Assembly: GCF_900182935.1 (NCBI RefSeq) | Contig: NZ_FXUE01000006.1 | Location: forward strand, 62,001 to 126,000 | Source: Fibrobacter sp. UWB10 | Lineage (GTDB): Bacteria; Fibrobacterota; Fibrobacteria; Fibrobacterales; Fibrobacteraceae | Length of the DNA: 64,000 nucleotides | Reading direction: 5' to 3' | Shown: positions 1 to 64,000 of the stretch, in pieces | Numbering within the stretch: the first letter of the stretch is position 1 | How the letters are laid out: every line of letters starts with the position of its first letter | Notes under the pieces: generated by a model | Told to the model about the DNA's origin: nothing | Database searches by the model: none | Seen by the model: the letters and a program-made list of their open reading frames with translations, nothing else | Made by a program: the position numbers and the translations under genes

Positions 1-1
1 A

Positions 2-301
2 GAAGAAGAACTTTCGCAGGCTAAAAAAGCTTTGATTGAAAGCTTGCCGAGCCTGTTCGATAGTCCTGAAGCAACGGCGGTAATCTTTGCGAAGGGTGAA
101 CTGCTGGGTAAGACCTACGACCACTACTTGGATTATGTAAAGGAAATTAATGCGGTGACGGCCGACCAAGTGAAGGCTATGGTCAAGAAGTATTTTGATA
201 TGGACAAGATGACCACCTCGATTGTCGCTCCTGTTTCAAAACTTGAAGCCATCAAGCCGTTCACGGTGATTCCACAGGATAGTCTGGAGTTTAGGAATTA
301 A
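2..301 (+). CDS. M16 (insulinase/pitrilysin) peptidase, C-terminal fragment
   Basis: This is the 3' end of a gene that starts before the window; the reading frame is open from base 2. The fragment ends with the helical region and final strand typical of an M16 C-terminal half: LFDSPEATAVIFAKGELLG, then a helix running through YDHYLDYVKEINAVTADQVKAMVKKYF, then MTTSIVAPVSK. The zinc motif HxxEH lies in the N-terminal half, outside the window, so activity cannot be judged. The stop overlaps the next start by one base (TAATG), so the next gene is probably translationally coupled. The TTG at 32 is internal and is not the start. Confidence 0.75.
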   Translation, partial: EEELSQAKKALIESLPSLFDSPEATAVIFAKGELLGKTYDHYLDYVKEINAVTADQVKAMVKKYFDMDKMTTSIVAPVSKLEAIKPFTVIPQDSLEFRN

Positions 302-1335
302 TGAAGATTCTTGGATACATAGCGAAGTCTTTGATTGTGGTCCTGTTGTGTGGGGTGTTTGCTTTTGCTGCAGATGCTCCCGCGACTGATACGCTCGCTC
401 GCCACAACTTGGTCAAACGCCTCCAGAACGAAGATGATGTGCGCTCGCTGTGTTCTGGACTCAAAACGTGCATGGATATTGATTATCCGGGCTGTTCCGT
501 GGGAGACAAGCATCCATGGCCCAAAGTAAAGTACAACGAAGAATTTTGCAAGCCTTACAAGGAACTTGAAAAACGTGGCTACAAGGTTGACCCTAAGGTT
601 CCGATGGTTCCTGAAATTTACGCGAGACTTGGCCGCCAATACCGTGTGGAATACGTTTATGCGGGAACGCTCCCGCTTGATGAAAACGTAATCAAGTTCT
701 TGTTTGACAATATGCCGTTTACGGCGCAGTTGATTAACGCTTACCTCGACGAAAACTACGTGCTTGAATACACGCACCCGAACAGACGATTCTTTAGTGG
801 TAGTAATGGCCGCAGTCTTTCGGGCGAATTCTACTGGGCTTTGCAGGATAGTGCGGGACAAAAGCTTGGCATGCGCGACTTGTTCTTTGGATACGGCCAT
901 GCGAAAATCCTAAAGTGGGCGCTCCATGGAACCGCAATCGCGTACTTGGATATGGATCCAATGCCTGGCAAGATTATTAAGTACAAATTAACTGCTATCG
1001 TGTTCCCGGGCAACTCGGTGCTCAATTCTATTATGCAGATGAAGGTGTTTAGAAGCGTTGTGAACACGAAAATCGAGCAGATTGTGAACGACATCAAGAA
1101 AGCGTCGGGAATGTACTTTAGCGGCAATAAGGAACCCATGCTTAAGAGTGCGACTCTCAAGTCCGAAGAAAACGTGCAGTACGTTTTGGATTTTGAAGAA
1201 GTCGTAAACGGTGCACATTGGGAACTTGGCGATTTTGAACGTCTGCAGAAAGCCCGCAAACAAAAGCGTGAGCAGGATATGCAGGCAGTGCCTATTATGG
1301 TGAAGGACCTTCAGGTTATCAAGGAAAAGAAATGA
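301..1335 (+). CDS. Exported protein of unknown function
   Basis: A 344-residue protein that I do not recognise. The N-terminus (about residues 1-24, MKILGYIAKSLIVVLLCGVFAFAA) is a clear Sec signal peptide with an AFA-A type cleavage site, so the protein is periplasmic or outer-membrane associated. Four cysteines cluster in residues 50-80 (CSGLKTC, PGC, EEFC), suggesting two disulfides. The centre is rich in aromatic residues and predicted beta strand; the last 40 residues are highly charged (QKARKQKREQ). It starts inside the stop of the M16 gene (TAATG) and ends over the start of trmH (ATGA), so the three genes are probably one transcript. Confidence 0.75.
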   Translation: MKILGYIAKSLIVVLLCGVFAFAADAPATDTLARHNLVKRLQNEDDVRSLCSGLKTCMDIDYPGCSVGDKHPWPKVKYNEEFCKPYKELEKRGYKVDPKVPMVPEIYARLGRQYRVEYVYAGTLPLDENVIKFLFDNMPFTAQLINAYLDENYVLEYTHPNRRFFSGSNGRSLSGEFYWALQDSAGQKLGMRDLFFGYGHAKILKWALHGTAIAYLDMDPMPGKIIKYKLTAIVFPGNSVLNSIMQMKVFRSVVNTKIEQIVNDIKKASGMYFSGNKEPMLKSATLKSEENVQYVLDFEEVVNGAHWELGDFERLQKARKQKREQDMQAVPIMVKDLQVIKEKK

Positions 1336-1985
1336 CGAACGAAACTTTGGAATCCCTTTTGGAACGCGTGACGGAACGCCGTCGTGAACTTTTGACGTCT
1401 GTGGTGGATCGCCGTACCAGACACTTTTGCATGGTGCTCGAAGATTTGTTCGATCCGCACAACATTTCTGCTGTGATTCGTACTGCCGAAGTGTTTGGCC
1501 TTCAAGATGTTCACATTATCGAAGAAGACAATGCCTACAGTGTGAACAAGTCCATTCTGAAGGGCAGTTACAAGTGGATGAGCTTGTACCTTTACAAGAA
1601 GCGCATGCTTTGCATGGAAAAACTGCGCGCGAAGGGTTACAAGATTGCCGTGGCGAGCACGAATACCACCAATTCTGTTTTGGATTTGGACTTGAGCCAG
1701 CCTACCGCTTTCTATTTGGGTAGCGAATTCCACGGGAATCACCCCGATACTTTGGCCCATGCCGATTACGAATTCAAACTGCCTCAGTATGGTATTACCG
1801 AATCCATGAATGTGTCGGTGGCTGGCGGCGTTTTGATGACTTACCTAGATGTGTTCATGCAGAAGGATGGCCGCGAAAAGTTCTTGCTCCCTAAGGCAGA
1901 ACGTGATGCTTTGCTTTTGGACTGGCTTGACCGCCATGTGAACGGTATCGAGAACAACAGCCCGATTGTTCGAATCGACGAGTAA
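1332..1985 (+). CDS. trmH: tRNA (guanosine-2'-O-)-methyltransferase, SpoU/TrmH family
   Basis: Uses S-adenosylmethionine to methylate the 2'-OH of a tRNA guanosine, probably G18 of the D loop. At 217 residues it has the usual TrmH length. All three SPOUT motifs are present: motif 1 DPHNISAVIRTAEVFG (about 37-52), motif 2 FYLGSEFHGN (about 128-137), and motif 3 LPQYGITESMNVSVAGGVL (about 152-170), which forms the trefoil knot and cofactor pocket. The early arginine that acts in catalysis in this family is matched by the R of VIRTAE. The ATG overlaps the upstream stop by four bases. A hairpin terminator follows at once. Confidence 0.92.
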   Translation: MTNETLESLLERVTERRRELLTSVVDRRTRHFCMVLEDLFDPHNISAVIRTAEVFGLQDVHIIEEDNAYSVNKSILKGSYKWMSLYLYKKRMLCMEKLRAKGYKIAVASTNTTNSVLDLDLSQPTAFYLGSEFHGNHPDTLAHADYEFKLPQYGITESMNVSVAGGVLMTYLDVFMQKDGREKFLLPKAERDALLLDWLDRHVNGIENNSPIVRIDE

Positions 1986-1995
1986 CCCCTTAATC

Positions 1996-2032
1996 AAGCC
2001 TTAAAAGCTCTCTTTTAAGAGGGCTTTTTTTG
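1996..2032 (+). terminator. Intrinsic terminator after trmH
   Basis: AAGCCTTAAAAG pairs with CTTTTAA and GGCTT around a CTCT loop, with a three-base bulge, followed by a run of seven T. It lies 11 bases after the trmH stop and separates the first transcription unit from the MCE/PTS unit. Confidence 0.8.
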
Positions 2033-2059
2033 TTTTATATGCAAAAAATGCTAGATTAA
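2029..2059 (+). promoter_or_regulatory. Candidate Bacteroides-type promoter for the MCE-HPr-EI operon
   Basis: TTTG at 2029-2032 is followed after 19 bases by TAGATTAA at 2052-2059, which matches six of eight positions of TAnnTTTG. It sits just before the ATG at 2067. The sequence TGCTAGATT could also be read as an extended -10 of the sigma-70 type. Confidence 0.35.
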
Positions 2060-2066
2060 AACCCAA

Positions 2067-2987
2067 ATGAAAAAGTATTCGGCTCTTTATTTTTCAGTAG
2101 GCTTGGTGGTCATCCTTGCCCTGATTATTCTTGTTTTTGGAATATTCTTCTTAAACGAGAAGGACCCTCGCGAAACCTTTAACACCTATTATCTGCGGTT
2201 TACCCAGGTGAGTACCTTGGTGCTCGATGACCCCGTCAAGGTGAATGGTGTGAAACTCGGTAAGGTCGAATCGATCGATTTGGCTGGCCACCGCGTGGTT
2301 GTGACAATCAGGCTTCGTACCGACGTGAAAATCCCGAAGGATTCCGAAATTCGCGTGCAGAACATCGGTATCATGGGTGAACGTCAGATCGGTATGATTC
2401 TTGGGGACTCGACAAGCTACTTTAACCCGGGCGATACCATTACAGGTCAGTTCGATGCCGGTATTGCCGAAGCTCTTGGTCTTGTGGGTGAGGTCTGCGA
2501 CTCGACGAAGGTCCTTTTGGAATCGGTCAAGCAAGCTTTGAACCAGACTATCGTGAACCCGGAATTCCAGGAACGTTTCAAGACTCTGCTCGAGAAGGCT
2601 GAAAAGCTGGAAGACCGCGTGCTTGTGATGCTGAATACGGCTGACCCGCAGCTTAGGAAGAGCCTTGAAGGCTTGAACCAGGTGACGGTCAAGGTGAATA
2701 ACTTGATTGATGGCGTGAAACCGCCAATCGACAATATGTTTGCGAACACCGAAAAGGTGATGGGTAACGCCGACAAGTTGCTGGGCGAACTGGAAACGGT
2801 GACGAACCATTTGGATCAGCTTGTCATGAAGGTCCAAAAGAAGATTGAATCCAAGGACAATACGGTGGGAATTTTGCTGAATGACCGTACCTTGCATGAT
2901 GACTTGGTCAAGACGGTCCATTCGGCGGACAGCTTGGTGCGCATTATTTTACAAGATGGTCTAGACATCAACGTGGATTTTTTCTGA
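2067..2987 (+). CDS. MCE/MlaD-family lipid-transport protein
   Basis: A 306-residue inner-membrane-anchored periplasmic protein. One N-terminal membrane segment (about 7-28, LYFSVGLVVILALIILVFGIFF) is followed by a single MCE domain (about 40-115) that includes VKVNGVKLGKVESI and NIGIMGERQIGM. The remainder (about 140-295) is predicted helical/coiled coil, as in the MCE proteins that form hexameric lipid channels. Known relatives bind phospholipids and work with an MlaE permease and an MlaF ATPase; neither is encoded nearby, so the partners must lie elsewhere. It is followed after eight bases by HPr. Confidence 0.85.
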   Translation: MKKYSALYFSVGLVVILALIILVFGIFFLNEKDPRETFNTYYLRFTQVSTLVLDDPVKVNGVKLGKVESIDLAGHRVVVTIRLRTDVKIPKDSEIRVQNIGIMGERQIGMILGDSTSYFNPGDTITGQFDAGIAEALGLVGEVCDSTKVLLESVKQALNQTIVNPEFQERFKTLLEKAEKLEDRVLVMLNTADPQLRKSLEGLNQVTVKVNNLIDGVKPPIDNMFANTEKVMGNADKLLGELETVTNHLDQLVMKVQKKIESKDNTVGILLNDRTLHDDLVKTVHSADSLVRIILQDGLDINVDFF

Positions 2988-2995
2988 GGAAAACA

Positions 2996-3268
2996 ATGAT
3001 TGAGAAAGCATTGGTGGTAACAAACAAGTTGGGGATACACGCAAGGCCTGCCGGAATGATAGTCGATATCACCGGCCAAGCCAAGAGCGATATATCCATC
3101 GTATTCGAGGGCTCGAAGGCGAATGCCAAGAGTATCTTGAATGTGATGATGCTTGCAATCCCTGCGGGTTCCGAAGTCAAATTCGAAATTGATGGCGAAG
3201 ACGAAGAACAGGTCGCGTCTCAGTTGGAAAGTCTGTTTAATGACCACTTCAACGAAGAACCCTGCTAA
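2996..3268 (+). CDS. ptsH: HPr phosphocarrier protein
   Basis: A small protein (90 residues) that accepts phosphate from enzyme I on a histidine. His15 lies in GIHARPAG, exactly where it lies in classical HPr. Ser46 lies in AKSILNVMML, matching the regulatory serine phosphorylated by HPr kinase in other bacteria. The length and fold order fit HPr throughout. The 3' end overlaps ptsI by 29 bases, so the two are tightly coupled. No sugar-specific enzyme II gene is seen in this window, so the pair may serve regulation or distant PTS genes. Confidence 0.95.
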   Translation: MIEKALVVTNKLGIHARPAGMIVDITGQAKSDISIVFEGSKANAKSILNVMMLAIPAGSEVKFEIDGEDEEQVASQLESLFNDHFNEEPC

Positions 3269-5060
3269 AAAGCCGGAACAAGTCCGTACAGTTTTGACGG
3301 GCGTTCCAGCATCCCCAGGCTTTGCCATGGGGAGCGTTTTCCCGGTTACGAACCGGAAAATCTCGGTGGTAGAGGAAACTCTCCCCGAAAGCCGTCTGCC
3401 GGACGAAGAACAGCTTTTCTTGAAAGCGGTCCACAAGACGGTCAAGGAAGTTTCGCAGATTAAGGAACTTTCTGAAAGTCGCACCGGGATGAAGGATAGC
3501 CTCATCTTTGCGACGCACTTGATGATTTTGCAAGACCCCACTTTGATGAATGGGGTTCTCGACAAGATTCGCAAGGAACGCAAGAATGCCCGTTGGGCAG
3601 TTCATGTGGTTCTTGGCGCCTTCATTGATAAGTTTGAACAGATTGATTCGCCTGCCATGCGCGATAAGGCGGCCGACCTGAGGGACGTGTACAACCGCTT
3701 GATGGCGGCCATGGAAGATTCCGGACCGGTGCTCGAGGATGTGGCTACCGAAGACGGCGTTGTGCTGGCGGGACACGAACTTTTACCGAGTCTTTTGATG
3801 TCGATTAAGCCCGGCCAGGTGGCGGGGCTTGCGATGGATACGGGTGGCCGTACGAGCCACGTGGCCATTCTTGCGCGCTCGCTCCAGATTCCGTTGGTTT
3901 CTGGCTTAAGAAACTTTGCTGCGTTAGTGAAGGCTGGCGATACCGTTATCGTTGATGGCTCGAGCGGCCAGGTTGTCATTAATCCGAACCAAGATGACAT
4001 CAAGGAATTCCACGCCCGCCAAGAAGTCTTTGAAAGACAGCGTCGTGAATTGTTCACGATGCGTCAGCTGGAACCGATGACGCGTGATGGCAAGTATATC
4101 ACGTTGCATGCAAATATCGAACTTCCGTCGGAATCAGAAAAGGTGACGGATTTCGGTGCAACCGGTATCGGCCTGTATCGTTCTGAATTCTTGTTCTTAC
4201 GGAGTGAGGCTCCGACTCAAGATGAACAGCGCGATGCCTATCGCTACATTCTTGAAACCATGTACCCCTGTCCGGTGACGATTCGTACTTTGGATGCCGG
4301 CGGAGACAAACTGGTGAGTGGCATTACTGCGGTGAATGAATCGAACCCGTTTATGGGTTGGCGCTCGATTCGCGTGTGCCTTGACCGCGAAGATATTTTC
4401 TGTACACAATTGAAGGCTTTGCTCCTTGCAAATACCAAGGAAAACCTGCGCCTGCTCTTGCCTATGATTTCGGGCATGACAGAACTGCGCCGTGCAAAGG
4501 CCTGCATTGCAAAGTGCCGCAAGGAACTTGAGGAAAAGGGCAAGAAAGTCGCGAAGGTGAAAATCGGCGTGATGATTGAAGTTCCTGCCGCGGTGATGAT
4601 TGTCGACAAACTTGCCAAGGAAGTGGACTTCTTTAGCATCGGTACAAACGACCTTGTGCAATTTACGCTTGCCGTGGACCGTACGAACGAATTGATTACG
4701 GACATGTTCCAGCCGCACCATCCGGCTGTACTCAGCATGATTTATCAAACAGTGCAGGCGGCACACCGCGAAGGAATTCCGGTGGCGGTTTGCGGTGAAA
4801 TGAGTGCGGATCCGTTGAGCGTGCTGTTGCTCGTTGGCCTTGGAGTCGATGAACTTTCGATGACTCCGTGGAGCGTGATGTCTACCAAGAAAATCATCCG
4901 TTCGATCAACTTCGAAGATGTGCGTGATTCTGCGCTGACGGTGTTGCAGATGGATGATGCTGAAAGCGTGAATGCCTTTATGCTAGGTAAGTATGCCCAG
5001 ACGATTCGGGACTTGGGTATATCGAGTTTTGTGGGGCAAGTCGATAGCAGTAAGAAATGA
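3240..5060 (+). CDS. ptsI: Phosphoenolpyruvate-protein phosphotransferase (PTS enzyme I)
   Basis: Transfers phosphate from phosphoenolpyruvate to HPr. The ATG at 3240 gives 606 residues and an N-terminus MTTSTKNPAKKPEQ leading into the conserved LTGVPASPGFAMG; the open frame runs further upstream but only antiparallel to HPr coding sequence. The phosphohistidine is His207 in GGRTSHVAILARS. The TIM-barrel part shows YRSEFLF, RTLDAGGDK, the MIEVPAA and SIGTNDLVQFTLAVDR motifs, and the active-site Cys518 in CGEMSADP. All catalytic residues are present. It overlaps ptsH by 29 bases and is followed after 15 bases by the transglycosylase gene. Confidence 0.95.
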   Translation: MTTSTKNPAKKPEQVRTVLTGVPASPGFAMGSVFPVTNRKISVVEETLPESRLPDEEQLFLKAVHKTVKEVSQIKELSESRTGMKDSLIFATHLMILQDPTLMNGVLDKIRKERKNARWAVHVVLGAFIDKFEQIDSPAMRDKAADLRDVYNRLMAAMEDSGPVLEDVATEDGVVLAGHELLPSLLMSIKPGQVAGLAMDTGGRTSHVAILARSLQIPLVSGLRNFAALVKAGDTVIVDGSSGQVVINPNQDDIKEFHARQEVFERQRRELFTMRQLEPMTRDGKYITLHANIELPSESEKVTDFGATGIGLYRSEFLFLRSEAPTQDEQRDAYRYILETMYPCPVTIRTLDAGGDKLVSGITAVNESNPFMGWRSIRVCLDREDIFCTQLKALLLANTKENLRLLLPMISGMTELRRAKACIAKCRKELEEKGKKVAKVKIGVMIEVPAAVMIVDKLAKEVDFFSIGTNDLVQFTLAVDRTNELITDMFQPHHPAVLSMIYQTVQAAHREGIPVAVCGEMSADPLSVLLLVGLGVDELSMTPWSVMSTKKIIRSINFEDVRDSALTVLQMDDAESVNAFMLGKYAQTIRDLGISSFVGQVDSSKK

Positions 5061-5075
5061 CACGATAGGGTGTGA

Positions 5076-7427
5076 ATGTATAGGATTGTTTTGTTGGTTG
5101 TGTTTTTAGGCGTGTTCGCTTTTGCGGATTCGTCATCTGTGGCTCCCTCTGTAAAAGCATCGTCTCCGAGCCCGCTTCCGTCGCAAGCAACGGATAGCTT
5201 GATTGCGTCGATGCCGTTTACTCCCCCGAATCCGTACGAAAGTCTGGAACAGATTCCGCCTTCGCAATTTCAGGATGTGGTGGTGCGTTACAACCGCCTT
5301 AAGGCTTTGAGTGAAGACAAGTCTCAGCCTAAGAATGTGCGTGACTTTGCACGTGCTGCCCAGTTCTTTTACAAGGAACAGTGGGATAGCGCCTACTTTG
5401 CTTACGATTCCCTGCGTGGTCGCGATGCTCAATTAGATGGTGCTGTTATCTTGCGCATGGCAAAATCGCTGTTCAAGTTACGCGATTACAAGAACATGCG
5501 CGTGGTGCTCGCTCTTTATAAGAACCTGGATCAGGACGCCTCTTTTGAACGCGCTGCTTCTAGGCTTCGTATTGAGGCCGCGATGGCGGACTCCTCCTTG
5601 AGTGACCGAGCTCATGCGGATTCCCTGAAGGTCTTTGTTGAAAAGTATCCGAAGTCTGATGATGCGGCGGCTTTAAGATATCGCTATGCCCAATACTTGG
5701 AACAGTTCAGGCAGATGAAAGAAGCAAAGCGCATTTATTTGCGACTTTTGACGAGTGCCTCTAACTACAAGGATTCCGCCTTTGCCGCAATCCGCAGACT
5801 CCGCAAGGTGCGTGGCGCTCCCGAGACCTTGGAAGAAAAGGTTGCGTATGCCAAGATGGCTTGCGCCAAGGATAACGCAAGCGAATGCCTTTCTTTGCTT
5901 GATTCGATTCATGTTCTGGATTCGATGCTTGTATCGCTTTCGCCGGAAGCAGCGCTCCCGCCGCCGGAAGATTCTTTGCAGAAAAAGCTTGCCCCGAGTT
6001 CTTTGGACATAAATACCCGCATTACTTTGTGGGAAAAGCGTGCAGTGACCTTGCGTACGCTCAAGCGCGATGACGAAGCCATTAAGCAGTTCAAGTTCTT
6101 GCTGGATTCTGTGGAAGCTCGCCCCTTGTGGATGCAGTCTATTTTGCGCCTGTATCGCAACAATGCCGGTCGCTACGAAAGAGAAATCCGCAAGATGGAT
6201 GCAACCTTGCAAGATGCTAGCCAGTTCAGTAAGGAAAATGCGAACAACTTGTGGGTGAAGGGTTTTGAATATGAACAGAAAGAAATGTACGATAGCGCCA
6301 TTGCTTGCTACAAGACTCTTTCTCACAAGCGCTTCAAGAATAATATCAAGCGCCAGTGGGCCAAGTTCCGCATTGGCTTTGTGTACTTTAAGCAAGAAAA
6401 GTGGGCTGAAGCAATTCCAGCCTTGATTGATGCGACCAAGGAACCCTTCCTTTGGAGCGGTAGCGGTGCCCGCATGTTCTTGGGCGATGCCTACATGCGA
6501 CTGGGTAAGGATTCTCTTGCCCGCGAAGCATACCTCGACTGTATTCGCGATTTCCCGCTGGCTTACTATGCGCACCGTAGCCGTCTTAAGCTTGTCGGCT
6601 ACAAGTTGATGAACGAAAAGGATGTTCCGTATGCGCATGGCGTGCTCATGGCGCCTGAACAAACGCTTGCTTGGGTGCGCGCCTCGCAGCCGAAGATTGG
6701 CAAGCCCGATACGACTTACAATCCGGAACGTTACAACCGCATTCGCACGCTGTTCCAGTATGGTTTTAGCGAACAAGCATTCGCCCTTTATGACGAAGCC
6801 CGCAAAAAGAATGCGAAGCGTTTGGATTTCTTGTACGAATACGGCAAGCTGTTCTATGAAATGGGCGAAACTGCTGCCGGCTATCGCCTCGCTCGCCAGT
6901 TCCAGAACAATATCGATCGCCGCCGCCTGATGGCTCCGCCGATTGATGTGCTGCATTACCTGTATCCGATTCCGTACATGGACCAGGTGAAGTTCCATTC
7001 CGGTGATCGCATTGATCCGTTCTTTGTGTACAGCGTGATGCGTCAGGAATCGATTTTCAATTTTGAAATCATGTCGCCGGCGGGTGCTTGCGGCTTGTTG
7101 CAGATTATGCCTGCAACAGGCAAGATGCTTGCCGAAAAGGAAAGTCTTCCGAATTTCGAACCTCGTCAGCTGTTTAATGCCTACATGAACATTCGCTTGG
7201 GCATTCGTTACCTGATTGACTTGAAGGCCGAATACAACGATGACTACATGTATGTGCTCGGTAACTACAATGCGGGCCCGAAGCCGACGAAGCGCTGGCA
7301 GGCTGCTGGTGAGGGCAAGTCTTGGGATGTTCGTGCCGAAGACATTAGCTACTGGGAAACCCGCGACTACGTGAAGCGCGTCATGGGCAACTACTGGATT
7401 TACCAGGAAATTTACGACGGAATCTAG
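5076..7427 (+). CDS. Soluble-type lytic transglycosylase with TPR-like helical superhelix
   Basis: A 783-residue periplasmic enzyme predicted to cleave peptidoglycan to 1,6-anhydromuropeptides. A signal peptide covers about residues 1-17 (MYRIVLLVVFLGVFAFA). About residues 70-600 are helical repeats resembling tetratricopeptides, comparable to the doughnut-shaped U domain of Slt70. The C-terminal SLT domain (about 640-770) has the catalytic Glu658 in VMRQESIFN, then SPAGACGLLQIMPATG, and NYNAGPKPTKRW. The order and size agree with Slt/MltE-family soluble transglycosylases. The EamA permease gene starts three bases after the stop. Confidence 0.9.
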   Translation: MYRIVLLVVFLGVFAFADSSSVAPSVKASSPSPLPSQATDSLIASMPFTPPNPYESLEQIPPSQFQDVVVRYNRLKALSEDKSQPKNVRDFARAAQFFYKEQWDSAYFAYDSLRGRDAQLDGAVILRMAKSLFKLRDYKNMRVVLALYKNLDQDASFERAASRLRIEAAMADSSLSDRAHADSLKVFVEKYPKSDDAAALRYRYAQYLEQFRQMKEAKRIYLRLLTSASNYKDSAFAAIRRLRKVRGAPETLEEKVAYAKMACAKDNASECLSLLDSIHVLDSMLVSLSPEAALPPPEDSLQKKLAPSSLDINTRITLWEKRAVTLRTLKRDDEAIKQFKFLLDSVEARPLWMQSILRLYRNNAGRYEREIRKMDATLQDASQFSKENANNLWVKGFEYEQKEMYDSAIACYKTLSHKRFKNNIKRQWAKFRIGFVYFKQEKWAEAIPALIDATKEPFLWSGSGARMFLGDAYMRLGKDSLAREAYLDCIRDFPLAYYAHRSRLKLVGYKLMNEKDVPYAHGVLMAPEQTLAWVRASQPKIGKPDTTYNPERYNRIRTLFQYGFSEQAFALYDEARKKNAKRLDFLYEYGKLFYEMGETAAGYRLARQFQNNIDRRRLMAPPIDVLHYLYPIPYMDQVKFHSGDRIDPFFVYSVMRQESIFNFEIMSPAGACGLLQIMPATGKMLAEKESLPNFEPRQLFNAYMNIRLGIRYLIDLKAEYNDDYMYVLGNYNAGPKPTKRWQAAGEGKSWDVRAEDISYWETRDYVKRVMGNYWIYQEIYDGI

Positions 7428-7430
7428 CCG

Positions 7431-8279
7431 ATGCTGTTCCTGTTGCTGACAATCGGTCCTGCGTTTCTTTTTGCTTGCGGGAACATTCTCGAAAAGTCGG
7501 GTGTGTCTACGGTGGGCAAGCGCACTGGCGGAACTTCTCGTCCGTGGGAATTCTTTAAGGGCGTAATCACTAATAAGTTCTGGTGGCTTGGAATTTGCTG
7601 TTCTGGCCTTGCAACGCTTGGCTACTACATTGCCATGGCGCGTTATGACCTGAGCCAAGTGCAACCGATGATGGTTTTGAATCCGGTGCTTACCGCCCTC
7701 ATGGGATTCTGCATTCTGAAAGAAGCTTTGACCAAGCGCATTGTGATTGCGATTTGCTTTGTGGTGGCGGGCCTTCTTTACTCTGTCGAGAACTTGGGTG
7801 AATCGACTGCGATTCAGAATATCGGAATGCTTTGGGCGTACGCTGGCGGACTGAGTGCTGTAACGCTTGTAGCGCACTTGTGGGTCAAGGACCGCGAAAT
7901 GGTAGATTCTTTGATTATGGGCGTGGGCTTTGGACTTTCTGCCGCATTCTACAAGAGTCTCGCGATGGATTTTGACTTGGACCACATTGAGCTTTCTTCG
8001 ATTGCGAACTTGCTTTTGGATTTTAGAACGCTTGGCTACATTGCGACTTATAGCATTGCTTTCTTGTATTCGCAAGTGTCGTTCTCTCGCGGTCGTGCGC
8101 TGTTCATTATTCCGTTCAGTGCGGCTGTTGGCGCTGCAGTGCCGACTTTGGCTGGCGTACTTGTATTTTCGGAAGCGTTCCCGATGGGCAAGGTGATTTC
8201 GGTGAGCCTCGTGCTGATTGGCGCCTGCCTCTTTATTGTGCGCCGCCCCAGAAGAAAGAAAAAAGAAACTTTTGGATAG
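7431..8279 (+). CDS. EamA/DMT-family permease
   Basis: A 282-residue inner-membrane protein with about ten hydrophobic segments arranged as two five-helix halves, the usual EamA layout. Typical DMT features include PMMVLNPVLTALMGFCILKEALTKR at the end of the first half and FSRGRALFIIPFSAAVGAAVPTLAGVLVFSEAFPMGK at the end of the second. Relatives export or take up small metabolites; the substrate here cannot be told. It is the last gene of the run that starts at 2067, with only three bases after the transglycosylase. Confidence 0.8.
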   Translation: MLFLLLTIGPAFLFACGNILEKSGVSTVGKRTGGTSRPWEFFKGVITNKFWWLGICCSGLATLGYYIAMARYDLSQVQPMMVLNPVLTALMGFCILKEALTKRIVIAICFVVAGLLYSVENLGESTAIQNIGMLWAYAGGLSAVTLVAHLWVKDREMVDSLIMGVGFGLSAAFYKSLAMDFDLDHIELSSIANLLLDFRTLGYIATYSIAFLYSQVSFSRGRALFIIPFSAAVGAAVPTLAGVLVFSEAFPMGKVISVSLVLIGACLFIVRRPRRKKKETFG

Positions 8280-8346
8280 GCTCTCGAGCTACCGGTTTCT
8301 TGTGGATTAATATATATTATCCCTGATGTGTAGGGATGTTTGTGCA

Positions 8347-11121
8347 ATGAGGGGCTTTTTTGCCGTTTGGGTTGCGTTGCTTGCGCTGTGTTTTGCAGCG
8401 TGTTCCGATAATGATTCCAGTTCCTCAAAAGATTCCGAACAAGAAACACCTGCTGATAGTGTGATTGATGCCGACGCGAAACTTCCGTTTGTGGGTGGCC
8501 CCGTTATCTTTACCGAGGTTGATCCGATTAACATTGTCTATGAAGATCATGAAGGCGGCGATGCTGGCTGGGTGGAACTTTTCAATACTTCGGCCGATAC
8601 GGTAGATTTGTCGGGAATGTACTTGACTGATTCAAAAACGGAGCCGTTCAAGTGGAAATTCGGAAACGTAAAACTTGCTCCGAGTACGTTCTTGCTTGTG
8701 TTTATGTCGGGCAAGAACTATCCTGACTATCAGCTGCCGCATGATTCGCTGAATATGATTGGCCCCGGTTGCTGGACATGGACCGATTCGCAGAATGATC
8801 CGCCGGGAGAAAGCTATGCTGATCCTTTGCCCGGTCAGAAAAAGAACTGCTTTAAGGAAGATGCCGTAAGACGTTTTGGTTCTGTGATGAAGCTTGGCGA
8901 GAATGAAGATTTGGGCTGGTCTTCGATTGCGGTATTCGTGGGTACCGGAAGTTCTGATAAAGAAGATGTACTCGATATCTCGGCGGCGAATGAAATCTTG
9001 ATGCAGGCCTACATTACTAAGGACCGCAAGGTGTCTTTTAGACTCACGCAGCCCGATATTGACGACTGGAAAGGTTACGAAATCGTGTTTACGGGTACGG
9101 GCGATTCTTCGACGGTTTACCGCGCGACTCTCCCGACAGGGACGACTTTCCCGGACCTCAAGAATATTTACGGCACGCGCATGAGCCCCGAGGCGAATGA
9201 ATCGCAAGAAGTAACGGTTAAGGTGTTTAGCTATATCGCTCGCAACCGTGGGCATGAACCGCATGCGGGTTTCAAGATTTCTGAGGCGGGTGGGCGCTTG
9301 TATTTGGTGAATGCTGATACGGCGATTGTAGATTCTATTGCATACCCAGAAATGTCTGTAGGGAAAACTTGGAGTTTCGGCACGCTTGCCGACGGTACGA
9401 TGGGCTTTGGCTTTGGCGACGCTTCGCCCTATGGCCTTGTGACGCAACCGGTGGTGCAGTCGCGCTCGCCGGCGCTCGATACTTTGGCCGAAATTCCGCC
9501 GTCTGGTTTTTACGATATGCCGTTTGCGATTGCTTTGCCTGAGGGTGCGAATGTGCGCTGCGAAAAGGGTGGTTTTGCGCCTACGGTGGATTCTCCGTTG
9601 GCTATTTCGCTTGCGGTGGATTCTTCGATGACGATTCGCTGTGCTGCGTTTGATGCGGGAAAACTCCCGGGTGAAGAAATGGTGCGCACGTATGTCTTGG
9701 GCGAAAAGCATTCCTTGCCGGTGGTGTTCTTGACGACGGATCCGAATTCGCTTTTTGATCCCGATTCGGGCATATACATGGAAGGAAATTTCGCGCAGAG
9801 CAAGGCTCCACATTACGGCGCGAATTACTGGCTCGATAAGGAAATCCCCGTGACGGTAGAATTCATGGAGCCGGGTGTGAATGCGCCTGCTTTCGTGAAG
9901 CACGCGGGCCTCAAGATTTTTGGAAATTACAGCCGCCAGAATGACAAGAAATCGGTCGCGATTACTTTCCGCGAAAAGTATGGCGACAAGCGTTTGCGCT
10001 ACAGCCTGTTCCCGGATTTTCCGGAGCTGAACAAATTCAAGGTCTTTATTCTGCGCAATAACGGAAGCAATTTCGGCAATGACTACATTCGCGATCGCTT
10101 GGCAAGTTCGATTAGCGAAGGCTTAGGTGTGGATTACCAGCGCGGGCGATTTGCGGTGGTGTACTATAACGGCGAATACTATGGTATTCATAGCATTCGT
10201 GAGCGCTCGACAGAATATTACTTTGAAACGCATTACGGCTTGAATCCCGACGATATCGATTTGCTTAAGGCGGATAATTCCGTGTCGGCAGGATCCGCTG
10301 TCGATTACGTGGCGCTGATGGATTGGCTTGAATCGAACAGCCTTGAAAGCGAAGAGAATTATGCCTATGTGGCTTCGCAAATTGATGTTGACAACTTTAT
10401 CAATTATATGCAGACTGAAATGTATGCGAATAACCGCGACTGGCCGGGCAACAACCTGAAAAAGTGGCGCAGCAACAATCCGAAAACGCCGTGGAAATGG
10501 TTCCTGTACGATATGGATTTCGGAATGGGGAATGGTTATAGCGAATACACGAATAATATCTTTGAATTTGCTGCGGCAGAAGATGGCGAATCTTGGCCGA
10601 ACGGCCCTGAATACACACTGCTTTTTAGGCGTTTGCTTGAAAATTCGGGATTTCGTGCGGCATTTGTGAACCGTATGGCGGTGCTGTTGCAAATGAATTT
10701 CTCGAGTGAGCGTGTGCTTGCGCGCATTGAGCGCATGACGAATGAAATTGAATCGGAAATTCCGCGCGATCAAAAACGGTGGAAGTTGAGCTCTTCGAGA
10801 ATGGAGCGCCAACTTGAGGAAATTAAGGATTTTGCGCAGGAGCGCCCGGGCGTTGTGTACGATGAACTGCGCGAATATTTTGAATTGGGTAGCCCGATTG
10901 CGTTGTCACTTTCGGTAAGCGGACCGGGTATAATAAACGTTCATGGTCTGAAAATAGATTCGTATCCGCTGACGGTCAATTTCTTTGAAGGGCTCCCCGT
11001 GATGCTGGAAGCTGTGCCGACAAATGGTGGCGTTTGGGCTGGTTGGAGTGATGGGGTGATGGAGCAGGCGCGTTATGTGTCCCCGGGAGAGGTGGAAAGC
11101 CTGACCGCCGTTTTCAAGTGA
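8347..11121 (+). CDS. CotH-family lipoprotein with lamin-tail domain
   Basis: A predicted surface or periplasmic lipoprotein of 924 residues. The start at 8347 is chosen because it directly begins the lipoprotein signal (MRGFFAVWVALLALCFAAC; cysteine at about 19) and has GGGA about ten bases upstream; an in-frame ATG at 8326 would add seven residues. A serine-rich linker follows. About residues 45-140 look like a lamin-tail (LTD) domain (IFTEVDP...GWVELFNTS...VDLSGMYLTD). About 445-800 match CotH: ILRNNGSNFGNDYIRDRLASS, YYGIHSIRERSTEYYF, DIDLLKADN and WFLYDMDFGMGN. Bacterial CotH proteins are atypical protein kinases in Bacillus spores, but no substrate is known here. The last 70 residues form a repeat-like beta domain. 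Confidence 0.85.
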   Translation: MRGFFAVWVALLALCFAACSDNDSSSSKDSEQETPADSVIDADAKLPFVGGPVIFTEVDPINIVYEDHEGGDAGWVELFNTSADTVDLSGMYLTDSKTEPFKWKFGNVKLAPSTFLLVFMSGKNYPDYQLPHDSLNMIGPGCWTWTDSQNDPPGESYADPLPGQKKNCFKEDAVRRFGSVMKLGENEDLGWSSIAVFVGTGSSDKEDVLDISAANEILMQAYITKDRKVSFRLTQPDIDDWKGYEIVFTGTGDSSTVYRATLPTGTTFPDLKNIYGTRMSPEANESQEVTVKVFSYIARNRGHEPHAGFKISEAGGRLYLVNADTAIVDSIAYPEMSVGKTWSFGTLADGTMGFGFGDASPYGLVTQPVVQSRSPALDTLAEIPPSGFYDMPFAIALPEGANVRCEKGGFAPTVDSPLAISLAVDSSMTIRCAAFDAGKLPGEEMVRTYVLGEKHSLPVVFLTTDPNSLFDPDSGIYMEGNFAQSKAPHYGANYWLDKEIPVTVEFMEPGVNAPAFVKHAGLKIFGNYSRQNDKKSVAITFREKYGDKRLRYSLFPDFPELNKFKVFILRNNGSNFGNDYIRDRLASSISEGLGVDYQRGRFAVVYYNGEYYGIHSIRERSTEYYFETHYGLNPDDIDLLKADNSVSAGSAVDYVALMDWLESNSLESEENYAYVASQIDVDNFINYMQTEMYANNRDWPGNNLKKWRSNNPKTPWKWFLYDMDFGMGNGYSEYTNNIFEFAAAEDGESWPNGPEYTLLFRRLLENSGFRAAFVNRMAVLLQMNFSSERVLARIERMTNEIESEIPRDQKRWKLSSSRMERQLEEIKDFAQERPGVVYDELREYFELGSPIALSLSVSGPGIINVHGLKIDSYPLTVNFFEGLPVMLEAVPTNGGVWAGWSDGVMEQARYVSPGEVESLTAVFK

Positions 11122-11224
11122 GTTTCTTTAACTCAATTTTACATGACTTTCCACTGCGAACACCCCGTGAACGGAAAGTTCTAATATAAACCTTACGAAC
11201 GTGCTCATCGGGGTTTTCTTTAGT

Positions 11225-11263
11225 TATAATCTAGGTCAGAAATTCGGTATTTTGCTAAATTTG
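11225..11263 (+). promoter_or_regulatory. Candidate promoter region of ugd
   Basis: The 150 bases between the CotH gene and ugd contain TATAAT at 11225-11230 and an exact TAnnTTTG match (TAAATTTG, 11256-11263) eight bases before the ATG. Only one is likely to be used. No convincing -35 or -33 box is at the expected distance from either, so this is tentative. Confidence 0.3.
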
Positions 11264-11271
11264 GGCACATT

Positions 11272-12642
11272 ATGAGTTACAATACCAAGATTCTTTGCAT
11301 TGGCGCGGGCTATGTCGGTGGCCCCACTATGACTGTTATTGCCGACAAGTGCCCCGATGTGAAAGTGACTGTGGTTGATATCAACCAGGCCCGTATTGAC
11401 GCTTGGAATAGCGACAACCTCCCGATTTTTGAACCTGGCCTCGATGACGTGGTGAAGCGCGCCCGCGGCCGTAACCTCTTCTTTAGCACCGACATTCCCT
11501 CTGCCATCAAGGAAGCGGACATTATTTTTGTTTCTGTGAATACCCCGACCAAGACGTTTGGCCACGGTGCCGGCAAGGCTTCTGACCTGCAGTATTGGGA
11601 AAAGACCGCCCGCAATATCTTGGAAATCGCCGACGAAGGCAAGATTATTGTGGAAAAGTCGACGCTCCCGGTGCGTACCGCTGCCGCCATGGAACGAATC
11701 TTGAACTCTAACGACAAGGGCCTGCACTTTGAAGTGCTTTCTAACCCGGAATTCTTGGCCGAAGGTACCGCTATTAACGACCTTTTTGAACCGGACCGCG
11801 TGCTCATCGGTTCTCACCAGACGGAATCGGGCCTTGCCGCCTGCCAGAAGCTGGTGGATGTGTATGCCCACTGGGTGCCGCGCGAACGCATTCTCACGAC
11901 GAATCTTTGGAGTTCCGAACTCACGAAGCTGACTGCAAACGCCTTCTTGGCTCAGCGCATTAGCTCCATCAACTCGATTAGCGCCCTTTGCGAAAAGACC
12001 GGCGCCGATGTGGATGAAGTGGCATTCGTGATGGGTAAGGACCGCCGTATCGGTCCCAAGTTCCTCAAGGCCTCTATCGGCTTTGGTGGTTCTTGCTTTA
12101 AGAAAGATATTTTGAACCTCGTGTACCTGTGTGGTTACTACGGTCTTCCCGAAGTGGCTGCTTACTGGGAATCGGTGGTGAAAATCAATGAATGGCAGAC
12201 CCACCGCGTGGTGGACCGCATGCTCGAGACCATGTTCAACACGATTGCAAGCAAGAAGATTGCCGTGTTCGGTTTCGCTTTCAAGGCAAATACCGGCGAC
12301 ACTCGCGAAAGCCCTGCAAATCTTGTTGTGCGTGACCTGCTTGCTGAACATGCACTGCCGGTTGTTACCGATCCGAAGGCTATTCCTGATGCCAAGCGCG
12401 ATTTGAAGGACGTGCTTGACCAGGTTCAGTTCGAGGAGGATCCGTACAAGGCTGCCGAAGGCGCTCACGCCGTGGTGGTCTGCACGGAATGGAAGTGCTT
12501 TGCTGAACTGGATTGGAACCGCATTTACAAGGGTATGGCCAAGCCTGCCTTCGTATTTGACGGCCGCAACATCCTGGATGCAGACGCTTTGAAGAAGATC
12601 GGTTTCGAAGTTTCAAGTATTGGTAAGGGGAAAGCGGAGTAA
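11272..12642 (+). CDS. ugd: UDP-glucose 6-dehydrogenase, eukaryote-like type
   Basis: Oxidises UDP-glucose to UDP-glucuronate with two NAD+, supplying sugar for the surface polysaccharide. The 456 residues contain the NAD-binding GAGYVGGPT at the N-terminus, [30 protein letters not shown], and the catalytic Cys275 in [10 protein letters not shown], one residue from the equivalent Cys276 of human UGDH. The wording throughout ([50 protein letters not shown]) is much closer to animal and plant UGDH than to short bacterial Ugd/TuaD forms. It is followed after six bases by a licD gene and starts the polysaccharide locus. Confidence 0.95.
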
Positions 12643-12648
12643 AGTAAA

Positions 12649-13500
12649 ATGGGGTTCGATTCAAAAACAGGACGTCCTGTGCCGCTATCTAGGGCGCAGG
12701 TGCCTATTTTGAAAATCTTTAAGGAAATAAAGCCGGTTCTTGAGGCGAATTCGATTCCGTACTATTTGTTGGGCGGAACCTTGCTGGGTGCTGTCCGGCA
12801 TAAGGGATTCATTCCTTGGGATGACGATATCGACATTGGCATCGTCCGTGAAGACTACGAACGTTTCTTGAGGCTTGTGCCGAAGATTCTTCCGAAGCAT
12901 TTGGAATTGCGCTCGTACCGCGATAAGTCCGACCACCATTATTATTTCTCGAGAATTGTAGACACCCGCTACGAGATGAACCGTAACGGAAGTCTGGTCT
13001 CTAGAACAGAAAATCTCTGGGTTGATATTTTCCCCCTCGATGGCATGCCGAACAATTGGTTTGTACGCAAGATTCATATGCTGGAACTGTTGTGGCTCCG
13101 CTTGCGTTACCATGTGGCCTGCTTTGACAAAGTCAACCTGAACCGCCCGAATAGGCCGCTGTCCGAACGAATCGTGATTGCGCTTGTTAAGGACTTGGGC
13201 GTTAACGGCCATAAGAACTACAAGAAGTGGTTGATCAAGCTTGATTTAGTGCTTCGCCGCTATAAGGTACAGAATTCGAACTGGATTGTGAACTTTATGG
13301 GACAGTACAAGTTCAAGGAAATGTTCCCGAAGTCCTACTACGGCAAGGGTAAACTTTATCAGTTCGAAGACATGCAACTGATGGGCCCCGAAGATGCCGA
13401 CAAGGTTCTTACGCAAATGTACGGTGACTACATGAAGGAACCGGAAGATTGCGACAAGAACGTGCATGACGCTCAACTTGTTGAGCAACAGGCGTATTAA
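12649..13500 (+). CDS. LicD/fukutin-family phosphotransferase (copy 1)
   Basis: A 283-residue nucleotidyltransferase-fold protein. The diagnostic region is at about residues 36-70: [28 protein letters not shown], where the DDDID aspartates bind metal. LicD of Haemophilus transfers phosphocholine to LPS; the related human FKTN and FKRP transfer ribitol-5-phosphate from CDP-ribitol. No choline kinase or CTP:phosphocholine cytidylyltransferase gene is nearby, while TagD- and IspD-like cytidylyltransferases are, so a polyol-phosphate donor is an alternative. Its stop overlaps the second licD start (TAATG). GGAG lies about nine bases before the ATG. Confidence 0.88.
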
Positions 13501-14336
13501 TGGACGAATCCCTGCGCGCATTGCAACTGAAGGAACTGGACTTGCTGAAATATTTCCAGCAAGTCTGCAAAGACAATCATATTGAATACTATGCCTTGGG
13601 CGGAACACTGCTGGGTGCGGTACGCCATAAGGGTTTTATTCCTTGGGATGACGATATCGATGTCGGCATTCCGCGTCCGGATTACGAACGCCTTTGCAAG
13701 ATTCTTGAAGAAAAGTCCGGTACTGGGAAAATCAAGTTCCGTTCTTATAAAAATACCCAAGATTACATTCGTTACTTTGGTCGTATTGAAGACGAAAGTA
13801 TGAAAATCGTTCGCCATGACAACATCAAGGTCGAAGAGGCTTTTGCCTGGATAGACTTGTTCCCGCTGGATGCCATGCCGAACAACGCCCTGCTGCGTAA
13901 GCTGAAGGTTTTTTACGTTCTCTTTTTGCGTGCGATATACCGCTTTTCTTGCTTTGATCGCTTGGTGAATGTGAACAAGAAAGGGCGTCCTTTGCACGAA
14001 CGTGTTCTGGTTTGGGTTGGACTCCATACCCCAATTCAGAAATTCTTTGATACTAAGAAATGCCTAGCCCGCTTGGAACGCGCGCTGACGGCGACTCCGT
14101 ACGAAAAGTCGGACTACCTGGTGAATGCCATGGGCGCCTACAAGTTCCGCGAGATGTTCCATAAGAAGTATTACGGCAAGGGGCGTATGTACCCCTTCGA
14201 AGATACCGAAATTTGTGGCCCCGAAGATTATGACTTTGTCTGTACGCAACTTTATGGCGACTACATGACGCCGCCGAAGGTTGATGACCGCAATCACCAT
14301 GGTTTGCAGGCTGTAAGTAATGCTTCCGAAGATTAG
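13500..14336 (+). CDS. LicD/fukutin-family phosphotransferase (copy 2)
   Basis: A 278-residue paralogue of the preceding gene. It shares the [33 protein letters not shown] core, the WIDLFPLDAMPN segment (copy 1 has [12 protein letters not shown]), and the C-terminal NAMGAYKFREMFHKKYYGKGRMYPFED block. Both copies keep every metal-binding aspartate, so both may be active, perhaps on different acceptors or successive residues. It is coupled to copy 1 by a one-base overlap and overlaps the next glycosyltransferase gene by 17 bases. Confidence 0.88.
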   Translation: MDESLRALQLKELDLLKYFQQVCKDNHIEYYALGGTLLGAVRHKGFIPWDDDIDVGIPRPDYERLCKILEEKSGTGKIKFRSYKNTQDYIRYFGRIEDESMKIVRHDNIKVEEAFAWIDLFPLDAMPNNALLRKLKVFYVLFLRAIYRFSCFDRLVNVNKKGRPLHERVLVWVGLHTPIQKFFDTKKCLARLERALTATPYEKSDYLVNAMGAYKFREMFHKKYYGKGRMYPFEDTEICGPEDYDFVCTQLYGDYMTPPKVDDRNHHGLQAVSNASED

Positions 14337-15351
14337 TGTTGTCATTCCGGTTTATAATTCCGCAAAATATTTGCGTGATTGTCTAGACAGCGTGCTTGCT
14401 CAGTCTTTTTCGGATTGGGAAGTGGTGGCTGTCGATGACGGAAGTCCGGATGATTCTCCTGCAATTCTCGATGAATACGCTGCGAAAGACGCCCGCATCA
14501 AGGTGATTCACAAGGCAAATGGTGGTGTGTCGGCGGCCCGCAACGACGGCCTTGTTGTGGCTGCTGGCGAATACGTGCTGTTCGTGGATTCAGATGATTA
14601 TCTGGAACAAGATGCGCTGCGCATTGCTTATGAAGAAGCGACTCGCGTGAATGCCGATGTCGTAATTGGCGATTACTTTGCGGTAAGCTCTAAGGGCCGT
14701 CGCCGTTACCACTTTTTCTCTGAAAATTTTGTCGCAAGCGAACGTACTTTGATTGAAAAGCTGCAGCAAACGATGCTGTATAGCGGTTATTCGCCGTATT
14801 TTTCGAATTCATGCGGCTACCTGTTTGGTGCGCAGTGGACAAAACTTTTCCGCCGTAGCATGCTTGTTGAAAATGCAGTGCACTTTCCGACCTCGATCAG
14901 CCTGTTCGAAGATGGCATATTCGGGCTGACCGCGTTTGAACATTCAAAAGTGATTTCGTATTTGAGTGTCCCGTTCTATAACTATCGCGTTCTGGAAACG
15001 TCTCTTTGCCATTCTTACAAGTACAACAATATTGACTTGTACAAGCGCATTTCTTCGGAAGTCTGTTCGCTGGCAGAACGTTTTGCTAAAGGGCCTGATT
15101 TTTACGATGCTTACGAAACCCGCTTTATTTATTATGCCAAAAAGCAGGTGGGACAAATATTCGCAAGCAATATGGGATTTTGGAACAAATATCGTGAATG
15201 CAAGAAATTGCTCACGAATGAATTCTACGTTCCGTTCTTAAAGAAGATTGCGGTCAAGCCTTTAGTCATGAATGAAAGGCTTTTTGGTCGCTTAGTTAGA
15301 TTCAAGCTGTATTTGCTTTTGTCCGTCTTGATGCAGGTCCGCAGAGGGTAA
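14320..15351 (+). CDS. Family 2 glycosyltransferase
   Basis: A 343-residue cytoplasmic, GT-A fold enzyme. The N-terminus has the standard ISVVIPVYNSAKYLRDCLDSVLAQSFSDWEVVAVDDGSPDDS, the catalytic-metal motif VDSDD at about residues 89-93 (YVLFVDSDDYLEQD), and a region near 190 (ISLFEDGIFG) that fits the ED(W/G) base motif. The sugar and acceptor cannot be read from sequence. It is the last plus-strand gene of the ugd-licD unit; its final 60 bases overlap the end of the convergent O-antigen ligase gene. Confidence 0.9.
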   Translation: MLPKISVVIPVYNSAKYLRDCLDSVLAQSFSDWEVVAVDDGSPDDSPAILDEYAAKDARIKVIHKANGGVSAARNDGLVVAAGEYVLFVDSDDYLEQDALRIAYEEATRVNADVVIGDYFAVSSKGRRRYHFFSENFVASERTLIEKLQQTMLYSGYSPYFSNSCGYLFGAQWTKLFRRSMLVENAVHFPTSISLFEDGIFGLTAFEHSKVISYLSVPFYNYRVLETSLCHSYKYNNIDLYKRISSEVCSLAERFAKGPDFYDAYETRFIYYAKKQVGQIFASNMGFWNKYRECKKLLTNEFYVPFLKKIAVKPLVMNERLFGRLVRFKLYLLLSVLMQVRRG

Positions 15352-16680
15352 TGCGTTAGCGTCCTCTTCGTCTTCTTGCTTTTCTTTTTCTTGAACGAAG
15401 TTGCCTAATTGCAACCCAAGAATCGAGAACAAGAATGCAGAACTATTGCCGATTGAACCCGACAGCGTTAGGAACAGGATGCCTGCACCCACGATAATGA
15501 AGGCGTCATCTCGTTCGCTGAATCTGTTGCGGTACCTGTAGAAAAGCCAGAATATCCAGAACAGTAGCAGGTAATAGCTAATCAGCCCGACGAAGCCGCG
15601 GTCGATGAGTAGTGTGAATACGACAGATTCAAGGCCGCCCATGTCCGTTCCTGAACTGTCTTCGACACGCATCTGTCCGGCATCGTTTTCTTCGAACAGG
15701 TTATGCGAGGCGTATTTGTTGCCGTTTCCCCAAATGGGGGACTTGTCGATAGTGACGATTGAAAAAATGAGCTGCTGAGTTCTTAAGTCAATCGAAGAAC
15801 CTCGCCCCTGCCCGCCTTTGAAATTGTCGGCAATGACCCCAAGAATTGCGGTGAAAGAAAGGATGATCAAACCGATGGTGGCAATTTTGACGAGTATGCT
15901 GAATCGGTCGGCAATGTACAGGGCGACGCCAATCAAGGTGCAGAATAAAGCTGTTCGGGAACCGCACATGACTATGTTGACGGCAAGGAGCCCGAGAATC
16001 AGCAACAACTTGGAAAACGGAATGACTTTTTTCTTTATATAGGGAAGGTAGAAAAGGAACATGGTCATCAGGAATGTTCCGAAGGCGGTCGGGTGCTTTG
16101 TTGTAAAGCAGGTGCGGATTCGCCAGCTTTGACCGAGCGAGATGTCGGAATTCAAATTGTACAGACCGTTGTAATGCGGGAACGCCGAATTGATAAACTT
16201 GTAAGGATAGTTGGCGTTGAGCAACCCTTCGATAATACCGAAAAAGCAACAGATGACAATGAATGGATAAATCGATTTGGCGAATTCGTGAATGTCGTTG
16301 TTCTTGCCGACGATGTATGCTGCAATAAGGTAGCCGAATGTGTCTACGATATCGCGAACGCCGTAGTACATGTCGATAGAGAGTAGTCCACCATTGAAAA
16401 GGGCTGTGCAAGTGTAGCTTGCGACAGAAAGCCCCAGGGGGATTACTAACGGGTTCCTGAATACGCCGCGAAAAAATTCTTCGCGATTCTTTAGACATTC
16501 TATCGCGAGAAATGTATAAAGAATAATGTGTTGGGGCGAAATAGAGGGGTTCTTAACGAAAAGGCAAACGTTAGGAAATAAGAGCGTTCCTGCGAAAAAT
16601 GCCATAAACCTTTTTTGGGAATCTCCATAGTAGATGATTCCTAGGATTCCGAAAAAAAGGAGTAGGACGAGGATGCTCAT
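15292..16680 (-). CDS. O-antigen ligase/polymerase-like membrane protein
   Basis: A 462-residue protein with about eleven to twelve hydrophobic segments and a long periplasmic loop in the second half (around GGQGRGSSIDLRTQQLIFSIVTIDKSPIWGNG), the layout of the Wzy/WaaL family. The segment LAVNIVMCGSRTALFCTLIGVALYI matches the family's GSRT region. It would polymerise lipid-linked repeat units or join finished glycan to an acceptor; sequence alone does not separate the two. It is the last gene of the minus-strand run 20147-15292, eight bases after tagD. Confidence 0.8.
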   Translation of the reverse strand: MSILVLLLFFGILGIIYYGDSQKRFMAFFAGTLLFPNVCLFVKNPSISPQHIILYTFLAIECLKNREEFFRGVFRNPLVIPLGLSVASYTCTALFNGGLLSIDMYYGVRDIVDTFGYLIAAYIVGKNNDIHEFAKSIYPFIVICCFFGIIEGLLNANYPYKFINSAFPHYNGLYNLNSDISLGQSWRIRTCFTTKHPTAFGTFLMTMFLFYLPYIKKKVIPFSKLLLILGLLAVNIVMCGSRTALFCTLIGVALYIADRFSILVKIATIGLIILSFTAILGVIADNFKGGQGRGSSIDLRTQQLIFSIVTIDKSPIWGNGNKYASHNLFEENDAGQMRVEDSSGTDMGGLESVVFTLLIDRGFVGLISYYLLLFWIFWLFYRYRNRFSERDDAFIIVGAGILFLTLSGSIGNSSAFLFSILGLQLGNFVQEKEKQEDEEDANALPSADLHQDGQKQIQLESN

Positions 16681-16688
16681 GTTCGAGC

Positions 16689-17084
16689 CTATTTTTTCAG
16701 AATCTTCTTGATGTCAGTCGTGCTTACACCAGGCGTTCTAGGCAGGTAGATGACGTCGCAATAATCTTTAAGAAAATCGAATTTGCCAGTCCAATCGTCG
16801 CCCATGACAAACAGGTCGCAGTGGTTTTCCTTGACGTCGTTTATCTTTTGGTCCCAATTGTCTTCGCGGATGACCTTTGTGACGCAGGCAAGCGATTCGA
16901 TGATTTCGGCACGTTCTGCAAACGGAATGACACAGGTTTTACCCTTGATAGAATTAAACTCGTCCGAAGATACGGCGACATAGAGTTCATCGGCCAAGGC
17001 TGCAACGCGTTTTAATAGACGGAGGTGCCCTACGTGAAATAGGTCGAATGTTCCGTAGGTTATTGCTCGCTTGTACTTTTTCAT
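16689..17084 (-). CDS. tagD: Glycerol-3-phosphate cytidylyltransferase
   Basis: Makes CDP-glycerol from CTP and sn-glycerol-3-phosphate, the donor for glycerol-phosphate polymers. At 131 residues it has the length of TagD/TarD. The nucleotide-binding TYGTFDLFHVGHL carries HxGH (His17-His20); RTPGVSTTDI near the C-terminus is the second signature (RTxxxSTTxI). FVMGDDWTGKFDFL is also typical of the glycerol-specific branch. It lies between the secreted phosphatase gene and the ligase/polymerase gene, and with the two glycerophosphotransferase-like genes gives a full route from glycerol-3-phosphate to polymer. Confidence 0.93.
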   Translation of the reverse strand: MKKYKRAITYGTFDLFHVGHLRLLKRVAALADELYVAVSSDEFNSIKGKTCVIPFAERAEIIESLACVTKVIREDNWDQKINDVKENHCDLFVMGDDWTGKFDFLKDYCDVIYLPRTPGVSTTDIKKILKK

Positions 17085-17089
17085 ATTCT

Positions 17090-17097
17090 GAAATATA
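17090..17097 (-). promoter_or_regulatory. TATATTTC element before tagD
   Basis: On the minus strand TATATTTC lies five bases before the tagD ATG, in the 21-base gap after the phosphatase gene. It matches seven of eight positions of TAnnTTTG. If active, it would give tagD a nearly leaderless transcript. Confidence 0.2.
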
Positions 17098-17105
17098 GAA
17101 ATTAT

Positions 17106-17966
17106 TTAAGGTTGTTTTATAGCGGGTAATTCAAATACCATCATGATTGGCGAATGATCGGAGGGGTAACGATAGGTTTCCCCGTCAAAATACATTTCGT
17201 TGAGAACCCCATAACGGTATACGGGAATTCGAGAGTCCACAAAAATGTGGTCGAGGTCCCATTTGCTGTCGCGAGTGGGGTCAAAATGATTGAAGCTCTT
17301 TTTTACGATATGAGTGAATTGTGCGACATCCTTTGCATCTTTGATGCCGGGTATTGACATGAGAATTTCATAGGGAACGGAACCTTCGACGGAGTTGAAA
17401 TCTCCAGAGATTATGTAGGGCGAGCTCTGGGCTATGGAAGGAATCCATTGGTATATGATTTTGGCGCCTTCGTTTTTGGCAACTTTTCCACGATGGTCAA
17501 AGTGCGTGTTGAATACAAAAAAGGTCGTGCTGTCTTTTTGCAATTTGGCCCAAAGGCAGAATCGCTTGTGCATTGAATCCCAGCTTTTGCTTTTTTTCTC
17601 GGGTGTCAGCGATAAATAAAACTTGCCTTTATCTAAAAGCTTAAACTTGTCCTTCTTGATAAGAATGGGATTGTGTTCCGTAGAATCGATTTCAATGAAG
17701 GCGTAGTCTTTCAATAGAGGGGCAAGGTCGTCGCGTTTTCCGGCAGCGCCTTCTTGCATGGCAACGATGTCGAAATCGTAAAATCGGATGACGTTGGCTA
17801 TTGGCTCGAATCTTTTTTTCCAAGCGTTCCCGTTTTTAACATCGTCGTCGCTTTGCCACCGGATGTTCCATGAAGCGAAGGTGATCTTTTCCTGATTTTG
17901 AGCAAGGCTGATTCCTGTTCCTAGAAACAGCAGACAACTCAAAAGGAATACAGAAAATGGTTTCAT
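17106..17966 (-). CDS. Secreted endonuclease/exonuclease/phosphatase-fold protein
   Basis: A 286-residue exported metal-dependent phosphodiesterase or phosphatase. The signal peptide (about 1-22, MKPFSVFLLSCLLFLGTGISLA) is clear. The EEP catalytic set is complete: ASWNIRW (Asn), VAMQEG (Glu), NTHFDHRG (Asn, His), SGDFNS (Asp, Asn), WDLDHIFV and YPSDHSPIM (Asp-His). Relatives act on nucleic acids, inositol phosphates or sphingomyelin. Its place between the glycerophosphotransferase and tagD suggests a periplasmic role on phosphodiester-containing glycans, but a nuclease role is equally possible. AGGA lies seven bases before the ATG. Confidence 0.85.
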   Translation of the reverse strand: MKPFSVFLLSCLLFLGTGISLAQNQEKITFASWNIRWQSDDDVKNGNAWKKRFEPIANVIRFYDFDIVAMQEGAAGKRDDLAPLLKDYAFIEIDSTEHNPILIKKDKFKLLDKGKFYLSLTPEKKSKSWDSMHKRFCLWAKLQKDSTTFFVFNTHFDHRGKVAKNEGAKIIYQWIPSIAQSSPYIISGDFNSVEGSVPYEILMSIPGIKDAKDVAQFTHIVKKSFNHFDPTRDSKWDLDHIFVDSRIPVYRYGVLNEMYFDGETYRYPSDHSPIMMVFELPAIKQP

Positions 17967-17975
17967 GAAAATGTC

Positions 17976-19238
17976 CTAGCCGAAAGCTTTTTCGAGAATG
18001 TTCATGATGTTCTGGGCGAATGAAATTCCGTTGGGCGGATTCAGTTGCTCTTTGATGAACTTCTGACGTACATCGCGTTTGGTGTCGGCTCCGGCTTTGC
18101 CAGCGACCATTTGAAGGAATTCGTCGATGCTGAAATCGCTTTGCGTGTAGTTGGCCTCCATAGAAGCCTTCCCGAAGTTGCAAAGGATGTCGTCGCGCTG
18201 GTTGCCGATGTAGAGTACGGGCTTGTCGACATAAAGGTATTCTACCGTGAACGAACCGCAGTCATGAATCAATGCATCAGATGTCTTGAACAAATCGATA
18301 TAGTCGTTGTCGAACAAGAATGTGTTCGACGCGACATTCCATGCTGCAAAGTAGGTGTCGGTGCGGGCTTTGCCCCAATCGGGGTGACGGTAGAGGTGTT
18401 CCTTGAGATGCGGGTGCGGCTTGAATGCAAACTGGAATTCCGGGTTTTTGCGAGCGCGATCAAGCATGGATTCTGCGTGGGCTAGGAATGTACCGCAGTC
18501 GGCCAGGTCATCGCTCAATACGGAATGGTGTACGCCCCATACGATTCGCTTGATTTTAGGATCCTTGATTTTCCAGGGATCGCTTGCAGCGGGTGTTGCA
18601 AACTTGTCGGCGAGAGGATAGCCTACAACTTCGACATTCTTGCCTCGGATCAAGGAAATCTGTTCGGCATTCTTTTTGTGCAGTTCCGAAGGGTAGAAAA
18701 GTTTCCAAGCCAAATTGTGCACTTGGGCGTCGTATGCCCACTTGTAGTTTGAAATAAAGAAGGCGTAAGGAACGTAGCAGATGAGCTTGTCCAAGAAATT
18801 GTAGGCGCGAAGTTCTTCGGTAATGCTGTTCTTGTATGGCTGCGCGTAAAAGAGAATGTCGGGGTCGGTTCCTTGGAGCGTTTCTATAACCGGGAATCCC
18901 TTTTCTCCAAAATACTTAGTCATCTTGTCGTGATGCATCTGCTGAATTTCGAGCGTGTCTTGCGGACGCTTGGTCAGCAGTACGACCGGCTTGAAATGCG
19001 AACTTTTTTGCATGAGTTCGAAAAGGTTGTCGTATTTCCAGAAAGAAACAGACATAGCCATGAAAACGACATTGACCTTCTGGTTCTGCTGGATTTTGGC
19101 GCGAACTTTAGCAACGGCCTTCTTTTCGCGGCTTCTTTTGCCGGCTAAAAGAAGACGGTCTTTGATGCGAAGCGAATTTTGCAGGTTCTTGAGAGGAGCT
19201 GGAATCAGACTGTACAATTTTTTAACGGAAAGCTTCAT
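17976..19238 (-). CDS. CDP-glycerol glycerophosphotransferase-like protein (copy A)
   Basis: A 420-residue cytoplasmic or membrane-peripheral protein with a basic, amphipathic N-terminus. About residues 55-400 form a GT-B-like domain: IKRIVWGVHHSVL, FKPHPHLKEHLY (the HPH motif) and DALIHDCGSFTVEYLYVDKPVLYIG, which corresponds to the D(Y/C)SS-(x)-(F/E) nucleotide-binding region of TagB/TagF. The match is weaker than for the protein at 20192, and the DCGSFTVEYL variant marks a separate branch. It probably transfers a polyol-phosphate to a lipid-linked glycan. The phosphatase gene starts nine bases downstream. Confidence 0.75.
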   Translation of the reverse strand: MKLSVKKLYSLIPAPLKNLQNSLRIKDRLLLAGKRSREKKAVAKVRAKIQQNQKVNVVFMAMSVSFWKYDNLFELMQKSSHFKPVVLLTKRPQDTLEIQQMHHDKMTKYFGEKGFPVIETLQGTDPDILFYAQPYKNSITEELRAYNFLDKLICYVPYAFFISNYKWAYDAQVHNLAWKLFYPSELHKKNAEQISLIRGKNVEVVGYPLADKFATPAASDPWKIKDPKIKRIVWGVHHSVLSDDLADCGTFLAHAESMLDRARKNPEFQFAFKPHPHLKEHLYRHPDWGKARTDTYFAAWNVASNTFLFDNDYIDLFKTSDALIHDCGSFTVEYLYVDKPVLYIGNQRDDILCNFGKASMEANYTQSDFSIDEFLQMVAGKAGADTKRDVRQKFIKEQLNPPNGISFAQNIMNILEKAFG

Positions 19239-19250
19239 GAAAAGCGGCCT

Positions 19251-20147
19251 TTACCATTCAAGGTAAATCTTGGAGTCGGTGGTATAGATTGCTTTGTAGT
19301 GCGGGAGCCTGAAAAAGAAATTCTTGAATTTTCTGGTGCGGGCAAGTCTTCGAGTATAATATTTCTTGACCGAATTCAAGAACTTTTTTTGATCGGCGGT
19401 TAAGTTGTCAATTCGTTCAAGAATCGCTTCGCGCCAGAAAGCTCTGTCGGCAAGTCGAGGGGCCTCGCGGTAATGAATGGGACCCAATTTTTTCCATTCC
19501 AGAGGCTTTGAAGAATTACTGTTGTGGCGCCTGTGCTGCGTGATAATCTGTTTTGTGTAAATAAGCCCGTCTACAAAGGGGGCGAGGGCGGCAAACCAGG
19601 CGTCGTGATATTTGGCCTTTTCGGGAATGGGGAGTGCTTTTTCAAGAAAATTCTTGCGTATAAGCATTGAGGCGCCTTGAAAGCAACTGCTGTTGAAGTA
19701 CACTCGGTAGGCAACTTCGAGATTTGCGGCCGGAGGAATTTCGAGACAGTCGGCGTCGCTCAAAGTCATGCCTAAAGATTCTCCCGAACTTCCAATCAGG
19801 TTTGCATCTCCGCAGGCAATGCTGTGGTTTCCGATGGTGTCCAAAAGAATTTGCAAGTGGTTCAGCTCCCAAATGTCATCTTGGTCGGAAAGGGCGATGT
19901 ATTCGCCTTGGCAAAGCCTGATTGCCTTTTCAAAATTTTTCTTGAAACCCAGATTTTCTTCGTTGCGGAATGGTTTGATACGAGAATCTTCGGTGGCGTT
20001 CTTCTGGATAATTTCCCAAGTGTCGTCCGAAGAATGGTCGTCGCAGATAATGATTTCGATATCTTTGTAAGATTGGTTTCGAATGGAATCCAACTGTAAT
20101 TGGAGGTATTTTGCCCCGTTGTAAGTTGCCATTGCAATTGAAATCAT
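19251..20147 (-). CDS. Family 2 glycosyltransferase
   Basis: A 298-residue GT-A fold enzyme. ISIAMATYNGAKYLQLQLDSIRNQSYKDIEIIICDDHSSDDTW opens the protein; ALSDQDDIWE (about 90-99) carries the metal-binding aspartates in the form typical of the rhamnosyltransferase-like branch of GT2. The C-terminal 60 residues are basic. It is the first gene of the five-gene minus-strand unit ending at 15292 and starts 44 bases from the divergent glycerophosphotransferase gene. Confidence 0.88.
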   Translation of the reverse strand: MISIAMATYNGAKYLQLQLDSIRNQSYKDIEIIICDDHSSDDTWEIIQKNATEDSRIKPFRNEENLGFKKNFEKAIRLCQGEYIALSDQDDIWELNHLQILLDTIGNHSIACGDANLIGSSGESLGMTLSDADCLEIPPAANLEVAYRVYFNSSCFQGASMLIRKNFLEKALPIPEKAKYHDAWFAALAPFVDGLIYTKQIITQHRRHNSNSSKPLEWKKLGPIHYREAPRLADRAFWREAILERIDNLTADQKKFLNSVKKYYTRRLARTRKFKNFFFRLPHYKAIYTTDSKIYLEW

Positions 20148-20191
20148 GTGCGAAAAGTCCTTGAGAATGCTAAGGAAAAAAATAGAATTTT

Positions 20192-21436
20192 ATGAAGGCT
20201 GGGAAAAGCCGACTTTTAAATAGAGCTATATTTGAATTGAAAAAATGGAGCGTTGAATTGAAACTCAAAGACCGCCTAAGAGAAATCCTATTTTACTGTT
20301 TCAGAATCTTCCCTGTCCAAAAGAAGAAGGTGCTTTTTGATAACTTTATAGGCCGCGGTTACGGTTGCAATCCCAAATATATTGCCCGGGCCCTCAAGCA
20401 AATTGACCCGACCCTAGATATAGTCTGGCTTGCCCGAAAGGAACTTATGAAGTGTGATCGCGAGGGCGGTCGCAATGTTAAACTGGGCTCCCTGCGTTCG
20501 GTGTATGAACAGGCGACGGCGAAAGTATGGGTGGCCAATAACCGCCAAAAGGAATATGTCCGCAAAAGGGCGAATCAGGTGTATTTGCAGACATGGCATG
20601 GCGCCATTGGAATCAAGAAATGCGAAGGCGATATGGGCGATTTGGTGAATGCAGATTGGAAACGCTGTGCCATCAATGATTCTCGCATGATTGACATGAT
20701 GATTTCTAACAGCAAGTTCTGCACCGATGTCTACAAGCGTGCTTTCTGGTATAATGGACCTGTTTGGGAGGTTGGATACCCGCGTAATGACTTGATGCTG
20801 AATCCGAATGAAGGCGTTTTCGAGAAAGTTCGGAAATCTCTGAATCTGGCTTCGGATGTCAAACTGTTCCTGTATGCTCCGACTTTCCGCAAGGTTCGTA
20901 CGGACTGGCAAAGCGATAGCCTGGATTTGGAAAAAGTGCTTGCAGCGCTTGAAAAAAAAATTGGCGGAAATTGGGTCTGCCTTTTGAGATTGCATCCGTT
21001 TGCCATCAAGGCGAACGAAGGCCGTATTCAGTTCTCGGACCGTGTGGTTAATGCATCTAAGTACGAAGATATGCAAGAATTAATGTGCGCTGCCGATGTG
21101 TTGTGCACGGATTATTCTTCGTGCATTTTTGACTTTATTCTTTCGCGTAAGCCTGCTTTGATGTATGCGCCGGATATGGAACATTACTTGCAGGAACGTT
21201 CCTTCCATTTTGACCCGTACAAGTTGCCGTTTAGTTGCTCCCTTAGTAATGACGAAATCGTGAAGGCGATTGATTCGTTTGACGATGCCGCCTACCAGAA
21301 GGCAATTGATGCCTTTATTGAACGCGAACAGGTGATTGAAAAGGGCTGCGCCTCGCAAAAGGTGGCTGAACTTGTCGCAAGCATTTGTGTTGAAAAGCCC
21401 ATCGACCCTGCGACTCTTGGTCGCGTAGTGCGGTAA
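20192..21436 (+). CDS. CDP-glycerol glycerophosphotransferase (TagB/TagF-like, copy B)
   Basis: A 414-residue enzyme of the Glyphos_transf family, which moves glycerol-phosphate (or ribitol-phosphate) from a CDP donor onto lipid-linked glycan. Signatures include LFDNFIGRGYGCNPKYIARAL, QTWHGAIGIKKC (the catalytic TWHG-type histidine), LRLHPF, and DVLCTDYSSCIFDFILSRKPALMYAPDMEHY, the classic donor-binding DYSS. The basic N-terminal 50 residues would sit on the membrane surface. A run of nine A at 20952-20960 lies in the coding sequence. The start has only a distant AAGGA, so translation may be weak. Confidence 0.9.
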   Translation: MKAGKSRLLNRAIFELKKWSVELKLKDRLREILFYCFRIFPVQKKKVLFDNFIGRGYGCNPKYIARALKQIDPTLDIVWLARKELMKCDREGGRNVKLGSLRSVYEQATAKVWVANNRQKEYVRKRANQVYLQTWHGAIGIKKCEGDMGDLVNADWKRCAINDSRMIDMMISNSKFCTDVYKRAFWYNGPVWEVGYPRNDLMLNPNEGVFEKVRKSLNLASDVKLFLYAPTFRKVRTDWQSDSLDLEKVLAALEKKIGGNWVCLLRLHPFAIKANEGRIQFSDRVVNASKYEDMQELMCAADVLCTDYSSCIFDFILSRKPALMYAPDMEHYLQERSFHFDPYKLPFSCSLSNDEIVKAIDSFDDAAYQKAIDAFIEREQVIEKGCASQKVAELVASICVEKPIDPATLGRVVR

Positions 21437-21479
21437 TCGTTTTTGTTGATTAAAAGTATAATTGATAAGGAGACCATGT

Positions 21480-22559
21480 ATGACTGAAATTGAATCTTCT
21501 TATGATTCTTTTTTGCAGAGGGATGTTGAATTTATTTCGAATAGCTCTTGTGTCCCTTGGGAAGATTTTCGTTCCAAGTCTGTTTTGGTGACTGGTGCGA
21601 CAGGACTCATTGGCTCCTTAATTGTTCTGGCTCTTGCTTGTCGTAATAGGTTGTTTAATCAAGAAATCAAGATTAAGGCGCTCGCTCGCAACAAGAAAAA
21701 GGCTGAACGCGTATTCGAAAGCCTTCTCGGTCGACCCGGATTCGAAATTGTCGAAGGTGATGTGAACGCTTCTATTGAAGGCGCCGGCGAAGTGGACTAC
21801 ATCATTCATACGGCAAGTGCGACTAGCTCGAAGTATTTCGTGACGAATCCTGTAGAAACCATCGCGACGGCAATCGACGGCACCCGCAACGTGCTGGAAC
21901 TTGCACGCCGTTGCAAGGTGAAAGGTTTCCTTTACCTATCCTCGCTTGAAGTCTACGGCGTTCCAGCCGAAGGCCATGTCAATATGCTGGAATCTGAAGC
22001 GGGCTACATTGATTCGATGAAGGTTCGTAGCTGTTATTCCGAAGGCAAGCGCATGGTAGAATGTCTTTGTGCCTCTTACGCCTCGGAATATGGCGTTCCG
22101 GTAAAAGTTGCTCGTCTTGGACAAACTTTTGGTGCGGGCGTTCCCTATGAGGACAATCGAGTTTTTGCACAATTTTCTCGCAGCGCGATTGAAGGCGTAG
22201 ATATCGTTCTCAAAACGAAGGGTGAAACGCTCCGTAACTATTGCTATACGGCAGATGCCGTGACGGCCTTGTTGACGATTCTTGCAAAGGGAAATGTTTC
22301 TGAGGCTTATAACGTAGCTAACAAAAATACGGCCATCACGATTGCTGATATGGCGCAACTTGTGTGTCGCAAATTTTCCAATGGCAAAAGCAATGTCGTC
22401 TTTGATATTGCCGAAGATTGCGCAAAGTTGGGCTACAATCCGGTTGTGAAAATATGTTTAGATACGAACAAGTTGGAAAATCTTGGTTGGAAAGCGGAGT
22501 ACGACTTGGAACAAATGTTTGAGCGTACAATAGAAAGTATGAAGCTAAAACAGCCGTAA
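21480..22559 (+). CDS. NAD-dependent epimerase/dehydratase (extended SDR)
   Basis: A 359-residue nucleotide-sugar enzyme. The ATG at 21480 is chosen because AAGGAGA lies six bases upstream; an earlier in-frame TTG at 21462 has no such site. The Rossmann motif is VTGATGLIGS, the active-site serine segment YLSSLEVYG, and the catalytic YxxxK is in SCYSEGKRMVE. The family includes 4,6-dehydratases, decarboxylases and epimerases. A SDR reductase is fused to IspD-like proteins in some CDP-ribitol pathways, but this protein has the extended SDR pattern and its substrate is open. The stop lies five bases from that of the convergent flippase. Confidence 0.85.
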   Translation: MTEIESSYDSFLQRDVEFISNSSCVPWEDFRSKSVLVTGATGLIGSLIVLALACRNRLFNQEIKIKALARNKKKAERVFESLLGRPGFEIVEGDVNASIEGAGEVDYIIHTASATSSKYFVTNPVETIATAIDGTRNVLELARRCKVKGFLYLSSLEVYGVPAEGHVNMLESEAGYIDSMKVRSCYSEGKRMVECLCASYASEYGVPVKVARLGQTFGAGVPYEDNRVFAQFSRSAIEGVDIVLKTKGETLRNYCYTADAVTALLTILAKGNVSEAYNVANKNTAITIADMAQLVCRKFSNGKSNVVFDIAEDCAKLGYNPVVKICLDTNKLENLGWKAEYDLEQMFERTIESMKLKQP

Positions 22560-22564
22560 GTACA

Positions 22565-24106
22565 TTATCGGTGGAATCTTTGGGCTATTTTGTTGTATAG
22601 CCTTGCAATTCCTTTGCGGTCATTTTTATTCAATATAATCGCATAACCGATAATAAAACCGAATAGGCAACAGGCGACAATACTTGTTGCAAGAATCGGC
22701 CAGCTGATATGTGAAATTTGGTTTTTCAGAATAAATAGCGGGACAATCAAGACGGCGAATGCGATGCCGCTACGTAGCATTCCTAAGTATAGAGCCTTTG
22801 CCTTGATTTTGATGCATTTGGCGCCATAAATGGGCAGGAATATAAGAGCCTTAGACAGGCTGAAGAATGAGCCCGTTCCTGCAATCAAAAGCATGTGCGT
22901 CAGAGAGCTTTCGGTAATGTTAATCCCAATGACAACGGTTGCAAATGTAGCCGTATAAATAACAAGGTTGAACAAGGCGTTCGCTTTGAGCTTGTTTGTT
23001 AAGGGGAAAATGTTGTATATGGGCTGTAACGGCATGGCCAAGGGCAATTCAAGGCAACCTGCTGCGGTCAACAAGTACAACAATTTGGCGTCTTGAGAAG
23101 GTAGCCACAATTGATAAAACCAGTCGCAGAAAACAAAAATGAATGCTGTCGGAATAAAGCTGATGAAACCAAAAATTCTAAGGGACTGCTCAATGCTTTT
23201 GTGTAATTCGTCAAAGTTGTTCTGGGCATAAAGTTTTGTCCAAGGCGGGGCGAAAATGGAATTGATTCGTTCAAAAAGGGTGAGCGTCAGCGTCGGGATT
23301 CTTTTAATGATGGCGAGAATACCCATCTCGGTTGGGCCAATCAACAGGTTCGCAATTAGAAGGTCGAAACCATGTTGCAATAGTCCGCTTAATCTAGATA
23401 CAATATTCCAGATGCCTGCAGAAAGCAACTCCTTGATTGCTTTGGTGTCAAAATATTTGAGCCCGATGATAAGATCCGGCGTAAGTCTGCGCCGGAAATG
23501 AATGTTGGTTATGATAATGTAGATTGTGCTGATGACTGTTGCAAGGCCGATGTACCAGACGGCCGGGTCGAAAAAGTAAAAGATTCCTACGAGAAGAATA
23601 GCCTTGAGGGCGTTTGCGATAATGGTTCTTGTTGAAGAAAGGTCTAGACGGTTGCGGATGAAGGTGCAGACGTTATAGACGTTGAATATGATGCTGATGA
23701 AAAAGTTGAGGAATATGCATCCGAAAAGGACTTTCACATCGTACAGGTTGTTGGCAGGAATGTCGATGATGTGTTCTAGCTTGTATAGTACGGCAAGCCC
23801 TATGATGCTGATGAATGCAACGAGAATGATGTTAGAGTAAAATACGGAACTGAAGTATTTTCGGGCTTTTTCAATATCGTTTTGGTGAACGCTAATAGTT
23901 ATAAATCGTCCGGCCATGGAATTCAAGGCGATGGTTGCGATTTGAGCGTAGCTTACAAAGTTGCTTGCAAGACCAACGAAACCATACGCGGCGGCACCCA
24001 AACGGCTAACAATGTAGGGCGTCAGGAAAAAGGTAATTCCTATACTTACAAGAAATGAAAATACCTGAGCGATGCCGTTGATTGCAAATTTCTTTTTGGA
24101 TTCCAT
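22565..24106 (-). CDS. Wzx-type polysaccharide flippase (copy 1)
   Basis: A 513-residue inner-membrane protein with about 12-14 hydrophobic segments, beginning MESKKKFAINGIAQVFSFLVSIGITFFLTPYIV, the typical start of the RfbX/Wzx MOP family, which moves undecaprenyl-linked repeat units to the periplasm. The start at 24106 is chosen over 24124 because it aligns with the paralogue (MSSKKRF) and has GCGGA just upstream. It is strongly similar by eye to the flippase at 26179-27708 (for example GAAAYGFVGLASNFV, IALNSMAGRFITISVHQN, FERINSIFAPPWTKLYA in both). The two same-strand copies flank a GT4/deacetylase pair. Confidence 0.9.
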   Translation of the reverse strand: MESKKKFAINGIAQVFSFLVSIGITFFLTPYIVSRLGAAAYGFVGLASNFVSYAQIATIALNSMAGRFITISVHQNDIEKARKYFSSVFYSNIILVAFISIIGLAVLYKLEHIIDIPANNLYDVKVLFGCIFLNFFISIIFNVYNVCTFIRNRLDLSSTRTIIANALKAILLVGIFYFFDPAVWYIGLATVISTIYIIITNIHFRRRLTPDLIIGLKYFDTKAIKELLSAGIWNIVSRLSGLLQHGFDLLIANLLIGPTEMGILAIIKRIPTLTLTLFERINSIFAPPWTKLYAQNNFDELHKSIEQSLRIFGFISFIPTAFIFVFCDWFYQLWLPSQDAKLLYLLTAAGCLELPLAMPLQPIYNIFPLTNKLKANALFNLVIYTATFATVVIGINITESSLTHMLLIAGTGSFFSLSKALIFLPIYGAKCIKIKAKALYLGMLRSGIAFAVLIVPLFILKNQISHISWPILATSIVACCLFGFIIGYAIILNKNDRKGIARLYNKIAQRFHR

Positions 24107-24137
24107 TGTCCGCAAAAATAGCATTTTTTTATATTTA
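24105..24137 (+). promoter_or_regulatory. Candidate Bacteroides-type promoter for the GT4 gene
   Basis: ATTG at 24105-24108 is followed after 21 bases by TATATTTA at 24130-24137, one mismatch from TTTG and one from TAnnTTTG. It lies 21 bases before the ATG at 24159 and overlaps the start of the divergent flippase. Confidence 0.35.
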
Positions 24138-24158
24138 GGTTAAAGGGAATGCGTAATT

Positions 24159-25229
24159 ATGATAAAGCTTGTCGAAGTTATAGATGAATTGGAAATGGGA
24201 GGTGCTCAGCATGTATTGCATGAGATTATCACTCATTTGGATAAGGAAAAATTCGACATAACGATTATTTGCTTTAAAAAAGCCCGCCCCTTTGCATCTA
24301 TGTTGGAACAGGAAGTTCTGGCGAAAGGTTTCAAAGTGATTTATTTGAAGCCGAAAAAGCGTCGCTATAAATATTTGCAATTGATGTGGGAACTGACTAA
24401 AATCAGACCCGATGTCATTCATGCGCATCAGACCGGAATTGTGGCGGCTTATTGGGGTTTTTGGGCCCGTGTTAAAACGATTATCACGATTCATACCAAA
24501 CCCGCTCGCTCGTTCATTTTTAGAAATTCAAGGCGCGCTTATAAATTTGGGTTAAAGACGAAGTCCATTATAACGGTCGCTATTTCTGCATTCAATAAAA
24601 AATTGTGCCAGGAATACTGGAATATTCCGGAGAAAGAGGTTTGTTACGTAAACAACGGTGTCAATATAGACGGTTGCGTTCCGGAATCTCATGATTGCTT
24701 TTCTTTTATCAATGTGGGCCGCCAAGATGAAAATAAAAACCAGATTTTGATCATCAAGGCGTTCAATCGCTTTTTGAAAGAAGTTTCTTCTGATGTTCAA
24801 CTTTATTTGGTCGGCGACGGTGAATGCAAAGAGCAATTGCAAAAAACGGTTGCTGAATTGAATATCGAAGACAAGGTGATTTTTACGGGTTATATCGCAA
24901 ACCCGAGGCCTTTTTTGGCAAAAGCGGATGTGTATATTTCGTCAAGCCATCGAGAAGGTTTGCCCCTTTCTGTTCTCGAGGGAATGGCTTTTGGCTTGCC
25001 CGTGATTGCAACCGATGTGGGTGGCGTTCGCGATTTGGCTCAAGAGAATGGCTACTTGATTGAAGACGATGACGAAAACGCTATGTTCAACGCCATGCGC
25101 GAATTGTACAAAAATCCTGAAATTTGCAAAGACAAGGGTGCTAAATCCCTTGAGATTGTGCAGCAGTATACGACCCAGAAAATGGCCGATGGCTATGCAA
25201 AACTTTTTGAGGAGTATGCCAAAAAGTGA
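24159..25229 (+). CDS. Family 4 glycosyltransferase
   Basis: A 356-residue GT-B fold enzyme. The N-terminal acceptor domain opens with VIDELEMGGAQHVLHEIITHL, whose GGAQ loop is standard for GT4. The donor domain includes NVGRQDENKNQILIIKAF, YLVGDGECKEQL, VIFTGYI and the ExxxxxxxE motif in SSHREGLPLSVLEGMAFGLPVIATDVGG. The sugar is unknown. It overlaps the deacetylase gene by four bases (GTGA), so the two are coupled, and the pair sits between two paralogous flippase genes on the opposite strand. This stretch looks more AT-rich than its surroundings. Confidence 0.92.
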   Translation: MIKLVEVIDELEMGGAQHVLHEIITHLDKEKFDITIICFKKARPFASMLEQEVLAKGFKVIYLKPKKRRYKYLQLMWELTKIRPDVIHAHQTGIVAAYWGFWARVKTIITIHTKPARSFIFRNSRRAYKFGLKTKSIITVAISAFNKKLCQEYWNIPEKEVCYVNNGVNIDGCVPESHDCFSFINVGRQDENKNQILIIKAFNRFLKEVSSDVQLYLVGDGECKEQLQKTVAELNIEDKVIFTGYIANPRPFLAKADVYISSSHREGLPLSVLEGMAFGLPVIATDVGGVRDLAQENGYLIEDDDENAMFNAMRELYKNPEICKDKGAKSLEIVQQYTTQKMADGYAKLFEEYAKK

Positions 25230-26182
25230 AAAAGTTTTTGATAACGATTGATACGGAAGGCGATAATCTTTGGGAATATAAAATCGGTGATCCGGTTGAA
25301 ACGAAAAACGCCCGTGCTTTGCCCCGCTTTCAAAAACTTTGTGACAAGTTCGGCTTCAAGCCGGTTTACTTGACAAATTATGAAATGGCTCAGGATCCAT
25401 TCTATGTCGAATTTGCAAAGGCGGCGCAGAATGAAGGTCGTTGCGAAGTGGGCATGCACTTGCACGCATGGAATAATCCTCCTTATTTTGAATTGCCGGC
25501 TGCCGAAAAAGGCCTGCCTTATCTCATTGAATATCCCGAATCGGTGATGCGAGAAAAAATCCATGTGATGGATGATTTGCTCACGGAAAAATTCGGCGTG
25601 AAGCCTGTAACGCACCGTGCGGGGCGCTGGGCCATGAATCAGACCTATTTTGATTTGCTGATTGAAAAAGGCTATCTGGTGGATTGTTCTGTTACCCCGC
25701 ATATCGATTGGCGGACATCTGTGGGGTTGACGAAAAATAGTTGCGGTTCCGATTATCGCAATATGGCGGAAACGCCGTCTTTTATAACTTCGAGCAATGG
25801 AAAAGAATCCATCATAGAAGTTCCTGTTACGGTGGGCTTTGACCATCATTTCCGGGCAAAAAGAGTCCTGAAACATCCACAGAAAATTTTGGAAGAATTG
25901 AAATCGGCACGTAAAGGGCGACTCGTATGGGTGCGCCCGAACGGTAAAAATCTCAAACAGGTGCTCCGTTATGTAGCGCAGATGGCAAAGTCGGATTTTC
26001 CGTACCTTATGTTCATGATTCATTCTTCAGAACTGATGGCTGGCGGTAGCCCGACTTTTAGAACGGATGAATCTATAGAGAGACTCTATTCTGATTTAGA
26101 GGCTCTGTTTGAATGCGTTTCGAAAAATTACGAAGGCGAAACCATTCGGAACTACATTTCGCAATTGAATGAATTTTGCTAG
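25226..26182 (+). CDS. Polysaccharide deacetylase-family protein
   Basis: A 318-residue cytoplasmic protein (no signal peptide). ITIDTEGD at the start gives the paired aspartate of the NodB-homology region, GMHLHAW (about 76-82) gives the metal-binding HxH, and THRAGRWAMN (about 131-140) fits the following Arg/His region. The end (FMIHSSELMAGGSP) supplies the late His-Ser motif. It would remove acyl groups from a sugar precursor or act as a related hydrolase, as WalW-type proteins in LPS loci. The start is a GTG overlapping the GT4 stop, with GAGGA about 12 bases before it. Its last four bases overlap the convergent flippase end. Confidence 0.8.
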   Translation: MKKFLITIDTEGDNLWEYKIGDPVETKNARALPRFQKLCDKFGFKPVYLTNYEMAQDPFYVEFAKAAQNEGRCEVGMHLHAWNNPPYFELPAAEKGLPYLIEYPESVMREKIHVMDDLLTEKFGVKPVTHRAGRWAMNQTYFDLLIEKGYLVDCSVTPHIDWRTSVGLTKNSCGSDYRNMAETPSFITSSNGKESIIEVPVTVGFDHHFRAKRVLKHPQKILEELKSARKGRLVWVRPNGKNLKQVLRYVAQMAKSDFPYLMFMIHSSELMAGGSPTFRTDESIERLYSDLEALFECVSKNYEGETIRNYISQLNEFC

Positions 26183-27708
26183 TGGAATAATTTGGAAACG
26201 AGTCCGAAAATTTCCTTTCGGTCTGCGGAATTCAATATAATCAAGGAGCCAATTATGGTTCCTAGAATGCAGGTGACCACGCCACAAACGCCCAACAATT
26301 CCCAACTCGCTTGAGGGAACATTGTTTTAATCCAAAGCAGAAGGCTAAGCAAAACGGTAAAGGACAATACGCTTCGGATAGTGCAAACATAAAGGAACTT
26401 GGCCTTCATTTTAATGCAGTGTGCGCCATACAAGGGAAGGAACGTAAGCGCTTTAACAATGTTAAAGACGGCGCTTGTGCAAGAGATAATCATCAAATGC
26501 GTAAACGTTCCGCTCGTTACGTTTAACCCTACGAAAACAATGACGAATGTCAAACCGAAGGTGAATAGGCTGAAAAGAGAATTGGCCTTGACTTTGTTTG
26601 TGATAGGGTAAAGATTATAGATGGGTTGTAGCGGCATGGCGATGGGGAGGTCGATGCATGCGGCAAGTGTTAAGCAGTATAAAAGTTTGGTGTCTTGCGA
26701 CGGGAGCCACAAAGCATAAAACATGTCGCTAAATGCAAAGATGAAAGCATTGGGAATGATGCTTATCAACCCGAAAAAGCGAAGTGTTTTGATGATTTGC
26801 CTATGTAAAGCTTCGTTTTGGTCTGTTGCGTAAAGCTTTGTCCATGGGGGCGCAAAAATGGAGTTGATGCGTTCAAACAGGGTTAGCGTTAAGGTCGGGA
26901 TTCTTCTTGTAATTGCTAAAACGCCCATTTGCGTTGCGCCGATAAACAAGTTTGCGAGGAGCAAATCGAAACCGGTACTGAGGATAGCACTGAGCTTTTC
27001 GACAACGTTCCAAACGCCTGCAGACAATAGTTCCTTGATGGAATTTTTGTCAAAGTGACTTAAAGAAACGGACAATTCGGGAGTCAGCCTTCGCTTAAGA
27101 ACGATATTGGTGCAAATGATATAGATCGTGCTGATAATGGTTGCTAAACCAATGTACCATACGGCTGCATCAAACAAATAGAATAAGCCAACGAGGAGTA
27201 TTGCTTTGAGAATGTTTGCAATGATTGTCCTGATGGACGAGAGATCCAGTCGGTTCGCAATAAAGGTGCTGACATTATAAACGTTGAAAATAATGCTGAT
27301 GAAGAAGTTTAGGAAGATGCAGAAGAATAAAAGTTTGACATCTCGAATGAGTTCTGGCGGGATATCGATGAGACACTCTAATTTCGCGAGAACGACGACG
27401 CCTATAATGCTCACAAATGCGACAATGATGATATTTGAAAAGAAAACGGAACTGAAATAGCGACGGGCGTCTTCGATTCTGTTCTGGTGGACGCTGATGG
27501 TTATAAAGCGTCCGGCCATGGAATTCAGCGCAATGGTGATAATTTGAGCGTAACCCACAAAATTGCTCGCCAATCCGACAAAACCATATGCAGCCGCCCC
27601 AAGTTGGCTGACTATATATGGAGTTAAGAAAAAGGTAATGCCTAAACTGACCAAAAAGGCAAATACCTGGGCGAAGCTATTTATAATGAATCTTTTTTTT
27701 GAACTCAT
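26179..27708 (-). CDS. Wzx-type polysaccharide flippase (copy 2)
   Basis: A 509-residue membrane protein of the same subfamily as the flippase at 22565-24106; long blocks are identical or nearly so, roughly two thirds identity by eye. The start at 27708 (MSSKKRFIINSFAQVF) is chosen by alignment; an in-frame ATG at 27735 would add nine residues. A run of eight A lies directly after the start codon. Having two close Wzx paralogues in one locus suggests either two repeat-unit types or a duplication followed by divergence. Confidence 0.9.
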   Translation of the reverse strand: MSSKKRFIINSFAQVFAFLVSLGITFFLTPYIVSQLGAAAYGFVGLASNFVGYAQIITIALNSMAGRFITISVHQNRIEDARRYFSSVFFSNIIIVAFVSIIGVVVLAKLECLIDIPPELIRDVKLLFFCIFLNFFISIIFNVYNVSTFIANRLDLSSIRTIIANILKAILLVGLFYLFDAAVWYIGLATIISTIYIICTNIVLKRRLTPELSVSLSHFDKNSIKELLSAGVWNVVEKLSAILSTGFDLLLANLFIGATQMGVLAITRRIPTLTLTLFERINSIFAPPWTKLYATDQNEALHRQIIKTLRFFGLISIIPNAFIFAFSDMFYALWLPSQDTKLLYCLTLAACIDLPIAMPLQPIYNLYPITNKVKANSLFSLFTFGLTFVIVFVGLNVTSGTFTHLMIISCTSAVFNIVKALTFLPLYGAHCIKMKAKFLYVCTIRSVLSFTVLLSLLLWIKTMFPQASWELLGVCGVVTCILGTIIGSLIILNSADRKEIFGLVSKLFH

Positions 27709-27746
27709 TTTAAATAAAGATAGAATAATTGGCAAATGAAAAAAGT

Positions 27747-27754
27747 TATATTTG
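27747..27754 (+). promoter_or_regulatory. TATATTTG element before the TupA-like gene
   Basis: An exact match to the Bacteroides -7 box TAnnTTTG, 57 bases before the ATG at 27812 in the 103-base divergent gap. No TTTG is seen 19-21 bases upstream. Confidence 0.3.
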
Positions 27755-27811
27755 GACCCGTAGAAAATAATTGCAACTCTTTTAAAGAGTTTGTTTAACT
27801 AGAGCCCTAGG

Positions 27812-28732
27812 ATGAAGTTTTTTCAGTCTGCAATTCGCTATACAAAACGACCGCTGTCGTTGTTCGATCGATGGGCGAAAAAGGGCCGATTGAACTGGTT
27901 GCCTGATAAAATTTATCTGTCGTTGATGTGGCGAAGCAAAATGGGCTATTGGCTAAATTGGGCCAATCCGCAAGGCTTTAATGAAAAAATGCAATGGCTG
28001 AAGTTGAACTACCGTCAGCCGTCATTTAGCAAACAGGCCGACAAATATGAAGTCCGGTCTTTTGTAGAAAATAAAATCGGAAAGCAGTACCTTATTCCTA
28101 TTTTGGGAGTGTGGGACGATCCCGATAAGATTGATTTCAGTAAATTGCCGAATCAATTTGTTTTGAAATGCAATCATGATTCCGGCAGTGTTGTCGTTTG
28201 CCATGACAAAAGTAAAATTGATGAAAATCAGATAAAATCTCGTTTTAAAGAGTCTCTGAAAAAGAATTACTATTATAGATTCAGAGAATGGCCGTATAAG
28301 GACATTAAGCCGCTTGTTATTGCAGAACAGTTCTTGCAAGGATCAGAAAAAGACGAAGTCCCTTATGACTACAAGTTTTTCTGTTTTCATGGCGAACCGA
28401 AGTTCATGTATATATCCAATGATGGCGCTCAAGATACGGTGACAGACTTTTTCGATATGGACTACAATCATTTGGAATGCGTCATAGACCAGCCGAATGC
28501 TTCTGTTCCTCCGGCAAAGCCTGAAAAATTTGACGAAATGGTTAGCCTTGCTAAAAAGCTGTCAGAAGGCATTCCCCATGTGAGAGTGGACTTTTTCTGC
28601 TGCAACAATCAGGTCTATTTTGGCGAAATGACTTTCTTCCACGATGCGGGATTCTTTAAATTCACCCCGTCGAAGTGGGATAACTTTTTTGGCGAAATGT
28701 TGGATTTAAAATCAATCGGAAAGAAACATTAG
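27812..28732 (+). CDS. TupA-like ATP-grasp protein
   Basis: A 306-residue protein of the TupA-like ATP-grasp family found in capsule and teichuronopeptide loci. Recognisable blocks are NPQGFNEKMQWLKLNYRQP, ADKYEVRSFVENKIGKQYLIPILGVWDDPDKIDF, FVLKCNHDSGSVVVCHDKSK, PLVIAEQFL, DYKFFCFHGEPKFMYI and VDFFCCNNQVYFGEMTFFHDAGFFKFTPSKWD. TupA in Bacillus halodurans links amino-acid polymers to a polysaccharide, so this protein may ligate an amino acid or a similar acid to the glycan. The stop is one base from that of the convergent DUF616 gene. Confidence 0.88.
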   Translation: MKFFQSAIRYTKRPLSLFDRWAKKGRLNWLPDKIYLSLMWRSKMGYWLNWANPQGFNEKMQWLKLNYRQPSFSKQADKYEVRSFVENKIGKQYLIPILGVWDDPDKIDFSKLPNQFVLKCNHDSGSVVVCHDKSKIDENQIKSRFKESLKKNYYYRFREWPYKDIKPLVIAEQFLQGSEKDEVPYDYKFFCFHGEPKFMYISNDGAQDTVTDFFDMDYNHLECVIDQPNASVPPAKPEKFDEMVSLAKKLSEGIPHVRVDFFCCNNQVYFGEMTFFHDAGFFKFTPSKWDNFFGEMLDLKSIGKKH

Positions 28733-28733
28733 G

Positions 28734-29480
28734 TTACTTTCCGTATCCCACCAACTTGCGATAAACGAATCGCCCGACTCGCTTTAATTTCTTGCCCCAA
28801 ATATTTTTCTCGCGCACATGGCTTTCGAACTGAAGCCAAGGACAATTGCGTGCGTTTTCATTTTCGGGCAGCAAGTAGTCGAACGGAATCCCTTCTTTCC
28901 ATAGTGTGTAAGGGTACGAAAGCTGGTCTCGGCGAGAATACTTGTTAATAATTTCCCACCATAGTTCGCACTGCCGGCGCACCTTTTCGTTGTCATGCCT
29001 GCGCAAGATGATGTTAGCTTCAAACATGCCGTAATGGCGCGGAAGCCCTTGCTTGCGGATAAACCGCATCTCTTTCACGATGGCCGAGAACCTATCGAGC
29101 CCGTAGGTGAAAACAACGTAGCCTTCGTTGTAGCAACAATCCCTGAACGGGTGCTTGACGCCCGAAAGAAGGGCCCCGCTTTCAATCTTCTGAATGACGC
29201 GTTCATAAAAATCTTTCGAGGCAATACAGATGTTTGCGTCCATATAGACGCTGTAATCGTATTGCGAAAGTACAATCCAGGGGTGCATCTTCGGGTATCT
29301 GGATTCTATTTGCTTAGAACAGAATTCCCCGTCAAACTTGCGGATTTCCCATACGCCAATGCGGTCCTTGGGAATGTCGTTAGAAAAACAGATGTAATCG
29401 AACCGTTCGTCAGTAACGGAGGGCTGCTTTAATTGGTCGTAGCCTCCGGTGAGAACGGTGTAGATTGCAATTTTTTTCAT
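28734..29480 (-). CDS. DUF616-family probable glycosyltransferase
   Basis: A 248-residue protein whose N-terminus (IAIYTVLTGGYDQLKQP) and core (RFDYICFSND, RYPKMHPWIVLSQYDYSVYMDANICI) match the DUF616/TOD1-like group, which has a GT-A fold. YMDAN supplies a DxD-like metal site. FRDCCYNEG and FEANIILRRH fit the rest of the family. The activity is inferred from fold and context. Its ATG directly follows the stop of the cytidylyltransferase gene (TAAATG), so the two are coupled. Confidence 0.8.
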   Translation of the reverse strand: MKKIAIYTVLTGGYDQLKQPSVTDERFDYICFSNDIPKDRIGVWEIRKFDGEFCSKQIESRYPKMHPWIVLSQYDYSVYMDANICIASKDFYERVIQKIESGALLSGVKHPFRDCCYNEGYVVFTYGLDRFSAIVKEMRFIRKQGLPRHYGMFEANIILRRHDNEKVRRQCELWWEIINKYSRRDQLSYPYTLWKEGIPFDYLLPENENARNCPWLQFESHVREKNIWGKKLKRVGRFVYRKLVGYGK

Positions 29481-30206
29481 TTAGTCCAAACCGTAAATCT
29501 GGGCGTCTTCTTTTACCTGCAAAATAGCCCTCATGGTGTAGAAATCATCAGGAGTCGTAATCTTGATGTTTTCGTAAGGGCCGTCTGTCATGTGCAGCTT
29601 GAATCCGTAATGCTGCATGAGCGTACAGGAATCGATAAAGTCTTTTCGGCCTTCTTCGAGCGCGCGGTTGTGTGCAGAAAGAATGTCATGAAGCCAGAAA
29701 CATTGCGGGGCTTTGGCCACGCGGGAATGCGCTCTGTCCGGAACCATCTTGATTCCGCCTTCGTCGTCAATTTCAACAATCGTTTCTTTTACGATGCCAC
29801 TTGTAATCGAATTTCCGTGCTTCTTGACGCATTCGATGTTCTTGGTCAAGAGTTCGCTGTTGATAAGCGGGCGCACGCCATCGTGAATCAAGACGATGCT
29901 TTCTTCGTCTTGGGCGATTTCTTTTGCGGCAACCAAACCGTTGTAAATCGAAAGCTGGCCCGATTCTCCACCAGGTACGATCTTCTTGATTTTCTGCAGG
30001 TGGAATTGGGCAACCAAATTCTTGAAGTAGTCAATCCAGTCGGCAACGCACACGACTACAACCGCATCAATCATGGGGTTCTTTTCAAAATGTTGAATCG
30101 TGTGAATTATAATGGGCTTATCATAAATGCGCAAAAACTGCTTGGGCAAATCTTTGCTATGCATTCTCGAGCCGACACCGCCTGCGAAAATAATACCGAT
30201 ATTCAT
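29481..30206 (-). CDS. IspD/TarI-family cytidylyltransferase (probable CDP-ribitol synthase)
   Basis: A 241-residue enzyme with the nucleotide-binding IIFAGGVGSRM and the basic DLPKQFLRI. VLIHDGVRPLI, TSGIVKETIVEI and PQCFWLHDILSAHNRA follow in family order. The same fold serves 2-C-methyl-D-erythritol-4-phosphate cytidylyltransferase (IspD) and D-ribitol-5-phosphate cytidylyltransferase (TarI/Bcs1/human ISPD). Its place in a teichoic-acid-like locus next to a probable glycosyltransferase, and not beside ispF, favours a ribitol or similar polyol. No TarJ-type alcohol dehydrogenase is adjacent, so the ribitol-phosphate source is unresolved. Confidence 0.85.
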   Translation of the reverse strand: MNIGIIFAGGVGSRMHSKDLPKQFLRIYDKPIIIHTIQHFEKNPMIDAVVVVCVADWIDYFKNLVAQFHLQKIKKIVPGGESGQLSIYNGLVAAKEIAQDEESIVLIHDGVRPLINSELLTKNIECVKKHGNSITSGIVKETIVEIDDEGGIKMVPDRAHSRVAKAPQCFWLHDILSAHNRALEEGRKDFIDSCTLMQHYGFKLHMTDGPYENIKITTPDDFYTMRAILQVKEDAQIYGLD

Positions 30207-30226
30207 GAAAATAAAAATAAGAAATT

Positions 30227-31459
30227 TTAGAGGTCGTAATTTTCGTCAACCCATTTCAAACGCTGGTTAATCCACTCTTTTAAGGCGTTCACAGCATCTT
30301 CATAGCTGTCGTAGGCTTCTATAAAGGGCCACTCGGAATCGTTTTCTAAAACGGGCCACCGCTTGAATTCGTTTTGCATCGCCTTGTCGAGTTTCGGCCA
30401 CGTTTGGTCAATGGAATCTAGCATGTCCTCAAAATGATTTCGGTTTTCTTGCCAGTAATTGTCGACCATCTTTTTGACTTGCTTGTTCTTGAAAATAAGG
30501 CGGTACCAACCGTATTTTTTAACATACCAGTTTTGGGGAGATACGACTCCGTTGCTCGATATTCCGTAAGCAATGTCAAAGTCCCACACGGGGCCCATTT
30601 GCATGGGCAAACCTTTTTGCCAAGTAATAAAATGACTTCGCCTAAAGGCACCATCGGTATTGTGAGAAAACTCTTGAATCCAGTAATAGCGAATGAAATC
30701 GTCTATGTCAATCCAGTTTCGCAGAGAATCTGTATTGTTGATGGCTTTACTTTGTAAGAAACTCTCGAAGGCGTTGAGGTGGCTTTTTAGAGTTTCCTTT
30801 ATTTGAGTGGATGGATTCTTGGGGTAGCAAATGTCATAGATAAAGTCCAGGTCTGTTGTAATCAGGTTTTCGCCTGTTGCATTAGCTGAAGTTTTCTCGA
30901 ATAAGTAGCTGGAATCATCTTCGTATATCTTGACTCGTTGTGGAGAGACTTTGATGTGCTCCACAAGCATGTAAACGCCCATGTATCTGCGATTCAAGAA
31001 AACTTCGACAAACTGGTTTCGCGGGGAATAGCTGTCGTGCAGGGTGTGGGCGAGTTGATAGGTTATGTAATTGCGGAGCATGCTTTTGTCGCGGTGGTTT
31101 GCGACTAGGTCCCATTCTTTGTCTTTGGGCATTCCGAACAGCGATTGTTTGCTCTCGAATTTGAGCTTGATGCTGTATTTGGCCATGGAGAAACTGGAGT
31201 TGCCCCGGCCTTTGATTTCTAGGTCCAATACATCGCTTTCGGGCGAATTTTCTCCGTAAATTTGCAATTTTGCGCTGTGTTCGGTTTCTCGGTCGCCAAT
31301 TTGGGCGAAATCTTCAGTTTCTATCACGAGTCGCGGCAGGCCCGCGTAAGGATAATCAGAATCGTCTAAAACTAAAAAATCGGGATTTCTTTCCGTATCG
31401 TTCCAAACGCAGGAACAAAACAATGTGCAAATGAAAAGAAAAACCGAGATGTGGAACAT
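30227..31459 (-). CDS. CotH-family lipoprotein
   Basis: A 410-residue predicted lipoprotein (lipobox LFCSC, cysteine at about 17). The CotH domain (about 75-370) shows LEIKGRGNSSF, KYSIKLKFESKQSLFGMPKDKEWDLVANHRDKSMLRNYITYQLAH, NRRYMGVYMLVEHIKV, LFEKT, and MGPVWDFDIAYG, the last being the metal-binding aspartate segment. It is shorter than the CotH protein at 8347 and lacks a lamin-tail domain. It heads the minus-strand unit with the IspD/TarI and DUF616 genes (20-base gap), which hints at a role on the envelope glycan. Confidence 0.85.
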   Translation of the reverse strand: MFHISVFLFICTLFCSCVWNDTERNPDFLVLDDSDYPYAGLPRLVIETEDFAQIGDRETEHSAKLQIYGENSPESDVLDLEIKGRGNSSFSMAKYSIKLKFESKQSLFGMPKDKEWDLVANHRDKSMLRNYITYQLAHTLHDSYSPRNQFVEVFLNRRYMGVYMLVEHIKVSPQRVKIYEDDSSYLFEKTSANATGENLITTDLDFIYDICYPKNPSTQIKETLKSHLNAFESFLQSKAINNTDSLRNWIDIDDFIRYYWIQEFSHNTDGAFRRSHFITWQKGLPMQMGPVWDFDIAYGISSNGVVSPQNWYVKKYGWYRLIFKNKQVKKMVDNYWQENRNHFEDMLDSIDQTWPKLDKAMQNEFKRWPVLENDSEWPFIEAYDSYEDAVNALKEWINQRLKWVDENYDL

Positions 31460-31463
31460 AAGG

Positions 31464-31471
31464 CAAATATA
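31464..31471 (-). promoter_or_regulatory. TATATTTG element before the CotH/IspD-like unit
   Basis: On the minus strand an exact TAnnTTTG match ends five bases before the ATG at 31459. The divergent gap is only 32 bases, so both promoters must be compact; TAGATTTT and TAGATTTA lie on the plus strand in the same gap. Confidence 0.25.
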
Positions 31472-31491
31472 GATTTTCTAGATTTATTACG

Positions 31492-32334
31492 ATGCTTTCT
31501 CGGACTCAACGCCTGTGTTTTGCATACTCCGTGCTCGCCGTACTCTTGTTCAGCGTGGTTTCGCTCCATGCCCGCGAAACCGTATCGCCTGTTCGCGGGC
31601 CTGCAAGCTATGCTTTGTTCGGGAGTATAGCGGAACTTCGTGACGATGTCTATAGTGTCGACTTGAATTTGGCGGGGGAGTATGCCCCGTGCAAGTGCTT
31701 TAGCATTTATGGCGATTTCTCGTATAGGCTTTTAAGCTACGAGTACGACCTCATGCTCCACGATCAACGTCATGAAGCGTTGAACTTGCATGTCAACGGG
31801 CTTAACGAATCGTACTTAGGTGCCAAAATGATGCCGTTCCCGTTTTTCGGCGTCGATTTCAATTGGCGACTTCCGCCGCGCGAAGGCTCTAGGGTGAATC
31901 GCTTTCATCGCCTTGGAATTTCTCCGTTCGGTCTTTACGATTTTACCAAAAACTTGACATTTGGTCTAGCTCTAGAATATTTCACGTTTCTCGAAAAACA
32001 GAATTATCAGCCAGGCGACGAACTGGGCGTAAAAGGCTCCTTCTCGTGGAAATTGCTTTGGGACCCGGATAACCATACCGGTTGGCAACTCGATTACACC
32101 TTGCTGTATCGCTGGCGTATCCAGGAATCCGAAAACATGAACATGGACAAACCCTACCGAAAAATGGATGACTTGGAACGCGGCTTTAGAATTCGCGTCG
32201 ATGCGGCCCGCTACATCTCGGTGTTCAAGAAATCCTTGGGAATTGCCCTCTTTTACGAAATAAACCGTGGCTATTTATTTGGAGTGGAAACCGGCCACAC
32301 ATTAGGGCTTTATGCAAAGTTCCTGTTCTTATAA
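31492..32334 (+). CDS. Predicted outer-membrane beta-barrel protein, unknown function
   Basis: A 280-residue exported protein with a signal peptide (about 1-27, ending SLHA-R). The mature part alternates hydrophobic and polar residues in many short strands (VYSVDLNLAGEYAP, FSIYGDFSYRLLSYEY, LTFGLALEYFTFL, WQLDYTLLYRW, LGIALFYEIN) and ends LGLYAKFLFL, a plausible barrel-closing strand. A segment around residues 100-120 has AKMMPFPFFGVDFNWRLPPREGS. I do not recognise a family. Its 3' end overlaps the oxidoreductase gene by 23 bases. Confidence 0.7.
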   Translation: MLSRTQRLCFAYSVLAVLLFSVVSLHARETVSPVRGPASYALFGSIAELRDDVYSVDLNLAGEYAPCKCFSIYGDFSYRLLSYEYDLMLHDQRHEALNLHVNGLNESYLGAKMMPFPFFGVDFNWRLPPREGSRVNRFHRLGISPFGLYDFTKNLTFGLALEYFTFLEKQNYQPGDELGVKGSFSWKLLWDPDNHTGWQLDYTLLYRWRIQESENMNMDKPYRKMDDLERGFRIRVDAARYISVFKKSLGIALFYEINRGYLFGVETGHTLGLYAKFLFL

Positions 32335-33259
32335 GGCAATCCTGATTGGTAATGGAACCATGGGCGAGCGGCACAAGCGGCTGTTCGAACAAGACGGCGT
32401 TGAATTTATCGGGGTGGCGGACACTTCGGCCGAGGCTACCGCCTTGTTCAAACGAATTAAAGCCGGTGAACTTGCTCCCGATTTTGCCGTTGTTGCATCT
32501 CCTGCCGTAACGCACGATGAATACGTCAAAAAATGCATTAAAACGAAACTCCCAGTGCTTGTGGAAAAGCCTGTGTCGGTGTCTGGGCTTGATGCTCTAG
32601 AATACCAGAAACTTGCCCTGAAACGGTGCGCATTTGTCTTTGTCGGGCATTCGGAACGCTACAATCCGGCAATCGAAGAATTTGTGAAGACTGACTTTTG
32701 CAAGGAAATGCAGGATTACTTGAAATTCTGGTACCTTCAGAAACAAGATTTCGCTCCGGTTTCCTTCAAGTTTACGCGAACACACGGCTTTTCGCCCCGC
32801 AATCGCGACGTCTCTGTGGAATACGACTTAATGATTCACGACATGGACTTGCTTAATTTCTTTGTAGACAAGAATGCCATGATGTACAAGTCGTTTCATT
32901 GTGAAGAATTGTCAGACGACCGCGTTCACGCCTTTTATGATTTGAGTACGCTAAAGGCTGAATTTATTGCGGACCGCAATTGTGCTACAGATTCTCGCAT
33001 GGTAGAAATCTCGATGAACGGCCGTTCCGTATCGCTAGATTTGGGCGCCTATCGCAATGGCAATCCGGCGTATGCATTGCAAAAGGAACATCAGGCTTTT
33101 CTAAATTGTTTAAGCTCTTATAAGAATGCCACACAAGATGAAGATTCCGCATACGATTGGTATCGTGGTTTTTACGACGCCTGCAATGCGGTCGTACTGG
33201 TTTCTTTGATTGGTGAAGTATATAAAAAGGGGAGGGTAAATGAAACTGATGCAAAATAA
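32312..33259 (+). CDS. Gfo/Idh/MocA-family NAD(P)-dependent oxidoreductase
   Basis: A 315-residue Rossmann-fold enzyme. KAILIGNGTMGERHKRLFEQDGVEFIGVADTS gives the cofactor site, and PVLVEKPVS gives the EKP motif with the conserved lysine. The C-terminal domain has DLMIHDMDLLNFFV, the conserved HDxD-type metal or substrate region. Family members oxidise or dehydrate sugars and inositols, often for nucleotide sugars; the substrate here is not evident. The start at 32312 overlaps the barrel gene, and the end overlaps the SppA gene by 20 bases, so all three are probably cotranscribed. Confidence 0.87.
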   Translation: MQSSCSYKAILIGNGTMGERHKRLFEQDGVEFIGVADTSAEATALFKRIKAGELAPDFAVVASPAVTHDEYVKKCIKTKLPVLVEKPVSVSGLDALEYQKLALKRCAFVFVGHSERYNPAIEEFVKTDFCKEMQDYLKFWYLQKQDFAPVSFKFTRTHGFSPRNRDVSVEYDLMIHDMDLLNFFVDKNAMMYKSFHCEELSDDRVHAFYDLSTLKAEFIADRNCATDSRMVEISMNGRSVSLDLGAYRNGNPAYALQKEHQAFLNCLSSYKNATQDEDSAYDWYRGFYDACNAVVLVSLIGEVYKKGRVNETDAK

Positions 33260-35585
33260 GGCCGTATCTGCGCTGTTTTTGTTCTGTGCAACGTGTGCCT
33301 TTGCTTATATTCCGGGAGAATCGGGTTTTGTTTCGCTTGAAAACGAACACGGTATTTGGGGCAACCCGGCTGGTCTTACCGCCTTTGATTCCAAGGGCTT
33401 GCTTCTCAGCTACGATTACGATAAGTCCATCAAGAACTTCCGCGTCGGTGGTAATTTGAACCATTGGGCAGCCGGCTTTGAATACATTCAGGGCCCGCAC
33501 CATTTAGATATTTCGCGCTGGAGCCTAACTCACGGAAATTCGTTATGGAATCGTCTAGTCTTTGTGGGTGAGCGTGTGAACGCCATTCGTACGGCGGAAT
33601 TTTCTGGCACGGAATGGAGCCTAGATTTGGGTTTGATAGTTCGTCCGTTTTCGTTTATGTCGCTTGGCTATTCTTGCGATAACGTACTTTATACGGGCCC
33701 GCAAGCTCCTGAACGCGTGCAGAACTTGGGCGCCACCGTTCGCATTGGCTCCATGTTTAGCGTAAGCTACGATGTCGAAAATTTCGAAGACCATCGCCTG
33801 CTTGTTGAACTTGGACTTTATGGTGTGCGCTGGGGTTTGCGCGTGCCGCTCTATGGCGACGACGAATACCGCCTTACATTTTCCACCAGTTTCGGTGGCT
33901 ACAACAATGTCGCCTTGCATGTGTACGATGACTTCTTGCCCAAGGGTGGCGCGTGGGGCTATCACAGTTCTCGCAACCCGAACGCTTCTTTGAGTGCCCA
34001 AATTGTTCGCGTACCGCTTGATATGCAAATCTCTGAAACCGAAGACGAATTCTCGTTCTTCCGCAAGAGCTCCATTAGCATTTGGCATGTGCGCAATCTG
34101 TTCGAACACATGTTGCGCGACCCGGCCTGCGGTCTTGTACTTCTTGATTTCTCAGGCTACAAGGGCAATATCGGAATTTCAAGCGAAATTGACCGCTACG
34201 TCAAAAAACTCAAGGCCCGCGGCAGCAAGATTGTCGCCTATATGGATGACATCCGCCCGTCTGTATTGCTCGCTTCGGCGCATGCGGACCGCATTGCGGT
34301 GGAGCCTTCAGCCCACATGAACTGGCGCGGTCTCGGCGGAAACATTCTCTTTTATAAGGGTTTGTTTGACAAACTAGGCGTGAAGGCGGAATTCTTGCGT
34401 CATGGGGCGTACAAGTCCGCTGTAGAACCTTATGTTGCTGATTCTATGTCGGCAGAGGCTCGCGCAAATTTAGACACGCTGTATACGGATTTGTGGACTG
34501 CTTTGCAGACCTACATTTCTATGCGTGGTGTAAGCGCTGAAATGACTGCTCCCAAGATGTATGCCCATCTGGATTCCTTGGCGGGTGAACCCTTGGTGAC
34601 TGCTTCTGCGGCAAAGCATGCTGGCCTTGTGGATACCTTGCTTTACTTGGATCAGGTGCCGTCGTATGCGTTAAAGACATTCTTCGATATCGACTACCCG
34701 AATGCAGCGTACCGCACTTGGACGCCCACGGATAAAAAGATTTTCAACGAAAGCTGGGCTCCGCGTGCAAAGATTGCTCTCCTCAATATCGATGGCACCA
34801 TCGATTCTCGCATGGAGCACTCGGTTCTTGAATTGATTCGCAAATTGCCCTCGTCTGGTGCCGAAGCTTTGATCGTGCGCATTTCTTCGCCGGGTGGTTC
34901 CGCTATCGCTTCTGACAAGATTTGGGCGGCGCTCCGCAATGTTAGCGAGCAGGGGATTCCGGTGGTTTCTAGCATCGGCTACATGGGTGCTTCGGGCGGT
35001 TACTACATCGCCTGCGCCGGCGACAAGATTCTTGCAGAACCGATGGCTATTGTGGGTAGCATTGGTATCTATGGCGGTAAAATCGATGCCTCTGGCTTGA
35101 TGGAAAAAATCGGGCTCAAGGCCGAAACCGTCAAGACGCATGAATATGCTGATGCGACGACCTATACGCGCTCCTGGACGGACCGCGAAAAGGCCGCCTT
35201 GCAAGCGTACATGGATGAATTCTACGAGCGCTTTACGGGAGTCGTCTCGAAGGCTACAGGTATCCCGCAGGCGACCGTCGATACCGCCTACGGTGGCGGC
35301 CGCGTCATGATTGGCATCAAGGCTCTTGCCGCAGGACTTGTCCACGACCTCGGCGGAATCGACGACGCAATCGCCGTCGCCAAGCAACTCGCCGACATCG
35401 GTCCGAATACCGATATTGACTTGAAAGTGCTCGGCTCCGGCCATTCGCTCACGCTCCCGACTTCGGGCGCCAAGATGCTTTACCAATTGTCCGACTGGAC
35501 CGAATATATTTATGACTTGAGTCGCCCGCAACTTTGGGCTGTTGAACCTGCGCTTTTTGAACCGGCTTTGTTAGGTATTGAATAA
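33240..35585 (+). CDS. sppA: S49 signal-peptide peptidase (SppA type) with unusual N-terminal domain
   Basis: A 781-residue exported protease. The signal peptide spans about 1-21 (ending TCAFA). About 25-270 form a strand-rich domain that opens with GIWGNPAGLTAFDSKG, a motif seen in outer-membrane barrels of the PorV/FadL kind, not in E. coli SppA. About 290-760 are two tandem S49 folds, with the general base Lys392 in RHGAYKSAVEPY and the nucleophile Ser585 in GYMGASGGYYIACAGDKI. Both match the 67-kDa class. It would cut membrane-bound signal peptides or other envelope substrates. A GGAGG site lies just before the ATG. Confidence 0.88.
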   Translation: MKLMQNKAVSALFLFCATCAFAYIPGESGFVSLENEHGIWGNPAGLTAFDSKGLLLSYDYDKSIKNFRVGGNLNHWAAGFEYIQGPHHLDISRWSLTHGNSLWNRLVFVGERVNAIRTAEFSGTEWSLDLGLIVRPFSFMSLGYSCDNVLYTGPQAPERVQNLGATVRIGSMFSVSYDVENFEDHRLLVELGLYGVRWGLRVPLYGDDEYRLTFSTSFGGYNNVALHVYDDFLPKGGAWGYHSSRNPNASLSAQIVRVPLDMQISETEDEFSFFRKSSISIWHVRNLFEHMLRDPACGLVLLDFSGYKGNIGISSEIDRYVKKLKARGSKIVAYMDDIRPSVLLASAHADRIAVEPSAHMNWRGLGGNILFYKGLFDKLGVKAEFLRHGAYKSAVEPYVADSMSAEARANLDTLYTDLWTALQTYISMRGVSAEMTAPKMYAHLDSLAGEPLVTASAAKHAGLVDTLLYLDQVPSYALKTFFDIDYPNAAYRTWTPTDKKIFNESWAPRAKIALLNIDGTIDSRMEHSVLELIRKLPSSGAEALIVRISSPGGSAIASDKIWAALRNVSEQGIPVVSSIGYMGASGGYYIACAGDKILAEPMAIVGSIGIYGGKIDASGLMEKIGLKAETVKTHEYADATTYTRSWTDREKAALQAYMDEFYERFTGVVSKATGIPQATVDTAYGGGRVMIGIKALAAGLVHDLGGIDDAIAVAKQLADIGPNTDIDLKVLGSGHSLTLPTSGAKMLYQLSDWTEYIYDLSRPQLWAVEPALFEPALLGIE

Positions 35586-36658
35586 TGTTTTATATCGTCC
35601 TTACGGTTTTAGGTTGCTTGGCCATTTCGGCGTTCTGTTCGGTGACAGAAGCGTCGTTTTATAGCATGCCGCCTGCAACTATTGAACAACTGCAAAAACA
35701 GAAAAAGTTCACCGCCCGCTACATTGTGCATGTCAAGGAAAATATTGACCGCTACATTGCCTCGGTGCTGGTGGTGAATACGATTGCAAATACGGTGGGC
35801 GCATCGCTTGCTACGGCGCTGGCTGTTAAAAATTTGCCACCGCTCGGGCAGGTCTCGCTCCCGATTATTCTTACGGTGCTTATTCTTTTGTTTGGCGAAA
35901 TTACGCCGAAAACCCTCGGCGTCAAGCAGGCGAAAATCGCGGCGCCCTTGGTCGCGGTGCCGTTTTATTATATCACGATTGTTCTTTCGTGGACGGGTAT
36001 TATCTGGCTTTGCCTCACGCTCACCAAGCACTGGACTCGCGAAAAAGAAGACAAGAAAGATGTGAGTATCGATGACATCAATAGTCTGGTAAGCCTCGGG
36101 CTCCGCGAAGATGTCATTGACCGCCAACAGTCTCTGGTTATCAAGAATATTTTGGCCCTGAAATCGGTGCCGGTGCGTAAAGTCATGACGCCGCGTCAGG
36201 TGGTGTTTTCGCTCCAGGCGGATTCTTCTATCGGCGAGACTCTCGATGAACGCGGAAATTGGCCGTTCTCTCGCGTACCGCTTTACGAAAAAGAAAAAGA
36301 CAATTGGATTGGGATTGTGCTTCGCCGCGATGCTTACAACAAGCTTGCCGAGGGCCTGCGCGATGTCAAGCTCCGTCAGATGATGCGCCCGCTGCAGCTC
36401 ATTCCCGATAGTCTTACGTTAGACAAACTTTTGCTTCGCTTCTTAAAGCAGCGCGGGCATATCGTGGGCGTTGTCGATGAATGGGGTGCCATTGCTGGCA
36501 TCGTCAGCCTCGAAGACGTCCTCGAAGAAATCCTCGGCCGCGAAATTGTCGATGAATACGACGAAGCCATCGACCTCCAAGAAACCGCCCGCCGCCGCTC
36601 CAAAGCCCTTGCCCGCATCCGCCAACAAAGCAAAATGCAAAAGGACCTTGAAAAATGA
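35585..36658 (+). CDS. CNNM/CorC-family membrane protein (DUF21 plus CBS pair)
   Basis: A 357-residue protein. About 1-180 form the DUF21/CNNM membrane domain with four hydrophobic segments (FCSVTEASFYSMPPATIEQLQ, FGEITPKTLGVKQA). About 190-325 form a CBS pair (VRKVMTPRQVVFSLQAD through GHIVGVVDEWGAIAGIVSLEDVLEEILG). It lacks the small C-terminal CorC_HlyC domain usual in longer members. Relatives are linked to Mg2+/Co2+ efflux; older annotations say hemolysin. It overlaps the SppA stop by one base. Confidence 0.88.
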   Translation: MFYIVLTVLGCLAISAFCSVTEASFYSMPPATIEQLQKQKKFTARYIVHVKENIDRYIASVLVVNTIANTVGASLATALAVKNLPPLGQVSLPIILTVLILLFGEITPKTLGVKQAKIAAPLVAVPFYYITIVLSWTGIIWLCLTLTKHWTREKEDKKDVSIDDINSLVSLGLREDVIDRQQSLVIKNILALKSVPVRKVMTPRQVVFSLQADSSIGETLDERGNWPFSRVPLYEKEKDNWIGIVLRRDAYNKLAEGLRDVKLRQMMRPLQLIPDSLTLDKLLLRFLKQRGHIVGVVDEWGAIAGIVSLEDVLEEILGREIVDEYDEAIDLQETARRRSKALARIRQQSKMQKDLEK

Positions 36659-36667
36659 AAAAAATGT

Positions 36668-36700
36668 CACACGAATCCGTGTGGCTTTAAAAAGATTTTT
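36668..36700 (+). terminator. Possible intrinsic terminator/attenuator
   Basis: CACACG and CGTGTG (36668-36673, 36678-36683) pair around AATC, followed after a short A-rich stretch by six T. It lies just after the CNNM/CorC stop and ends immediately before the acyltransferase ATG, so it may reduce read-through between them. Confidence 0.35.
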
Positions 36701-36701
36701 T

Positions 36702-37871
36702 ATGGAAAAAGCAAAACCGAATTATTTCCCGGCTCTTGATGGCCTTCGACTCCTCGCAAGCATTAACATTGTGATGCTTCACTTGGGTTCTTCTTCTGCC
36801 CTCAATTACATGTCCGATTACAAGTGGATCATGCCCATCGTGAATGCGCCCGCCTTTGCCGCCGGCATCTTCTACGTGCTTGCAGGCTTCTTGTTTGCAA
36901 GTAAATTCAGCGACCCCGAACGCCAAATCCCCGTTATCCCCTTCATGTTCGCCCGCATCTCCAAGCTTTACCGCTTGCACTTCTTCATGACGCTTCTCAT
37001 GTTTGTTGTGCTCGTTTTCAAGTTCAGCGGTTATACGCACCTGCCCGGGCTCTCTGAAATTGGCGATTGCTTTGCCGCCGGCCTTGCTAAAATGACCCAC
37101 CCGTGGCGAAGCCTCCTTTTGCACATTACCCTTACCTGGTCCATCGTGCCCGATTTGGGCATGAAGTTGAATGAACCCTCTTGGTCTCTTACCAGTTTCT
37201 TTGTGTGCTATGCCGTAACACCTTGGTTTAGCCGTTGGCTTTTCAAGCAAAGCGACCGCACTCTTTGGGTGCTTTTCGGAACACTCTTTATTCCTGGCAT
37301 TCTGTGGGCAACCTTCTTTGGCCTTTCTGACAACCTCTGGTTCGACAGTTACGACGCCAAGTACCGATTCTTCCACATTTTTGCGCCCGTCCGTATTTTC
37401 GAATACCTGTTCGGCATGGTACTTTTCAGACTCTTTAAAGAAGGCCACTTTGATTTCCTCAAGCGAAACTTTGCAAGCGGCATCGCGCAGTTCGTGATGC
37501 TCGCTGCTATTTACGGTAGCCTTTTCTTAATGCGCCCGGAACTGAATCCCGGATTCAACTATTTCTTCCACCATTCGCTCCCGATTTTGCTGTACGGCCT
37601 TTTCTTGGTTTCGCTTTTGACCGGCAAGGGCTTTGTGGCAAAGTTTTTCTGCATTGGCATTGTCCGTAAAATTGGTCGCGCCTCGTTCTATCCGTACTTG
37701 ATTCACTTGCCGATTATCACGATTGCGTGGGGCATTTGCAACCTGAATCAGCCCAAGAACACCATTCTGCTCTTGATTTTCATTTATACGGTCAGCACGC
37801 TGTATAGTGAGTTCAAAGTTTGGCGTCGCAAAAAGGCAAAAGCCAAGTTGGCCCAAAACTCGGTGAAGTAA
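36702..37871 (+). CDS. Acyltransferase-3 family membrane protein (OafA/YrhL-like)
   Basis: A 389-residue membrane protein. The ATG at 36702 (MEKAKPNYFPALDGLRLLASINIVMLHLG) is chosen because the family begins with DGLRxLA; the frame is open upstream but overlaps the CBS protein gene. The catalytic-type histidine is in VMLHLG (about residue 30). About ten hydrophobic segments follow, with PSWSLTSFFVCYAVTPWF and the late FYPYLIHLPII. Relatives O-acetylate or succinylate surface glycans, which fits the nearby polysaccharide locus. The SD is poor. Confidence 0.85.
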   Translation: MEKAKPNYFPALDGLRLLASINIVMLHLGSSSALNYMSDYKWIMPIVNAPAFAAGIFYVLAGFLFASKFSDPERQIPVIPFMFARISKLYRLHFFMTLLMFVVLVFKFSGYTHLPGLSEIGDCFAAGLAKMTHPWRSLLLHITLTWSIVPDLGMKLNEPSWSLTSFFVCYAVTPWFSRWLFKQSDRTLWVLFGTLFIPGILWATFFGLSDNLWFDSYDAKYRFFHIFAPVRIFEYLFGMVLFRLFKEGHFDFLKRNFASGIAQFVMLAAIYGSLFLMRPELNPGFNYFFHHSLPILLYGLFLVSLLTGKGFVAKFFCIGIVRKIGRASFYPYLIHLPIITIAWGICNLNQPKNTILLLIFIYTVSTLYSEFKVWRRKKAKAKLAQNSVK

Positions 37872-38098
37872 ACTCCTGTTAACGTTGCGCCGGAACGTGA
37901 ATTCCCGAAAAATTTTTGGGAACATTTGGTGAACGAAAACCGCATTTTGCGGTGAGAACGAAATCACTATATTCCTAGAAATTTACGCAAAAACGCCACT
38001 TTTGCAACTGAATTATTACAAAGCAGGCCTTACCGCTTTGGGGGTTCTATTTTATATTTACAAGAACTGGGTGTAAAAGATAATCAAAAGGATTTCCT
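37872..38098 (+). promoter_or_regulatory. Intergenic region with the GH8 promoter
   Basis: A 227-base gap. Near its start an imperfect palindrome TTCCC...GGGAA (37902-37922) and a CCGCA-TTT-TGCGG hairpin (37940-37952) may end the acyltransferase transcript, though neither has a clean T run. TATATTTA at 38053-38060 resembles the FCB -7 box. AAAGG lies about six bases before the GH8 ATG. No coding sequence is evident. Confidence 0.35.
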
Positions 38099-40216
38099 AT
38101 GAAGAACATTCTCAAAGTTGCGATTGGTGCGCTCGCTCTCACGGCGGCAACCTCCTCCTTTGCGGGTCAATACCCCTTCCCGCAGAACATGAAGCATCCG
38201 CACGGCACGACCATTGAATATGCCGATACGGACATGATCAAGGCCCACTACCAGAAGTGGAAAAAGGCCTGGTACAATTCCAACAATGGTTGGATTTATG
38301 CACCGGAAGGAACCGGTTCTACCGTTTCCGAAGCTATCGCTTACGGTATGTTGATTGCAGTCTACATGGATGACCAGTCCATGTTCGATAAGGTTTATAG
38401 CGTTTGGACATCCAACGGCGGTAACGGCGGTGGTATGAACTGGCGCATCGGTGATGGTGGCGGTACCGGTTCTGCAACTGACGCAGACGTTGACGCTGCT
38501 CTCGCTCTCGTGATGGCTTCCAAGCAGTGGAGCAAGGATTCCTACTTGACCGACGCCAAGAAGATTATCTCTTGGATTGGCACCAACGATATTAACGGTG
38601 GCCACGTTAAGCCGGGTAACCAGTGGAACGATGCTTTCAACCCGAGCTATGGTACGCTCGCTAACTTTGAACTCTTCAAGTCTGTTGACGCTTCTGGTCC
38701 GTGGTCCAACGTGCTTTCGACCACTGCTTCTGACCTGAAGGCTTGCCAGAACTCCTCTACGGGTCTTGTCCCGGACTGGTGCGACTGGAACTCTCATAAG
38801 CCGACTAAGACTTCTGCTTCTGTGGCCCAGACCGAAAATGCAGGCTTCTTCGATGACGCTGCCCGTACTCCGTGGCGCATGGCTTGGGCTTACTACTGGT
38901 ATGGTAATTCCGATGCAAAGGCCTTCAACAAGAAGGTTTCTGATTGGCTCATCCCGACTACTCACACCGCTAGTGGCGTGAACTCCGGTTACTATGTAGA
39001 TGGTCAGCCGGAACTCTCTACCAAGCGTCGTTTCGTTTCTTCTACCTTCTCTGGTGGTCTCGGCCTCGCCACTTCTTCTGTTGATGGTGATGACGCTAAG
39101 GCTTACCTCGGTACGACCTATAAGGCTCTTTCCTCTCTCACGAGCTGCGAAACTGCTCAGGGTTGCGGTGAAGGCGTTGCCGGTGAAAAGTACTATCCGG
39201 CTACTTTGAACCTCCTTTACCTCCTCCTCATGACCGGTAACATGCCGAACCTCTATGATATTTCCAAGTTCACCAAGTTCACTCCGGATCCGAGCAAGGC
39301 TCCGTCTGTTTCTGAAATCGGTGGTACTCAGATGCAGCCCAAGGATACGACAGTTGGTCTTTCTGGCTTCTGGAACTGGGGTGCATACCATGACAAGCTC
39401 AATATCGGTACCAAGATGGTTCCGGATTCTGGTTCTTCTCCGCTCTTCCTCAAGGAAGATGGTCAGATTTATGCCGAAGCCTCTATGGAAATTGGTCCGG
39501 AACCGGAATGGACCAAAGAAAAGGCCGAAGCAGGTCTTCTCAAGTATCCGTCTGCCGGTATCGCCATGTCCTTCCTCGCTAACGATAAGAAGGGTGTGAA
39601 CTTCAATACTCTTGGTATTAAGGCTGTTCGCGTGACCATGAAGTCTTCTGGCCCGATTCGTATGGCTATCCTTAATGAATTCACTGCCGAAGCTGGTGCT
39701 GAACCGGGTATTTTCGTTCCGACGAGTTCTGATTACAAGGCTACGACTTATGACATGACTCCGTACGATCAGGGTGTCAAGGGCTTCGATAACGATAACT
39801 TCGGCGGCCTCCTTGACTGGGTTGACAAGAACGAAGCTCCGGAAGGAACTCAGATCGTTACCGCTGTGACTGGCTTCAAGTGGGAAGTTAAGGACGCTAA
39901 GGGTGGTATCGGTGAATTCTCCATCAAGTCCATCGAATTCCTCGATGCTTCCGGCAATGTGATTGATCCGGCCACGATTACCGGCATCAAGATCCAGTCT
40001 GGTCCGATTACCGGCATCAAGACCGCTGTTGCTCCGGCTGCTGCAAAGATCTCTGTCTCTGGCATGACCATCTCTGCTGGCGCTGCTCAGGATATCGCAG
40101 TGTTCTCTCTCCAGGGCAAGAAGATTGCTTCTGGCAAGGCTTCCGTAACTGTTCCGAGCAAGGGTATCTACCTGGTTCGCGTGAACGGCAAGCTCTCCAA
40201 GGTGAACGTCAAGTAA
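38099..40216 (+). CDS. Glycoside hydrolase family 8 enzyme with type IX-like sorting domain
   Basis: A 705-residue secreted beta-glucanase, probably an endoglucanase (the family also includes licheninases and chitosanases). The signal peptide covers about 1-22. The GH8 catalytic domain (about 25-385) has the general acid Glu78 in TVSEAIAYGM, the SATDADVDAAL motif with Asp128, and the probable base Asp253 in FFDDAARTPWRMAWAYYWYG. About 400-640 form a strand-rich accessory domain of unknown family, possibly carbohydrate binding. The last 60 residues (IAVFSLQGKKIASG...PSKGIYLVRVNGKLSKVNVK) fit a type IX C-terminal sorting domain. Codon use is clearly biased to frequent codons, suggesting high expression. 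It stands alone, with a strong terminator. Confidence 0.92.
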   Translation: MKNILKVAIGALALTAATSSFAGQYPFPQNMKHPHGTTIEYADTDMIKAHYQKWKKAWYNSNNGWIYAPEGTGSTVSEAIAYGMLIAVYMDDQSMFDKVYSVWTSNGGNGGGMNWRIGDGGGTGSATDADVDAALALVMASKQWSKDSYLTDAKKIISWIGTNDINGGHVKPGNQWNDAFNPSYGTLANFELFKSVDASGPWSNVLSTTASDLKACQNSSTGLVPDWCDWNSHKPTKTSASVAQTENAGFFDDAARTPWRMAWAYYWYGNSDAKAFNKKVSDWLIPTTHTASGVNSGYYVDGQPELSTKRRFVSSTFSGGLGLATSSVDGDDAKAYLGTTYKALSSLTSCETAQGCGEGVAGEKYYPATLNLLYLLLMTGNMPNLYDISKFTKFTPDPSKAPSVSEIGGTQMQPKDTTVGLSGFWNWGAYHDKLNIGTKMVPDSGSSPLFLKEDGQIYAEASMEIGPEPEWTKEKAEAGLLKYPSAGIAMSFLANDKKGVNFNTLGIKAVRVTMKSSGPIRMAILNEFTAEAGAEPGIFVPTSSDYKATTYDMTPYDQGVKGFDNDNFGGLLDWVDKNEAPEGTQIVTAVTGFKWEVKDAKGGIGEFSIKSIEFLDASGNVIDPATITGIKIQSGPITGIKTAVAPAAAKISVSGMTISAGAAQDIAVFSLQGKKIASGKASVTVPSKGIYLVRVNGKLSKVNVK

Positions 40217-40239
40217 TCCTAGCTTAAACAAAGCAATTA

Positions 40240-40272
40240 AAGAAGACCTCCGATTCAATCGGAGGTCTTCTT
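40240..40272. terminator. Strong hairpin terminator between convergent genes
   Basis: AAGAAGACCTCCGAT pairs with ATCGGAGGTCTTCTT around TCA, a near-perfect stem of about 14 pairs. It lies 23 bases after the GH8 stop and 60 bases from the end of the convergent MFS gene, so it may serve both strands, although the T run is short. Confidence 0.8.
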
Positions 40273-40331
40273 GTTGTGTGTGAAGGAGTAAATTGTTTAT
40301 AGTTTACTGCTACATTGTATGTAGCAGTGGA

Positions 40332-41723
40332 CTACATTTCTTCGAGTTCCTTGCCCTTTGTTTCCTTAATGAACTTTGCCACAAAGAAGATGCTGAAGAT
40401 AGCGAAGAAGGAGTAGATGGCATAAGTGGGCCCGACGCCAATGCCGTCTTTACCCGTAAGCACCGGGAAACTCCAAGTCACAATGAAGTTTGCTCCCCAT
40501 TGGGCGAGGCCGCAAATGGCAATTGCCACGGCACGAATACGGTTGTTGAACATTTCGCCAAGCATCACCCACATGACCGGGCCCCAAGACACCGCAAAGA
40601 ACGTGATGTAAAGGTTTGCTGCAATCAAGGCGATAACGCCTGCGGCATTGGGGAGGCTTCCATCGGAATTGGCATTCATGAAGCATACAGTTAGCGTGCT
40701 TAAGGTAATGGCCATACCCACGCTGCCGATAAGGAGAAGCGGTTTACGGCCGAGCTTATCGATAAGCATAATGGCCACAATCGTCATCACCAGGTTTACA
40801 CCACTAGAAATAACGCTGGTGAGGAAGGCGTCGCTTTCACCGAAGCCTACACTCTGCCAAAGCATGGTGCCATAATAGAAGATGACGTTAATGCCTACAA
40901 GTTGTTGCAAAATAGCAAGGCCAAGGCCTGCCCACACAATGGGGGCGATTCGCTTTTTGCCACCGACCAATTCGAGCAAATCGGCCAGTTTTGCAGGCTT
41001 TTCGTTCTTGAAAGTCTCGTGAATGTTTTCAATTTCTTTGTCGACACCCTCGGAATCAATCTTGGCGAGGACTTCTTTTGCCTCTTCTAGGCGTCCCTTA
41101 TGCACAAGGTAGCGCGGGGATTCGGGGAGTTTCCAGGCGGCAAGTCCGTAGAGGGCTGCCGGAACGATTTCGACCCAGAACATTATTTGCCAAGCCTTGA
41201 ATCCGCCAAAGAGAACGTTATTTGCAGAACCCGCTAAACGAACAATCAGATAGTTCGATAGTAGTGCCACGAAAATACCGATCACGATGGCAAACTGCTG
41301 CATTGAACCCAAGCGCCCACGTAAATGCGCTGGCGCAGTTTCTGCGATGTAAATCGGGGCGATAATAGAAGCGACACCGATACCGACACCGCCAATGACG
41401 CGCCAGAATATAAAGTCAGGAATTCCGAACGGAACGCCCGAACCGATAGCACTCACTAGGAACAAGGCCGATGCGGCAAGCATACAGCGAACGCGGCCGA
41501 ACATATCGGCAAGACGGCCCGCAAAGTAGGCGCCCACAGCAGCGCCAATCAGTGCGAGCGACACAGCCCAGGCAAGTTGATAGTCAGTTGCGTTAAAGTG
41601 GATTTTCAAGGCTCCGTTCGCCCCGTTAATCACGGAAGAATCGAAACCGAATAGGAATCCGCCAATAGCGGCAGATAGGGTTATGAGTAGAATGTGTCCC
41701 ATGTTGGACTTTGCGTTGGACAT
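40332..41723 (-). CDS. Sugar-porter family MFS transporter
   Basis: A 463-residue, twelve-helix symporter or facilitator for a monosaccharide. Sugar-porter signatures are all present: FGFDSSVINGA in helix 1, GRLADMFGRVR between helices 2 and 3, a PESPRYLVHKGR motif at the end of helix 6, QQLVGINVIFYYGTML in helix 7, and DKLGRKPLLLIGS. PVMWVMLGEMFNNRIRA replaces the usual PxxWxxxxEIFP motif. It most resembles XylE/GlcP-type proteins. It could import sugar released by the neighbouring GH8 enzyme. AGGGGG lies just before the ATG. Confidence 0.9.
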   Translation of the reverse strand: MSNAKSNMGHILLITLSAAIGGFLFGFDSSVINGANGALKIHFNATDYQLAWAVSLALIGAAVGAYFAGRLADMFGRVRCMLAASALFLVSAIGSGVPFGIPDFIFWRVIGGVGIGVASIIAPIYIAETAPAHLRGRLGSMQQFAIVIGIFVALLSNYLIVRLAGSANNVLFGGFKAWQIMFWVEIVPAALYGLAAWKLPESPRYLVHKGRLEEAKEVLAKIDSEGVDKEIENIHETFKNEKPAKLADLLELVGGKKRIAPIVWAGLGLAILQQLVGINVIFYYGTMLWQSVGFGESDAFLTSVISSGVNLVMTIVAIMLIDKLGRKPLLLIGSVGMAITLSTLTVCFMNANSDGSLPNAAGVIALIAANLYITFFAVSWGPVMWVMLGEMFNNRIRAVAIAICGLAQWGANFIVTWSFPVLTGKDGIGVGPTYAIYSFFAIFSIFFVAKFIKETKGKELEEM

Positions 41724-41773
41724 TTAAGCCCCCTTTTTGCGTTGATGGATATATAGACAATATAGGTGATGTT

Positions 41774-41808
41774 TGCCCCAAAAGGCAACTTTTGGCGTCT
41801 TTTTTTAA
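41774..41808 (+). terminator. Hairpin plus T run upstream of ileS
   Basis: CCAAAAG-GCAA-CTTTTGG followed by TCTTTTTTT looks like a plus-strand intrinsic terminator, although no plus-strand gene precedes it. It could end a short untranslated transcript that begins in the MFS/ileS gap. No T-box consensus is visible near it. Confidence 0.35.
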
Positions 41809-41816
41809 GATAAATT

Positions 41817-41835
41817 ATATTCCAAGTTGGAATAT
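41817..41835. promoter_or_regulatory. Nineteen-base perfect palindrome, candidate operator
   Basis: ATATTCCAA-G-TTGGAATAT is a perfect inverted repeat with a one-base centre, in the 288-base gap between the divergent MFS gene (starts 41723) and ileS (starts 42012). Symmetry and position suit a dimeric repressor or activator. The sequence GAATATTC overlaps its right side. Confidence 0.4.
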
Positions 41836-41927
41836 TCTAGGTATTTTGCTATTGAACTCTTGTTACAGAAGTGCATTTTTTATTTTAAATCGGGTATCCG
41901 AATTTTGGGCTTGTGTAATACAGGTGC

Positions 41928-41959
41928 GTTGCCGTAGCTTTCGCTAATTTCTACATTTA
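41928..41959 (+). promoter_or_regulatory. Candidate Bacteroides-type promoter of ileS
   Basis: GTTG (41928-41931), 20 bases, TACATTTA (41952-41959); each box differs from TTTG/TAnnTTTG by one base. It would give a leader of about 50 bases; GAGG sits seven bases before the ATG at 42012. Confidence 0.4.
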
Positions 41960-42011
41960 CGCCCGAAAATTTAGTGCCCGCAGCGCTGTGCTGCGGGGTT
42001 TGAGGTAACCC

Positions 42012-45000
42012 ATGTTTCGTGAAGTAAAGAAAGAAGAATCGTTTCCGCAAATAGAAGAGCGCGTGCTCGGCTTGTGGGATAAGGATGAATCGTTCAAGAA
42101 GTCGCTGGACTCCCGTCCGGAAACTGAACCGTACACTTTCTACGATGGCCCTCCGTTTGCGACGGGCCTTCCGCACTACGGTCACCTGCTTGCCGGTACC
42201 ATCAAGGATATCGTTCCGCGTTACTGGACCATGAAGGGCAAGAAGGTTCCCCGCGGTTTCGGTTGGGACTGCCACGGCCTTCCGATTGAATCTCTCGTGC
42301 AGAACGAACTCGGTCTCGCGGGCGTTGCCGAAATCCAGAAGCTCGGTGTCGATAAGTTCAACGAAACTTGCCGCGGCAAGGTGCTCAAGTACACCAGCGA
42401 ATGGAAGAAGACCGTGCGCCGCATGGGCCGCTGGGTGGACTTCGACAAGGGCTACAAGACCATGGACAAGAACTTCATGGAATCTGTGTGGTGGGTGTTC
42501 AAGCAGTGCTTCGACAAGGGCCTCATCTACCAGGGCTACCGCATCCAGCCGTACAGCCCGGCTCTCGCTACTCCGCTTTCGAACTTCGAAACGAACCAGG
42601 GCTATAAGGACCGTCAGGACCCGTCCCTGACCCTCATCTTCCCGCTCAACACGGATGAAGCCAAGTTTAAGGACACGAGCATCCTCGTGTGGACGACGAC
42701 CCCGTGGACACTTTATTCCAACTTCTGCATTGTTGTGGGCCCGGACATGGACTACAACCTTGTGGAACAGGATGGCAAGAAGTACTGGATTGCCGCAAGC
42801 CGTACCTCCGCCTACTTCAAGAACCCGAACATCGTGGATACCTGCAAGGGTTCCGAACTCGTGGGCAAGGACTACGAGCCGCTTTCCCGCATTTCCGATG
42901 CATTCGTGACGCCGGACCAGCTGTCCCGCCACTACAAGATTTACCCCGCCGACTACGTGAGTACCGAAGACGGTACCGGTGCCGTGCATACCGCTCCTTC
43001 CTTCGGTGAAGAAGACTTCCAGAAGGGCGCCGAACTCGACCTCGGCCTTTTCGACCCGCTCGATACCGAAGGCAAGTTCACCGACAAGGTCCCGATGTGG
43101 AAGGGCCTGGGCGCAAAGGATGCCGACAAGGAAATTATCCGCTACTTCAAGGAACAGGGCCGCGTGTTCAAGCAGGACACGATTGTGCATAGCTACCCGC
43201 ACTGCTGGCGTACTGGCGTTCCTCTGATTTACCGCGCCCTCAAGACTTGGTTCTTGAAGATCGACGCTCCTGTTACAAGCAAGGACGGCGTGACCAAGAC
43301 TTTGAAGGAATGGATGGTCGAAAACAACCAGACGGTGAACTGGGTTCCGGATCACATCAAGAACGGCCGCTTTGGCAAGTGGCTCGAAGGCGCCCGAGAC
43401 TGGAACCTTTCCCGTAACCGCTTCTGGGGTACGCCGATTCCGGTGTGGCTCTCTGATGACGGCGACATGATTGCCGTGGGTTCTATCGAAGAACTCCAGC
43501 AGCTCACTGGCGTGAAGCTCGATGACTTGCACAAGCACTTTGTGGACAAGCTCACCATCGAAAAGAACGGCAAAGTTTACCGCCGTACGCCGGAAGTTTT
43601 CGACTGCTGGTTCGAATCCGGTTCTATGCCGTATGCCAGCCGCCATTACCCGTTCGAAAACAAGGAACTCGTGGAACGCAGCTTCCCTGCGGACTTCATT
43701 GCCGAAGGCCTTGACCAGACTCGTGGTTGGTTCTACACGTTGACCGTGCTTTCTAACGCTCTGTTCCAGAAGCCCGCATTCAAGAACGTGATTGTGAACG
43801 GTATTATCTTGGCCGAAGACGGCTCCAAGATGAGTAAGTCTAAGCGCAACTACCCGGACCCGAACGACCTCATCGAACGCACGGGTGCCGACGCTATCCG
43901 CTTGTTCATGATCAACTCCGCTGCTTTGAAGGCTGAAGACCTCCGCTTCAGCGAAGAAGGCGTGAAGGGCATCGTGAAGCAGGTGATGTTGCCGCTTTGG
44001 AACGCTGTTGCATTCTTTGTCTCTAACCACAACGCCGATGCCGCCAAGGGCCAGCTCAACTGGAAGCCCGGTCAGGAAGTGAAGAGCGACAACGAACTTG
44101 ACCGCTGGATGCTTGCAACGCTGCAGGATCTCGCTGCCAAGGTCGAAGTGGAAATGAAGGCTTACCGCCTGTACAACGTGGTGCCCGCCGTGATTGCCGC
44201 GGTGGATGACCTCACGAACTGGTACGTGCGCCGCAGCCGCCGCCGTTTCTGGAAGTCTGAAAACGATGGCGACAAGAACGCCGCCTACGCTACCATGTAC
44301 AAGGTGCTCGTAGACTTCTCCAAGATTCTCGCTCCGTTCCTCCCGCTCCTCGCCGAAGAAATCTACCAGATTCTCGTCCGCGAAGTGGATGCCAACGCCC
44401 CGGTGAGCGTGCACCTCTGCGAATTCCCGAGTGCCGACAAGTCCCTGATGGACGAAAAGCTCGTGGAACGCATCGCCATGGTGCGTGGCATGGTCGAAAT
44501 GGGCCGCGTGATTCGTGCTACGAACAACGTAAAGAACCGTATGCCGATTGCCAGCATGACGGTGGTTGCTCACGGTAAGGTCGAAAAGGACGTCGCCGAG
44601 ACCATGAAGGACTTGATCCTCGAAGAACTCAATGTTCGTGAAATGAAGTTCCTTGAAGATGAGACGAAACTCGTGCAGCTCTCCGCCAAGCCGAACTTCC
44701 TCGCTATCAAGGCGAAGGGCCCGGACTATGCGAAGAACATGAAGGTGATTTCCGCCAAGCTGAATTCGCTGACTGTCGATGAAATCAAGGCTCTGCAGAA
44801 TGGCGAAACCATCAAGTTCGACTTTGGTGAAGTCGGTGCCGACTGCTTGATGCTCAACCGCATCGTGGCCGACGGCATGGCTGTGGAAGCTAACCAGCAC
44901 TTCACTGTGGCTCTGGACTTGAAGATTACCGACGAACTCCGCCGCGCCTGCGTGGCCCGCGAACTCGTGAACCGCATCCAGAACCGCCGTAAGGATCAGA

Positions 45001-45197
45001 ACTACGCCATCACCGACAAGATCGAAGTGACGCTGTTCTCTGCAAGCGACGTGTTCAAGCAGGCTGTCGCGGAGAACGAGGCTTACATCGCCGGCGAGAC
45101 CCAAGCGGTCTCTATCAAGTGGGCTGCCGCTGCCGATGGCTTGGAAGCTAACGACGCCGACGGCGAGGCATTCAGCTTCACCACCGTTAAGGCTTAG
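42012..45197 (+). CDS. ileS: Isoleucyl-tRNA synthetase, type 2 (eukaryote-like)
   Basis: Charges tRNA-Ile. The 1061 residues include the class I signature HYGH at 55-58 in PPFATGLPHYGHLLAGTIKDIVPRYW, GWDCHGLPIE, and KMSKS from Lys606. An editing (CP1) domain lies at about 190-400 (WTTTPWTLYSN). The wording of the active-site region and the long C-terminus place it with eukaryotic/archaeal-like type 2 enzymes, such as the mupirocin-resistant MupA, and not with E. coli IleS. The anticodon-binding part begins near 690 (DRWMLATLQDLAAKVEVEMKAYRLYNVVPAV). Strongly biased codons indicate high expression. Confidence 0.95.
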   Translation: MFREVKKEESFPQIEERVLGLWDKDESFKKSLDSRPETEPYTFYDGPPFATGLPHYGHLLAGTIKDIVPRYWTMKGKKVPRGFGWDCHGLPIESLVQNELGLAGVAEIQKLGVDKFNETCRGKVLKYTSEWKKTVRRMGRWVDFDKGYKTMDKNFMESVWWVFKQCFDKGLIYQGYRIQPYSPALATPLSNFETNQGYKDRQDPSLTLIFPLNTDEAKFKDTSILVWTTTPWTLYSNFCIVVGPDMDYNLVEQDGKKYWIAASRTSAYFKNPNIVDTCKGSELVGKDYEPLSRISDAFVTPDQLSRHYKIYPADYVSTEDGTGAVHTAPSFGEEDFQKGAELDLGLFDPLDTEGKFTDKVPMWKGLGAKDADKEIIRYFKEQGRVFKQDTIVHSYPHCWRTGVPLIYRALKTWFLKIDAPVTSKDGVTKTLKEWMVENNQTVNWVPDHIKNGRFGKWLEGARDWNLSRNRFWGTPIPVWLSDDGDMIAVGSIEELQQLTGVKLDDLHKHFVDKLTIEKNGKVYRRTPEVFDCWFESGSMPYASRHYPFENKELVERSFPADFIAEGLDQTRGWFYTLTVLSNALFQKPAFKNVIVNGIILAEDGSKMSKSKRNYPDPNDLIERTGADAIRLFMINSAALKAEDLRFSEEGVKGIVKQVMLPLWNAVAFFVSNHNADAAKGQLNWKPGQEVKSDNELDRWMLATLQDLAAKVEVEMKAYRLYNVVPAVIAAVDDLTNWYVRRSRRRFWKSENDGDKNAAYATMYKVLVDFSKILAPFLPLLAEEIYQILVREVDANAPVSVHLCEFPSADKSLMDEKLVERIAMVRGMVEMGRVIRATNNVKNRMPIASMTVVAHGKVEKDVAETMKDLILEELNVREMKFLEDETKLVQLSAKPNFLAIKAKGPDYAKNMKVISAKLNSLTVDEIKALQNGETIKFDFGEVGADCLMLNRIVADGMAVEANQHFTVALDLKITDELRRACVARELVNRIQNRRKDQNYAITDKIEVTLFSASDVFKQAVAENEAYIAGETQAVSIKWAAAADGLEANDADGEAFSFTTVKA

Positions 45198-45212
45198 TTG
45201 TCAACCCGTTTT

Positions 45213-45250
45213 AAAAAACACTTCATCCGAAAGGGTGAAGTGTTTTTTGT
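45213..45250 (+). terminator. Intrinsic terminator of ileS
   Basis: AAAAAACACTTCATCC pairs with GGGTGAAGTGTTTTTT around a GAAA tetraloop: 13 perfect pairs extended by three, ending in a run of T. It lies 15 bases after the ileS stop. Confidence 0.92.
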
Positions 45251-45321
45251 TGTCCCCAAAAATCCCTCGTAAGTGATGGTTATTTTACCAAAAAATGACG
45301 AAAAACTTACAGTGCTAATAA

Positions 45322-45434
45322 GTGTGAGAAATTGCACTTTTCTTTAGCAAAAATTTACATAAAATTTGCGTTTTTTGCGTTATTTCGCCATTTTTGTGTT
45401 TTTCTTGACCGTTTTGTAAAAAAATAAGTTATTT
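45322..45434 (+). promoter_or_regulatory. AT-rich upstream region of the pseudopilin operon
   Basis: The gap 45251-45476 is AT-rich and noncoding. It contains TGTGAGAAATTGCACT (45325-45340), a partial match to TGTGA-N6-TCACA, and TTGACC at 45405-45410 followed by TTATTT/TATTTT about 18-19 bases on, a possible sigma-70-type promoter. AGGTAGGA precedes the ATG at 45477. Confidence 0.3.
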
Positions 45435-45476
45435 TAATAAGAGGCTGAAAACTTCAAGGCTGTGTAAGGTAGGATT

Positions 45477-46055
45477 ATGCTGTTAGCAAAGCAAAATATT
45501 CGCACAAGAAAAGCTGGTTTTACTCTGGTTGAAGTCCTGGTAGTTGTCACTATCATGGGAATTCTTTCGGCTATGGGTGTTGTGGGCCTGCAGCGTGCCG
45601 TTGCCAATGCCCGCGTTAAAGACGCTGCTGTCAATACCGCAGCCTTTGTTGAACGTGTGGGTAATGAAGCAATCCGCATGTCCTCCGAAATTTGCCTTGC
45701 CCAGAGTGGCGATCAAAAAATTTTAGCGTATAAGGTGGATTCTAAAACAGAATGCCACGGAACGCGAATTGATTCTTTGGTGATTGATGCCCCGAACAAG
45801 TTTACGACTATGGCAGCTTGCGGCATGCCGGCCGATGTCCCCAATATGCTGACATCTACCGATGTTAACAAGCGTTTCTTTAAGCCGAAAACGGGACTTT
45901 CTGCAGTACCGGTTGAAGGGGCAATCTGCATTCAGTATGGTTCCGACCAAATTTTTGGTGCGGCTCGAAAGCTTAAAACGTCCAATTCAGTTAGGGCGCA
46001 ATGGAAGGTCGGAAACGATGTGACTGCAAATGGGGCTGACTGGATGGACCTGTAG
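45477..46055 (+). CDS. Type IV pseudopilin (GspH/FimT-like)
   Basis: A 192-residue minor pilin. The prepilin peptidase site is in RKAGFTLVEVLVVVTIMGILSAMGVVGLQRAV: cut after Gly14, Phe becomes residue 1 and is methylated, and Glu5 is present. The mature part begins with the usual hydrophobic helix; the rest is a variable globular domain with several cysteines (EICLAQ, KTECHG, AACGMP, AICIQYG). It is the first gene of a four-gene unit of minor pilins; order and type match the fimT/pilV/pilW/pilX arrangement of type IV pili. Confidence 0.88.
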   Translation: MLLAKQNIRTRKAGFTLVEVLVVVTIMGILSAMGVVGLQRAVANARVKDAAVNTAAFVERVGNEAIRMSSEICLAQSGDQKILAYKVDSKTECHGTRIDSLVIDAPNKFTTMAACGMPADVPNMLTSTDVNKRFFKPKTGLSAVPVEGAICIQYGSDQIFGAARKLKTSNSVRAQWKVGNDVTANGADWMDL

Positions 46056-46073
46056 TCTTTGGTTAGGTGGTGT

Positions 46074-46589
46074 ATGGCGATGGTGAACAGACATTCGGTT
46101 GTTAGGCCGTGTGCGCGTGGAAAGCGAGGCTTTGGCATTGTAGAGGTACTAATTGCTGCTGCCGTGCTCGGCTTTTTGTACATGGCAGTGATGAACTTGC
46201 AAGGTGGCAATCGTGATGCTCTCCTTCGTATTCGTGGTCGCGATGGTGCGACCGAAGTAGCTCAAAATATTATTGATTCGTTGGGTTCGTTAGGTATTGC
46301 GAGCCTTTCAGATGCTAATCTGGGGGTCGGTGGCGATGGCAAGTTGAATCCCATTGCGATTCCGAATATTGAACGAACATGGAAAGGCCAGCCGGGTGTT
46401 ATTGAACACGACATGAAGGTTGTTTATAACGCCGAAGTTTCTGTATCGCGTGATAATGAGTACATGGTGCAAAATTCCACGATGTTGCAGAATGTTTCTC
46501 ACGTGTATGCGAAACGGCTTGATGTCAAGGTAAGCTGGCAGTTCAAAAACTCGATACAATCTATTGTAGTTTCGGGGGTGATTCGATGA
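46074..46589 (+). CDS. Type IV pseudopilin (PilV-like)
   Basis: A 171-residue minor pilin. The site RGKRGFGIVEVLIAAAVLGFLYMAVMNLQ has the cleaved glycine, a phenylalanine and Glu5. The ATG at 46074 has AGGTGG three bases upstream; the ATG at 46080 (two residues shorter) has better spacing and could be the true start; the TTG at 46059 is unlikely. The globular part is short. Its stop overlaps the next ATG (ATGA). Confidence 0.82.
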   Translation: MAMVNRHSVVRPCARGKRGFGIVEVLIAAAVLGFLYMAVMNLQGGNRDALLRIRGRDGATEVAQNIIDSLGSLGIASLSDANLGVGGDGKLNPIAIPNIERTWKGQPGVIEHDMKVVYNAEVSVSRDNEYMVQNSTMLQNVSHVYAKRLDVKVSWQFKNSIQSIVVSGVIR

Positions 46590-47959
46590 AACCCCTCAAA
46601 AAGTCGGGCTTTACCCTGATGGAACTTCTTGTCTACATGGCGATTGTAGGCATTGTTGTCATTGTCGCTGGACAGGCATTTAGCAATTCGACCAAGTTCC
46701 GCATTCGTACCGACAACATGATTAAGGCTACGCAAGAAGCCGAAAATGTAGGAACACTGTTCAAAGAAGACCTTGAACAGATGGGTGCGAAAAGCTCCAA
46801 GGAATCGAGCGGTGCGGGTGGATCGAGTGACGTGTTTTCGACATTGTCCTTGGCTCAAGATGTTTATATGAAGGCATCCGATGTAGATGCGTCAAATATT
46901 GATAAGTCCTCGTATAAGCTTATTGCGGGCGCCAATGATGAAATCGTCTTTAGGCGCTTCCGATTTGATGATGCCGGACATTTTGTTGCGGTGGAAGAAA
47001 TCGGGTGGTTTGTTGAAAATAAGACATTAAAGCGTTCTTGTCGCACGATATCGCCGTCTTCGGCAGGTATGGATTATTGCCCGAGTGGAAAAACTGCAGA
47101 TCAGGCGAAAGCGGATGCCGTCAATATGGCGACAGGCGTGTCGAAATTCAATGTGACTCCTGCAATGCCTGGTGTACAGGATGGTTCCGTGGGTCAGCTG
47201 TTCCCTTATTGCTCTGCAGAGCCATGCCCCAAGGCTTTCCGTATGGTTGCTCGTGAAGGAGGTGGCGACTATATTGGCCTTACGATTTCTTCTGATGCGG
47301 AAACACACAAGATTGTTCATCTTTCTGGATTCGTAACCAATTATGATAACAATACGAATGCCGTTTCTAGTACTTCGCCAAGAATTAACCAGGTGTATGC
47401 AATCGGAAATTCTGATGGCACTGGTTCTTGGTCGGCTCGTTGTAGCGAAGCAGGCAATCATTTTACGTTAGAAAAGAATACCCTGTACGAATTGTCCTTT
47501 GATATGATAAACAATGCGGATAAATCAAGGATGTTTATCCCGGGAACGGACCACATGGCGGTGGGCTTTAGAACTCAGGACGGTGCCAAGCCTGCTGGTA
47601 TAGATGACTTTATGTTCTTCCCGCCGGCGACGGATCAGGCGTCTGGTACACGGACAATGCGTTTTACGGTTCCCAATAAAATTGAGAATGTTTGCATTGC
47701 CTTTACGTTTGCATGTTATTCACCGTTGGTCGCCAATGGTCGAATTACAATTTCTGACTTGCTGTTGAAAAAAGTTGAAACGGCAAATTACTCTTTTAAC
47801 TACGCTTCGTCCAAGGAATTTCCTATCAAGGACAAGGAACGTGTTAAAGCTTTTAAGATGGAGATGCAAGTAAATCGAGGGGATAAAAATGGTGCTAGCG
47901 GAGAAACGGGAAATGTCGTATTGATAATTCCGACTCCTAGCAATGGTCCGTATGATTAG
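46586..47959 (+). CDS. Type IV pseudopilin (PilW/GspJ-like), large
   Basis: A 457-residue minor pilin, larger than usual PilW. The site KKSGFTLMELLVYMAIVGIVVIVAGQAF has Gly before Phe and Glu5. A Ser/Gly-rich stretch (KSSKESSGAGGSS, about 70-83) links to a large domain with cysteine pairs (CRTISPSSAGMDYC, CSAEPC), and a later part (about 230-400) looks like a beta sandwich of the carbohydrate-binding kind (FTLEKNTLYELSFDMINNADKSRMFIPG, TRTMRFTVPNKIENVCIAFTFACYS). That resemblance is by pattern only. It is coupled to the previous gene by an ATGA overlap. Confidence 0.85.
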   Translation: MKPLKKSGFTLMELLVYMAIVGIVVIVAGQAFSNSTKFRIRTDNMIKATQEAENVGTLFKEDLEQMGAKSSKESSGAGGSSDVFSTLSLAQDVYMKASDVDASNIDKSSYKLIAGANDEIVFRRFRFDDAGHFVAVEEIGWFVENKTLKRSCRTISPSSAGMDYCPSGKTADQAKADAVNMATGVSKFNVTPAMPGVQDGSVGQLFPYCSAEPCPKAFRMVAREGGGDYIGLTISSDAETHKIVHLSGFVTNYDNNTNAVSSTSPRINQVYAIGNSDGTGSWSARCSEAGNHFTLEKNTLYELSFDMINNADKSRMFIPGTDHMAVGFRTQDGAKPAGIDDFMFFPPATDQASGTRTMRFTVPNKIENVCIAFTFACYSPLVANGRITISDLLLKKVETANYSFNYASSKEFPIKDKERVKAFKMEMQVNRGDKNGASGETGNVVLIIPTPSNGPYD

Positions 47960-47972
47960 CGAGGATATCCCC

Positions 47973-50900
47973 ATGCAGACAACATCGAAAATAAATAAAG
48001 CAGGCGTTTCCTTAATCGCTGTACTTTTATTTATGCTTATTGCGACTATCGCCGCAACCGCCACTTGGAAATGGATTTCAAGTGAGGGGCGTTCTAGTGC
48101 GAGTCGTATGCTTAAGCGTGAGGCTTACCAAAGCTCCATTGCTGGAATCGAGAACACCCGAGCGTGGATGACTTTCCATGGTAATGATGTCGGTGCCTTG
48201 ATTAAGCAGTATTACGATAATGGCAATCAACCGATTAAGTTGAACAACCGGTTGACTCCTTGGCTTCGTGCAGACCAGAATTATGATGTTTGGCTGACGG
48301 GTGTTAATACGGAGTCGGCTCATAACTTCAAGTTGAAAATCCTTTCTCGAGGTACTTCGAGAGGGTCTTCTGTGCATACAGAAGCCGCCGTGCTTAATGT
48401 AGATGGTTTGTACCGGGTTAAGATTCCGAGCGAAAGCATTCCGATGGACTTTGATAAGGCCTTCTCGGGAACGCTGACGAATATGACTAACTCACCGACA
48501 ATCGAGTCTGCTATTGTCAATGGTGATTTTTCGGGTAACCAGCCTTCTGTCGACAATGAATTGGTTGTTACGGGTAATGTGACTTTGCAAGGCCCTGTTA
48601 ATGGTGCAAAGGGCTTGGCTGGTGCGGATCTTTATGTGAAGGGTAACCTGACTTTAAATGGCAATACAAATATTGGTGGCCCGGGAAAGGTTGCCTATGT
48701 TGGTGGTGATGTCGTTAAGTGCGAAGGTGGTAGCGAATTCCATCCGAAGGGAGACTTTTTGGTAGAAGGAAGCTTCCCTGCAGATTGTAATATTGAAATC
48801 GATGGAAACATGACTGTCGGTGGAACCCTCTATCGTGATGGTGCTGATAGAAGGTTCAAGATTGGAAAGAACTTGGTGTTCAAGAAAAATGGCGACTTTA
48901 ATTGGACCGGTGTTTCTACCCTGGTGGGTGGCGCTGGTACTCATAAGGAAGGTGTTGGGAAAAAATCCTATTTGGCGAGTGTTTCCGGAAAAGATGCTAG
49001 CAATAACAGAATTGTTAATCTTGGAACGGATATTTATCTTTATTCGTCTTTCCCGGCTCAATATTGTCAGAATGGCTGCGTGATTAGCGATGAAGTCCAC
49101 ATGAATTCGTGCATGAACCGCTGCGCAGGTGGAACTGGCCTTGAGGCAAATACTTATTGTGAAGGCTTTTTCACTTCGTGTGCCGAAAAAGATTATGGAA
49201 CGTATCGTTCTACTATTGGCGTTCCGGATAATCGATATTTCTCGTTTAAGTCTCCCGGCTCGAATGGAAGGGTGAGGTCTACTCGCATTTCTTCGTGGGA
49301 CAGAAACGATAACGTTTTGAAAGATGTCGGTGATGATTATTGGAAAAACATCGATAAGATGAATGCCTATGGTCGTTTGATTAAAGAAGAAACGAATACG
49401 ATTCCTCAGCCGGTTCTCCTTAAGGATTCTACCACTTGGGCGAAGAAATCGGCTAATGCCCGCTGTCGAGAATTGGGATTCTTAAAGGTGGATAAATCCA
49501 ACGCGGGAAAAATTGCTAATGGCGACATGCAAAATGACGATAGCGTGTGGGTTGACCTCAATGATTGCTATCAGAAATTGTCTAACGAAGGCGACCCGAT
49601 TCTTTATAATGGATTTATGGTCGTGAAGTTTGATGGCGGCGCGGGAATGAATATGAAGCAAACCGTCACCGAGGTGTTGAGGGGAAAATATGTTTTCTTC
49701 TTTGAATCTCAAATAAGCGGCGCTTTCTATTTGCCGCCTACGACAGAAGAGACGACAATTATGCTGTTTACTTCGAGAGGTGGCGGAACGCTTTACTCTG
49801 CTAAAACAGATGCAGAACATGTTGGACCTTATGTCTTTAACTATTTCATATACGCAGATGGTGGCACCGAAAGTCAATTGGAATTCAAGGAACTGCAAAT
49901 AAATGGTTCTGTAGTGATGGCCAATGGCAGTAAGGCTGCGATTTCTGATGGTGGCGTGCACTTGAATTATAATAGCAAAGTCCTTTCGGACCTTGCTCAG
50001 GCGGGAATAATTGAACAAAATCCCGAATATACGGCGGTTGTTAATGGTGATGAATCCGCTGCAGGAGGCTCTGGTGTCTCTGTTGCGGGTGGCCATGACG
50101 CATATTTCATTGCGACTGCTCCGCAACTCCATGTTACGCTGGTTAGCCAATCGGAAAGTTCCGAAGAAGCTCCTTCAGGAGCTGCGGCAAATGTCGAAGT
50201 TGCAACGTCGTTTATCGTTCTCCCTCGCGTTATCTATTTGCCTAAGAATCCTTATGGTAAATTGGGCGATTACTTTAGCGTGGTCAACTTGAATGGTGGC
50301 GCGGTTACCAAGAGTATGACAAACGTGTCGGGTTGTACCGAAATTCCGAAAGATCCGAATCTTTTGTATAATCGAACGGAAGGGGCTACGGCAGAATATC
50401 TCGCTCCTGGTTTGTATGAATGTAAGTATACGGCAAATAGCCAAGAGGTTCCGTTCTACGTTAGAGTCCAGAATGAAACGGTGAGCAACGCTCCTTTTGT
50501 TCATTTTATGGACAGTCATCAGGAAATGAGCGCGAATTATGAGGCCCCGCTTAAGTTGAAGTATATTTCGACTACGGGAGCGGAAGCTTTTGAAGTGACT
50601 ATTTCGAAGCCCACGGGCTTGCCTGAATCGTGGGTCGTGACGCCGCAGGCACCATTGAAGGCGGGAACGACTTGCGATGATGCTTCGCCGGAATGTACGT
50701 TCGCATTGCATTTTGATGACCAAAGCCCGCTGACTTTGTTTACGGTGAAAACCATTGATGCCGTCTCTGGAACGGTGGATTTCCAAATTGTCAATTGCTC
50801 GGGTTGCCAACCGGAAAATCCCAGTTCAGAAACCTTCTCGATTTCTAATTCTGTGACGGTGAACCGTTTTGGAATCGCGGAATATTGCGGCGTGGGTGGC

Positions 50901-53900
50901 CCGGGTCATGGAAAGAGCGTTTGCGAACAGGGTGGCTCCTATTATGAAATGGCTCAGGCCGATTGGCCGGATTGTCCTTCGACAGGGACATGGGTTAAGG
51001 CTGTGGGCACCGACGCTTCTGTAACGAACAATTGTTCTGCTAGCGCAACGAATCCTAACGATGCATGGACTTGTGGAAGATCTAGTGATCTTAAGTTGAA
51101 CGCGATTGCATCGGGCGTTCCCGTAGGGTGCTCGGCCATTGTGCCTTCGTATACGTTGCCGATGAGTGCTTTGGAGGCAGATCATAGTTATAGTCTGTAT
51201 GGCTCCTTAAAGCGCGACAAGGTGAATTTCCATGTGGATTTCAAGGGTGACCGTCTGAGTGGAAAAATCATTAGGGTGAGCTCTAACAGGTTCGGTGCCA
51301 CTTATCAAACGTGTGCCTATTCTTCGGCTGGTTGCGATTTTACCTTGTTCTCTGGGGATAATATCACGTTTACCGCTGATGACGATTTAGCCTATTGGAA
51401 GTGCGATGTTGATAACAGCACCGATTGTAAAGAGACCGGAAATAACACTGGAGAAACATTTACCGTTAATGCGTTGACAGGTAATAACCGAGTCGAAGCT
51501 TGGTTCTACCAGAAAGATCAACATTGTTTCTTCGATGAATTTAAAACGGCAAGAGAATGTACTGCAAGCGGTACAGAAAATGAATGGAAATATTGCTTTG
51601 ACTATTGCAGTAGTTCCGGAGATTGTGCTATCGGAAACGGAACTTTTAATGGATATGCCAAATGGCTTGTAATGGGCAACAGTACCCTGCGTGACCGTCT
51701 CCAGTATTCTGATGGAAAAATCTGGTTGGAAAATGGAAACGTTTATGGAAACAAGCTGGCCGATAGAAGTGCATTGAAAATCCTTAGCTCTGTAAATGCA
51801 GGACTTTATGGAACAATGCGTGCTCAGTTTAGGGTGCCCCGATTGATCGGTGACGATAATAAGTCTATTGACGGATCTGGCTTTATGCTTCATTCCGATA
51901 ATGCCGCACAATCGTACCTTATGTTGAATGTGTATGCAAATGCAGACGGTAATCTTATTGCTCGCGTGTGTTTTGGTTCATCTTGTCAAGAAAGTGCGCT
52001 GGCGGAAAATGGCCGTGTGTATAGCACAGATATAGTCACGATGTCTGCGACAATCAGGAGCGCTACAGGAAGCGACTATCTTGATGTCGAAACGATTACG
52101 GGCTATATGGGCAATTACAGAACGGCAACGGCAACATTTGAGCTTTCTTCGCTTGACGGATACGGTGGTACTTTGACGAATGCGAATGAATTTGTCGGCT
52201 TTAGTCTGTCTAGCCCCGACTTTGTGCTCTATGATATTGGCTGGAAGAGTAAAACCTATGAACGAGAATGCTGGGATTCGTATCCTACGGTTAGGTGCTC
52301 GTTCAAGGCCGCTTATGAGGGCGGCGTGGTTCCCAAGGACTCGGTAACGAGACCGTGGGTCGGACTTTCAAGCTGGTTCGATAGAAAGGATTGTACTCCT
52401 CAGTATTGGTACAATGGTGACGATGCGTGCGGTAGAAGCACAACGGGAGAATATTCCGAATGTTTCAGTGATTCGTATGTATTTGATGCTGAAGGGGCGC
52501 ATGGTGTTACGAGTGTCGAAAATAACGTAACAACAGAAACTCGTATGGCCATGGCTATGGTGCAGAATTGCGCGGCATCGCTTTCGGATGCAAATAGGGC
52601 CCTCCTTTATGCAGAACAGGCAAAATGCGGTTCCTTCTGGGTGGGTCACGTTGAACTGTGCAATGAAAAACTCGCCATATTCCCGACGAATACGGACAAT
52701 TCAAGAGTGATTACAACTCATACGAAGAATGCTGAATTGGAATCCTTTGATGCGTATGAACTTTTCGCCTTGAGCGATGCGACTAATATGCGTTCTGCAC
52801 GATTGAAAGTGCTGCTTGCAAATGAATTTGCCAGCGAGGCTGAAATATATCTGCGTAGTCAGGTGAACGGAAGCCCGAATGTCTATTATAGCAAGCCGGT
52901 TGTCACAACGGGCAATGGGACTGTCTTGAACATCAATGTAGATGATGTTTCGGACGTGGAAGGCTTTGATCCTGAACATGTGACCGGTGTGATTGTTAGA
53001 AATCTTGGTGCATATCAGTTTACGGTTGAACAAATCCATATGGATTGTGATTTTGTTCCCCGTGTTGAATGTAGAGATGTTGAATACGATGCGAATAAGT
53101 TCAAGGTGACGGTTAATGTCAAGAATTCGAATAGGGCATCGTCTTATGAAATGACGGTTAAAGAAAACAACCAACTTGTCGATGACTTGAAGATGACTCA
53201 GGATTGTTCTGCAGGAGAGTGCCTGCAAAGCGATGATGAGGACAATATTCTGCTTGTTACCAAGGAATACAATCCCTATGCGATAAACGGAGCAAAGGAA
53301 TATCTCTTTACGGTAAGCATGAAGAATGATGCCGGAGAAGAAGTAGAAAATTCTCCGTGCACGATTTCGCTTTCGCTGACTGATATTGCTGCGTCTTGCA
53401 AATGGAATGAACATCCTGGGGCAGGGCCTTATCACTTGGCTCAGGGGGCCGGATTCCCGCCGTTCCTGTACAGCCTCACGTGCCCAGAAGGAAAATCCTG
53501 TTCTTATGAAATTTTGCTTGACAATGAGAAAATATATGAAGGAACAGGTAACACAAGTGGTTACTCAAGTTTGCCGACATCGGTAACGAATAGCATTAAT
53601 ACGAAGCAAAATCCGTTGGCGGACAAGTCTGAACATACGTTGGTTTTCCGTAGCTCAAACGATGCGGCTACTTTCCCGGCTTGTACAAAAACCTTTAAGA
53701 TTACAAAGCCTGCCAAGGAAAAGGTTGAGTGCAGTCTTTCAAATGCGGAAGAAACGGCTGCTGTTTCTGATGGTGGGGAGTCTATGGCAATTCCGGCTAG
53801 CTCGGTGACGGTGACTGGCTGTGACGATGGTGGATGTACCTATACGATTAAGGATGGTGCGGAAGTCGTTGGCAGTGGCAATTTCACTAGTGGCTATAAT

Positions 53901-54344
53901 CTCTATTTCACTGGGGCAACTGAACCGGGTGTACATAATTATAAGGTGGATATTAAGCGTGGTGCCGAAGCTGATAAGCCTTGTGGCGGAACCTACAAGG
54001 TGACCTATACGGGAGCCGCTTCAAGTTCGAGTGCTGAACCTGAGCCGAGTTCTAGTGCTACTAGTTTGGGCGTTGTCGAAATAAAGGATGTTGACAAGGC
54101 ACATGATGTCGCATGTGGAAAATCGATAACAGTATCTGTTGAACAGGCTCAATGGAATAATACTGTGCTTGTGTGTAGTGGTGCTCCGGCTGGAAGTGTT
54201 GGCGGCAATCCTAAGACTGAAAATAATCTTGTAACCAATCAGGTTTGTGCTGGTTATGGGAATGGAGGATCTCCGACTACATGTACTGGGAAATTCTCGA
54301 CTGAATGTACGGGAACCTTGTCTTGCCAAATTTCTAGGTGGTAA
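47973..54344 (+). CDS. Giant PilX/GspK-like pseudopilin fused to a surface adhesin
   Basis: A 2123-residue protein. The ATG at 47973 has GAGG eight bases upstream; earlier ATGs at 47943 and 47952 lie over the previous gene's end. The N-terminus KINKAGVSLIAVLLFMLIATIAATATWKW is a pilin-like helix with a Gly before the hydrophobic run but no Glu5, as in PilX/GspK tip subunits. About 170-310 are glycine-rich beta repeats (VTGNVTLQGPVNG, YVKGNLTLNGNT). Cysteines are abundant. About 1210-1430 resemble a lectin-like sandwich. About 1809-1919 and 1920-2015 are two related domains starting CKW/CSL with a C-x-Y pattern, followed by a Ser-rich linker (near 2016-2032) and a short Cys-rich end. Likely a pilus-tip adhesin. 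Confidence 0.85.
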   Translation: MQTTSKINKAGVSLIAVLLFMLIATIAATATWKWISSEGRSSASRMLKREAYQSSIAGIENTRAWMTFHGNDVGALIKQYYDNGNQPIKLNNRLTPWLRADQNYDVWLTGVNTESAHNFKLKILSRGTSRGSSVHTEAAVLNVDGLYRVKIPSESIPMDFDKAFSGTLTNMTNSPTIESAIVNGDFSGNQPSVDNELVVTGNVTLQGPVNGAKGLAGADLYVKGNLTLNGNTNIGGPGKVAYVGGDVVKCEGGSEFHPKGDFLVEGSFPADCNIEIDGNMTVGGTLYRDGADRRFKIGKNLVFKKNGDFNWTGVSTLVGGAGTHKEGVGKKSYLASVSGKDASNNRIVNLGTDIYLYSSFPAQYCQNGCVISDEVHMNSCMNRCAGGTGLEANTYCEGFFTSCAEKDYGTYRSTIGVPDNRYFSFKSPGSNGRVRSTRISSWDRNDNVLKDVGDDYWKNIDKMNAYGRLIKEETNTIPQPVLLKDSTTWAKKSANARCRELGFLKVDKSNAGKIANGDMQNDDSVWVDLNDCYQKLSNEGDPILYNGFMVVKFDGGAGMNMKQTVTEVLRGKYVFFFESQISGAFYLPPTTEETTIMLFTSRGGGTLYSAKTDAEHVGPYVFNYFIYADGGTESQLEFKELQINGSVVMANGSKAAISDGGVHLNYNSKVLSDLAQAGIIEQNPEYTAVVNGDESAAGGSGVSVAGGHDAYFIATAPQLHVTLVSQSESSEEAPSGAAANVEVATSFIVLPRVIYLPKNPYGKLGDYFSVVNLNGGAVTKSMTNVSGCTEIPKDPNLLYNRTEGATAEYLAPGLYECKYTANSQEVPFYVRVQNETVSNAPFVHFMDSHQEMSANYEAPLKLKYISTTGAEAFEVTISKPTGLPESWVVTPQAPLKAGTTCDDASPECTFALHFDDQSPLTLFTVKTIDAVSGTVDFQIVNCSGCQPENPSSETFSISNSVTVNRFGIAEYCGVGGPGHGKSVCEQGGSYYEMAQADWPDCPSTGTWVKAVGTDASVTNNCSASATNPNDAWTCGRSSDLKLNAIASGVPVGCSAIVPSYTLPMSALEADHSYSLYGSLKRDKVNFHVDFKGDRLSGKIIRVSSNRFGATYQTCAYSSAGCDFTLFSGDNITFTADDDLAYWKCDVDNSTDCKETGNNTGETFTVNALTGNNRVEAWFYQKDQHCFFDEFKTARECTASGTENEWKYCFDYCSSSGDCAIGNGTFNGYAKWLVMGNSTLRDRLQYSDGKIWLENGNVYGNKLADRSALKILSSVNAGLYGTMRAQFRVPRLIGDDNKSIDGSGFMLHSDNAAQSYLMLNVYANADGNLIARVCFGSSCQESALAENGRVYSTDIVTMSATIRSATGSDYLDVETITGYMGNYRTATATFELSSLDGYGGTLTNANEFVGFSLSSPDFVLYDIGWKSKTYERECWDSYPTVRCSFKAAYEGGVVPKDSVTRPWVGLSSWFDRKDCTPQYWYNGDDACGRSTTGEYSECFSDSYVFDAEGAHGVTSVENNVTTETRMAMAMVQNCAASLSDANRALLYAEQAKCGSFWVGHVELCNEKLAIFPTNTDNSRVITTHTKNAELESFDAYELFALSDATNMRSARLKVLLANEFASEAEIYLRSQVNGSPNVYYSKPVVTTGNGTVLNINVDDVSDVEGFDPEHVTGVIVRNLGAYQFTVEQIHMDCDFVPRVECRDVEYDANKFKVTVNVKNSNRASSYEMTVKENNQLVDDLKMTQDCSAGECLQSDDEDNILLVTKEYNPYAINGAKEYLFTVSMKNDAGEEVENSPCTISLSLTDIAASCKWNEHPGAGPYHLAQGAGFPPFLYSLTCPEGKSCSYEILLDNEKIYEGTGNTSGYSSLPTSVTNSINTKQNPLADKSEHTLVFRSSNDAATFPACTKTFKITKPAKEKVECSLSNAEETAAVSDGGESMAIPASSVTVTGCDDGGCTYTIKDGAEVVGSGNFTSGYNLYFTGATEPGVHNYKVDIKRGAEADKPCGGTYKVTYTGAASSSSAEPEPSSSATSLGVVEIKDVDKAHDVACGKSITVSVEQAQWNNTVLVCSGAPAGSVGGNPKTENNLVTNQVCAGYGNGGSPTTCTGKFSTECTGTLSCQISRW

Positions 54345-54369
54345 AACGCGCTAGTGTCACTTGTAAAAT

Positions 54370-54399
54370 AAAACGGGCTGCTCTAAAGCAGCCCGTTTT
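54370..54399. terminator. Bidirectional intrinsic terminator
   Basis: AAAACGGGCTGCT pairs perfectly with AGCAGCCCGTTTT around CTAA: 13 pairs with A on one side and T on the other. It separates the convergent giant pilin gene and the barrel gene ending at 54420. Confidence 0.92.
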
Positions 54400-54419
54400 C
54401 CATAGAAATTGATGTTCGA

Positions 54420-55028
54420 TTATTTGAACCAGTAGGTTCCGCCGATCTGAATTTGCATGTTCTTGAAGGCTTGGTCGTCGTTGTCAAATTTTTTGCCGTC
54501 AACAATAGAATTCAAACCGACTGCAAAGCGAATGTCAAGGTCCAGATTCTGTGCGACCGAGAAACCGACGCCGGCATCGAGGCCGATTTCAAAAATGTGG
54601 AGTGCGTCAACTTTGCGGTCGCCGAGCTTGATCTTTTCGGCGCCCGGACCGGTATCGAATTTGCGTTCGATTTCAGAACTCAAGAGGAATCCGAGCTGCG
54701 GGCCGGCTTCTAAGTACATCTGAGGAACCACGCTGTAGCGGGCGAGAACGGGAACTTCGATTGCCCAAGTGTTCCAGGTGATTTCGTCGTCTTTTTGACG
54801 GCGCCAGTCCACATTCATTTCGGGAACAACGCAGATCTTTTCGTTTACGGGAACCTTAGTGGCAACACCGGCTAAAACGCCGAGGCTCCAAGGAATTTCC
54901 ATTTCAGAGGCGCCGTCGCCCCAGAGGGTGCTGAAGTTCACCGCAGCGTGTCCGCCAATTTGAACTTGAGCAAAGGAGATGCCGGTGGCGAGCAGAGTGC
55001 CTGCAATAATACGGGAGATCTTTTTCAT
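54420..55028 (-). CDS. Outer-membrane beta-barrel protein (PorT/OmpA-barrel-like)
   Basis: A 202-residue exported protein with a signal peptide (about 1-20, MKKISRIIAGTLLATGISFA). The mature part opens VQIGGHAAVNFSTLWGD, with strands such as WSLGVLAGVATKVPV, ICVVPEMNVDWRRQ, AIEVPVLARYSVVPQMYLEAGPQLGFLLSS and DLDIRFAVGLNSIVD, and ends IQIGGTYWFK, an eight-strand barrel pattern. EVPVLARY and AGPQLGFLLSS are typical of the barrel families annotated PorT or outer_membrane_beta-brl in the FCB group. The function is unknown. GAGG lies eight bases before the ATG. Confidence 0.8.
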   Translation of the reverse strand: MKKISRIIAGTLLATGISFAQVQIGGHAAVNFSTLWGDGASEMEIPWSLGVLAGVATKVPVNEKICVVPEMNVDWRRQKDDEITWNTWAIEVPVLARYSVVPQMYLEAGPQLGFLLSSEIERKFDTGPGAEKIKLGDRKVDALHIFEIGLDAGVGFSVAQNLDLDIRFAVGLNSIVDGKKFDNDDQAFKNMQIQIGGTYWFK

Positions 55029-55049
55029 AGGAGTACCTCTGTAAATTTG

Positions 55050-56087
55050 CTATCTCAGCGGGTTCTTGTCGCTCTTGTACCACTTCATGAATTCGCCGAT
55101 GCCGTCGTGCAGACTCCAGTGGGGCTTGTAGCCGCACTCGGTTTCTAGCTTGGTGGTATCGGCGTTGGTCTGGTACACGTCACCAGGCTGCATGGGCAAG
55201 AAGTTCTTCTTGGCAGGCTCACCGTAAGCGTTTTCGATTTCGGCAATAAAGTCCATGAGCTTTACGGGGTGGCTGCAGCCGATGTTGTAAATCTTGTAGG
55301 GCACGTTGTTCGGGCACTTGGCAGCATCGGGTACATGGTCCAGCGTATGGATGGTGCCTTCGGCGATGTCGTCGATGTAGGTAAAGTCGCGAATCATGTC
55401 GCCGTTGTTGAACACCTTGATAGGTTCGCCCTTCGAAATAGCGCGGGCAAAAAGCATAGGCGACATATCGGGACGTCCCCACGGACCGTATACGGTAAAG
55501 AACCGTAGACCCGCGACGGGCAGGTTGTAAAGCTTGCTGTAGCTGTGGGCCATGAGCTCGTTGCTCTTTTTGCTGGCGGCATACAGGCTTACCGGATTGT
55601 CGACCTTGTCGTCTTCGCTGTAGGGAACCTTGCTATTAAGGCCATACACGGAACTCGACGAGGCGAACACGAGGTACTTGACTTCGTTATGGCGGCAGGC
55701 TTCCAGAATGTTCAGGAAACCGACCAGGTTGCTTTGCAGGTAGGCATACGGATTTGTGATAGAGTAGCGAACGCCAGCCTGTGCGGCGAGGTTCACGACC
55801 TTGTCAAACTTTTCTTCGGCAAAGAGCTTGTCGAGCGGTTCTTTGTCGTCGATACCCATCTTTACGAATCGGCAGTTCTTGTACTTGGTGCTTTGAACCA
55901 TGGCGCCGTAGGCGAAGTTGTCGCCGGGCTGCTCAATGCCGCCTTCGCGGAGTCGACCGTACTTGAGGCGTACATCATAATAGTCATTAATATTGTCGAG
56001 GCCCACCACTTCGTCGCCGCGTTCCGCGAGCATGAACATGAGCTTGGAGCCAATAAAACCTGCAGCACCAGTAACAAGAATCTTCAT
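55050..56087 (-). CDS. UDP-glucuronate 4-epimerase-like SDR
   Basis: A 345-residue extended SDR that probably interconverts UDP-glucuronate and UDP-galacturonate. Motifs: VTGAAGFIGSKL, LDNINDYYDVRLKYGRL, LAAQAGVRYSITNPYAYLQSNLVGFLNILEACR, ASSSSVYG, catalytic YAASKKS, and FTVYGPWGRPDMSPMLFARAI. The AQAGVRYS and GPWGRPDM blocks are hallmarks of the CapI/LpsL/GAE glucuronate epimerases, which tell it from GalE. Its substrate would be the product of ugd at 11272. It is 21 bases upstream of the barrel gene on the same strand. Confidence 0.9.
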   Translation of the reverse strand: MKILVTGAAGFIGSKLMFMLAERGDEVVGLDNINDYYDVRLKYGRLREGGIEQPGDNFAYGAMVQSTKYKNCRFVKMGIDDKEPLDKLFAEEKFDKVVNLAAQAGVRYSITNPYAYLQSNLVGFLNILEACRHNEVKYLVFASSSSVYGLNSKVPYSEDDKVDNPVSLYAASKKSNELMAHSYSKLYNLPVAGLRFFTVYGPWGRPDMSPMLFARAISKGEPIKVFNNGDMIRDFTYIDDIAEGTIHTLDHVPDAAKCPNNVPYKIYNIGCSHPVKLMDFIAEIENAYGEPAKKNFLPMQPGDVYQTNADTTKLETECGYKPHWSLHDGIGEFMKWYKSDKNPLR

Positions 56088-56128
56088 GTGGGGAAAGATA
56101 GTATTTTCTTTTTCTACCTTTATTCCCG

Positions 56129-56680
56129 ATGTCCACGGTCATTCTTTTCAACAAGCCTTTTGGCGTTTTGAGCCAGTTTACGCCGGAATCGGGCCATGCG
56201 GCTCTCGATACATTCGGGTTCCCGCCGGGGGTGTATGCGGCCGGGCGCTTGGATCACGATAGTGAGGGCGCGCTCTTGCTGACGGATAATGGCAAGTTAA
56301 TCAAGAAGTTGCTGGACCCGAAATTTGAACACCCGCGTACCTACTTGGCGCAAGTCGACGGCCAAATTACCGAAGAGGCCGTGCGCAAACTTGCGAAAGG
56401 GGTAGACATCAAAGGCTATCATACCAAACCTTGCAAGGCAGAAATTGCCGAAGAACCGGACTGGCTTTGGCCCCGCAATCCGCCCGTACGTTTCCGCGCA
56501 AATATTCCCACAAGCTGGGTGCGCCTTACGCTTATCGAAGGCAAAAATCGCCAGGTTCGTCACATGACGGCGGCGGTGGGGTTCCCGACGCTTCGCCTGA
56601 TTCGTGAGCAAATCGGAAACATTCCTCTGAACGATTTAAAACCAGGTGAATGGCGTGTGGTTACTGATAAAGTAATTTAA
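56129..56680 (+). CDS. rluE: 23S rRNA pseudouridine synthase RluE
   Basis: A 183-residue RluB/E/F-type enzyme without an S4 domain; it makes pseudouridine in 23S rRNA (position 2457 in E. coli). Catalytic Asp42 lies in AAGRLDHDSEGALLLT, the family-wide signature. FNKPFGVLSQF near the N-terminus and IEGKNRQVRHMTAAVGFPTLRLIR near the C-terminus complete the pattern. The length matches RluE. The start is 41 bases from the divergent epimerase start; no clear SD is seen. Confidence 0.92.
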   Translation: MSTVILFNKPFGVLSQFTPESGHAALDTFGFPPGVYAAGRLDHDSEGALLLTDNGKLIKKLLDPKFEHPRTYLAQVDGQITEEAVRKLAKGVDIKGYHTKPCKAEIAEEPDWLWPRNPPVRFRANIPTSWVRLTLIEGKNRQVRHMTAAVGFPTLRLIREQIGNIPLNDLKPGEWRVVTDKVI

Positions 56681-56716
56681 ATTATAAAACCCGCATCTTT
56701 TTATATATTTAGGCTT

Positions 56717-56884
56717 ATGAAGAACATGAAAAATATTATCGCTTTCGGGGTGACGTTATTCAGTGTCCTAATCGTTTGTTCTTGCTCTGACGAAAAAATT
56801 ACTTGTAATTGTATTGACGTACCTGACGAAAATGATTCGTCAGAAGTTGTCGTCGGGCCAGTGAATATGCTAATAAATAAGTGA
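56717..56884 (+). CDS. Short lipoprotein, 55 residues
   Basis: A small open frame with a lipoprotein-type signal: MKNMKNIIAFGVTLFSVLIVCSC, lipobox VCSC with the cysteine at about residue 23. The rest is short, acidic and cysteine-containing (DEKITCNCIDVPDENDSSE). TATATTTA lies five bases before the ATG. There is no SD of note. It lies between rluE and the solute-binding lipoprotein gene. The family is not recognised; it could also be a remnant of a longer lipoprotein gene. Confidence 0.5.
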   Translation: MKNMKNIIAFGVTLFSVLIVCSCSDEKITCNCIDVPDENDSSEVVVGPVNMLINK

Positions 56885-56953
56885 TTTTATGTTAAATTTT
56901 TAGTGGACTTTAGTGATATTTATCGAGTATTTAAGAAATCTACGAGATTTAAA

Positions 56954-58771
56954 ATGAAGAATAAGAAAATGAAGTTTTATAGTGCCGCGTTTATGTCTGC
57001 GGCTTTGATGGTTTCGGCGCTGTCGCTTAGCGCTTGCAATGAATCCGGCTCCAAGGGTACAAAGTCTGCTGGCAAGAATGCCGAATTGAATTGCCCTGAA
57101 TCGCCGTTTGATTCTACGGCCACGGGCGAGTTTGACCCGATTGCCTCGAAGGATGCCCGCCCCTGCGGTGCAATTACCTTGTGGGGCTCCGCGATGCCCA
57201 AATCCTTTAACATGTGGGAAGACTACAACAGTTTCTCGGCTGAACTCATGGGCATGATGTTTGAACCGCTCGTGAGCCTGCATAGCACCGAAGACCGCGA
57301 AGTGGGAATCCTCGCTGACAGTTGGAGCGTTAGCGAAGACGGCAAGACGTTCACCTTCCATGTGGACCCGCGCGCCAAGTGGAGCGACGGTAAATCGGTG
57401 ACCGCCGAAGATGTGCAGTTCTACTACGACGTCATCATGGACGAGAAAAACCTCACGCCGATTTTCAAGGTGGGGCTCAGCCGCTTTGATCGCCCCGAAG
57501 TCGTCGATAGCCTTACGGTGAAGATGACTGCCAAGGAATCGCACTGGGGCAACTTCTGGGAAGCCGCAGGCATGCTCGCCTTCCCGAAGCACGTGTGGGC
57601 CGGTAAGGACTTCAACCAGATTCGCTACGAATTCCCGGTGGTGTCTGGCCCGTATAAAATCAAGACTTTCCGCGAAGACCGCTACGTGGAACTTGCTCGT
57701 CGCGCCGACTGGTGGGGCTTCAAGAAGAACTGGAACCGCGGCAAGTACAACTTCGAAAAGATTCGCTACCGCTTCATGAACGATCAGACGAAGGCTCTTG
57801 AAGCGTTCAAAAAGCAAGACATCAACGCCTACGCGATTTACACCAGCAGCATTTGGATGAAGCAGACTGACTTCGACGCTATTCAGAAGGGCTGGGCAGT
57901 CAAGCAGCGTATCTTCAACAAGGAACCGATTGGTTTCCAGGGGATGGCCATCAACTTGCGCAAGCCGCAGTTCCAAGATGTTCGCGTGCGCCGCGCCCTC
58001 AACATGCTCCTGAACCGCGAAGCCATGAATGAAAAGTACATGTACAACCAGTACTTCTTGCTCAACAGCTATTACCCTGACCTGTGGGAAGGCAACCAGA
58101 ATCCGACTGCGACTCTCTACAAGTTCAATCCGGATAGCGCTCGCGCCCTCTTTGCAGAAGCGGGCTACAAGGTGAATGCGCAGGGCGTGCTCGAAAAAGA
58201 CGGCAAGCCGTTCGCCATCAACTTTATCACGAGCCAAGAAGACTTGCGTCACCTCACGTTGTTCCAGGAAGACTTGAAGAAGGTGGGCGTTGTCGCAACT
58301 ATCGAACAGATGTCGCAGAGTACGCTTCGCAAGCGCTTGGACGATGCCGACTTTGATTTGTACTGGGTGAACTGGGGCGCAGGCCGCCTCCGCGACCCGG
58401 AAGCCAGCTGGATTTCTACGACCGCATTGCAGAAGGGAACGAACAACCTCGCTGGCGTGCAAGACAAGGTGGTGGATAGCCTCATCAACTTGCAGAAGAC
58501 TGAATTCGATTTGGCCAAGCGTAACGAAATCCTGAAGGCGCTGGACAACCGTCTCGCTGAAATCGTGCCTTATGTGCTCATGTGGCAATGCGACCACCAT
58601 CGCATTCTCTACTGGAATCGTTACGGCACTCCGGAAAAGGTATTCGACCGCTTCAACCGCGAAGACGCAATCCCTGTTTACTGGTGGCTAGACCCCACGA
58701 AGTCTGCCGCTCTCGACAAGGCCATGAAGGCTGGCGAATCGCTCCCGATTCCGGAATACGACGTGAAGTAG
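56954..58771 (+). CDS. Family 5 (peptide-type) solute-binding lipoprotein
   Basis: A 605-residue ABC-transporter binding protein for oligopeptides or similar solutes. The ATG at 56954 is chosen because it begins the signal peptide (MKNKKMKFYSAAFMSAALMVSALSLSAC; lipobox LSAC); the frame is open to 56903. SBP_bac_5 features are ADSWSVSEDGKTFTFHVDPRAKWSDGKSVTAEDVQFYYDVIMD, VSGPYKIKTF, the basic QDVRVRRALNMLLNREAM, and YWVNWGAG near the C-terminus. No permease or ATPase gene is adjacent, so it works with components coded elsewhere. Terminator follows. Confidence 0.9.
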   Translation: MKNKKMKFYSAAFMSAALMVSALSLSACNESGSKGTKSAGKNAELNCPESPFDSTATGEFDPIASKDARPCGAITLWGSAMPKSFNMWEDYNSFSAELMGMMFEPLVSLHSTEDREVGILADSWSVSEDGKTFTFHVDPRAKWSDGKSVTAEDVQFYYDVIMDEKNLTPIFKVGLSRFDRPEVVDSLTVKMTAKESHWGNFWEAAGMLAFPKHVWAGKDFNQIRYEFPVVSGPYKIKTFREDRYVELARRADWWGFKKNWNRGKYNFEKIRYRFMNDQTKALEAFKKQDINAYAIYTSSIWMKQTDFDAIQKGWAVKQRIFNKEPIGFQGMAINLRKPQFQDVRVRRALNMLLNREAMNEKYMYNQYFLLNSYYPDLWEGNQNPTATLYKFNPDSARALFAEAGYKVNAQGVLEKDGKPFAINFITSQEDLRHLTLFQEDLKKVGVVATIEQMSQSTLRKRLDDADFDLYWVNWGAGRLRDPEASWISTTALQKGTNNLAGVQDKVVDSLINLQKTEFDLAKRNEILKALDNRLAEIVPYVLMWQCDHHRILYWNRYGTPEKVFDRFNREDAIPVYWWLDPTKSAALDKAMKAGESLPIPEYDVK

Positions 58772-58825
58772 TTGGCAGAATTTAGATCGTGCCTTCGGCA
58801 CTGCAGAACTTAGAAGAGTATGAAA

Positions 58826-58853
58826 AAAAGGCGGGCTGAAAAGCTCGCCTTTT
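58826..58853. terminator. Bidirectional intrinsic terminator
   Basis: AAAAGGCGGGCT pairs with AGCTCGCCTTTT (one G-T pair) around GAAA, with A run before and T run after. It serves the solute-binding protein gene and the convergent barrel gene ending at 58913. Confidence 0.88.
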
Positions 58854-58879
58854 GTACAAAAGTACAAATATAAAAGGAG

Positions 58880-58900
58880 ATGCCGGGTCAAGCCCGGCAT
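58880..58900. repeat. REP-like palindrome
   Basis: ATGCCGGG and CCCGGCAT pair around TCAAG. Sequences of this kind (TGCCGGGTCAAGCCCGGCA) occur as dispersed extragenic palindromes in other bacterial genomes. Only one copy is seen in this window, so its repetitive nature is inferred. It lies between the terminator and the barrel gene's stop. Confidence 0.45.
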
Positions 58901-58912
58901 GACAAATCAGAC

Positions 58913-59719
58913 TTAGAAGAAGAATTCAACACCGACATTGAGGCCGGTTGCGTCGCCGCCGATATCACCGCTACGCACAATCAACTTGGCCCAAACATCA
59001 AGCATGTTCGGAATTACGAAGTAGTCTGCACCGAGCCAGATATTGACCTGCTTGTCGCCGTCATCATCGGCACCTGCTTCATGATCGCCTTCTTCCCATT
59101 CGCTTTCGGTCAGGCGGAACTTGAATTGGAGACCGAAGAATGGGGTAATGCCAACGCCCTGAACCGTGTAAGCGATTTCACCGCCGAGGTGCAGGTCGAG
59201 GCCGCGTTCATAGTTGTCGTGTTCAAAGCCCCAGTCAAGGCCGGCTTCGGTACCGAACTTGAGGCCCGGAGCATCCTTGACTGCCATGCTGAACTGGCCA
59301 CCAAAATAAAGGGCGATTTCTTCGGTAGAAGGGGGTGTCGTGCTGCTGATGGCGTTTGCATCGACATCGTCATTGCCGACGGGCAGGTGCAAGTCCAAGA
59401 ACACGTTGAACATCGGGTCAAACTGGTAACGAGCGCCAATGGTAAGGTCGCGCAGGCCGCTACCGCCGTTTACGCAGCCACTGCAATCCCATTCGCCCCA
59501 GAACTGGTAGCCCCAATCCTGCAAAGAAATTTCGAGGCCGTTGATCACACTGAAACGTGCGCCAACGCCGAGACCAGCTTGAGACCAGTCATGATCCCAG
59601 TCGTAATAGAGGTTGCCTTTAGCAGAACCCTTGCCGCCTTCGAGAACGGGGTAGTAGTCCCACGTTGCGAATGCAGCACTTGCTGCGAGAGCTGCAGCGA
59701 GAGCGATTTTTTTGAACAT
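58913..59719 (-). CDS. Predicted outer-membrane barrel protein, tandem paralogue 1
   Basis: A 268-residue exported protein with signal peptide MFKKIALAAALAASAAFA. The mature start TWDYYPVLEGGKGSAKGNLYYDWDHDWSQAGLGVGARFSVINGLEISLQDWGYQFW is shared in pattern with the next two genes. Alternating strands (IGARYQFDPMFNVFLDLHLPVGNDD, LKFGTEAGLDWGFEH, GEIAYTVQGVGITPFFGLQFKF, VNIWLGADYFVIPNMLDVWAKL) and the C-terminal LNVGVEFFF, with its terminal phenylalanine, indicate a barrel. A C-x-x-C (DCSGC) is unique to this copy. Function unknown; possibly a porin or transporter of organic compounds. Confidence 0.78.
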   Translation of the reverse strand: MFKKIALAAALAASAAFATWDYYPVLEGGKGSAKGNLYYDWDHDWSQAGLGVGARFSVINGLEISLQDWGYQFWGEWDCSGCVNGGSGLRDLTIGARYQFDPMFNVFLDLHLPVGNDDVDANAISSTTPPSTEEIALYFGGQFSMAVKDAPGLKFGTEAGLDWGFEHDNYERGLDLHLGGEIAYTVQGVGITPFFGLQFKFRLTESEWEEGDHEAGADDDGDKQVNIWLGADYFVIPNMLDVWAKLIVRSGDIGGDATGLNVGVEFFF

Positions 59720-59792
59720 ACCAGACTCCTTGGATAAGTTTTGGCTTAAAATCTAGTAAATGTCATTTAGCTAGGGATGTAAAAAAAAGATA

Positions 59793-59812
59793 CCCCGGAC
59801 TTTTGTCCGGGG
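59793..59812 (-). terminator. Intrinsic terminator after barrel paralogue 2
   Basis: CCCCGGAC-TTTT-GTCCGGGG, eight perfect pairs; on the minus strand it is followed by TATC and a run of eight T. A perfect 16-base palindrome, GTAAACAGCTGTTTAC (59816-59831), lies between it and the stop of the gene ending at 59838. Confidence 0.85.
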
Positions 59813-59837
59813 ATGGTAAACAGCTGTTTACAGCCGG

Positions 59838-60602
59838 TTAGAAACGGATGAGGAATGCGCCCTTGAGGGTGTTGCTGTCACCATAGAGGTCGCCGTTCGA
59901 AATAGCGAAGTTGACCTTGACTGCAAACATCTGATTGATGTCGTACTGAGCGCCGACCCAGAAGGTGAGCTGGTTTTCGTCGCCACCGGCATCGTTGCCG
60001 TCAATCTTGTCTTCGGTGAGCTGCTTGTCGAATTCAATACCAATCCACGGAGTCAGACCGATGGCGGCAATCGTGTAGTCCAATTCGGCCTGAATGGTCA
60101 TCGTGACGCCTTCTTCAACCTTTTCGTCTTCGAACATCCAGTCAAAACCGAGTTCGGAGCCGAACCACAAGTTAGGAATGAATTCCTTGGTGAACTGGAT
60201 AGCAGCGTACAGACCAAACGGGTCGTAGTCACCCGTAACATCTTCGGATGTGAGCGGAAGACGAATGTCCAATGCGCCAATCAAAATCGGCAGGAACTGG
60301 TAACGGGCACCAATGGTCATAGCGTAGATACCATCGTTATCCGGGCAAGACTTGGTGTCATCGCAGCGGTCGTCTTCGTTCCAGATCTGGTAACCGATAT
60401 TCTGGAGAGAAATTTCCAAGTTCTGGATGACATTGTACTTGGCGGCCAGGTTGATTCGGTTCGCGGACCAGTGGTCATGCCAGGTGTAGTTATCGCTGAT
60501 TTCAACTTCACCCTTGTTGGCGTCGCCAACCGGGAAGAAGTTGTAGGTAGCGAAGGAAGCGCTAGCGGCAACTGCTGCTACGAGTGCAATTTTCTTAAGC
60601 AT
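59838..60602 (-). CDS. Predicted outer-membrane barrel protein, tandem paralogue 2
   Basis: A 254-residue exported protein with signal peptide MLKKIALVAAVAASASFA. The mature N-terminus TYNFFPVGDANKGEVEISDNYTWHDHWSANRINLAAKYNVIQNLEISLQNIGYQIW aligns with paralogue 1, as do IGARYQFLPILIGALDIRLPLTSED, LWFGSELGFDWMFEDE, and LDYTIAAIGLTPWIGIEFDKQLTED. It ends LKGAFLIRF, a barrel-closing strand. It has its own terminator downstream and AAGGAG before the start, so it may be transcribed alone. Confidence 0.78.
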   Translation of the reverse strand: MLKKIALVAAVAASASFATYNFFPVGDANKGEVEISDNYTWHDHWSANRINLAAKYNVIQNLEISLQNIGYQIWNEDDRCDDTKSCPDNDGIYAMTIGARYQFLPILIGALDIRLPLTSEDVTGDYDPFGLYAAIQFTKEFIPNLWFGSELGFDWMFEDEKVEEGVTMTIQAELDYTIAAIGLTPWIGIEFDKQLTEDKIDGNDAGGDENQLTFWVGAQYDINQMFAVKVNFAISNGDLYGDSNTLKGAFLIRF

Positions 60603-60643
60603 TAGGAGTCTCCTTATATTTAGAATTTATAGAATAATCTAAT

Positions 60644-60679
60644 AAAAAAACACTCCCGATGGAATCAGGAGTGCTTTTA
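60644..60679 (-). terminator. Intrinsic terminator after barrel paralogue 3
   Basis: On the minus strand CACTCCTGAT pairs with ATCGGGAGTG (one G-T pair) and is followed by seven T. It lies between paralogue 3 and the start of paralogue 2. Confidence 0.85.
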
Positions 60680-60698
60680 ATTGCTGTTTTGTAGCGAA

Positions 60699-61460
60699 TT
60701 AGAAGTTTACACCGACCTTGGCGGTAAGGATGGTGAGCATTTCTTCGCCATAGTAGTCGTCGCCGAAGCAGAACTGAGCCTGGGCGCCAGCATAGAACAT
60801 CGGGTTGATGTTGAAGGTGAGGCCGAGGTACGGAGCAATGCCCATGTCGCCAGTGTGGCTTTCGCCTATATTTTCGCCGTCAGCGGTAACCTTACCGAGG
60901 AGCATGTTGATGTCGATACCGACGTAAGGAACAACCATTTCGCTAACAGCGAAGTCGGCTTCAAGACCGAGGTTCATGTCCCAAGGCGGCGTAGTCTTGT
61001 CGTCACCCTTGGTTTCGAGAGCGAGGCCGAGTTCAGAGCCGAAGTCGACAATGCCGAACTTCTGGGAGAACTGCACACCAAAGTGGAAACCGAACGGGTC
61101 GTCATCACCGCAGAGGTCTTCGTTGCAGGTGGGGACTTCAACGTCCAAGAAGGCGTTCAAAATCGGCATGAACTGGTAGCGCAGCATGAGCTGGATGTTG
61201 GCAAGACCGTCTTGCTTCATGTCTTCGCCGTCCCAGCTGGTAAAGAGGACGAACGGAACGATTACGCCGGCTTCAAAATTCTGAACGATAGTGTAGCGGG
61301 CGCCTGCAGAGAGAGCGCCACGGCTCAAATCGTCCTGCATCATGTAGTCAAAATGGATTTCGGCCTGACCCTTGTGGGCTTCCTGAACCGGGAAGTAGTC
61401 CCAGGTTGCGAAAGATGCTGTTGCCGTAAGAGCTGCTGCAAGAGCGATTTTCTTAAACAT
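60699..61460 (-). CDS. Predicted outer-membrane barrel protein, tandem paralogue 3
   Basis: A 253-residue exported protein. The ATG at 61460 is chosen because it opens the same signal peptide as its neighbours (MFKKIALAAALTATASFA) and has AAGGAG eight bases upstream; the frame is open to 61535. The mature start TWDYFPVQEAHKGQAEIHFDYMMQDDLSRGALSAGARYTIVQNFEAGVIVPF parallels the other copies. Later strands are LMLRYQFMPILNAFLDVEVPTCNED, IVDFGSELGLALE and DMNLGLEADFAVSEMVVPYVGIDINM; the end is LTAKVGVNF. Two cysteines near CNEDLC. Function unknown. Confidence 0.78.
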   Translation of the reverse strand: MFKKIALAAALTATASFATWDYFPVQEAHKGQAEIHFDYMMQDDLSRGALSAGARYTIVQNFEAGVIVPFVLFTSWDGEDMKQDGLANIQLMLRYQFMPILNAFLDVEVPTCNEDLCGDDDPFGFHFGVQFSQKFGIVDFGSELGLALETKGDDKTTPPWDMNLGLEADFAVSEMVVPYVGIDINMLLGKVTADGENIGESHTGDMGIAPYLGLTFNINPMFYAGAQAQFCFGDDYYGEEMLTILTAKVGVNF

Positions 61461-61490
61461 GTGTATTCTCCTTGTAAAATGTTTGTAACC

Positions 61491-61521
61491 TAAATGTAAC
61501 ATTTGTTGCGTCAAAGTCAAG
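61491..61521 (-). promoter_or_regulatory. Candidate Bacteroides-type promoter of barrel paralogue 3
   Basis: On the minus strand CTTG (61521-61518), 19 bases, TACATTTA (61498-61491). Each box has one mismatch to TTTG/TAnnTTTG and the spacing is ideal. The start would fall about 25 bases before the ATG. Confidence 0.45.
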
Positions 61522-61536
61522 GACTTTTTTATCAAG

Positions 61537-61552
61537 TGTGATATTTTTCACA
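61537..61552. promoter_or_regulatory. Candidate CRP/FNR-family binding site
   Basis: TGTGA-TATTTT-TCACA is a perfect match to the half-sites and spacing of the E. coli CRP consensus. It lies in the 271-base gap between the divergent barrel gene (starts 61460) and the GLUG-repeat gene (starts 61732), about 58-60 bases upstream of the predicted minus-strand start, the distance of class I activation. No regulator gene is in the window, so the binding protein is unknown. Confidence 0.5.
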
Positions 61553-61731
61553 ATAAAGGGGGCGGGCTATGTGCTTGATACTCAATGGGTTGCGAAATCG
61601 GGCTTTCTTGAGGTGTGTGATGTGTACGCTTTTTTTGTTCCATGTCACAGTAGACAGGTTTTTCGGGGTACTCCCCTATCTTTTTTGGGATTTTTTAAAT
61701 ATTTTTACAGAGAAAGATACAGAGGGATTAT

Positions 61732-64000
61732 ATGAAGGCAAAAATCAGTTTGTTTGTGTTGACCATGCTGGCCTATAGCAGCGTGGTTTTTGCCGCTCCT
61801 GGAGCCGCGGCCGAAACGCCGAAATCCTATTATAACCTGACTACCCATGTTGTCCAAGCGGGAATGTGGGGGTATGGCATGGGTAACAGATCGACGACCT
61901 TGGTGCTGAGCCAAGGTGCCGCAAAATGTTCCAATGCCACTGATTGGAAGTTGAACTTCAAGGGTACCACATACTCGAGTAACGGAACTAGCATTGGCTA
62001 TTATTCTACTACTCCTTCTCCTTGGGGGGGGACGACGACGAGTTTTACATCTGCGGGACAATGTGTTGCCTCTGTTGAAGATACTCCTGCGAACTTGGCC
62101 GCCTTGCTCGAAGATAATTGGATTAATGGCGACTCTACGATGAAGAAAGTCCCGCTTGAATTGTGGTCCAATATTGACCTTAAGGAATTTGCAGCCAATA
62201 CAAAGGTTGGCGAATGCGCTGTAAACCATGTGCCGCTTCCGATGATGGATAGCACATCGTTTAACGGTAATGGTTTTACGATTAGTCATCTTTGCTACAA
62301 TGCGACTGTCACGACGGCAAAACCGATGGAAACTCCGGTAGGTTTTTTCAAGTCGGCATCGAATGTGTCCATGACGAATGTGAAACTTAACGGCGTTCGT
62401 ATCTACATCAATGGTGAAAGTACCGATGGTGCCGATTATTACCCCGTAGGAGCTCTTGCGGGTTCTGTCAACTTGGTGACGGTCGATAGTGTAAACATTG
62501 CTAACGATTCTATCCAGGCTCCAATTGCAGGTGGCGTTGTCGGTTTTGTCAAGAATTCTACGATTTCAAACATCACGGGCGACGACGATATCCATATTTC
62601 GAACATCGTTTCGATTACCACGGGATATGCGGGCTCTGAGGAAATTAATAAGTCGGCTGGTACTTTGGTTGGCCATAATGTGTTCCTGGGTGGTATTGCC
62701 GGTGTGGCGGTCCGTACGCAAAGCACAGAAGATGCCACGTTTAAAAACGATTCTGTAAAGGTCGATGTTCATGACTATGCCATGGGGCACAGGTCTGCCT
62801 TGGGTGGCATTGCCGGTTTGAACCAGACCATTGGTGGTCCGGCCAACAACTTGTATGTTTACACGAAGAATAAAGACGGCGGCGAAGTGATCCCGACCAA
62901 GATTTCGGGTGGCGCTTCGATGGGCGGTATTTTTGGTGCGTCGTATGTTCCGCGTGATAACAATGTCGCGGATGCAGGCAATTTTGTGGTGTCGAACAGC
63001 AGGTTCGACGGTAAAATTTACGACGCCGCTTCACCTAATGTGATTGCTGTGGGTGGTATTCTTGGTTATGATTCCTCCGATGCGCAGACCTCGGTTCGAG
63101 TGATGAACAGCGCTGCCAATATCGATGTCAAGGATTCTTTGAAGGATGCCCGTCTTTATCAGTATTATGCCGGTGGTATTGTGGGTTATGGTTCCTCTTG
63201 TGTGCAAGGTGGCTCAAATGGCGATGAATTTTTGAGCGTTACGGGAGCAAAAACGACCGGTTCGATTGCGCTTTCAGCATCGGGAGCGGCGGTTCCTGGA
63301 CTCCATAGTGATGCCTTCTTAGGTGGCGTCGTGGGTTCTGCGTGCATTGCCCAGACTAAAGGCTTGGGAATCACAAATGATACTTCGTCTGTCCAGATTA
63401 CCTCGAAGGTAAAAACCTCTGTTGATGGAAACAAGAAAGTCAATGGAGCCAATGCTCGTGATAGTGTGTATGTGGGCGGTATCGTCGGTTTTGCAAGCAT
63501 TATGATGTATAACGCTGCTGCAACCGTAGCTCACTTGTATTACGAAGGTTCTATTGTGGTTGAAGACAGCCTGAACAATGTATTTGTGGGTGGTGTTCTT
63601 GGCGGCTTTACGAATGACCAAGGTGGAAGGACTTTGATTTTGAACGATGTGATTGCTAAAGGCACAAACCAGTTGATCAAGTATACCGCAAAAGAAGCTG
63701 GAACGGTATCGACCTCGAATGTTCAGGTTGCAAATATCGGTGGCGTATGCGGCCTTTGCAATGAAATTAGCGAAATGAGCCTAGTGGCTGCCGTGGGCGA
63801 CATTAGTGTTGTTGGAAAGCATGCGGGCAACTATCTTTATGTGGGTGGTTTAATTGGTAATACGCAGGCAAACAATGTGAGGACTGTTGTTAAGAACACT
63901 TACAATGTGGGCGATATTTCGGTCACGGCCAACAATGCTTCCCTCAACAGTTACGACAAAAAGGTGGGTTACCTGATTGGTAAGGCTGAAGTGAACAAGG
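61732..64000 (+). CDS. Large exported protein with GLUG-like repeats (5' part)
   Basis: The frame is open from the ATG at 61732 to the end of the window (756 residues so far). AGAGGG lies seven bases before the ATG. A signal peptide (about 1-21, MKAKISLFVLTMLAYSSVVFA) precedes a domain of about 240 residues with several cysteines. From about residue 267 the motif GG[IVL]xG recurs at 267, 320, 358, 398, 441, 481, 531, 582, 620, 670 and 705, every 35-53 residues, each followed by strand-like segments. This matches the GLUG-type repeat of bacterial surface proteins, expected to form a beta helix. A run of eight G (62024-62031) lies near residue 98. Probably an adhesin or a substrate of the type IX-like export route; the C-terminus is not visible. 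Confidence 0.85.
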   Translation, partial: MKAKISLFVLTMLAYSSVVFAAPGAAAETPKSYYNLTTHVVQAGMWGYGMGNRSTTLVLSQGAAKCSNATDWKLNFKGTTYSSNGTSIGYYSTTPSPWGGTTTSFTSAGQCVASVEDTPANLAALLEDNWINGDSTMKKVPLELWSNIDLKEFAANTKVGECAVNHVPLPMMDSTSFNGNGFTISHLCYNATVTTAKPMETPVGFFKSASNVSMTNVKLNGVRIYINGESTDGADYYPVGALAGSVNLVTVDSVNIANDSIQAPIAGGVVGFVKNSTISNITGDDDIHISNIVSITTGYAGSEEINKSAGTLVGHNVFLGGIAGVAVRTQSTEDATFKNDSVKVDVHDYAMGHRSALGGIAGLNQTIGGPANNLYVYTKNKDGGEVIPTKISGGASMGGIFGASYVPRDNNVADAGNFVVSNSRFDGKIYDAASPNVIAVGGILGYDSSDAQTSVRVMNSAANIDVKDSLKDARLYQYYAGGIVGYGSSCVQGGSNGDEFLSVTGAKTTGSIALSASGAAVPGLHSDAFLGGVVGSACIAQTKGLGITNDTSSVQITSKVKTSVDGNKKVNGANARDSVYVGGIVGFASIMMYNAAATVAHLYYEGSIVVEDSLNNVFVGGVLGGFTNDQGGRTLILNDVIAKGTNQLIKYTAKEAGTVSTSNVQVANIGGVCGLCNEISEMSLVAAVGDISVVGKHAGNYLYVGGLIGNTQANNVRTVVKNTYNVGDISVTANNASLNSYDKKVGYLIGKAEVNK

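Follow-up and report, generated by a model that had tools for sequence, protein, structure and literature searches.

Two flippases of one family in a Fibrobacter surface-polysaccharide locus: a probable mosaic of alleles rather than a duplication in place

We analyzed a 64,000-nt window (the whole stretch of DNA considered here) from Fibrobacter, a main fibre-degrader of the gut, and found a Wzx/Wzy-type surface-polysaccharide (O-antigen or capsule) locus in which two flippase genes of one family, FlipA and FlipB, enclose a glycosyltransferase and a deacetylase gene. The two flippases are probably old allelic forms that were joined with the GT4-deacetylase pair by horizontal recombination, and not copies duplicated in place. 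The genes and boundaries on which this reading relies are as follows:

22565..24106, minus strand: FlipA, a Wzx-type (MOP) flippase, 513 aa from the conserved start (PF01943)
24159..25229, plus strand: GT4 family glycosyltransferase (Pfam Glyco_trans_1_4, 1.8e-35; Glyco_transf_4, 1.6e-17)
25226..26182, plus strand: predicted WabN/WalW-like polysaccharide (GlcNAc) deacetylase (Klebsiella homologue)
26179..27708, minus strand: FlipB, a Wzx-type (MOP) flippase, 509 aa from the conserved start (PF01943)
21462..22559, plus strand: NAD-dependent epimerase/dehydratase, SDR (PF01370, 1.8e-38)
27812..28732, plus strand: TupA-like ATP-grasp gene, adjoining FlipB (PF14305, 1.5e-64)
13500..31565, strand not assigned: region exchanged in the same-species genome G077 (comparison with G077)
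11272..13500, plus strand: left anchor, UDP-sugar dehydrogenase (UGD) and LicD1 (99% protein identity in G077)
31566..36658, plus strand: right anchor, outer ORF, GFO/IDH, S49 peptidase and CNNM (98% DNA identity in G077)

The original prediction had placed the flippases at these positions, with these strands and start sites, and had described them as direct-orientation homologues enclosing a coupled GT4/deacetylase pair on the other strand, all of which proved right. The starts at 24106 and 27708 line up with those of relatives ('MESKKKF' and 'MSSKKRF' beside 'MGSKKRF') and were therefore preferred over the starts of the longest ORFs (24124 and 27735). The GT4 gene shares 4 bp with the deacetylase gene, whose other end overlaps that of FlipB tail to tail, again by 4 bp. 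Both flippases score above the Pfam cut-off of 28.2 bits for Polysacc_synt PF01943 (FlipA 33.5, FlipB 36.1) and lie among GT2, GT4, LicD, TagF-like and Wzy_C genes; in this Pfam membership, and in having glycosyltransferases and Wzy_C around them, they resemble the Wzx flippases of O-unit and capsule loci (MOP, PF01943). A crude hydropathy scan gave 12 hydrophobic segments in each, where 12-14 helices are expected of a Wzx, and a search with FlipA among solved structures gave no useful match. Both reading frames are intact, and the two proteins are equally constrained in sequence, deviating from the invariants of the family at 17 of 234 (FlipA) and 11 of 228 (FlipB) positions, with 19 of 236 for the single-copy flippase of genome G010.

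The likeness between the two flippases is far beyond chance (E 3e-216 for FlipB in a search with FlipA), with 343 of 515 aligned protein positions identical (66.6%). The long near-identical protein blocks reported originally hold for the N-terminal two thirds but not for the C-terminal part, where identity drops to 36-56%, as it does in every pair of the family. The DNA had been estimated at about 70% alike, the measured value being slightly lower at 988 of 1545 positions (64%). By first, second and third codon position the identity is 71, 84 and 37%, with third positions saturated, as they are between genomes. Alignment of the two genes, searched for the identical tracts of 30 or more bases proposed originally as a check, and expected at about that length of an excisable cassette, gave a maximum of 19 bp; the cross-genome pairs FlipA-G031, FlipB-G010 and FlipB-G136 each reach 17 bp. 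Since the longest tract is so short, recombination between FlipA and FlipB is unlikely at present, in agreement with the original expectation that it would be rare, and the DNA of the two is not similar enough for the enclosed module to be lost routinely. In ten comparisons of 200-bp flanks outside the coding regions, we found no similarity clearly beyond that of shuffles, the lowest shuffle fraction being 0.05 (upstream of FlipA versus G031). Gene conversion between FlipA and FlipB was considered and rejected: over the first 60 alignment columns their identity (78%) is lower than that of FlipA with G031 (92%) or of G031 with G010 (98%), and the fall in identity from N to C terminus is common to all pairs. 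Repeats or mobile elements at the edges of the GT4-deacetylase module were likewise ruled out by repeat, flank, tRNA and Rfam searches; the window holds no tRNA genes or Rfam matches, and within 12.5-33.5 kb there are no long direct repeats besides the flippase pair and the LicD1/LicD2 pair.

In the flippase tree, the partner of FlipB is the one flippase of Fibrobacter genome G010 (support 97/98), and a clade joining FlipA with FlipB is rejected (AU p 0.0046). A grouping of FlipA with the flippase of G031 survives the AU test (p 0.315), with a branch support of only 75/64; the FlipA protein is 72% identical to that of G031 and 66% to that of G010, and 17 alignment columns support the split AG031|BG010, compared with 5 for each of the other two. 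In this phylogeny FlipA and FlipB are thus no sister genes, and they are not the mutual closest relatives that a tandem duplication in place would leave in the tree. The original prediction, which proposed assembly by duplication, does not hold up on this point, as FlipB is closer to the G010 flippase than to FlipA, nor on the lack of similarity outside the coding regions or on the arrangement in relatives, which have one slot and not two in tandem. It had named placement of the flippases in distant clades as evidence against itself; the two are indeed not sisters, but both still lie within one close clade, which comprises five sequences only.

Comparison with the same-species genome G077 showed that the chromosomal slot itself is variable. 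There, the conserved flanks enclose about 19 kb of different genes in place of about 17 kb here, with a graded left edge at 13.5-14.6 kb, a sharp right edge at 31566, and flanks 95-98% identical between the genomes. Loss or swapping of the module through the flippase copies, as suggested originally, was not seen; instead, what is exchanged within the species is the ~17-kb block as a whole, by way of the conserved genes on either side. G077 contains no close relative of FlipA or FlipB, and in this one same-species comparison we did not find a genome with a single hybrid flippase and no module. The slot is a serotype-like swap region whose content is exchanged between strains, and it resembles serotype-swapped Wzx loci in that a block is replaced within a species through conserved flanks. 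It differs from Wzx loci in carrying two members of one flippase family, whereas all 13 other genomes examined, chosen from 79 others of the genus for the flippase count and the block comparison, have one PF01943-type flippase at the locus (the count also took in the own genome, and that of G031 came from separate homology searches).

The single-flippase version without the GT4/deacetylase pair, whose existence had been predicted, is present in G010 and G031, both genomes from the same genus. These two nearest relatives have one flippase in one slot among the same neighbour genes. Relative to the SDR gene, the flippase is on the same side in both, nearest GT2b, and in G010 the SDR gene directly adjoins it. 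FlipA and FlipB lie on the far side of the SDR gene compared with G010, and one simple exchange therefore fails to explain the gene order. The neighbour genes, judged by protein identity, appear mosaic (tblastn matches overlapping a better one by over 40% were left out, as were, for the gene order of the relatives and for the deacetylase neighbourhoods described below, ORFs overlapping a longer ORF by 30% or more). SDR (82% to G010, 71% to G031), TOD1 (79% and 71%) and IspD (84% and 50%) are nearer G010; TagD (45% and 82%) and GT2b (49% and 67%) are nearer G031; the TupA-like gene is 46% and 41% identical, respectively. We found no donor allele carrying FlipA together with the GT4 and deacetylase genes.

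The GT4 lacks close relatives among the 79 other genomes of the genus that we examined, where the best matches reach 25-36%. Over 312 aa, the deacetylase matches the Klebsiella enzyme encoded beside waaQ at 46.8% identity (E 1e-101); we take that enzyme, from cluster order, to be WabN, and a K. aerogenes homologue is annotated WalW, a name for which we found no related paper. Against PF01522 (CE4/NodB-like) the deacetylase scores 11.9 bits, below the cut-off of 23.1, and solved structures give only weak hints ('Polysaccharide deacetylase' at E 0.35-0.53); we therefore file it as a WabN/WalW relative by sequence and not as a proven CE4 enzyme. A single-sequence fold reached a pLDDT of 35.7 and was not used. 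Its likeness to the waaQ-linked, WabN-position enzyme predicts the addition of GlcNAc followed by deacetylation, the sugar added being a guess, because the GT4 is just 22.6% identical to the Klebsiella transferase in the WabH position. In the Klebsiella LPS core, WabH is described as the GlcNAc transferase and WabN as the LPS-GlcNAc deacetylase, and GlcN in the outer core needs both wabH and wabN (PMC8552709). The likeness to that system lies in the deacetylase and in a GT4-type enzyme proposed to act before it; the genes studied here differ in being coupled and overlapping, in a Wzx/Wzy-type locus and not in a waa cluster.

Several observations would fit a portable GT4-deacetylase-flippase module that came from a different polysaccharide locus and was captured by one already having a flippase of its own. 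In genome G047, an overlapping GT4-deacetylase pair on the plus strand is followed by a flippase on the minus strand, the layout of GT4, deacetylase and FlipB; the deacetylase genes of G077 and G042 are closely followed by yet another flippase; and a flippase lies directly beside the deacetylase gene in 5 of 9 places in the phylum. However, FlipA and FlipB are both of the slot's native family, the partners in G047 and G077 are unrelated to it, and the GT4 enzymes of these loci are only distantly similar (22-27%), so we regard such a capture as rather unlikely. It is unlikely, too, that a module of this kind was taken up to let one locus export plain and free-amine GlcN-bearing units, with the two flippases as gatekeepers. 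If an ancestor shared by these genomes had carried an old tandem duplication, and G010 had later lost the A copy and G031 the B copy, FlipA and FlipB would likewise be non-sisters, with FlipB nearer G010 and FlipA possibly nearer G031. We consider this history improbable: the flippase of G010 and G031 lies on one side of the SDR gene and not in the two places seen here, the single flippase in each of the 13 other genomes means that many losses would be needed, and this class of locus is exchanged wholesale.

A recent duplication in place, giving repeats able to delete or swap the module, would explain the shared strand and family and the module in between, but is highly improbable given the rejected FlipA-FlipB clade, the saturated third positions, the short identical tracts and the dissimilar flanks; tree and synonymous saturation refute it, barring the overwriting of one copy by gene conversion from other genomes. 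As for one flippase being a redundant remnant, in decay since two loci merged, we noted one Wzy_C-type gene in the locus, and the second flippase is therefore without an obvious second polymer; both frames are intact, however, and neither copy departs from the family invariants more than the single-copy G010 flippase, and we hold this reading to be unlikely. We thus favor the mosaic, in which two old allelic forms of one flippase slot, one nearer that of G010 and one possibly nearer that of G031, would have been brought together with the GT4-deacetylase pair by horizontal recombination, and the allele would have two flippases because it is a mosaic. The GT4 would then add an N-acetylhexosamine, probably GlcNAc, to the lipid-linked unit, and the WabN-like enzyme would deacetylate the added sugar. 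What the second flippase does can only be inferred: the two may export the plain and the modified unit, or one may be redundant.

Loci with two flippase genes have been described elsewhere, and to that extent resemble ours. The eps cluster 1 of Lactiplantibacillus plantarum MC5 has two wzx genes (PMC10185785), and a Streptococcus oralis 33F-like cps locus has two wzx copies, one truncated, together with a gene typical of another serotype, so that it also resembles a merger of types (PMC7392543). In contrast, both copies here are intact, belong to one family and enclose a GT4-deacetylase pair; the passages on these two loci give no phylogeny of the paired wzx genes (PMC10185785, PMC7392543). 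In Yersinia pseudotuberculosis, Wzx1 and Wzx2 tell units apart by their terminal sugar, an example of related loci with flippases matched to differently decorated units, although these belong to clusters of different serotypes and the two described here to one cluster (PMC6436433). Three further candidate precedents were discarded: the 'two copies' of PMC5179118 are an interrupted gene, those of PMC3493377 lie in different places of the genome, and the phrase in PMC7824148 does not concern one such locus. Among the papers listed on Fibrobacter surface-polysaccharide loci, we found none on this locus.

Overall, apart from one unusual feature, the diversification of this locus is ordinary, and it adds a modest twist to the common reshuffling of bacterial coats. 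It marks a Fibrobacter chromosomal region as a serotype-like swap site and offers a small natural test of how a second flippase is gained, by the joining of alleles and not by copying. If both flippases work, specificity for the decorated versus the undecorated unit could be probed inside one cell.

The window is part of contig 6 in a genome of 3.48 Mb, and from 11.3 to 31.5 kb it holds a surface-polysaccharide locus encoding a UDP-sugar dehydrogenase, two LicD proteins, GT2 genes, a Wzy_C gene, a TagD-like cytidylyltransferase, TagF-like glycerophosphotransferases, an IspD-like cytidylyltransferase, an SDR, a TupA-like protein and a CotH kinase. The teichoic-acid-like set among these (12649-31459: LicD x2, TagD-like, TagF-like, IspD-like and TupA-like), in a Gram-negative Fibrobacter, suggests a glycerol- or ribitol-phosphate-bearing surface polymer. 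Two CotH kinase-domain genes lie one on each side of the locus (8326-11121 and 30227-31459), one with a lamin-tail domain. Further along, opposite-strand open frames of more than 1000 aa each (41880-45104, - strand; 42012-45197, + strand) overlap across 3.1 kb where the GC content is raised (~0.56), and a single ORF of 2133 aa spans 47943-54344 (+ strand). Both flippases and the enclosed gene pair have the places, strands and starts originally predicted:

21462-22559, + strand, SDR
22565-24106, - strand, FlipA, Wzx-type flippase
24159-25229, + strand, GT4
25226-26182, + strand, WabN/WalW-like deacetylase
26179-27708, - strand, FlipB, Wzx-type flippase
27812-28732, + strand, TupA-like

TATATTTRG-like motifs occur upstream of GT4 (24128-24138) and of TupA (27745-27755); this pattern, picked after these two sites had been seen, has 10 matches in the window vs 3.6 expected (none of 100 shuffles reached that count), and resembles the Bacteroidetes -7 element TAnnTTTG.

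The original prediction suggested that the two flippases arose by duplication, forming direct repeats through which the module could be lost or swapped, if now rarely. FlipA and FlipB are identical at 343 of 515 protein positions (66.6%) and 988 of 1545 DNA positions (64%), with 71, 84 and 37% identity at codon positions 1, 2 and 3. Their identity at fourfold-degenerate sites (33%) is at the level found between genomes, namely 33% for FlipA and G031 and 26% for FlipB and G010 (the Fibrobacter genomes with the nearest flippases), and their longest identical run (19 bp) is close to those of FlipA-G031, FlipB-G010 and FlipB-G136, a genome of another genus (17 bp each), so the copies are old. The proposed search for identical tracts of at least 30 bp between the two genes thus found none; efficient RecA recombination needs roughly 25-30 bp of identity.

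Among the 80 genomes of the genus, including its own, close relatives of these flippases were found only in G031 (72% to FlipA) and G010 (66% to FlipA, 69% to FlipB), and a phylum-wide search (167 genomes) added one, in G136 (60% to FlipB). In an 11-row tree, the G010 flippase groups with FlipB (support 97/98), and FlipA and G031 stand unresolved beside that clade. A constrained FlipA+FlipB clade, which the prediction itself had proposed, was rejected (AU p 0.0046); among the clades chosen after the tree was seen, FlipA+G010 (AU p 0.0046) and FlipB+G031 (AU p 0.0022) were also rejected, FlipA+G031 was not (AU p 0.315), and FlipA+FlipB+G031 was borderline (AU p 0.053). Split columns point in the same direction, with 17 separating FlipA and G031 from FlipB and G010 vs 5 and 5 for the two other splits. 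That one copy is a decaying leftover is disfavoured, because each is intact and at least as constrained as a single-copy relative.

Gene order at the locus in the window and in the genomes with the nearest flippases
Window: GT2b(-), TagF-like(+), SDR(+), FlipA(-), GT4(+), deacetylase(+), FlipB(-), TupA(+), TOD1-like(-), IspD(-), CotH(-)
G010: flippase(-), SDR(+), TupA(+), TOD1-like(-), TagF-like(-), IspD(-)
G031: GT2b(-), flippase(-), IspD(+), SDR(+), TupA(+), TOD1-like(-), CotH(-)

Neither GT4 nor the deacetylase is present at the corresponding locus in G010 or G031, and relative to G010 both window flippases sit on the opposite side of the SDR. Because the neighbouring genes alternate in their nearest partner from one end to the other (closer to G031 for TagD, GT2b and others; closer to G010 for SDR, TOD1-like and IspD), we read the locus as a mosaic, assembled so that two alleles of a single flippase slot would have come to lie together. 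The left-flank UGD and right-flank S49/CNNM genes share a contig in 13 of 13 other genomes, chosen from the 79 others in the genus partly for matches and completeness, at ~15-36 kb apart as read from coordinates. The interval holds one PF01943-type flippase in each, that of G031 being missed by the profile and counted from protein searches, vs two in the window; flippases outside PF01943 would escape this count. Two wzx genes in one locus have precedents in excerpts of PMC10185785 and PMC7392543.

Within the species, the comparison covers one genome, G077 (94% complete), whose contig 7 matches the window at 95% over 1-14599 and 98% over 31566-40000, with 18.9 kb of different DNA between, in which G077 carries a different flippase of its own (L064 12433-13878) as well as a Wzy_C-type gene of its own. 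No close relative of FlipA or FlipB was found in G077, and its deacetylase relative is only 45% identical and located elsewhere. These data indicate that variation in the species proceeds by block replacement; a single-flippase deletion form of the locus was not seen in this one genome. The right edge of the exchange is sharp, at 31566, and the left is graded: LicD1 is mostly 92-100% identical (last bin 87%), LicD2 mostly ~67-87%, and the GT2 gene start up to 93%, falling to ~50% beyond 14599. LicD1 and LicD2 (12649-14336) are adjoining homologues with a 104-nt tract 80% alike, and since their protein identities to G077 are 99% vs 80%, the edge begins between them.

Within the genus GT4 lacks close relatives (best match 25-36%). 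For the deacetylase no Pfam or NCBIfam profile scored above cut-off, but tblastn found full-length relatives of it at 44-47% in plasmid-collection records. In annotated Klebsiella and Enterobacter records such relatives adjoin rfaQ/waaQ in the LPS-core cluster, one annotated WalW, and from cluster order we take the waaQ-linked gene to be WabN. As the available part of PMC8552709 reports that GlcN in the outer core needs both wabH (GlcNAc transferase) and wabN (LPS-GlcNAc deacetylase), we propose that GT4 would add an N-acetylated sugar, whose amine the deacetylase would then free; which sugar this is remains a guess, given only 22.6% identity between GT4 and the WabH-position enzyme.

The layout of GT4, deacetylase and FlipB recurs in another Fibrobacter genome, G047 (L078 8098-11665), as overlapping GT4(+) and deacetylase(+) genes followed by an unrelated flippase(-). 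In G077 (L076 10050-12477) and a further Fibrobacter genome, G042, another flippase (in G077 unrelated to FlipA and FlipB) follows the deacetylase within 10 bp, the two loci being near-identical. Beside five more distant homologues in the phylum, with neighbours named by eye rather than by profile, a GT4-like gene directly adjoins the deacetylase at L083 and L086 and lies nearby at L085, a MurJ/MviN-like flippase adjoins it at L087, and L084 has neither. The deacetylase thus has a flippase directly next to it at 5 of 9 places, and a GT4 at 4 of 9, G077 and G042 not being independent; given this recurrent adjacency, it is plausible that the pair is functionally linked to a flippase.

Excerpts of PMC6436433 describe Yersinia flippases that can tell units apart by terminal sugar, and excerpts of PMC13385700 a MOP flippase that checks a decoration. 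FlipA and FlipB may likewise export differently decorated units; the pair may partner FlipB, by likeness to the G047 layout, or else FlipA, should the G010-like FlipB be the resident copy. The predicted arrangement is real, and its explanation mostly differs from the one first offered: two old alleles of a flippase were most likely brought together in a polysaccharide locus that is mosaic and prone to swapping.

What the first reader, a model, noticed from the sequence alone, without database searches (positions are those of the whole stretch)
47973..54344. 2123-residue pseudopilin with an adhesin-sized extracellular part
The protein has a PilX/GspK-like N-terminus lacking Glu5 but is several times longer than known minor pilins, with glycine-rich beta repeats, a possible lectin-like sandwich, tandem Cys-containing domains and a Ser linker. 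It ends an operon with three Glu5 pseudopilins. It may sit on the pilus tip and bind plant cell-wall polymers.
Basis: partly seen in the sequence, partly recalled or inferred. Interest (0 to 1): 0.65.

Follow-up and report, generated by a model that had tools for sequence, protein, structure and literature searches.

The report
Giant pilus-tip protein with swappable end
A rumen fibre-degrading bacterium (Fibrobacter) carries a pilus subunit about ten times the usual size that probably sits on the tip of its retractable pili as an adhesin, and its outermost 95 residues have been exchanged as a block between strains, which suggests that this bacterial family retools what its pili stick to by swapping the end piece.

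Summary
The ORF is real (47973-54344, 2123 aa) and ends a four-gene minor-pilin operon in H-I-J-K order (FimT/PilV/PilW/PilX-like). Missing Glu5 is what a K/PilX subunit should show. Relatives occur in 95 of 168 Fibrobacterota genomes, all in the window's own family; complete ones are 1562-3103 aa. All 42 examined keep Gly(-1) and have Thr/Ala/Val at position 5, never Glu. Many pass the Pfam PilX_N cut-off; the window protein itself does not. The genome encodes a nearly complete retractile type IV pilus machine, contrary to a 2011 genome paper. No Fibrobacterota genome searched has a recognisable PilY1, so the giant may be PilX and tip effector in one chain. The body has CBM66-like and CBM30-like sandwiches (moderate model confidence). 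Main new finding: a same-species strain is 98-99% identical in DNA on both sides, but the last ~95 codons plus terminator are unrelated sequence. Across the family the last ~100 residues rarely match the nearest relative, yet recur on distant backbones. Best reading: type IV pilus tip adhesin with an exchangeable terminal module. Tip location, binding and plant-wall ligands are inferred. New variant of a known kind (modular pilins), shufflon-like in outcome but without a local shufflon.

The parts
45477..46055 (+). H-type (FimT/GspH-like) minor pilin, Glu5 present
   Evidence: N_methyl 2.6e-8; GspH 5.9e-8 below its cut-off, GFxxxE domain above cut-off
46074..46589 (+). I-type (PilV/GspI-like) minor pilin, Glu5 present; first possible start 46059, likely start 46074 or 46080
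   Evidence: N_methyl 0.0011; GspI 0.00064 below cut-off
46586..47959 (+). J-type (PilW/GspJ-like) minor pilin, 457 aa, Glu5 present
   Evidence: N_methyl 2e-6; a J-type pilin directly precedes 28 of 31 complete giants
47973..54344 (+). giant K-type (PilX-like) minor pilin, 2123 aa, no Glu5
47973..48005 (+). leader peptide, residues 1-11, predicted prepilin peptidase cleavage after Gly11
   Evidence: Gly invariant in 42 of 42 relatives by motif and in alignment A3; cleavage inferred
48000..48131 (+). PilX_N region, residues 10-53, near-invariant hydrophobic helix
48450..50132 (+). Gly-rich beta-repeat region, residues ~160-720, with a variable insert ~300-500; fold undetermined
   Evidence: sequence; family coverage drops at 300-500; model too poor
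51501..52250 (+). ConA/CBM66-like sandwich, residues ~1177-1426
   Evidence: VIA Z 9.5, rmsd 3.4, 146 of 163 against CBM66 4b1m; pLDDT 60-80 in its best part
52656..53057 (+). CBM30-like jelly roll, residues ~1562-1695
   Evidence: VIA Z 10.0, rmsd 3.3, 125 of 173 against 1wmx
53055..53378 (+). Ig-like domain, residues ~1695-1802
   Evidence: VIA matches to the Ig-like domain of GH2 enzymes, e.g. 2je8 Z 9.8, rmsd 2.6, 96 residues
53379..54014 (+). tandem Cys-containing domains, residues ~1803-2014
   Evidence: sequence; similar tandem repeats in other giants
54015..54059 (+). Ser-rich linker (AASSSSAEPEPSSSA), left edge of the exchanged block at 54058
54060..54344 (+). exchangeable C-terminal Cys-containing module, residues 2030-2123, and stop
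   Evidence: absent from 99%-identical orthologue L006/L050; recurs at ends of distant giants
54059..54409 (.). DNA block replaced in strain RUG13981: end of the linker, module, stop and terminator-like hairpin (hairpin 54371-54399)
   Evidence: 98.6% identity before, 98.0% after, no homology within

Best explanation
The protein is the K (PilX-type) minor pilin of the bacterium's type IVa pilus, enlarged into a tip adhesin. Prepilin peptidase (PilD) removes the 11-residue leader after Gly11. The FimT-, PilV-, PilW- and giant PilX-type subunits form the four-pilin tip complex that primes the pilus. Because the giant lacks Glu5, nothing is placed above it, so its ~2070-residue ectodomain projects from the tip as a stalk of beta domains. 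Sandwich domains and above all the outermost ~95-residue Cys-containing module contact the target, and PilT retraction draws the cell in. With no PilY1 present, the giant also serves as the tip effector. The outermost module is replaced as a block between strains and species by recombination in the linker and in the conserved DNA after the gene, which changes specificity while the assembly part stays constant. Shown: ORF, operon order, conserved N-terminus without Glu5, pilus genes, no detectable PilY1, the block replacement, module reuse on distant backbones. Inferred: processing, tip location, adhesion, the recombination route, and the ligand (plant cell-wall polysaccharide about 0.4; other cells or matrix otherwise).
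For: H-I-J-K operon, conserved in relatives. Gly-1 kept and position 5 never Glu in 42 relatives. PilX_N in 16 of 19, above cut-off in many giants. PilM, N, O, Q, PilB-like, PilC-like, two PilT and one PilD in the genome. PilY1 in 0 of 168 genomes, positive control rang. K lacks Glu5 and caps the tip complex in known systems (PMC9934059, PMC10191384). Sandwich folds like CBM66 and CBM30. Block exchange; fraction aligned to nearest relative falls from 1.00 in the body to 0.26 in the last 105 residues; only 2 of 32 complete giants share the module with the nearest backbone, while modules recur on backbones ~30-35% identical.
Against: No experimental data on processing, location or binding. The minor-pilin operon is not next to the machine genes, and the genome holds two other type-4-filament-like loci, so the assignment to the PilQ/PilT pilus is by content. 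The window protein itself is below the PilX_N cut-off. PilP was not recognised. A 2100-residue ectodomain must pass the secretin, a real difficulty unless it is thin. Structure models are of low confidence and shared fold does not show binding. Only one same-species strain pair shows the swap directly, and that strain is a metagenome assembly.
Confidence: 0.62

Rival explanations
1. Same tip protein, but the end module varies mainly to escape pilus-binding phages or to recognise other cells (kin or partner recognition), not to bind plant polymers.
For: Confinement of variation to the distal ~100 residues and block exchange fit an arms race or recognition equally well; in TP114 shufflon PilV C-termini determine recipient-cell choice (PMC9045228).
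Against: No phage or partner data. The family is confined to Fibrobacteraceae, whose studied members are fibre degraders, and two body domains resemble carbohydrate-binding modules.
Confidence: 0.2
2. It is a pseudopilin (GspK-like) of a type II secretion system rather than of a pilus.
For: T2SS and T4P minor pilins are homologous and both have a K subunit without Glu5; T2SS-like loci exist in the genome.
Against: Two other loci with secretin or ATPase genes carry their own small pilin sets, including a GspK-like protein of 300 aa and a PilX/GspK-like one of 408 aa, so the giant operon is not needed there; a ~2000-residue cap is unlike any GspK I know of.
Confidence: 0.1
3. The N-terminal helix is only an inner-membrane anchor and the protein is an envelope scaffold, not a pilus part.
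For: No processing data; the size is extreme for a pilus subunit that must pass a secretin.
Against: The pilin-type N-terminus is near-invariant including Gly-1, more than a plain anchor needs, and a J-type minor pilin directly precedes 28 of 31 complete giants.
Confidence: 0.06
4. The C-terminal block is a polymorphic toxin-like tip delivered by contact.
For: A constant body with swapped ~95-residue C-termini superficially resembles polymorphic toxins; Myxococcus Kil tips link minor pilins to killing (PMC12075869).
Against: No immunity gene can fit: the next gene is a conserved convergent outer-membrane protein starting 75 bases after the stop in both strains. The modules are Cys-rich with a Cys near the end in 28 of 32, which suits a disulfide-bonded extracellular domain.
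Confidence: 0.02

Closest known systems
Modular pilins (Streptococcus sanguinis PilB with vWA, PilC with a ConA-like lectin; PMC8179133, PMC9934059)
   Same: Functional modules grafted onto a small N-terminal pilin part for display by the filament, probably at the tip; one module type is a ConA-like sandwich.
   Different: PilB and PilC are far smaller (mature PilC 52.8 kDa) and PilC keeps Glu5; the multi-module extreme named in that survey is 860 residues. Here the carrier is the K/PilX subunit, 1562-3103 residues, and the last module is exchanged between strains.
PilX/GspK-type K subunit of the HIJK tip complex
   Same: Operon position after H-, I-, J-type pilins, Gly-1, no Glu5, PilX_N match across the family.
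   Different: Known members are roughly 200-300 residues (my knowledge); this one is 2123, with many grafted domains.
PilC/PilY1 non-pilin tip adhesin of type IVa pili
   Same: Large tip effector carried by the four minor pilins, with a modular variable part.
   Different: PilY1 is not a pilin and has a beta-propeller domain; none was found in 168 Fibrobacterota genomes.
Plasmid shufflon PilV (R64, TP114; PMC9045228)
   Same: Minor pilin adhesin with a constant N-terminal part and exchangeable C-terminus (69-113 residues in TP114).
   Different: No local cassettes, no inverted array in 53600-56200, and no second copy of the module type in the genome apart from the paralogue's end; exchange is seen between strains, not within one locus.
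Kil tips of Myxococcus xanthus (PMC12075869)
   Same: Several interchangeable minor-pilin tip sets, with the largest subunit exposing a variable domain.
   Different: Tad (T4c) pilus used in predation; smaller subunits; variation by paralogue sets rather than by swapping an end block.

Membership tests
K (PilX/GspK-type) minor pilin | PilX_N (PF14341) match | tested here: met
   Met for the family: above cut-off in many giants, 16 of 19 at E<=0.05. The window protein alone is below cut-off (14.4 of 25.5 bits).
K (PilX/GspK-type) minor pilin | No Glu at mature position 5 | tested here: met
   T/A/V in 42 of 42
K (PilX/GspK-type) minor pilin | Encoded after H-, I- and J-type pilins | tested here: met
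Type IV pilin | Leader ending in Gly followed by a hydrophobic helix | tested here: met
   Gly11 invariant, hydrophobic run 12-31
Type IV pilin | Cleavage by prepilin peptidase and assembly into a filament | not testable with these tools
   A PilD gene is present; the cleavage itself needs an experiment.
Modular pilin | Extra functional domain joined to the pilin part | tested here: inconclusive
   ~2000 extra residues are certain; domain folds (CBM66-like, CBM30-like) rest on a low-confidence model; function untested.
PilC/PilY1 | PF05567 domain | tested here: not met
   Not in the window protein; 0 of 168 genomes; positive control rang twice.
Shufflon PilV | Alternative cassettes in inverted repeats beside the gene, with an adjacent rci-type recombinase | tested here: not met
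   The next gene is a conserved OMP in both strains; no cassette-like inverted repeats in 53600-56200; the module type has only one other copy in the genome, at the paralogue's end. A recombinase elsewhere in the genome was not searched for.
Carbohydrate-binding modules (CBM66, CBM30) | Sequence family match and sugar-binding residues | tested here: inconclusive
   No Pfam match; fold resemblance only.

The most novel reading that the evidence does not exclude
In Fibrobacteraceae the K pilin has taken over the PilY1 role as a tip fibre of 1500-3100 residues, and adhesive specificity evolves by horizontal block exchange of its outermost ~95-residue module (with its terminator) across species: a population-level counterpart of the plasmid shufflon that needs no local inversion system.
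Probability: 0.5. Interest if true: 0.75.

Novelty: new variant of a known kind. Interest (0 to 1): 0.63.

Why it matters
How Fibrobacter clings to cellulose is a long-standing question, and the published genome analysis held that it lacked a complete pilus gene set and listed only small pilins. This gives a concrete, testable candidate: giant tip adhesins, two in this genome, with a defined end module that can be expressed alone and screened on plant polysaccharides. It also extends modular pilins to far larger sizes and shows end-module swapping in a chromosomal pilus.

Tried and rejected
Sequence searches of the window protein against Pfam, NCBIfam and PDB gave nothing above cut-off beyond the weak PilX_N match. 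A 19-member profile against PDB gave only marginal matches to a fibronectin type II module (MMP2, E 0.02) at profile positions 1492-1534, not pursued. Viral contigs hold no relatives. The N-terminal model (residues 1-1159) was too poor to search, so the fold of the beta repeats is undetermined. The structure alignments hold only five sequences, because the tool admits only window and the search for related loci sequences. Polymorphic-toxin reading rejected: no room for an immunity gene. Local shufflon rejected. The PilY1 search first rang nowhere, controls included, so a Neisseria record was searched as positive control. Assembly chimera was considered for the strain difference: two clean junctions, an intact ORF with its own terminator-like hairpin, and the same end-variability across nearest-relative comparisons make it unlikely. 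A link to the nearby GH8 endoglucanase was considered and dropped: ileS and a sugar transporter lie between.
Full report
Observation. The ORF at 47973-54344 (+) is intact, 2123 aa; an upstream ATG at 47943 is in frame, but 47973 has a GAGG ribosome site. Three pilins with Glu5 lie directly upstream in one tight operon. The host is Fibrobacter succinogenes or very close: a contig of F. succinogenes RUG13981 encodes a protein 99% identical over residues 1-2031.

Family. Whole-genome search finds relatives in 95 of 168 Fibrobacterota genomes, all in the window's own family, none outside it. Of 31 complete relatives the lengths are 1562-3103, median 2384. A second copy in the same genome (C1, 2294 aa, 35% identical in its best segment) has its own minor pilins. 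Several genomes have two or three copies, some with only the J-type pilin in front. The N-terminus is nearly constant (KxG^VSLITVLLFMLVATIAATATYKW); over 42 proteins position 1 is V or I and position 5 is T, A or V. PilX_N matches 16 of 19 and exceeds its cut-off in many giants, while above-cut-off PilX_N proteins outside this family in the phylum have open frames of 189-759 aa. So 'lacking Glu5' is the normal mark of this subunit; what is abnormal is the size.

Pilus machine. The genome encodes PilM, PilN, PilO and a PilQ-type secretin in one cluster, a PilB-like ATPase with a c-di-GMP-binding domain, a PilC-like platform protein beside a PilT, a second PilT, and one A24 prepilin peptidase, plus PilA-like pilins. 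PilP was not recognised; a 634 aa protein sits in its place. The 2011 genome paper on strain S85 stated that a complete pilus gene set is absent and listed only small pilins (PMC3079729); for this close relative that does not hold. PilY1 (PF05567) is not found in any of 168 genomes, while the same search finds two copies in a Neisseria record.

Ectodomain. AlphaFold models from five-sequence alignments were poor overall (mean pLDDT 48 for residues 1160-2123, 39 for 1-1159). In the better parts, residues ~1177-1426 resemble CBM66 (ConA-like; Z 9.5, rmsd 3.4, 146 of 163) and ~1562-1695 resemble CBM30 (Z 10.0, rmsd 3.3, 125 of 173), followed by an Ig-like domain. Best Z values of 7-8 are common for models without a clear match, so this is moderate support for fold and none for function. 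Foldseek's own top matches, GH2 enzymes, cover the same jelly-roll plus Ig pair.

The exchanged end. Compared with RUG13981, DNA is 98.6% identical over 45254-54058 and 98.0% over 54409-57754, but 54059-54408 has no homologue there: the last ~95 codons, the stop and the terminator-like hairpin are replaced by an unrelated block that also ends in a stop and a hairpin. At the paralogous locus the same two strains keep a 99% identical module (L035 against L120). Across the family, the fraction of each protein that aligns to its nearest relative is 1.00 in the body, 0.92 at 315-420 residues from the end, 0.77 at 105-210 and 0.26 in the last 105 (26 proteins). Of the 32 complete giants only 2 share the end module with the nearest backbone, even where backbones are 49-99% identical. 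Conversely, apart from the paralogue's orthologue in RUG13981, the window's module recurs only at the ends of giants (39-57% identical) whose backbones are about 30-35% identical to the window's. The RUG13981 module type occurs at the ends of other giants and of a separate class of Ser-rich surface proteins. At least 11 of 32 giants have a low-complexity linker before the module, against 2.3% of body windows. Fast divergence alone cannot explain the strain pair, given 98-99% identity on both sides; for the more distant pairs divergence beyond recognition remains possible.

Interpretation. In T4aP and T2SS the HIJK minor pilins form the tip complex, capped by a K subunit that lacks Glu5 (PMC9934059, PMC10191384). 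The operon order, the Glu5 loss, the pilus genes and the absence of PilY1 together make a tip adhesin the best reading. Confinement of variation to the distal end fits a contact surface. What it contacts is not shown; plant wall polysaccharide is plausible for fibre degraders, but phage pressure or cell-cell recognition would give the same pattern.

Known and new. Modular pilins are known (the multi-module extreme named in one survey is 860 residues; PMC8179133), as are swapped C-termini of a minor pilin by plasmid shufflons (PMC9045228) and interchangeable Tad tips (PMC12075869). New here, as far as the papers searched show: the size, the use of the K subunit as carrier together with the absence of PilY1, and block exchange of the end module in a chromosomal pilus without a local inversion system.

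Noticed in passing
G000 C2:440586-441728 (L084:5771-7756): The PilB-like ATPase carries an MshE-type c-di-GMP-binding domain well above its cut-off (NF053729, 122 bits against 38), so pilus extension may be under c-di-GMP control.
   Followed up: no
L088 (G000 C3:34521-40234): A pilMNO-pilQ cluster is present although the 2011 S85 genome paper says a complete pilus gene set is absent.
   Followed up: partly
L128, L130-L134, L136: The RUG13981-type end module also caps a separate class of Ser-rich, non-pilin surface proteins (open frames 643-696 aa), so the module moves between unrelated surface proteins.
   Followed up: partly
C-terminal regions of L015, L036, L038, L053, L098, L101, L102, L106 giants: Several giants carry an extra ~100-residue Cys-containing module with a C.F...I...DGGYYI.. 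pattern near the end, absent from the window protein.
   Followed up: no
C-termini of 32 complete giants: 28 of 32 have a Cys in the last 12 residues (31% expected from the body) and 23 of 32 an aromatic residue in the last 5 (40% expected), although the modules differ in sequence.
   Followed up: partly
L082, L083, L089 (G000 C2 and C3): Two further type-4-filament-like loci with secretins or ATPases and their own small pilins.
   Followed up: partly
window 38099-40216: A GH8-like endoglucanase ends in a tail resembling a type 9 secretion-type C-terminus; it lies upstream of the pilin operon but is separated by a sugar transporter and ileS (identification by eye).
   Followed up: no
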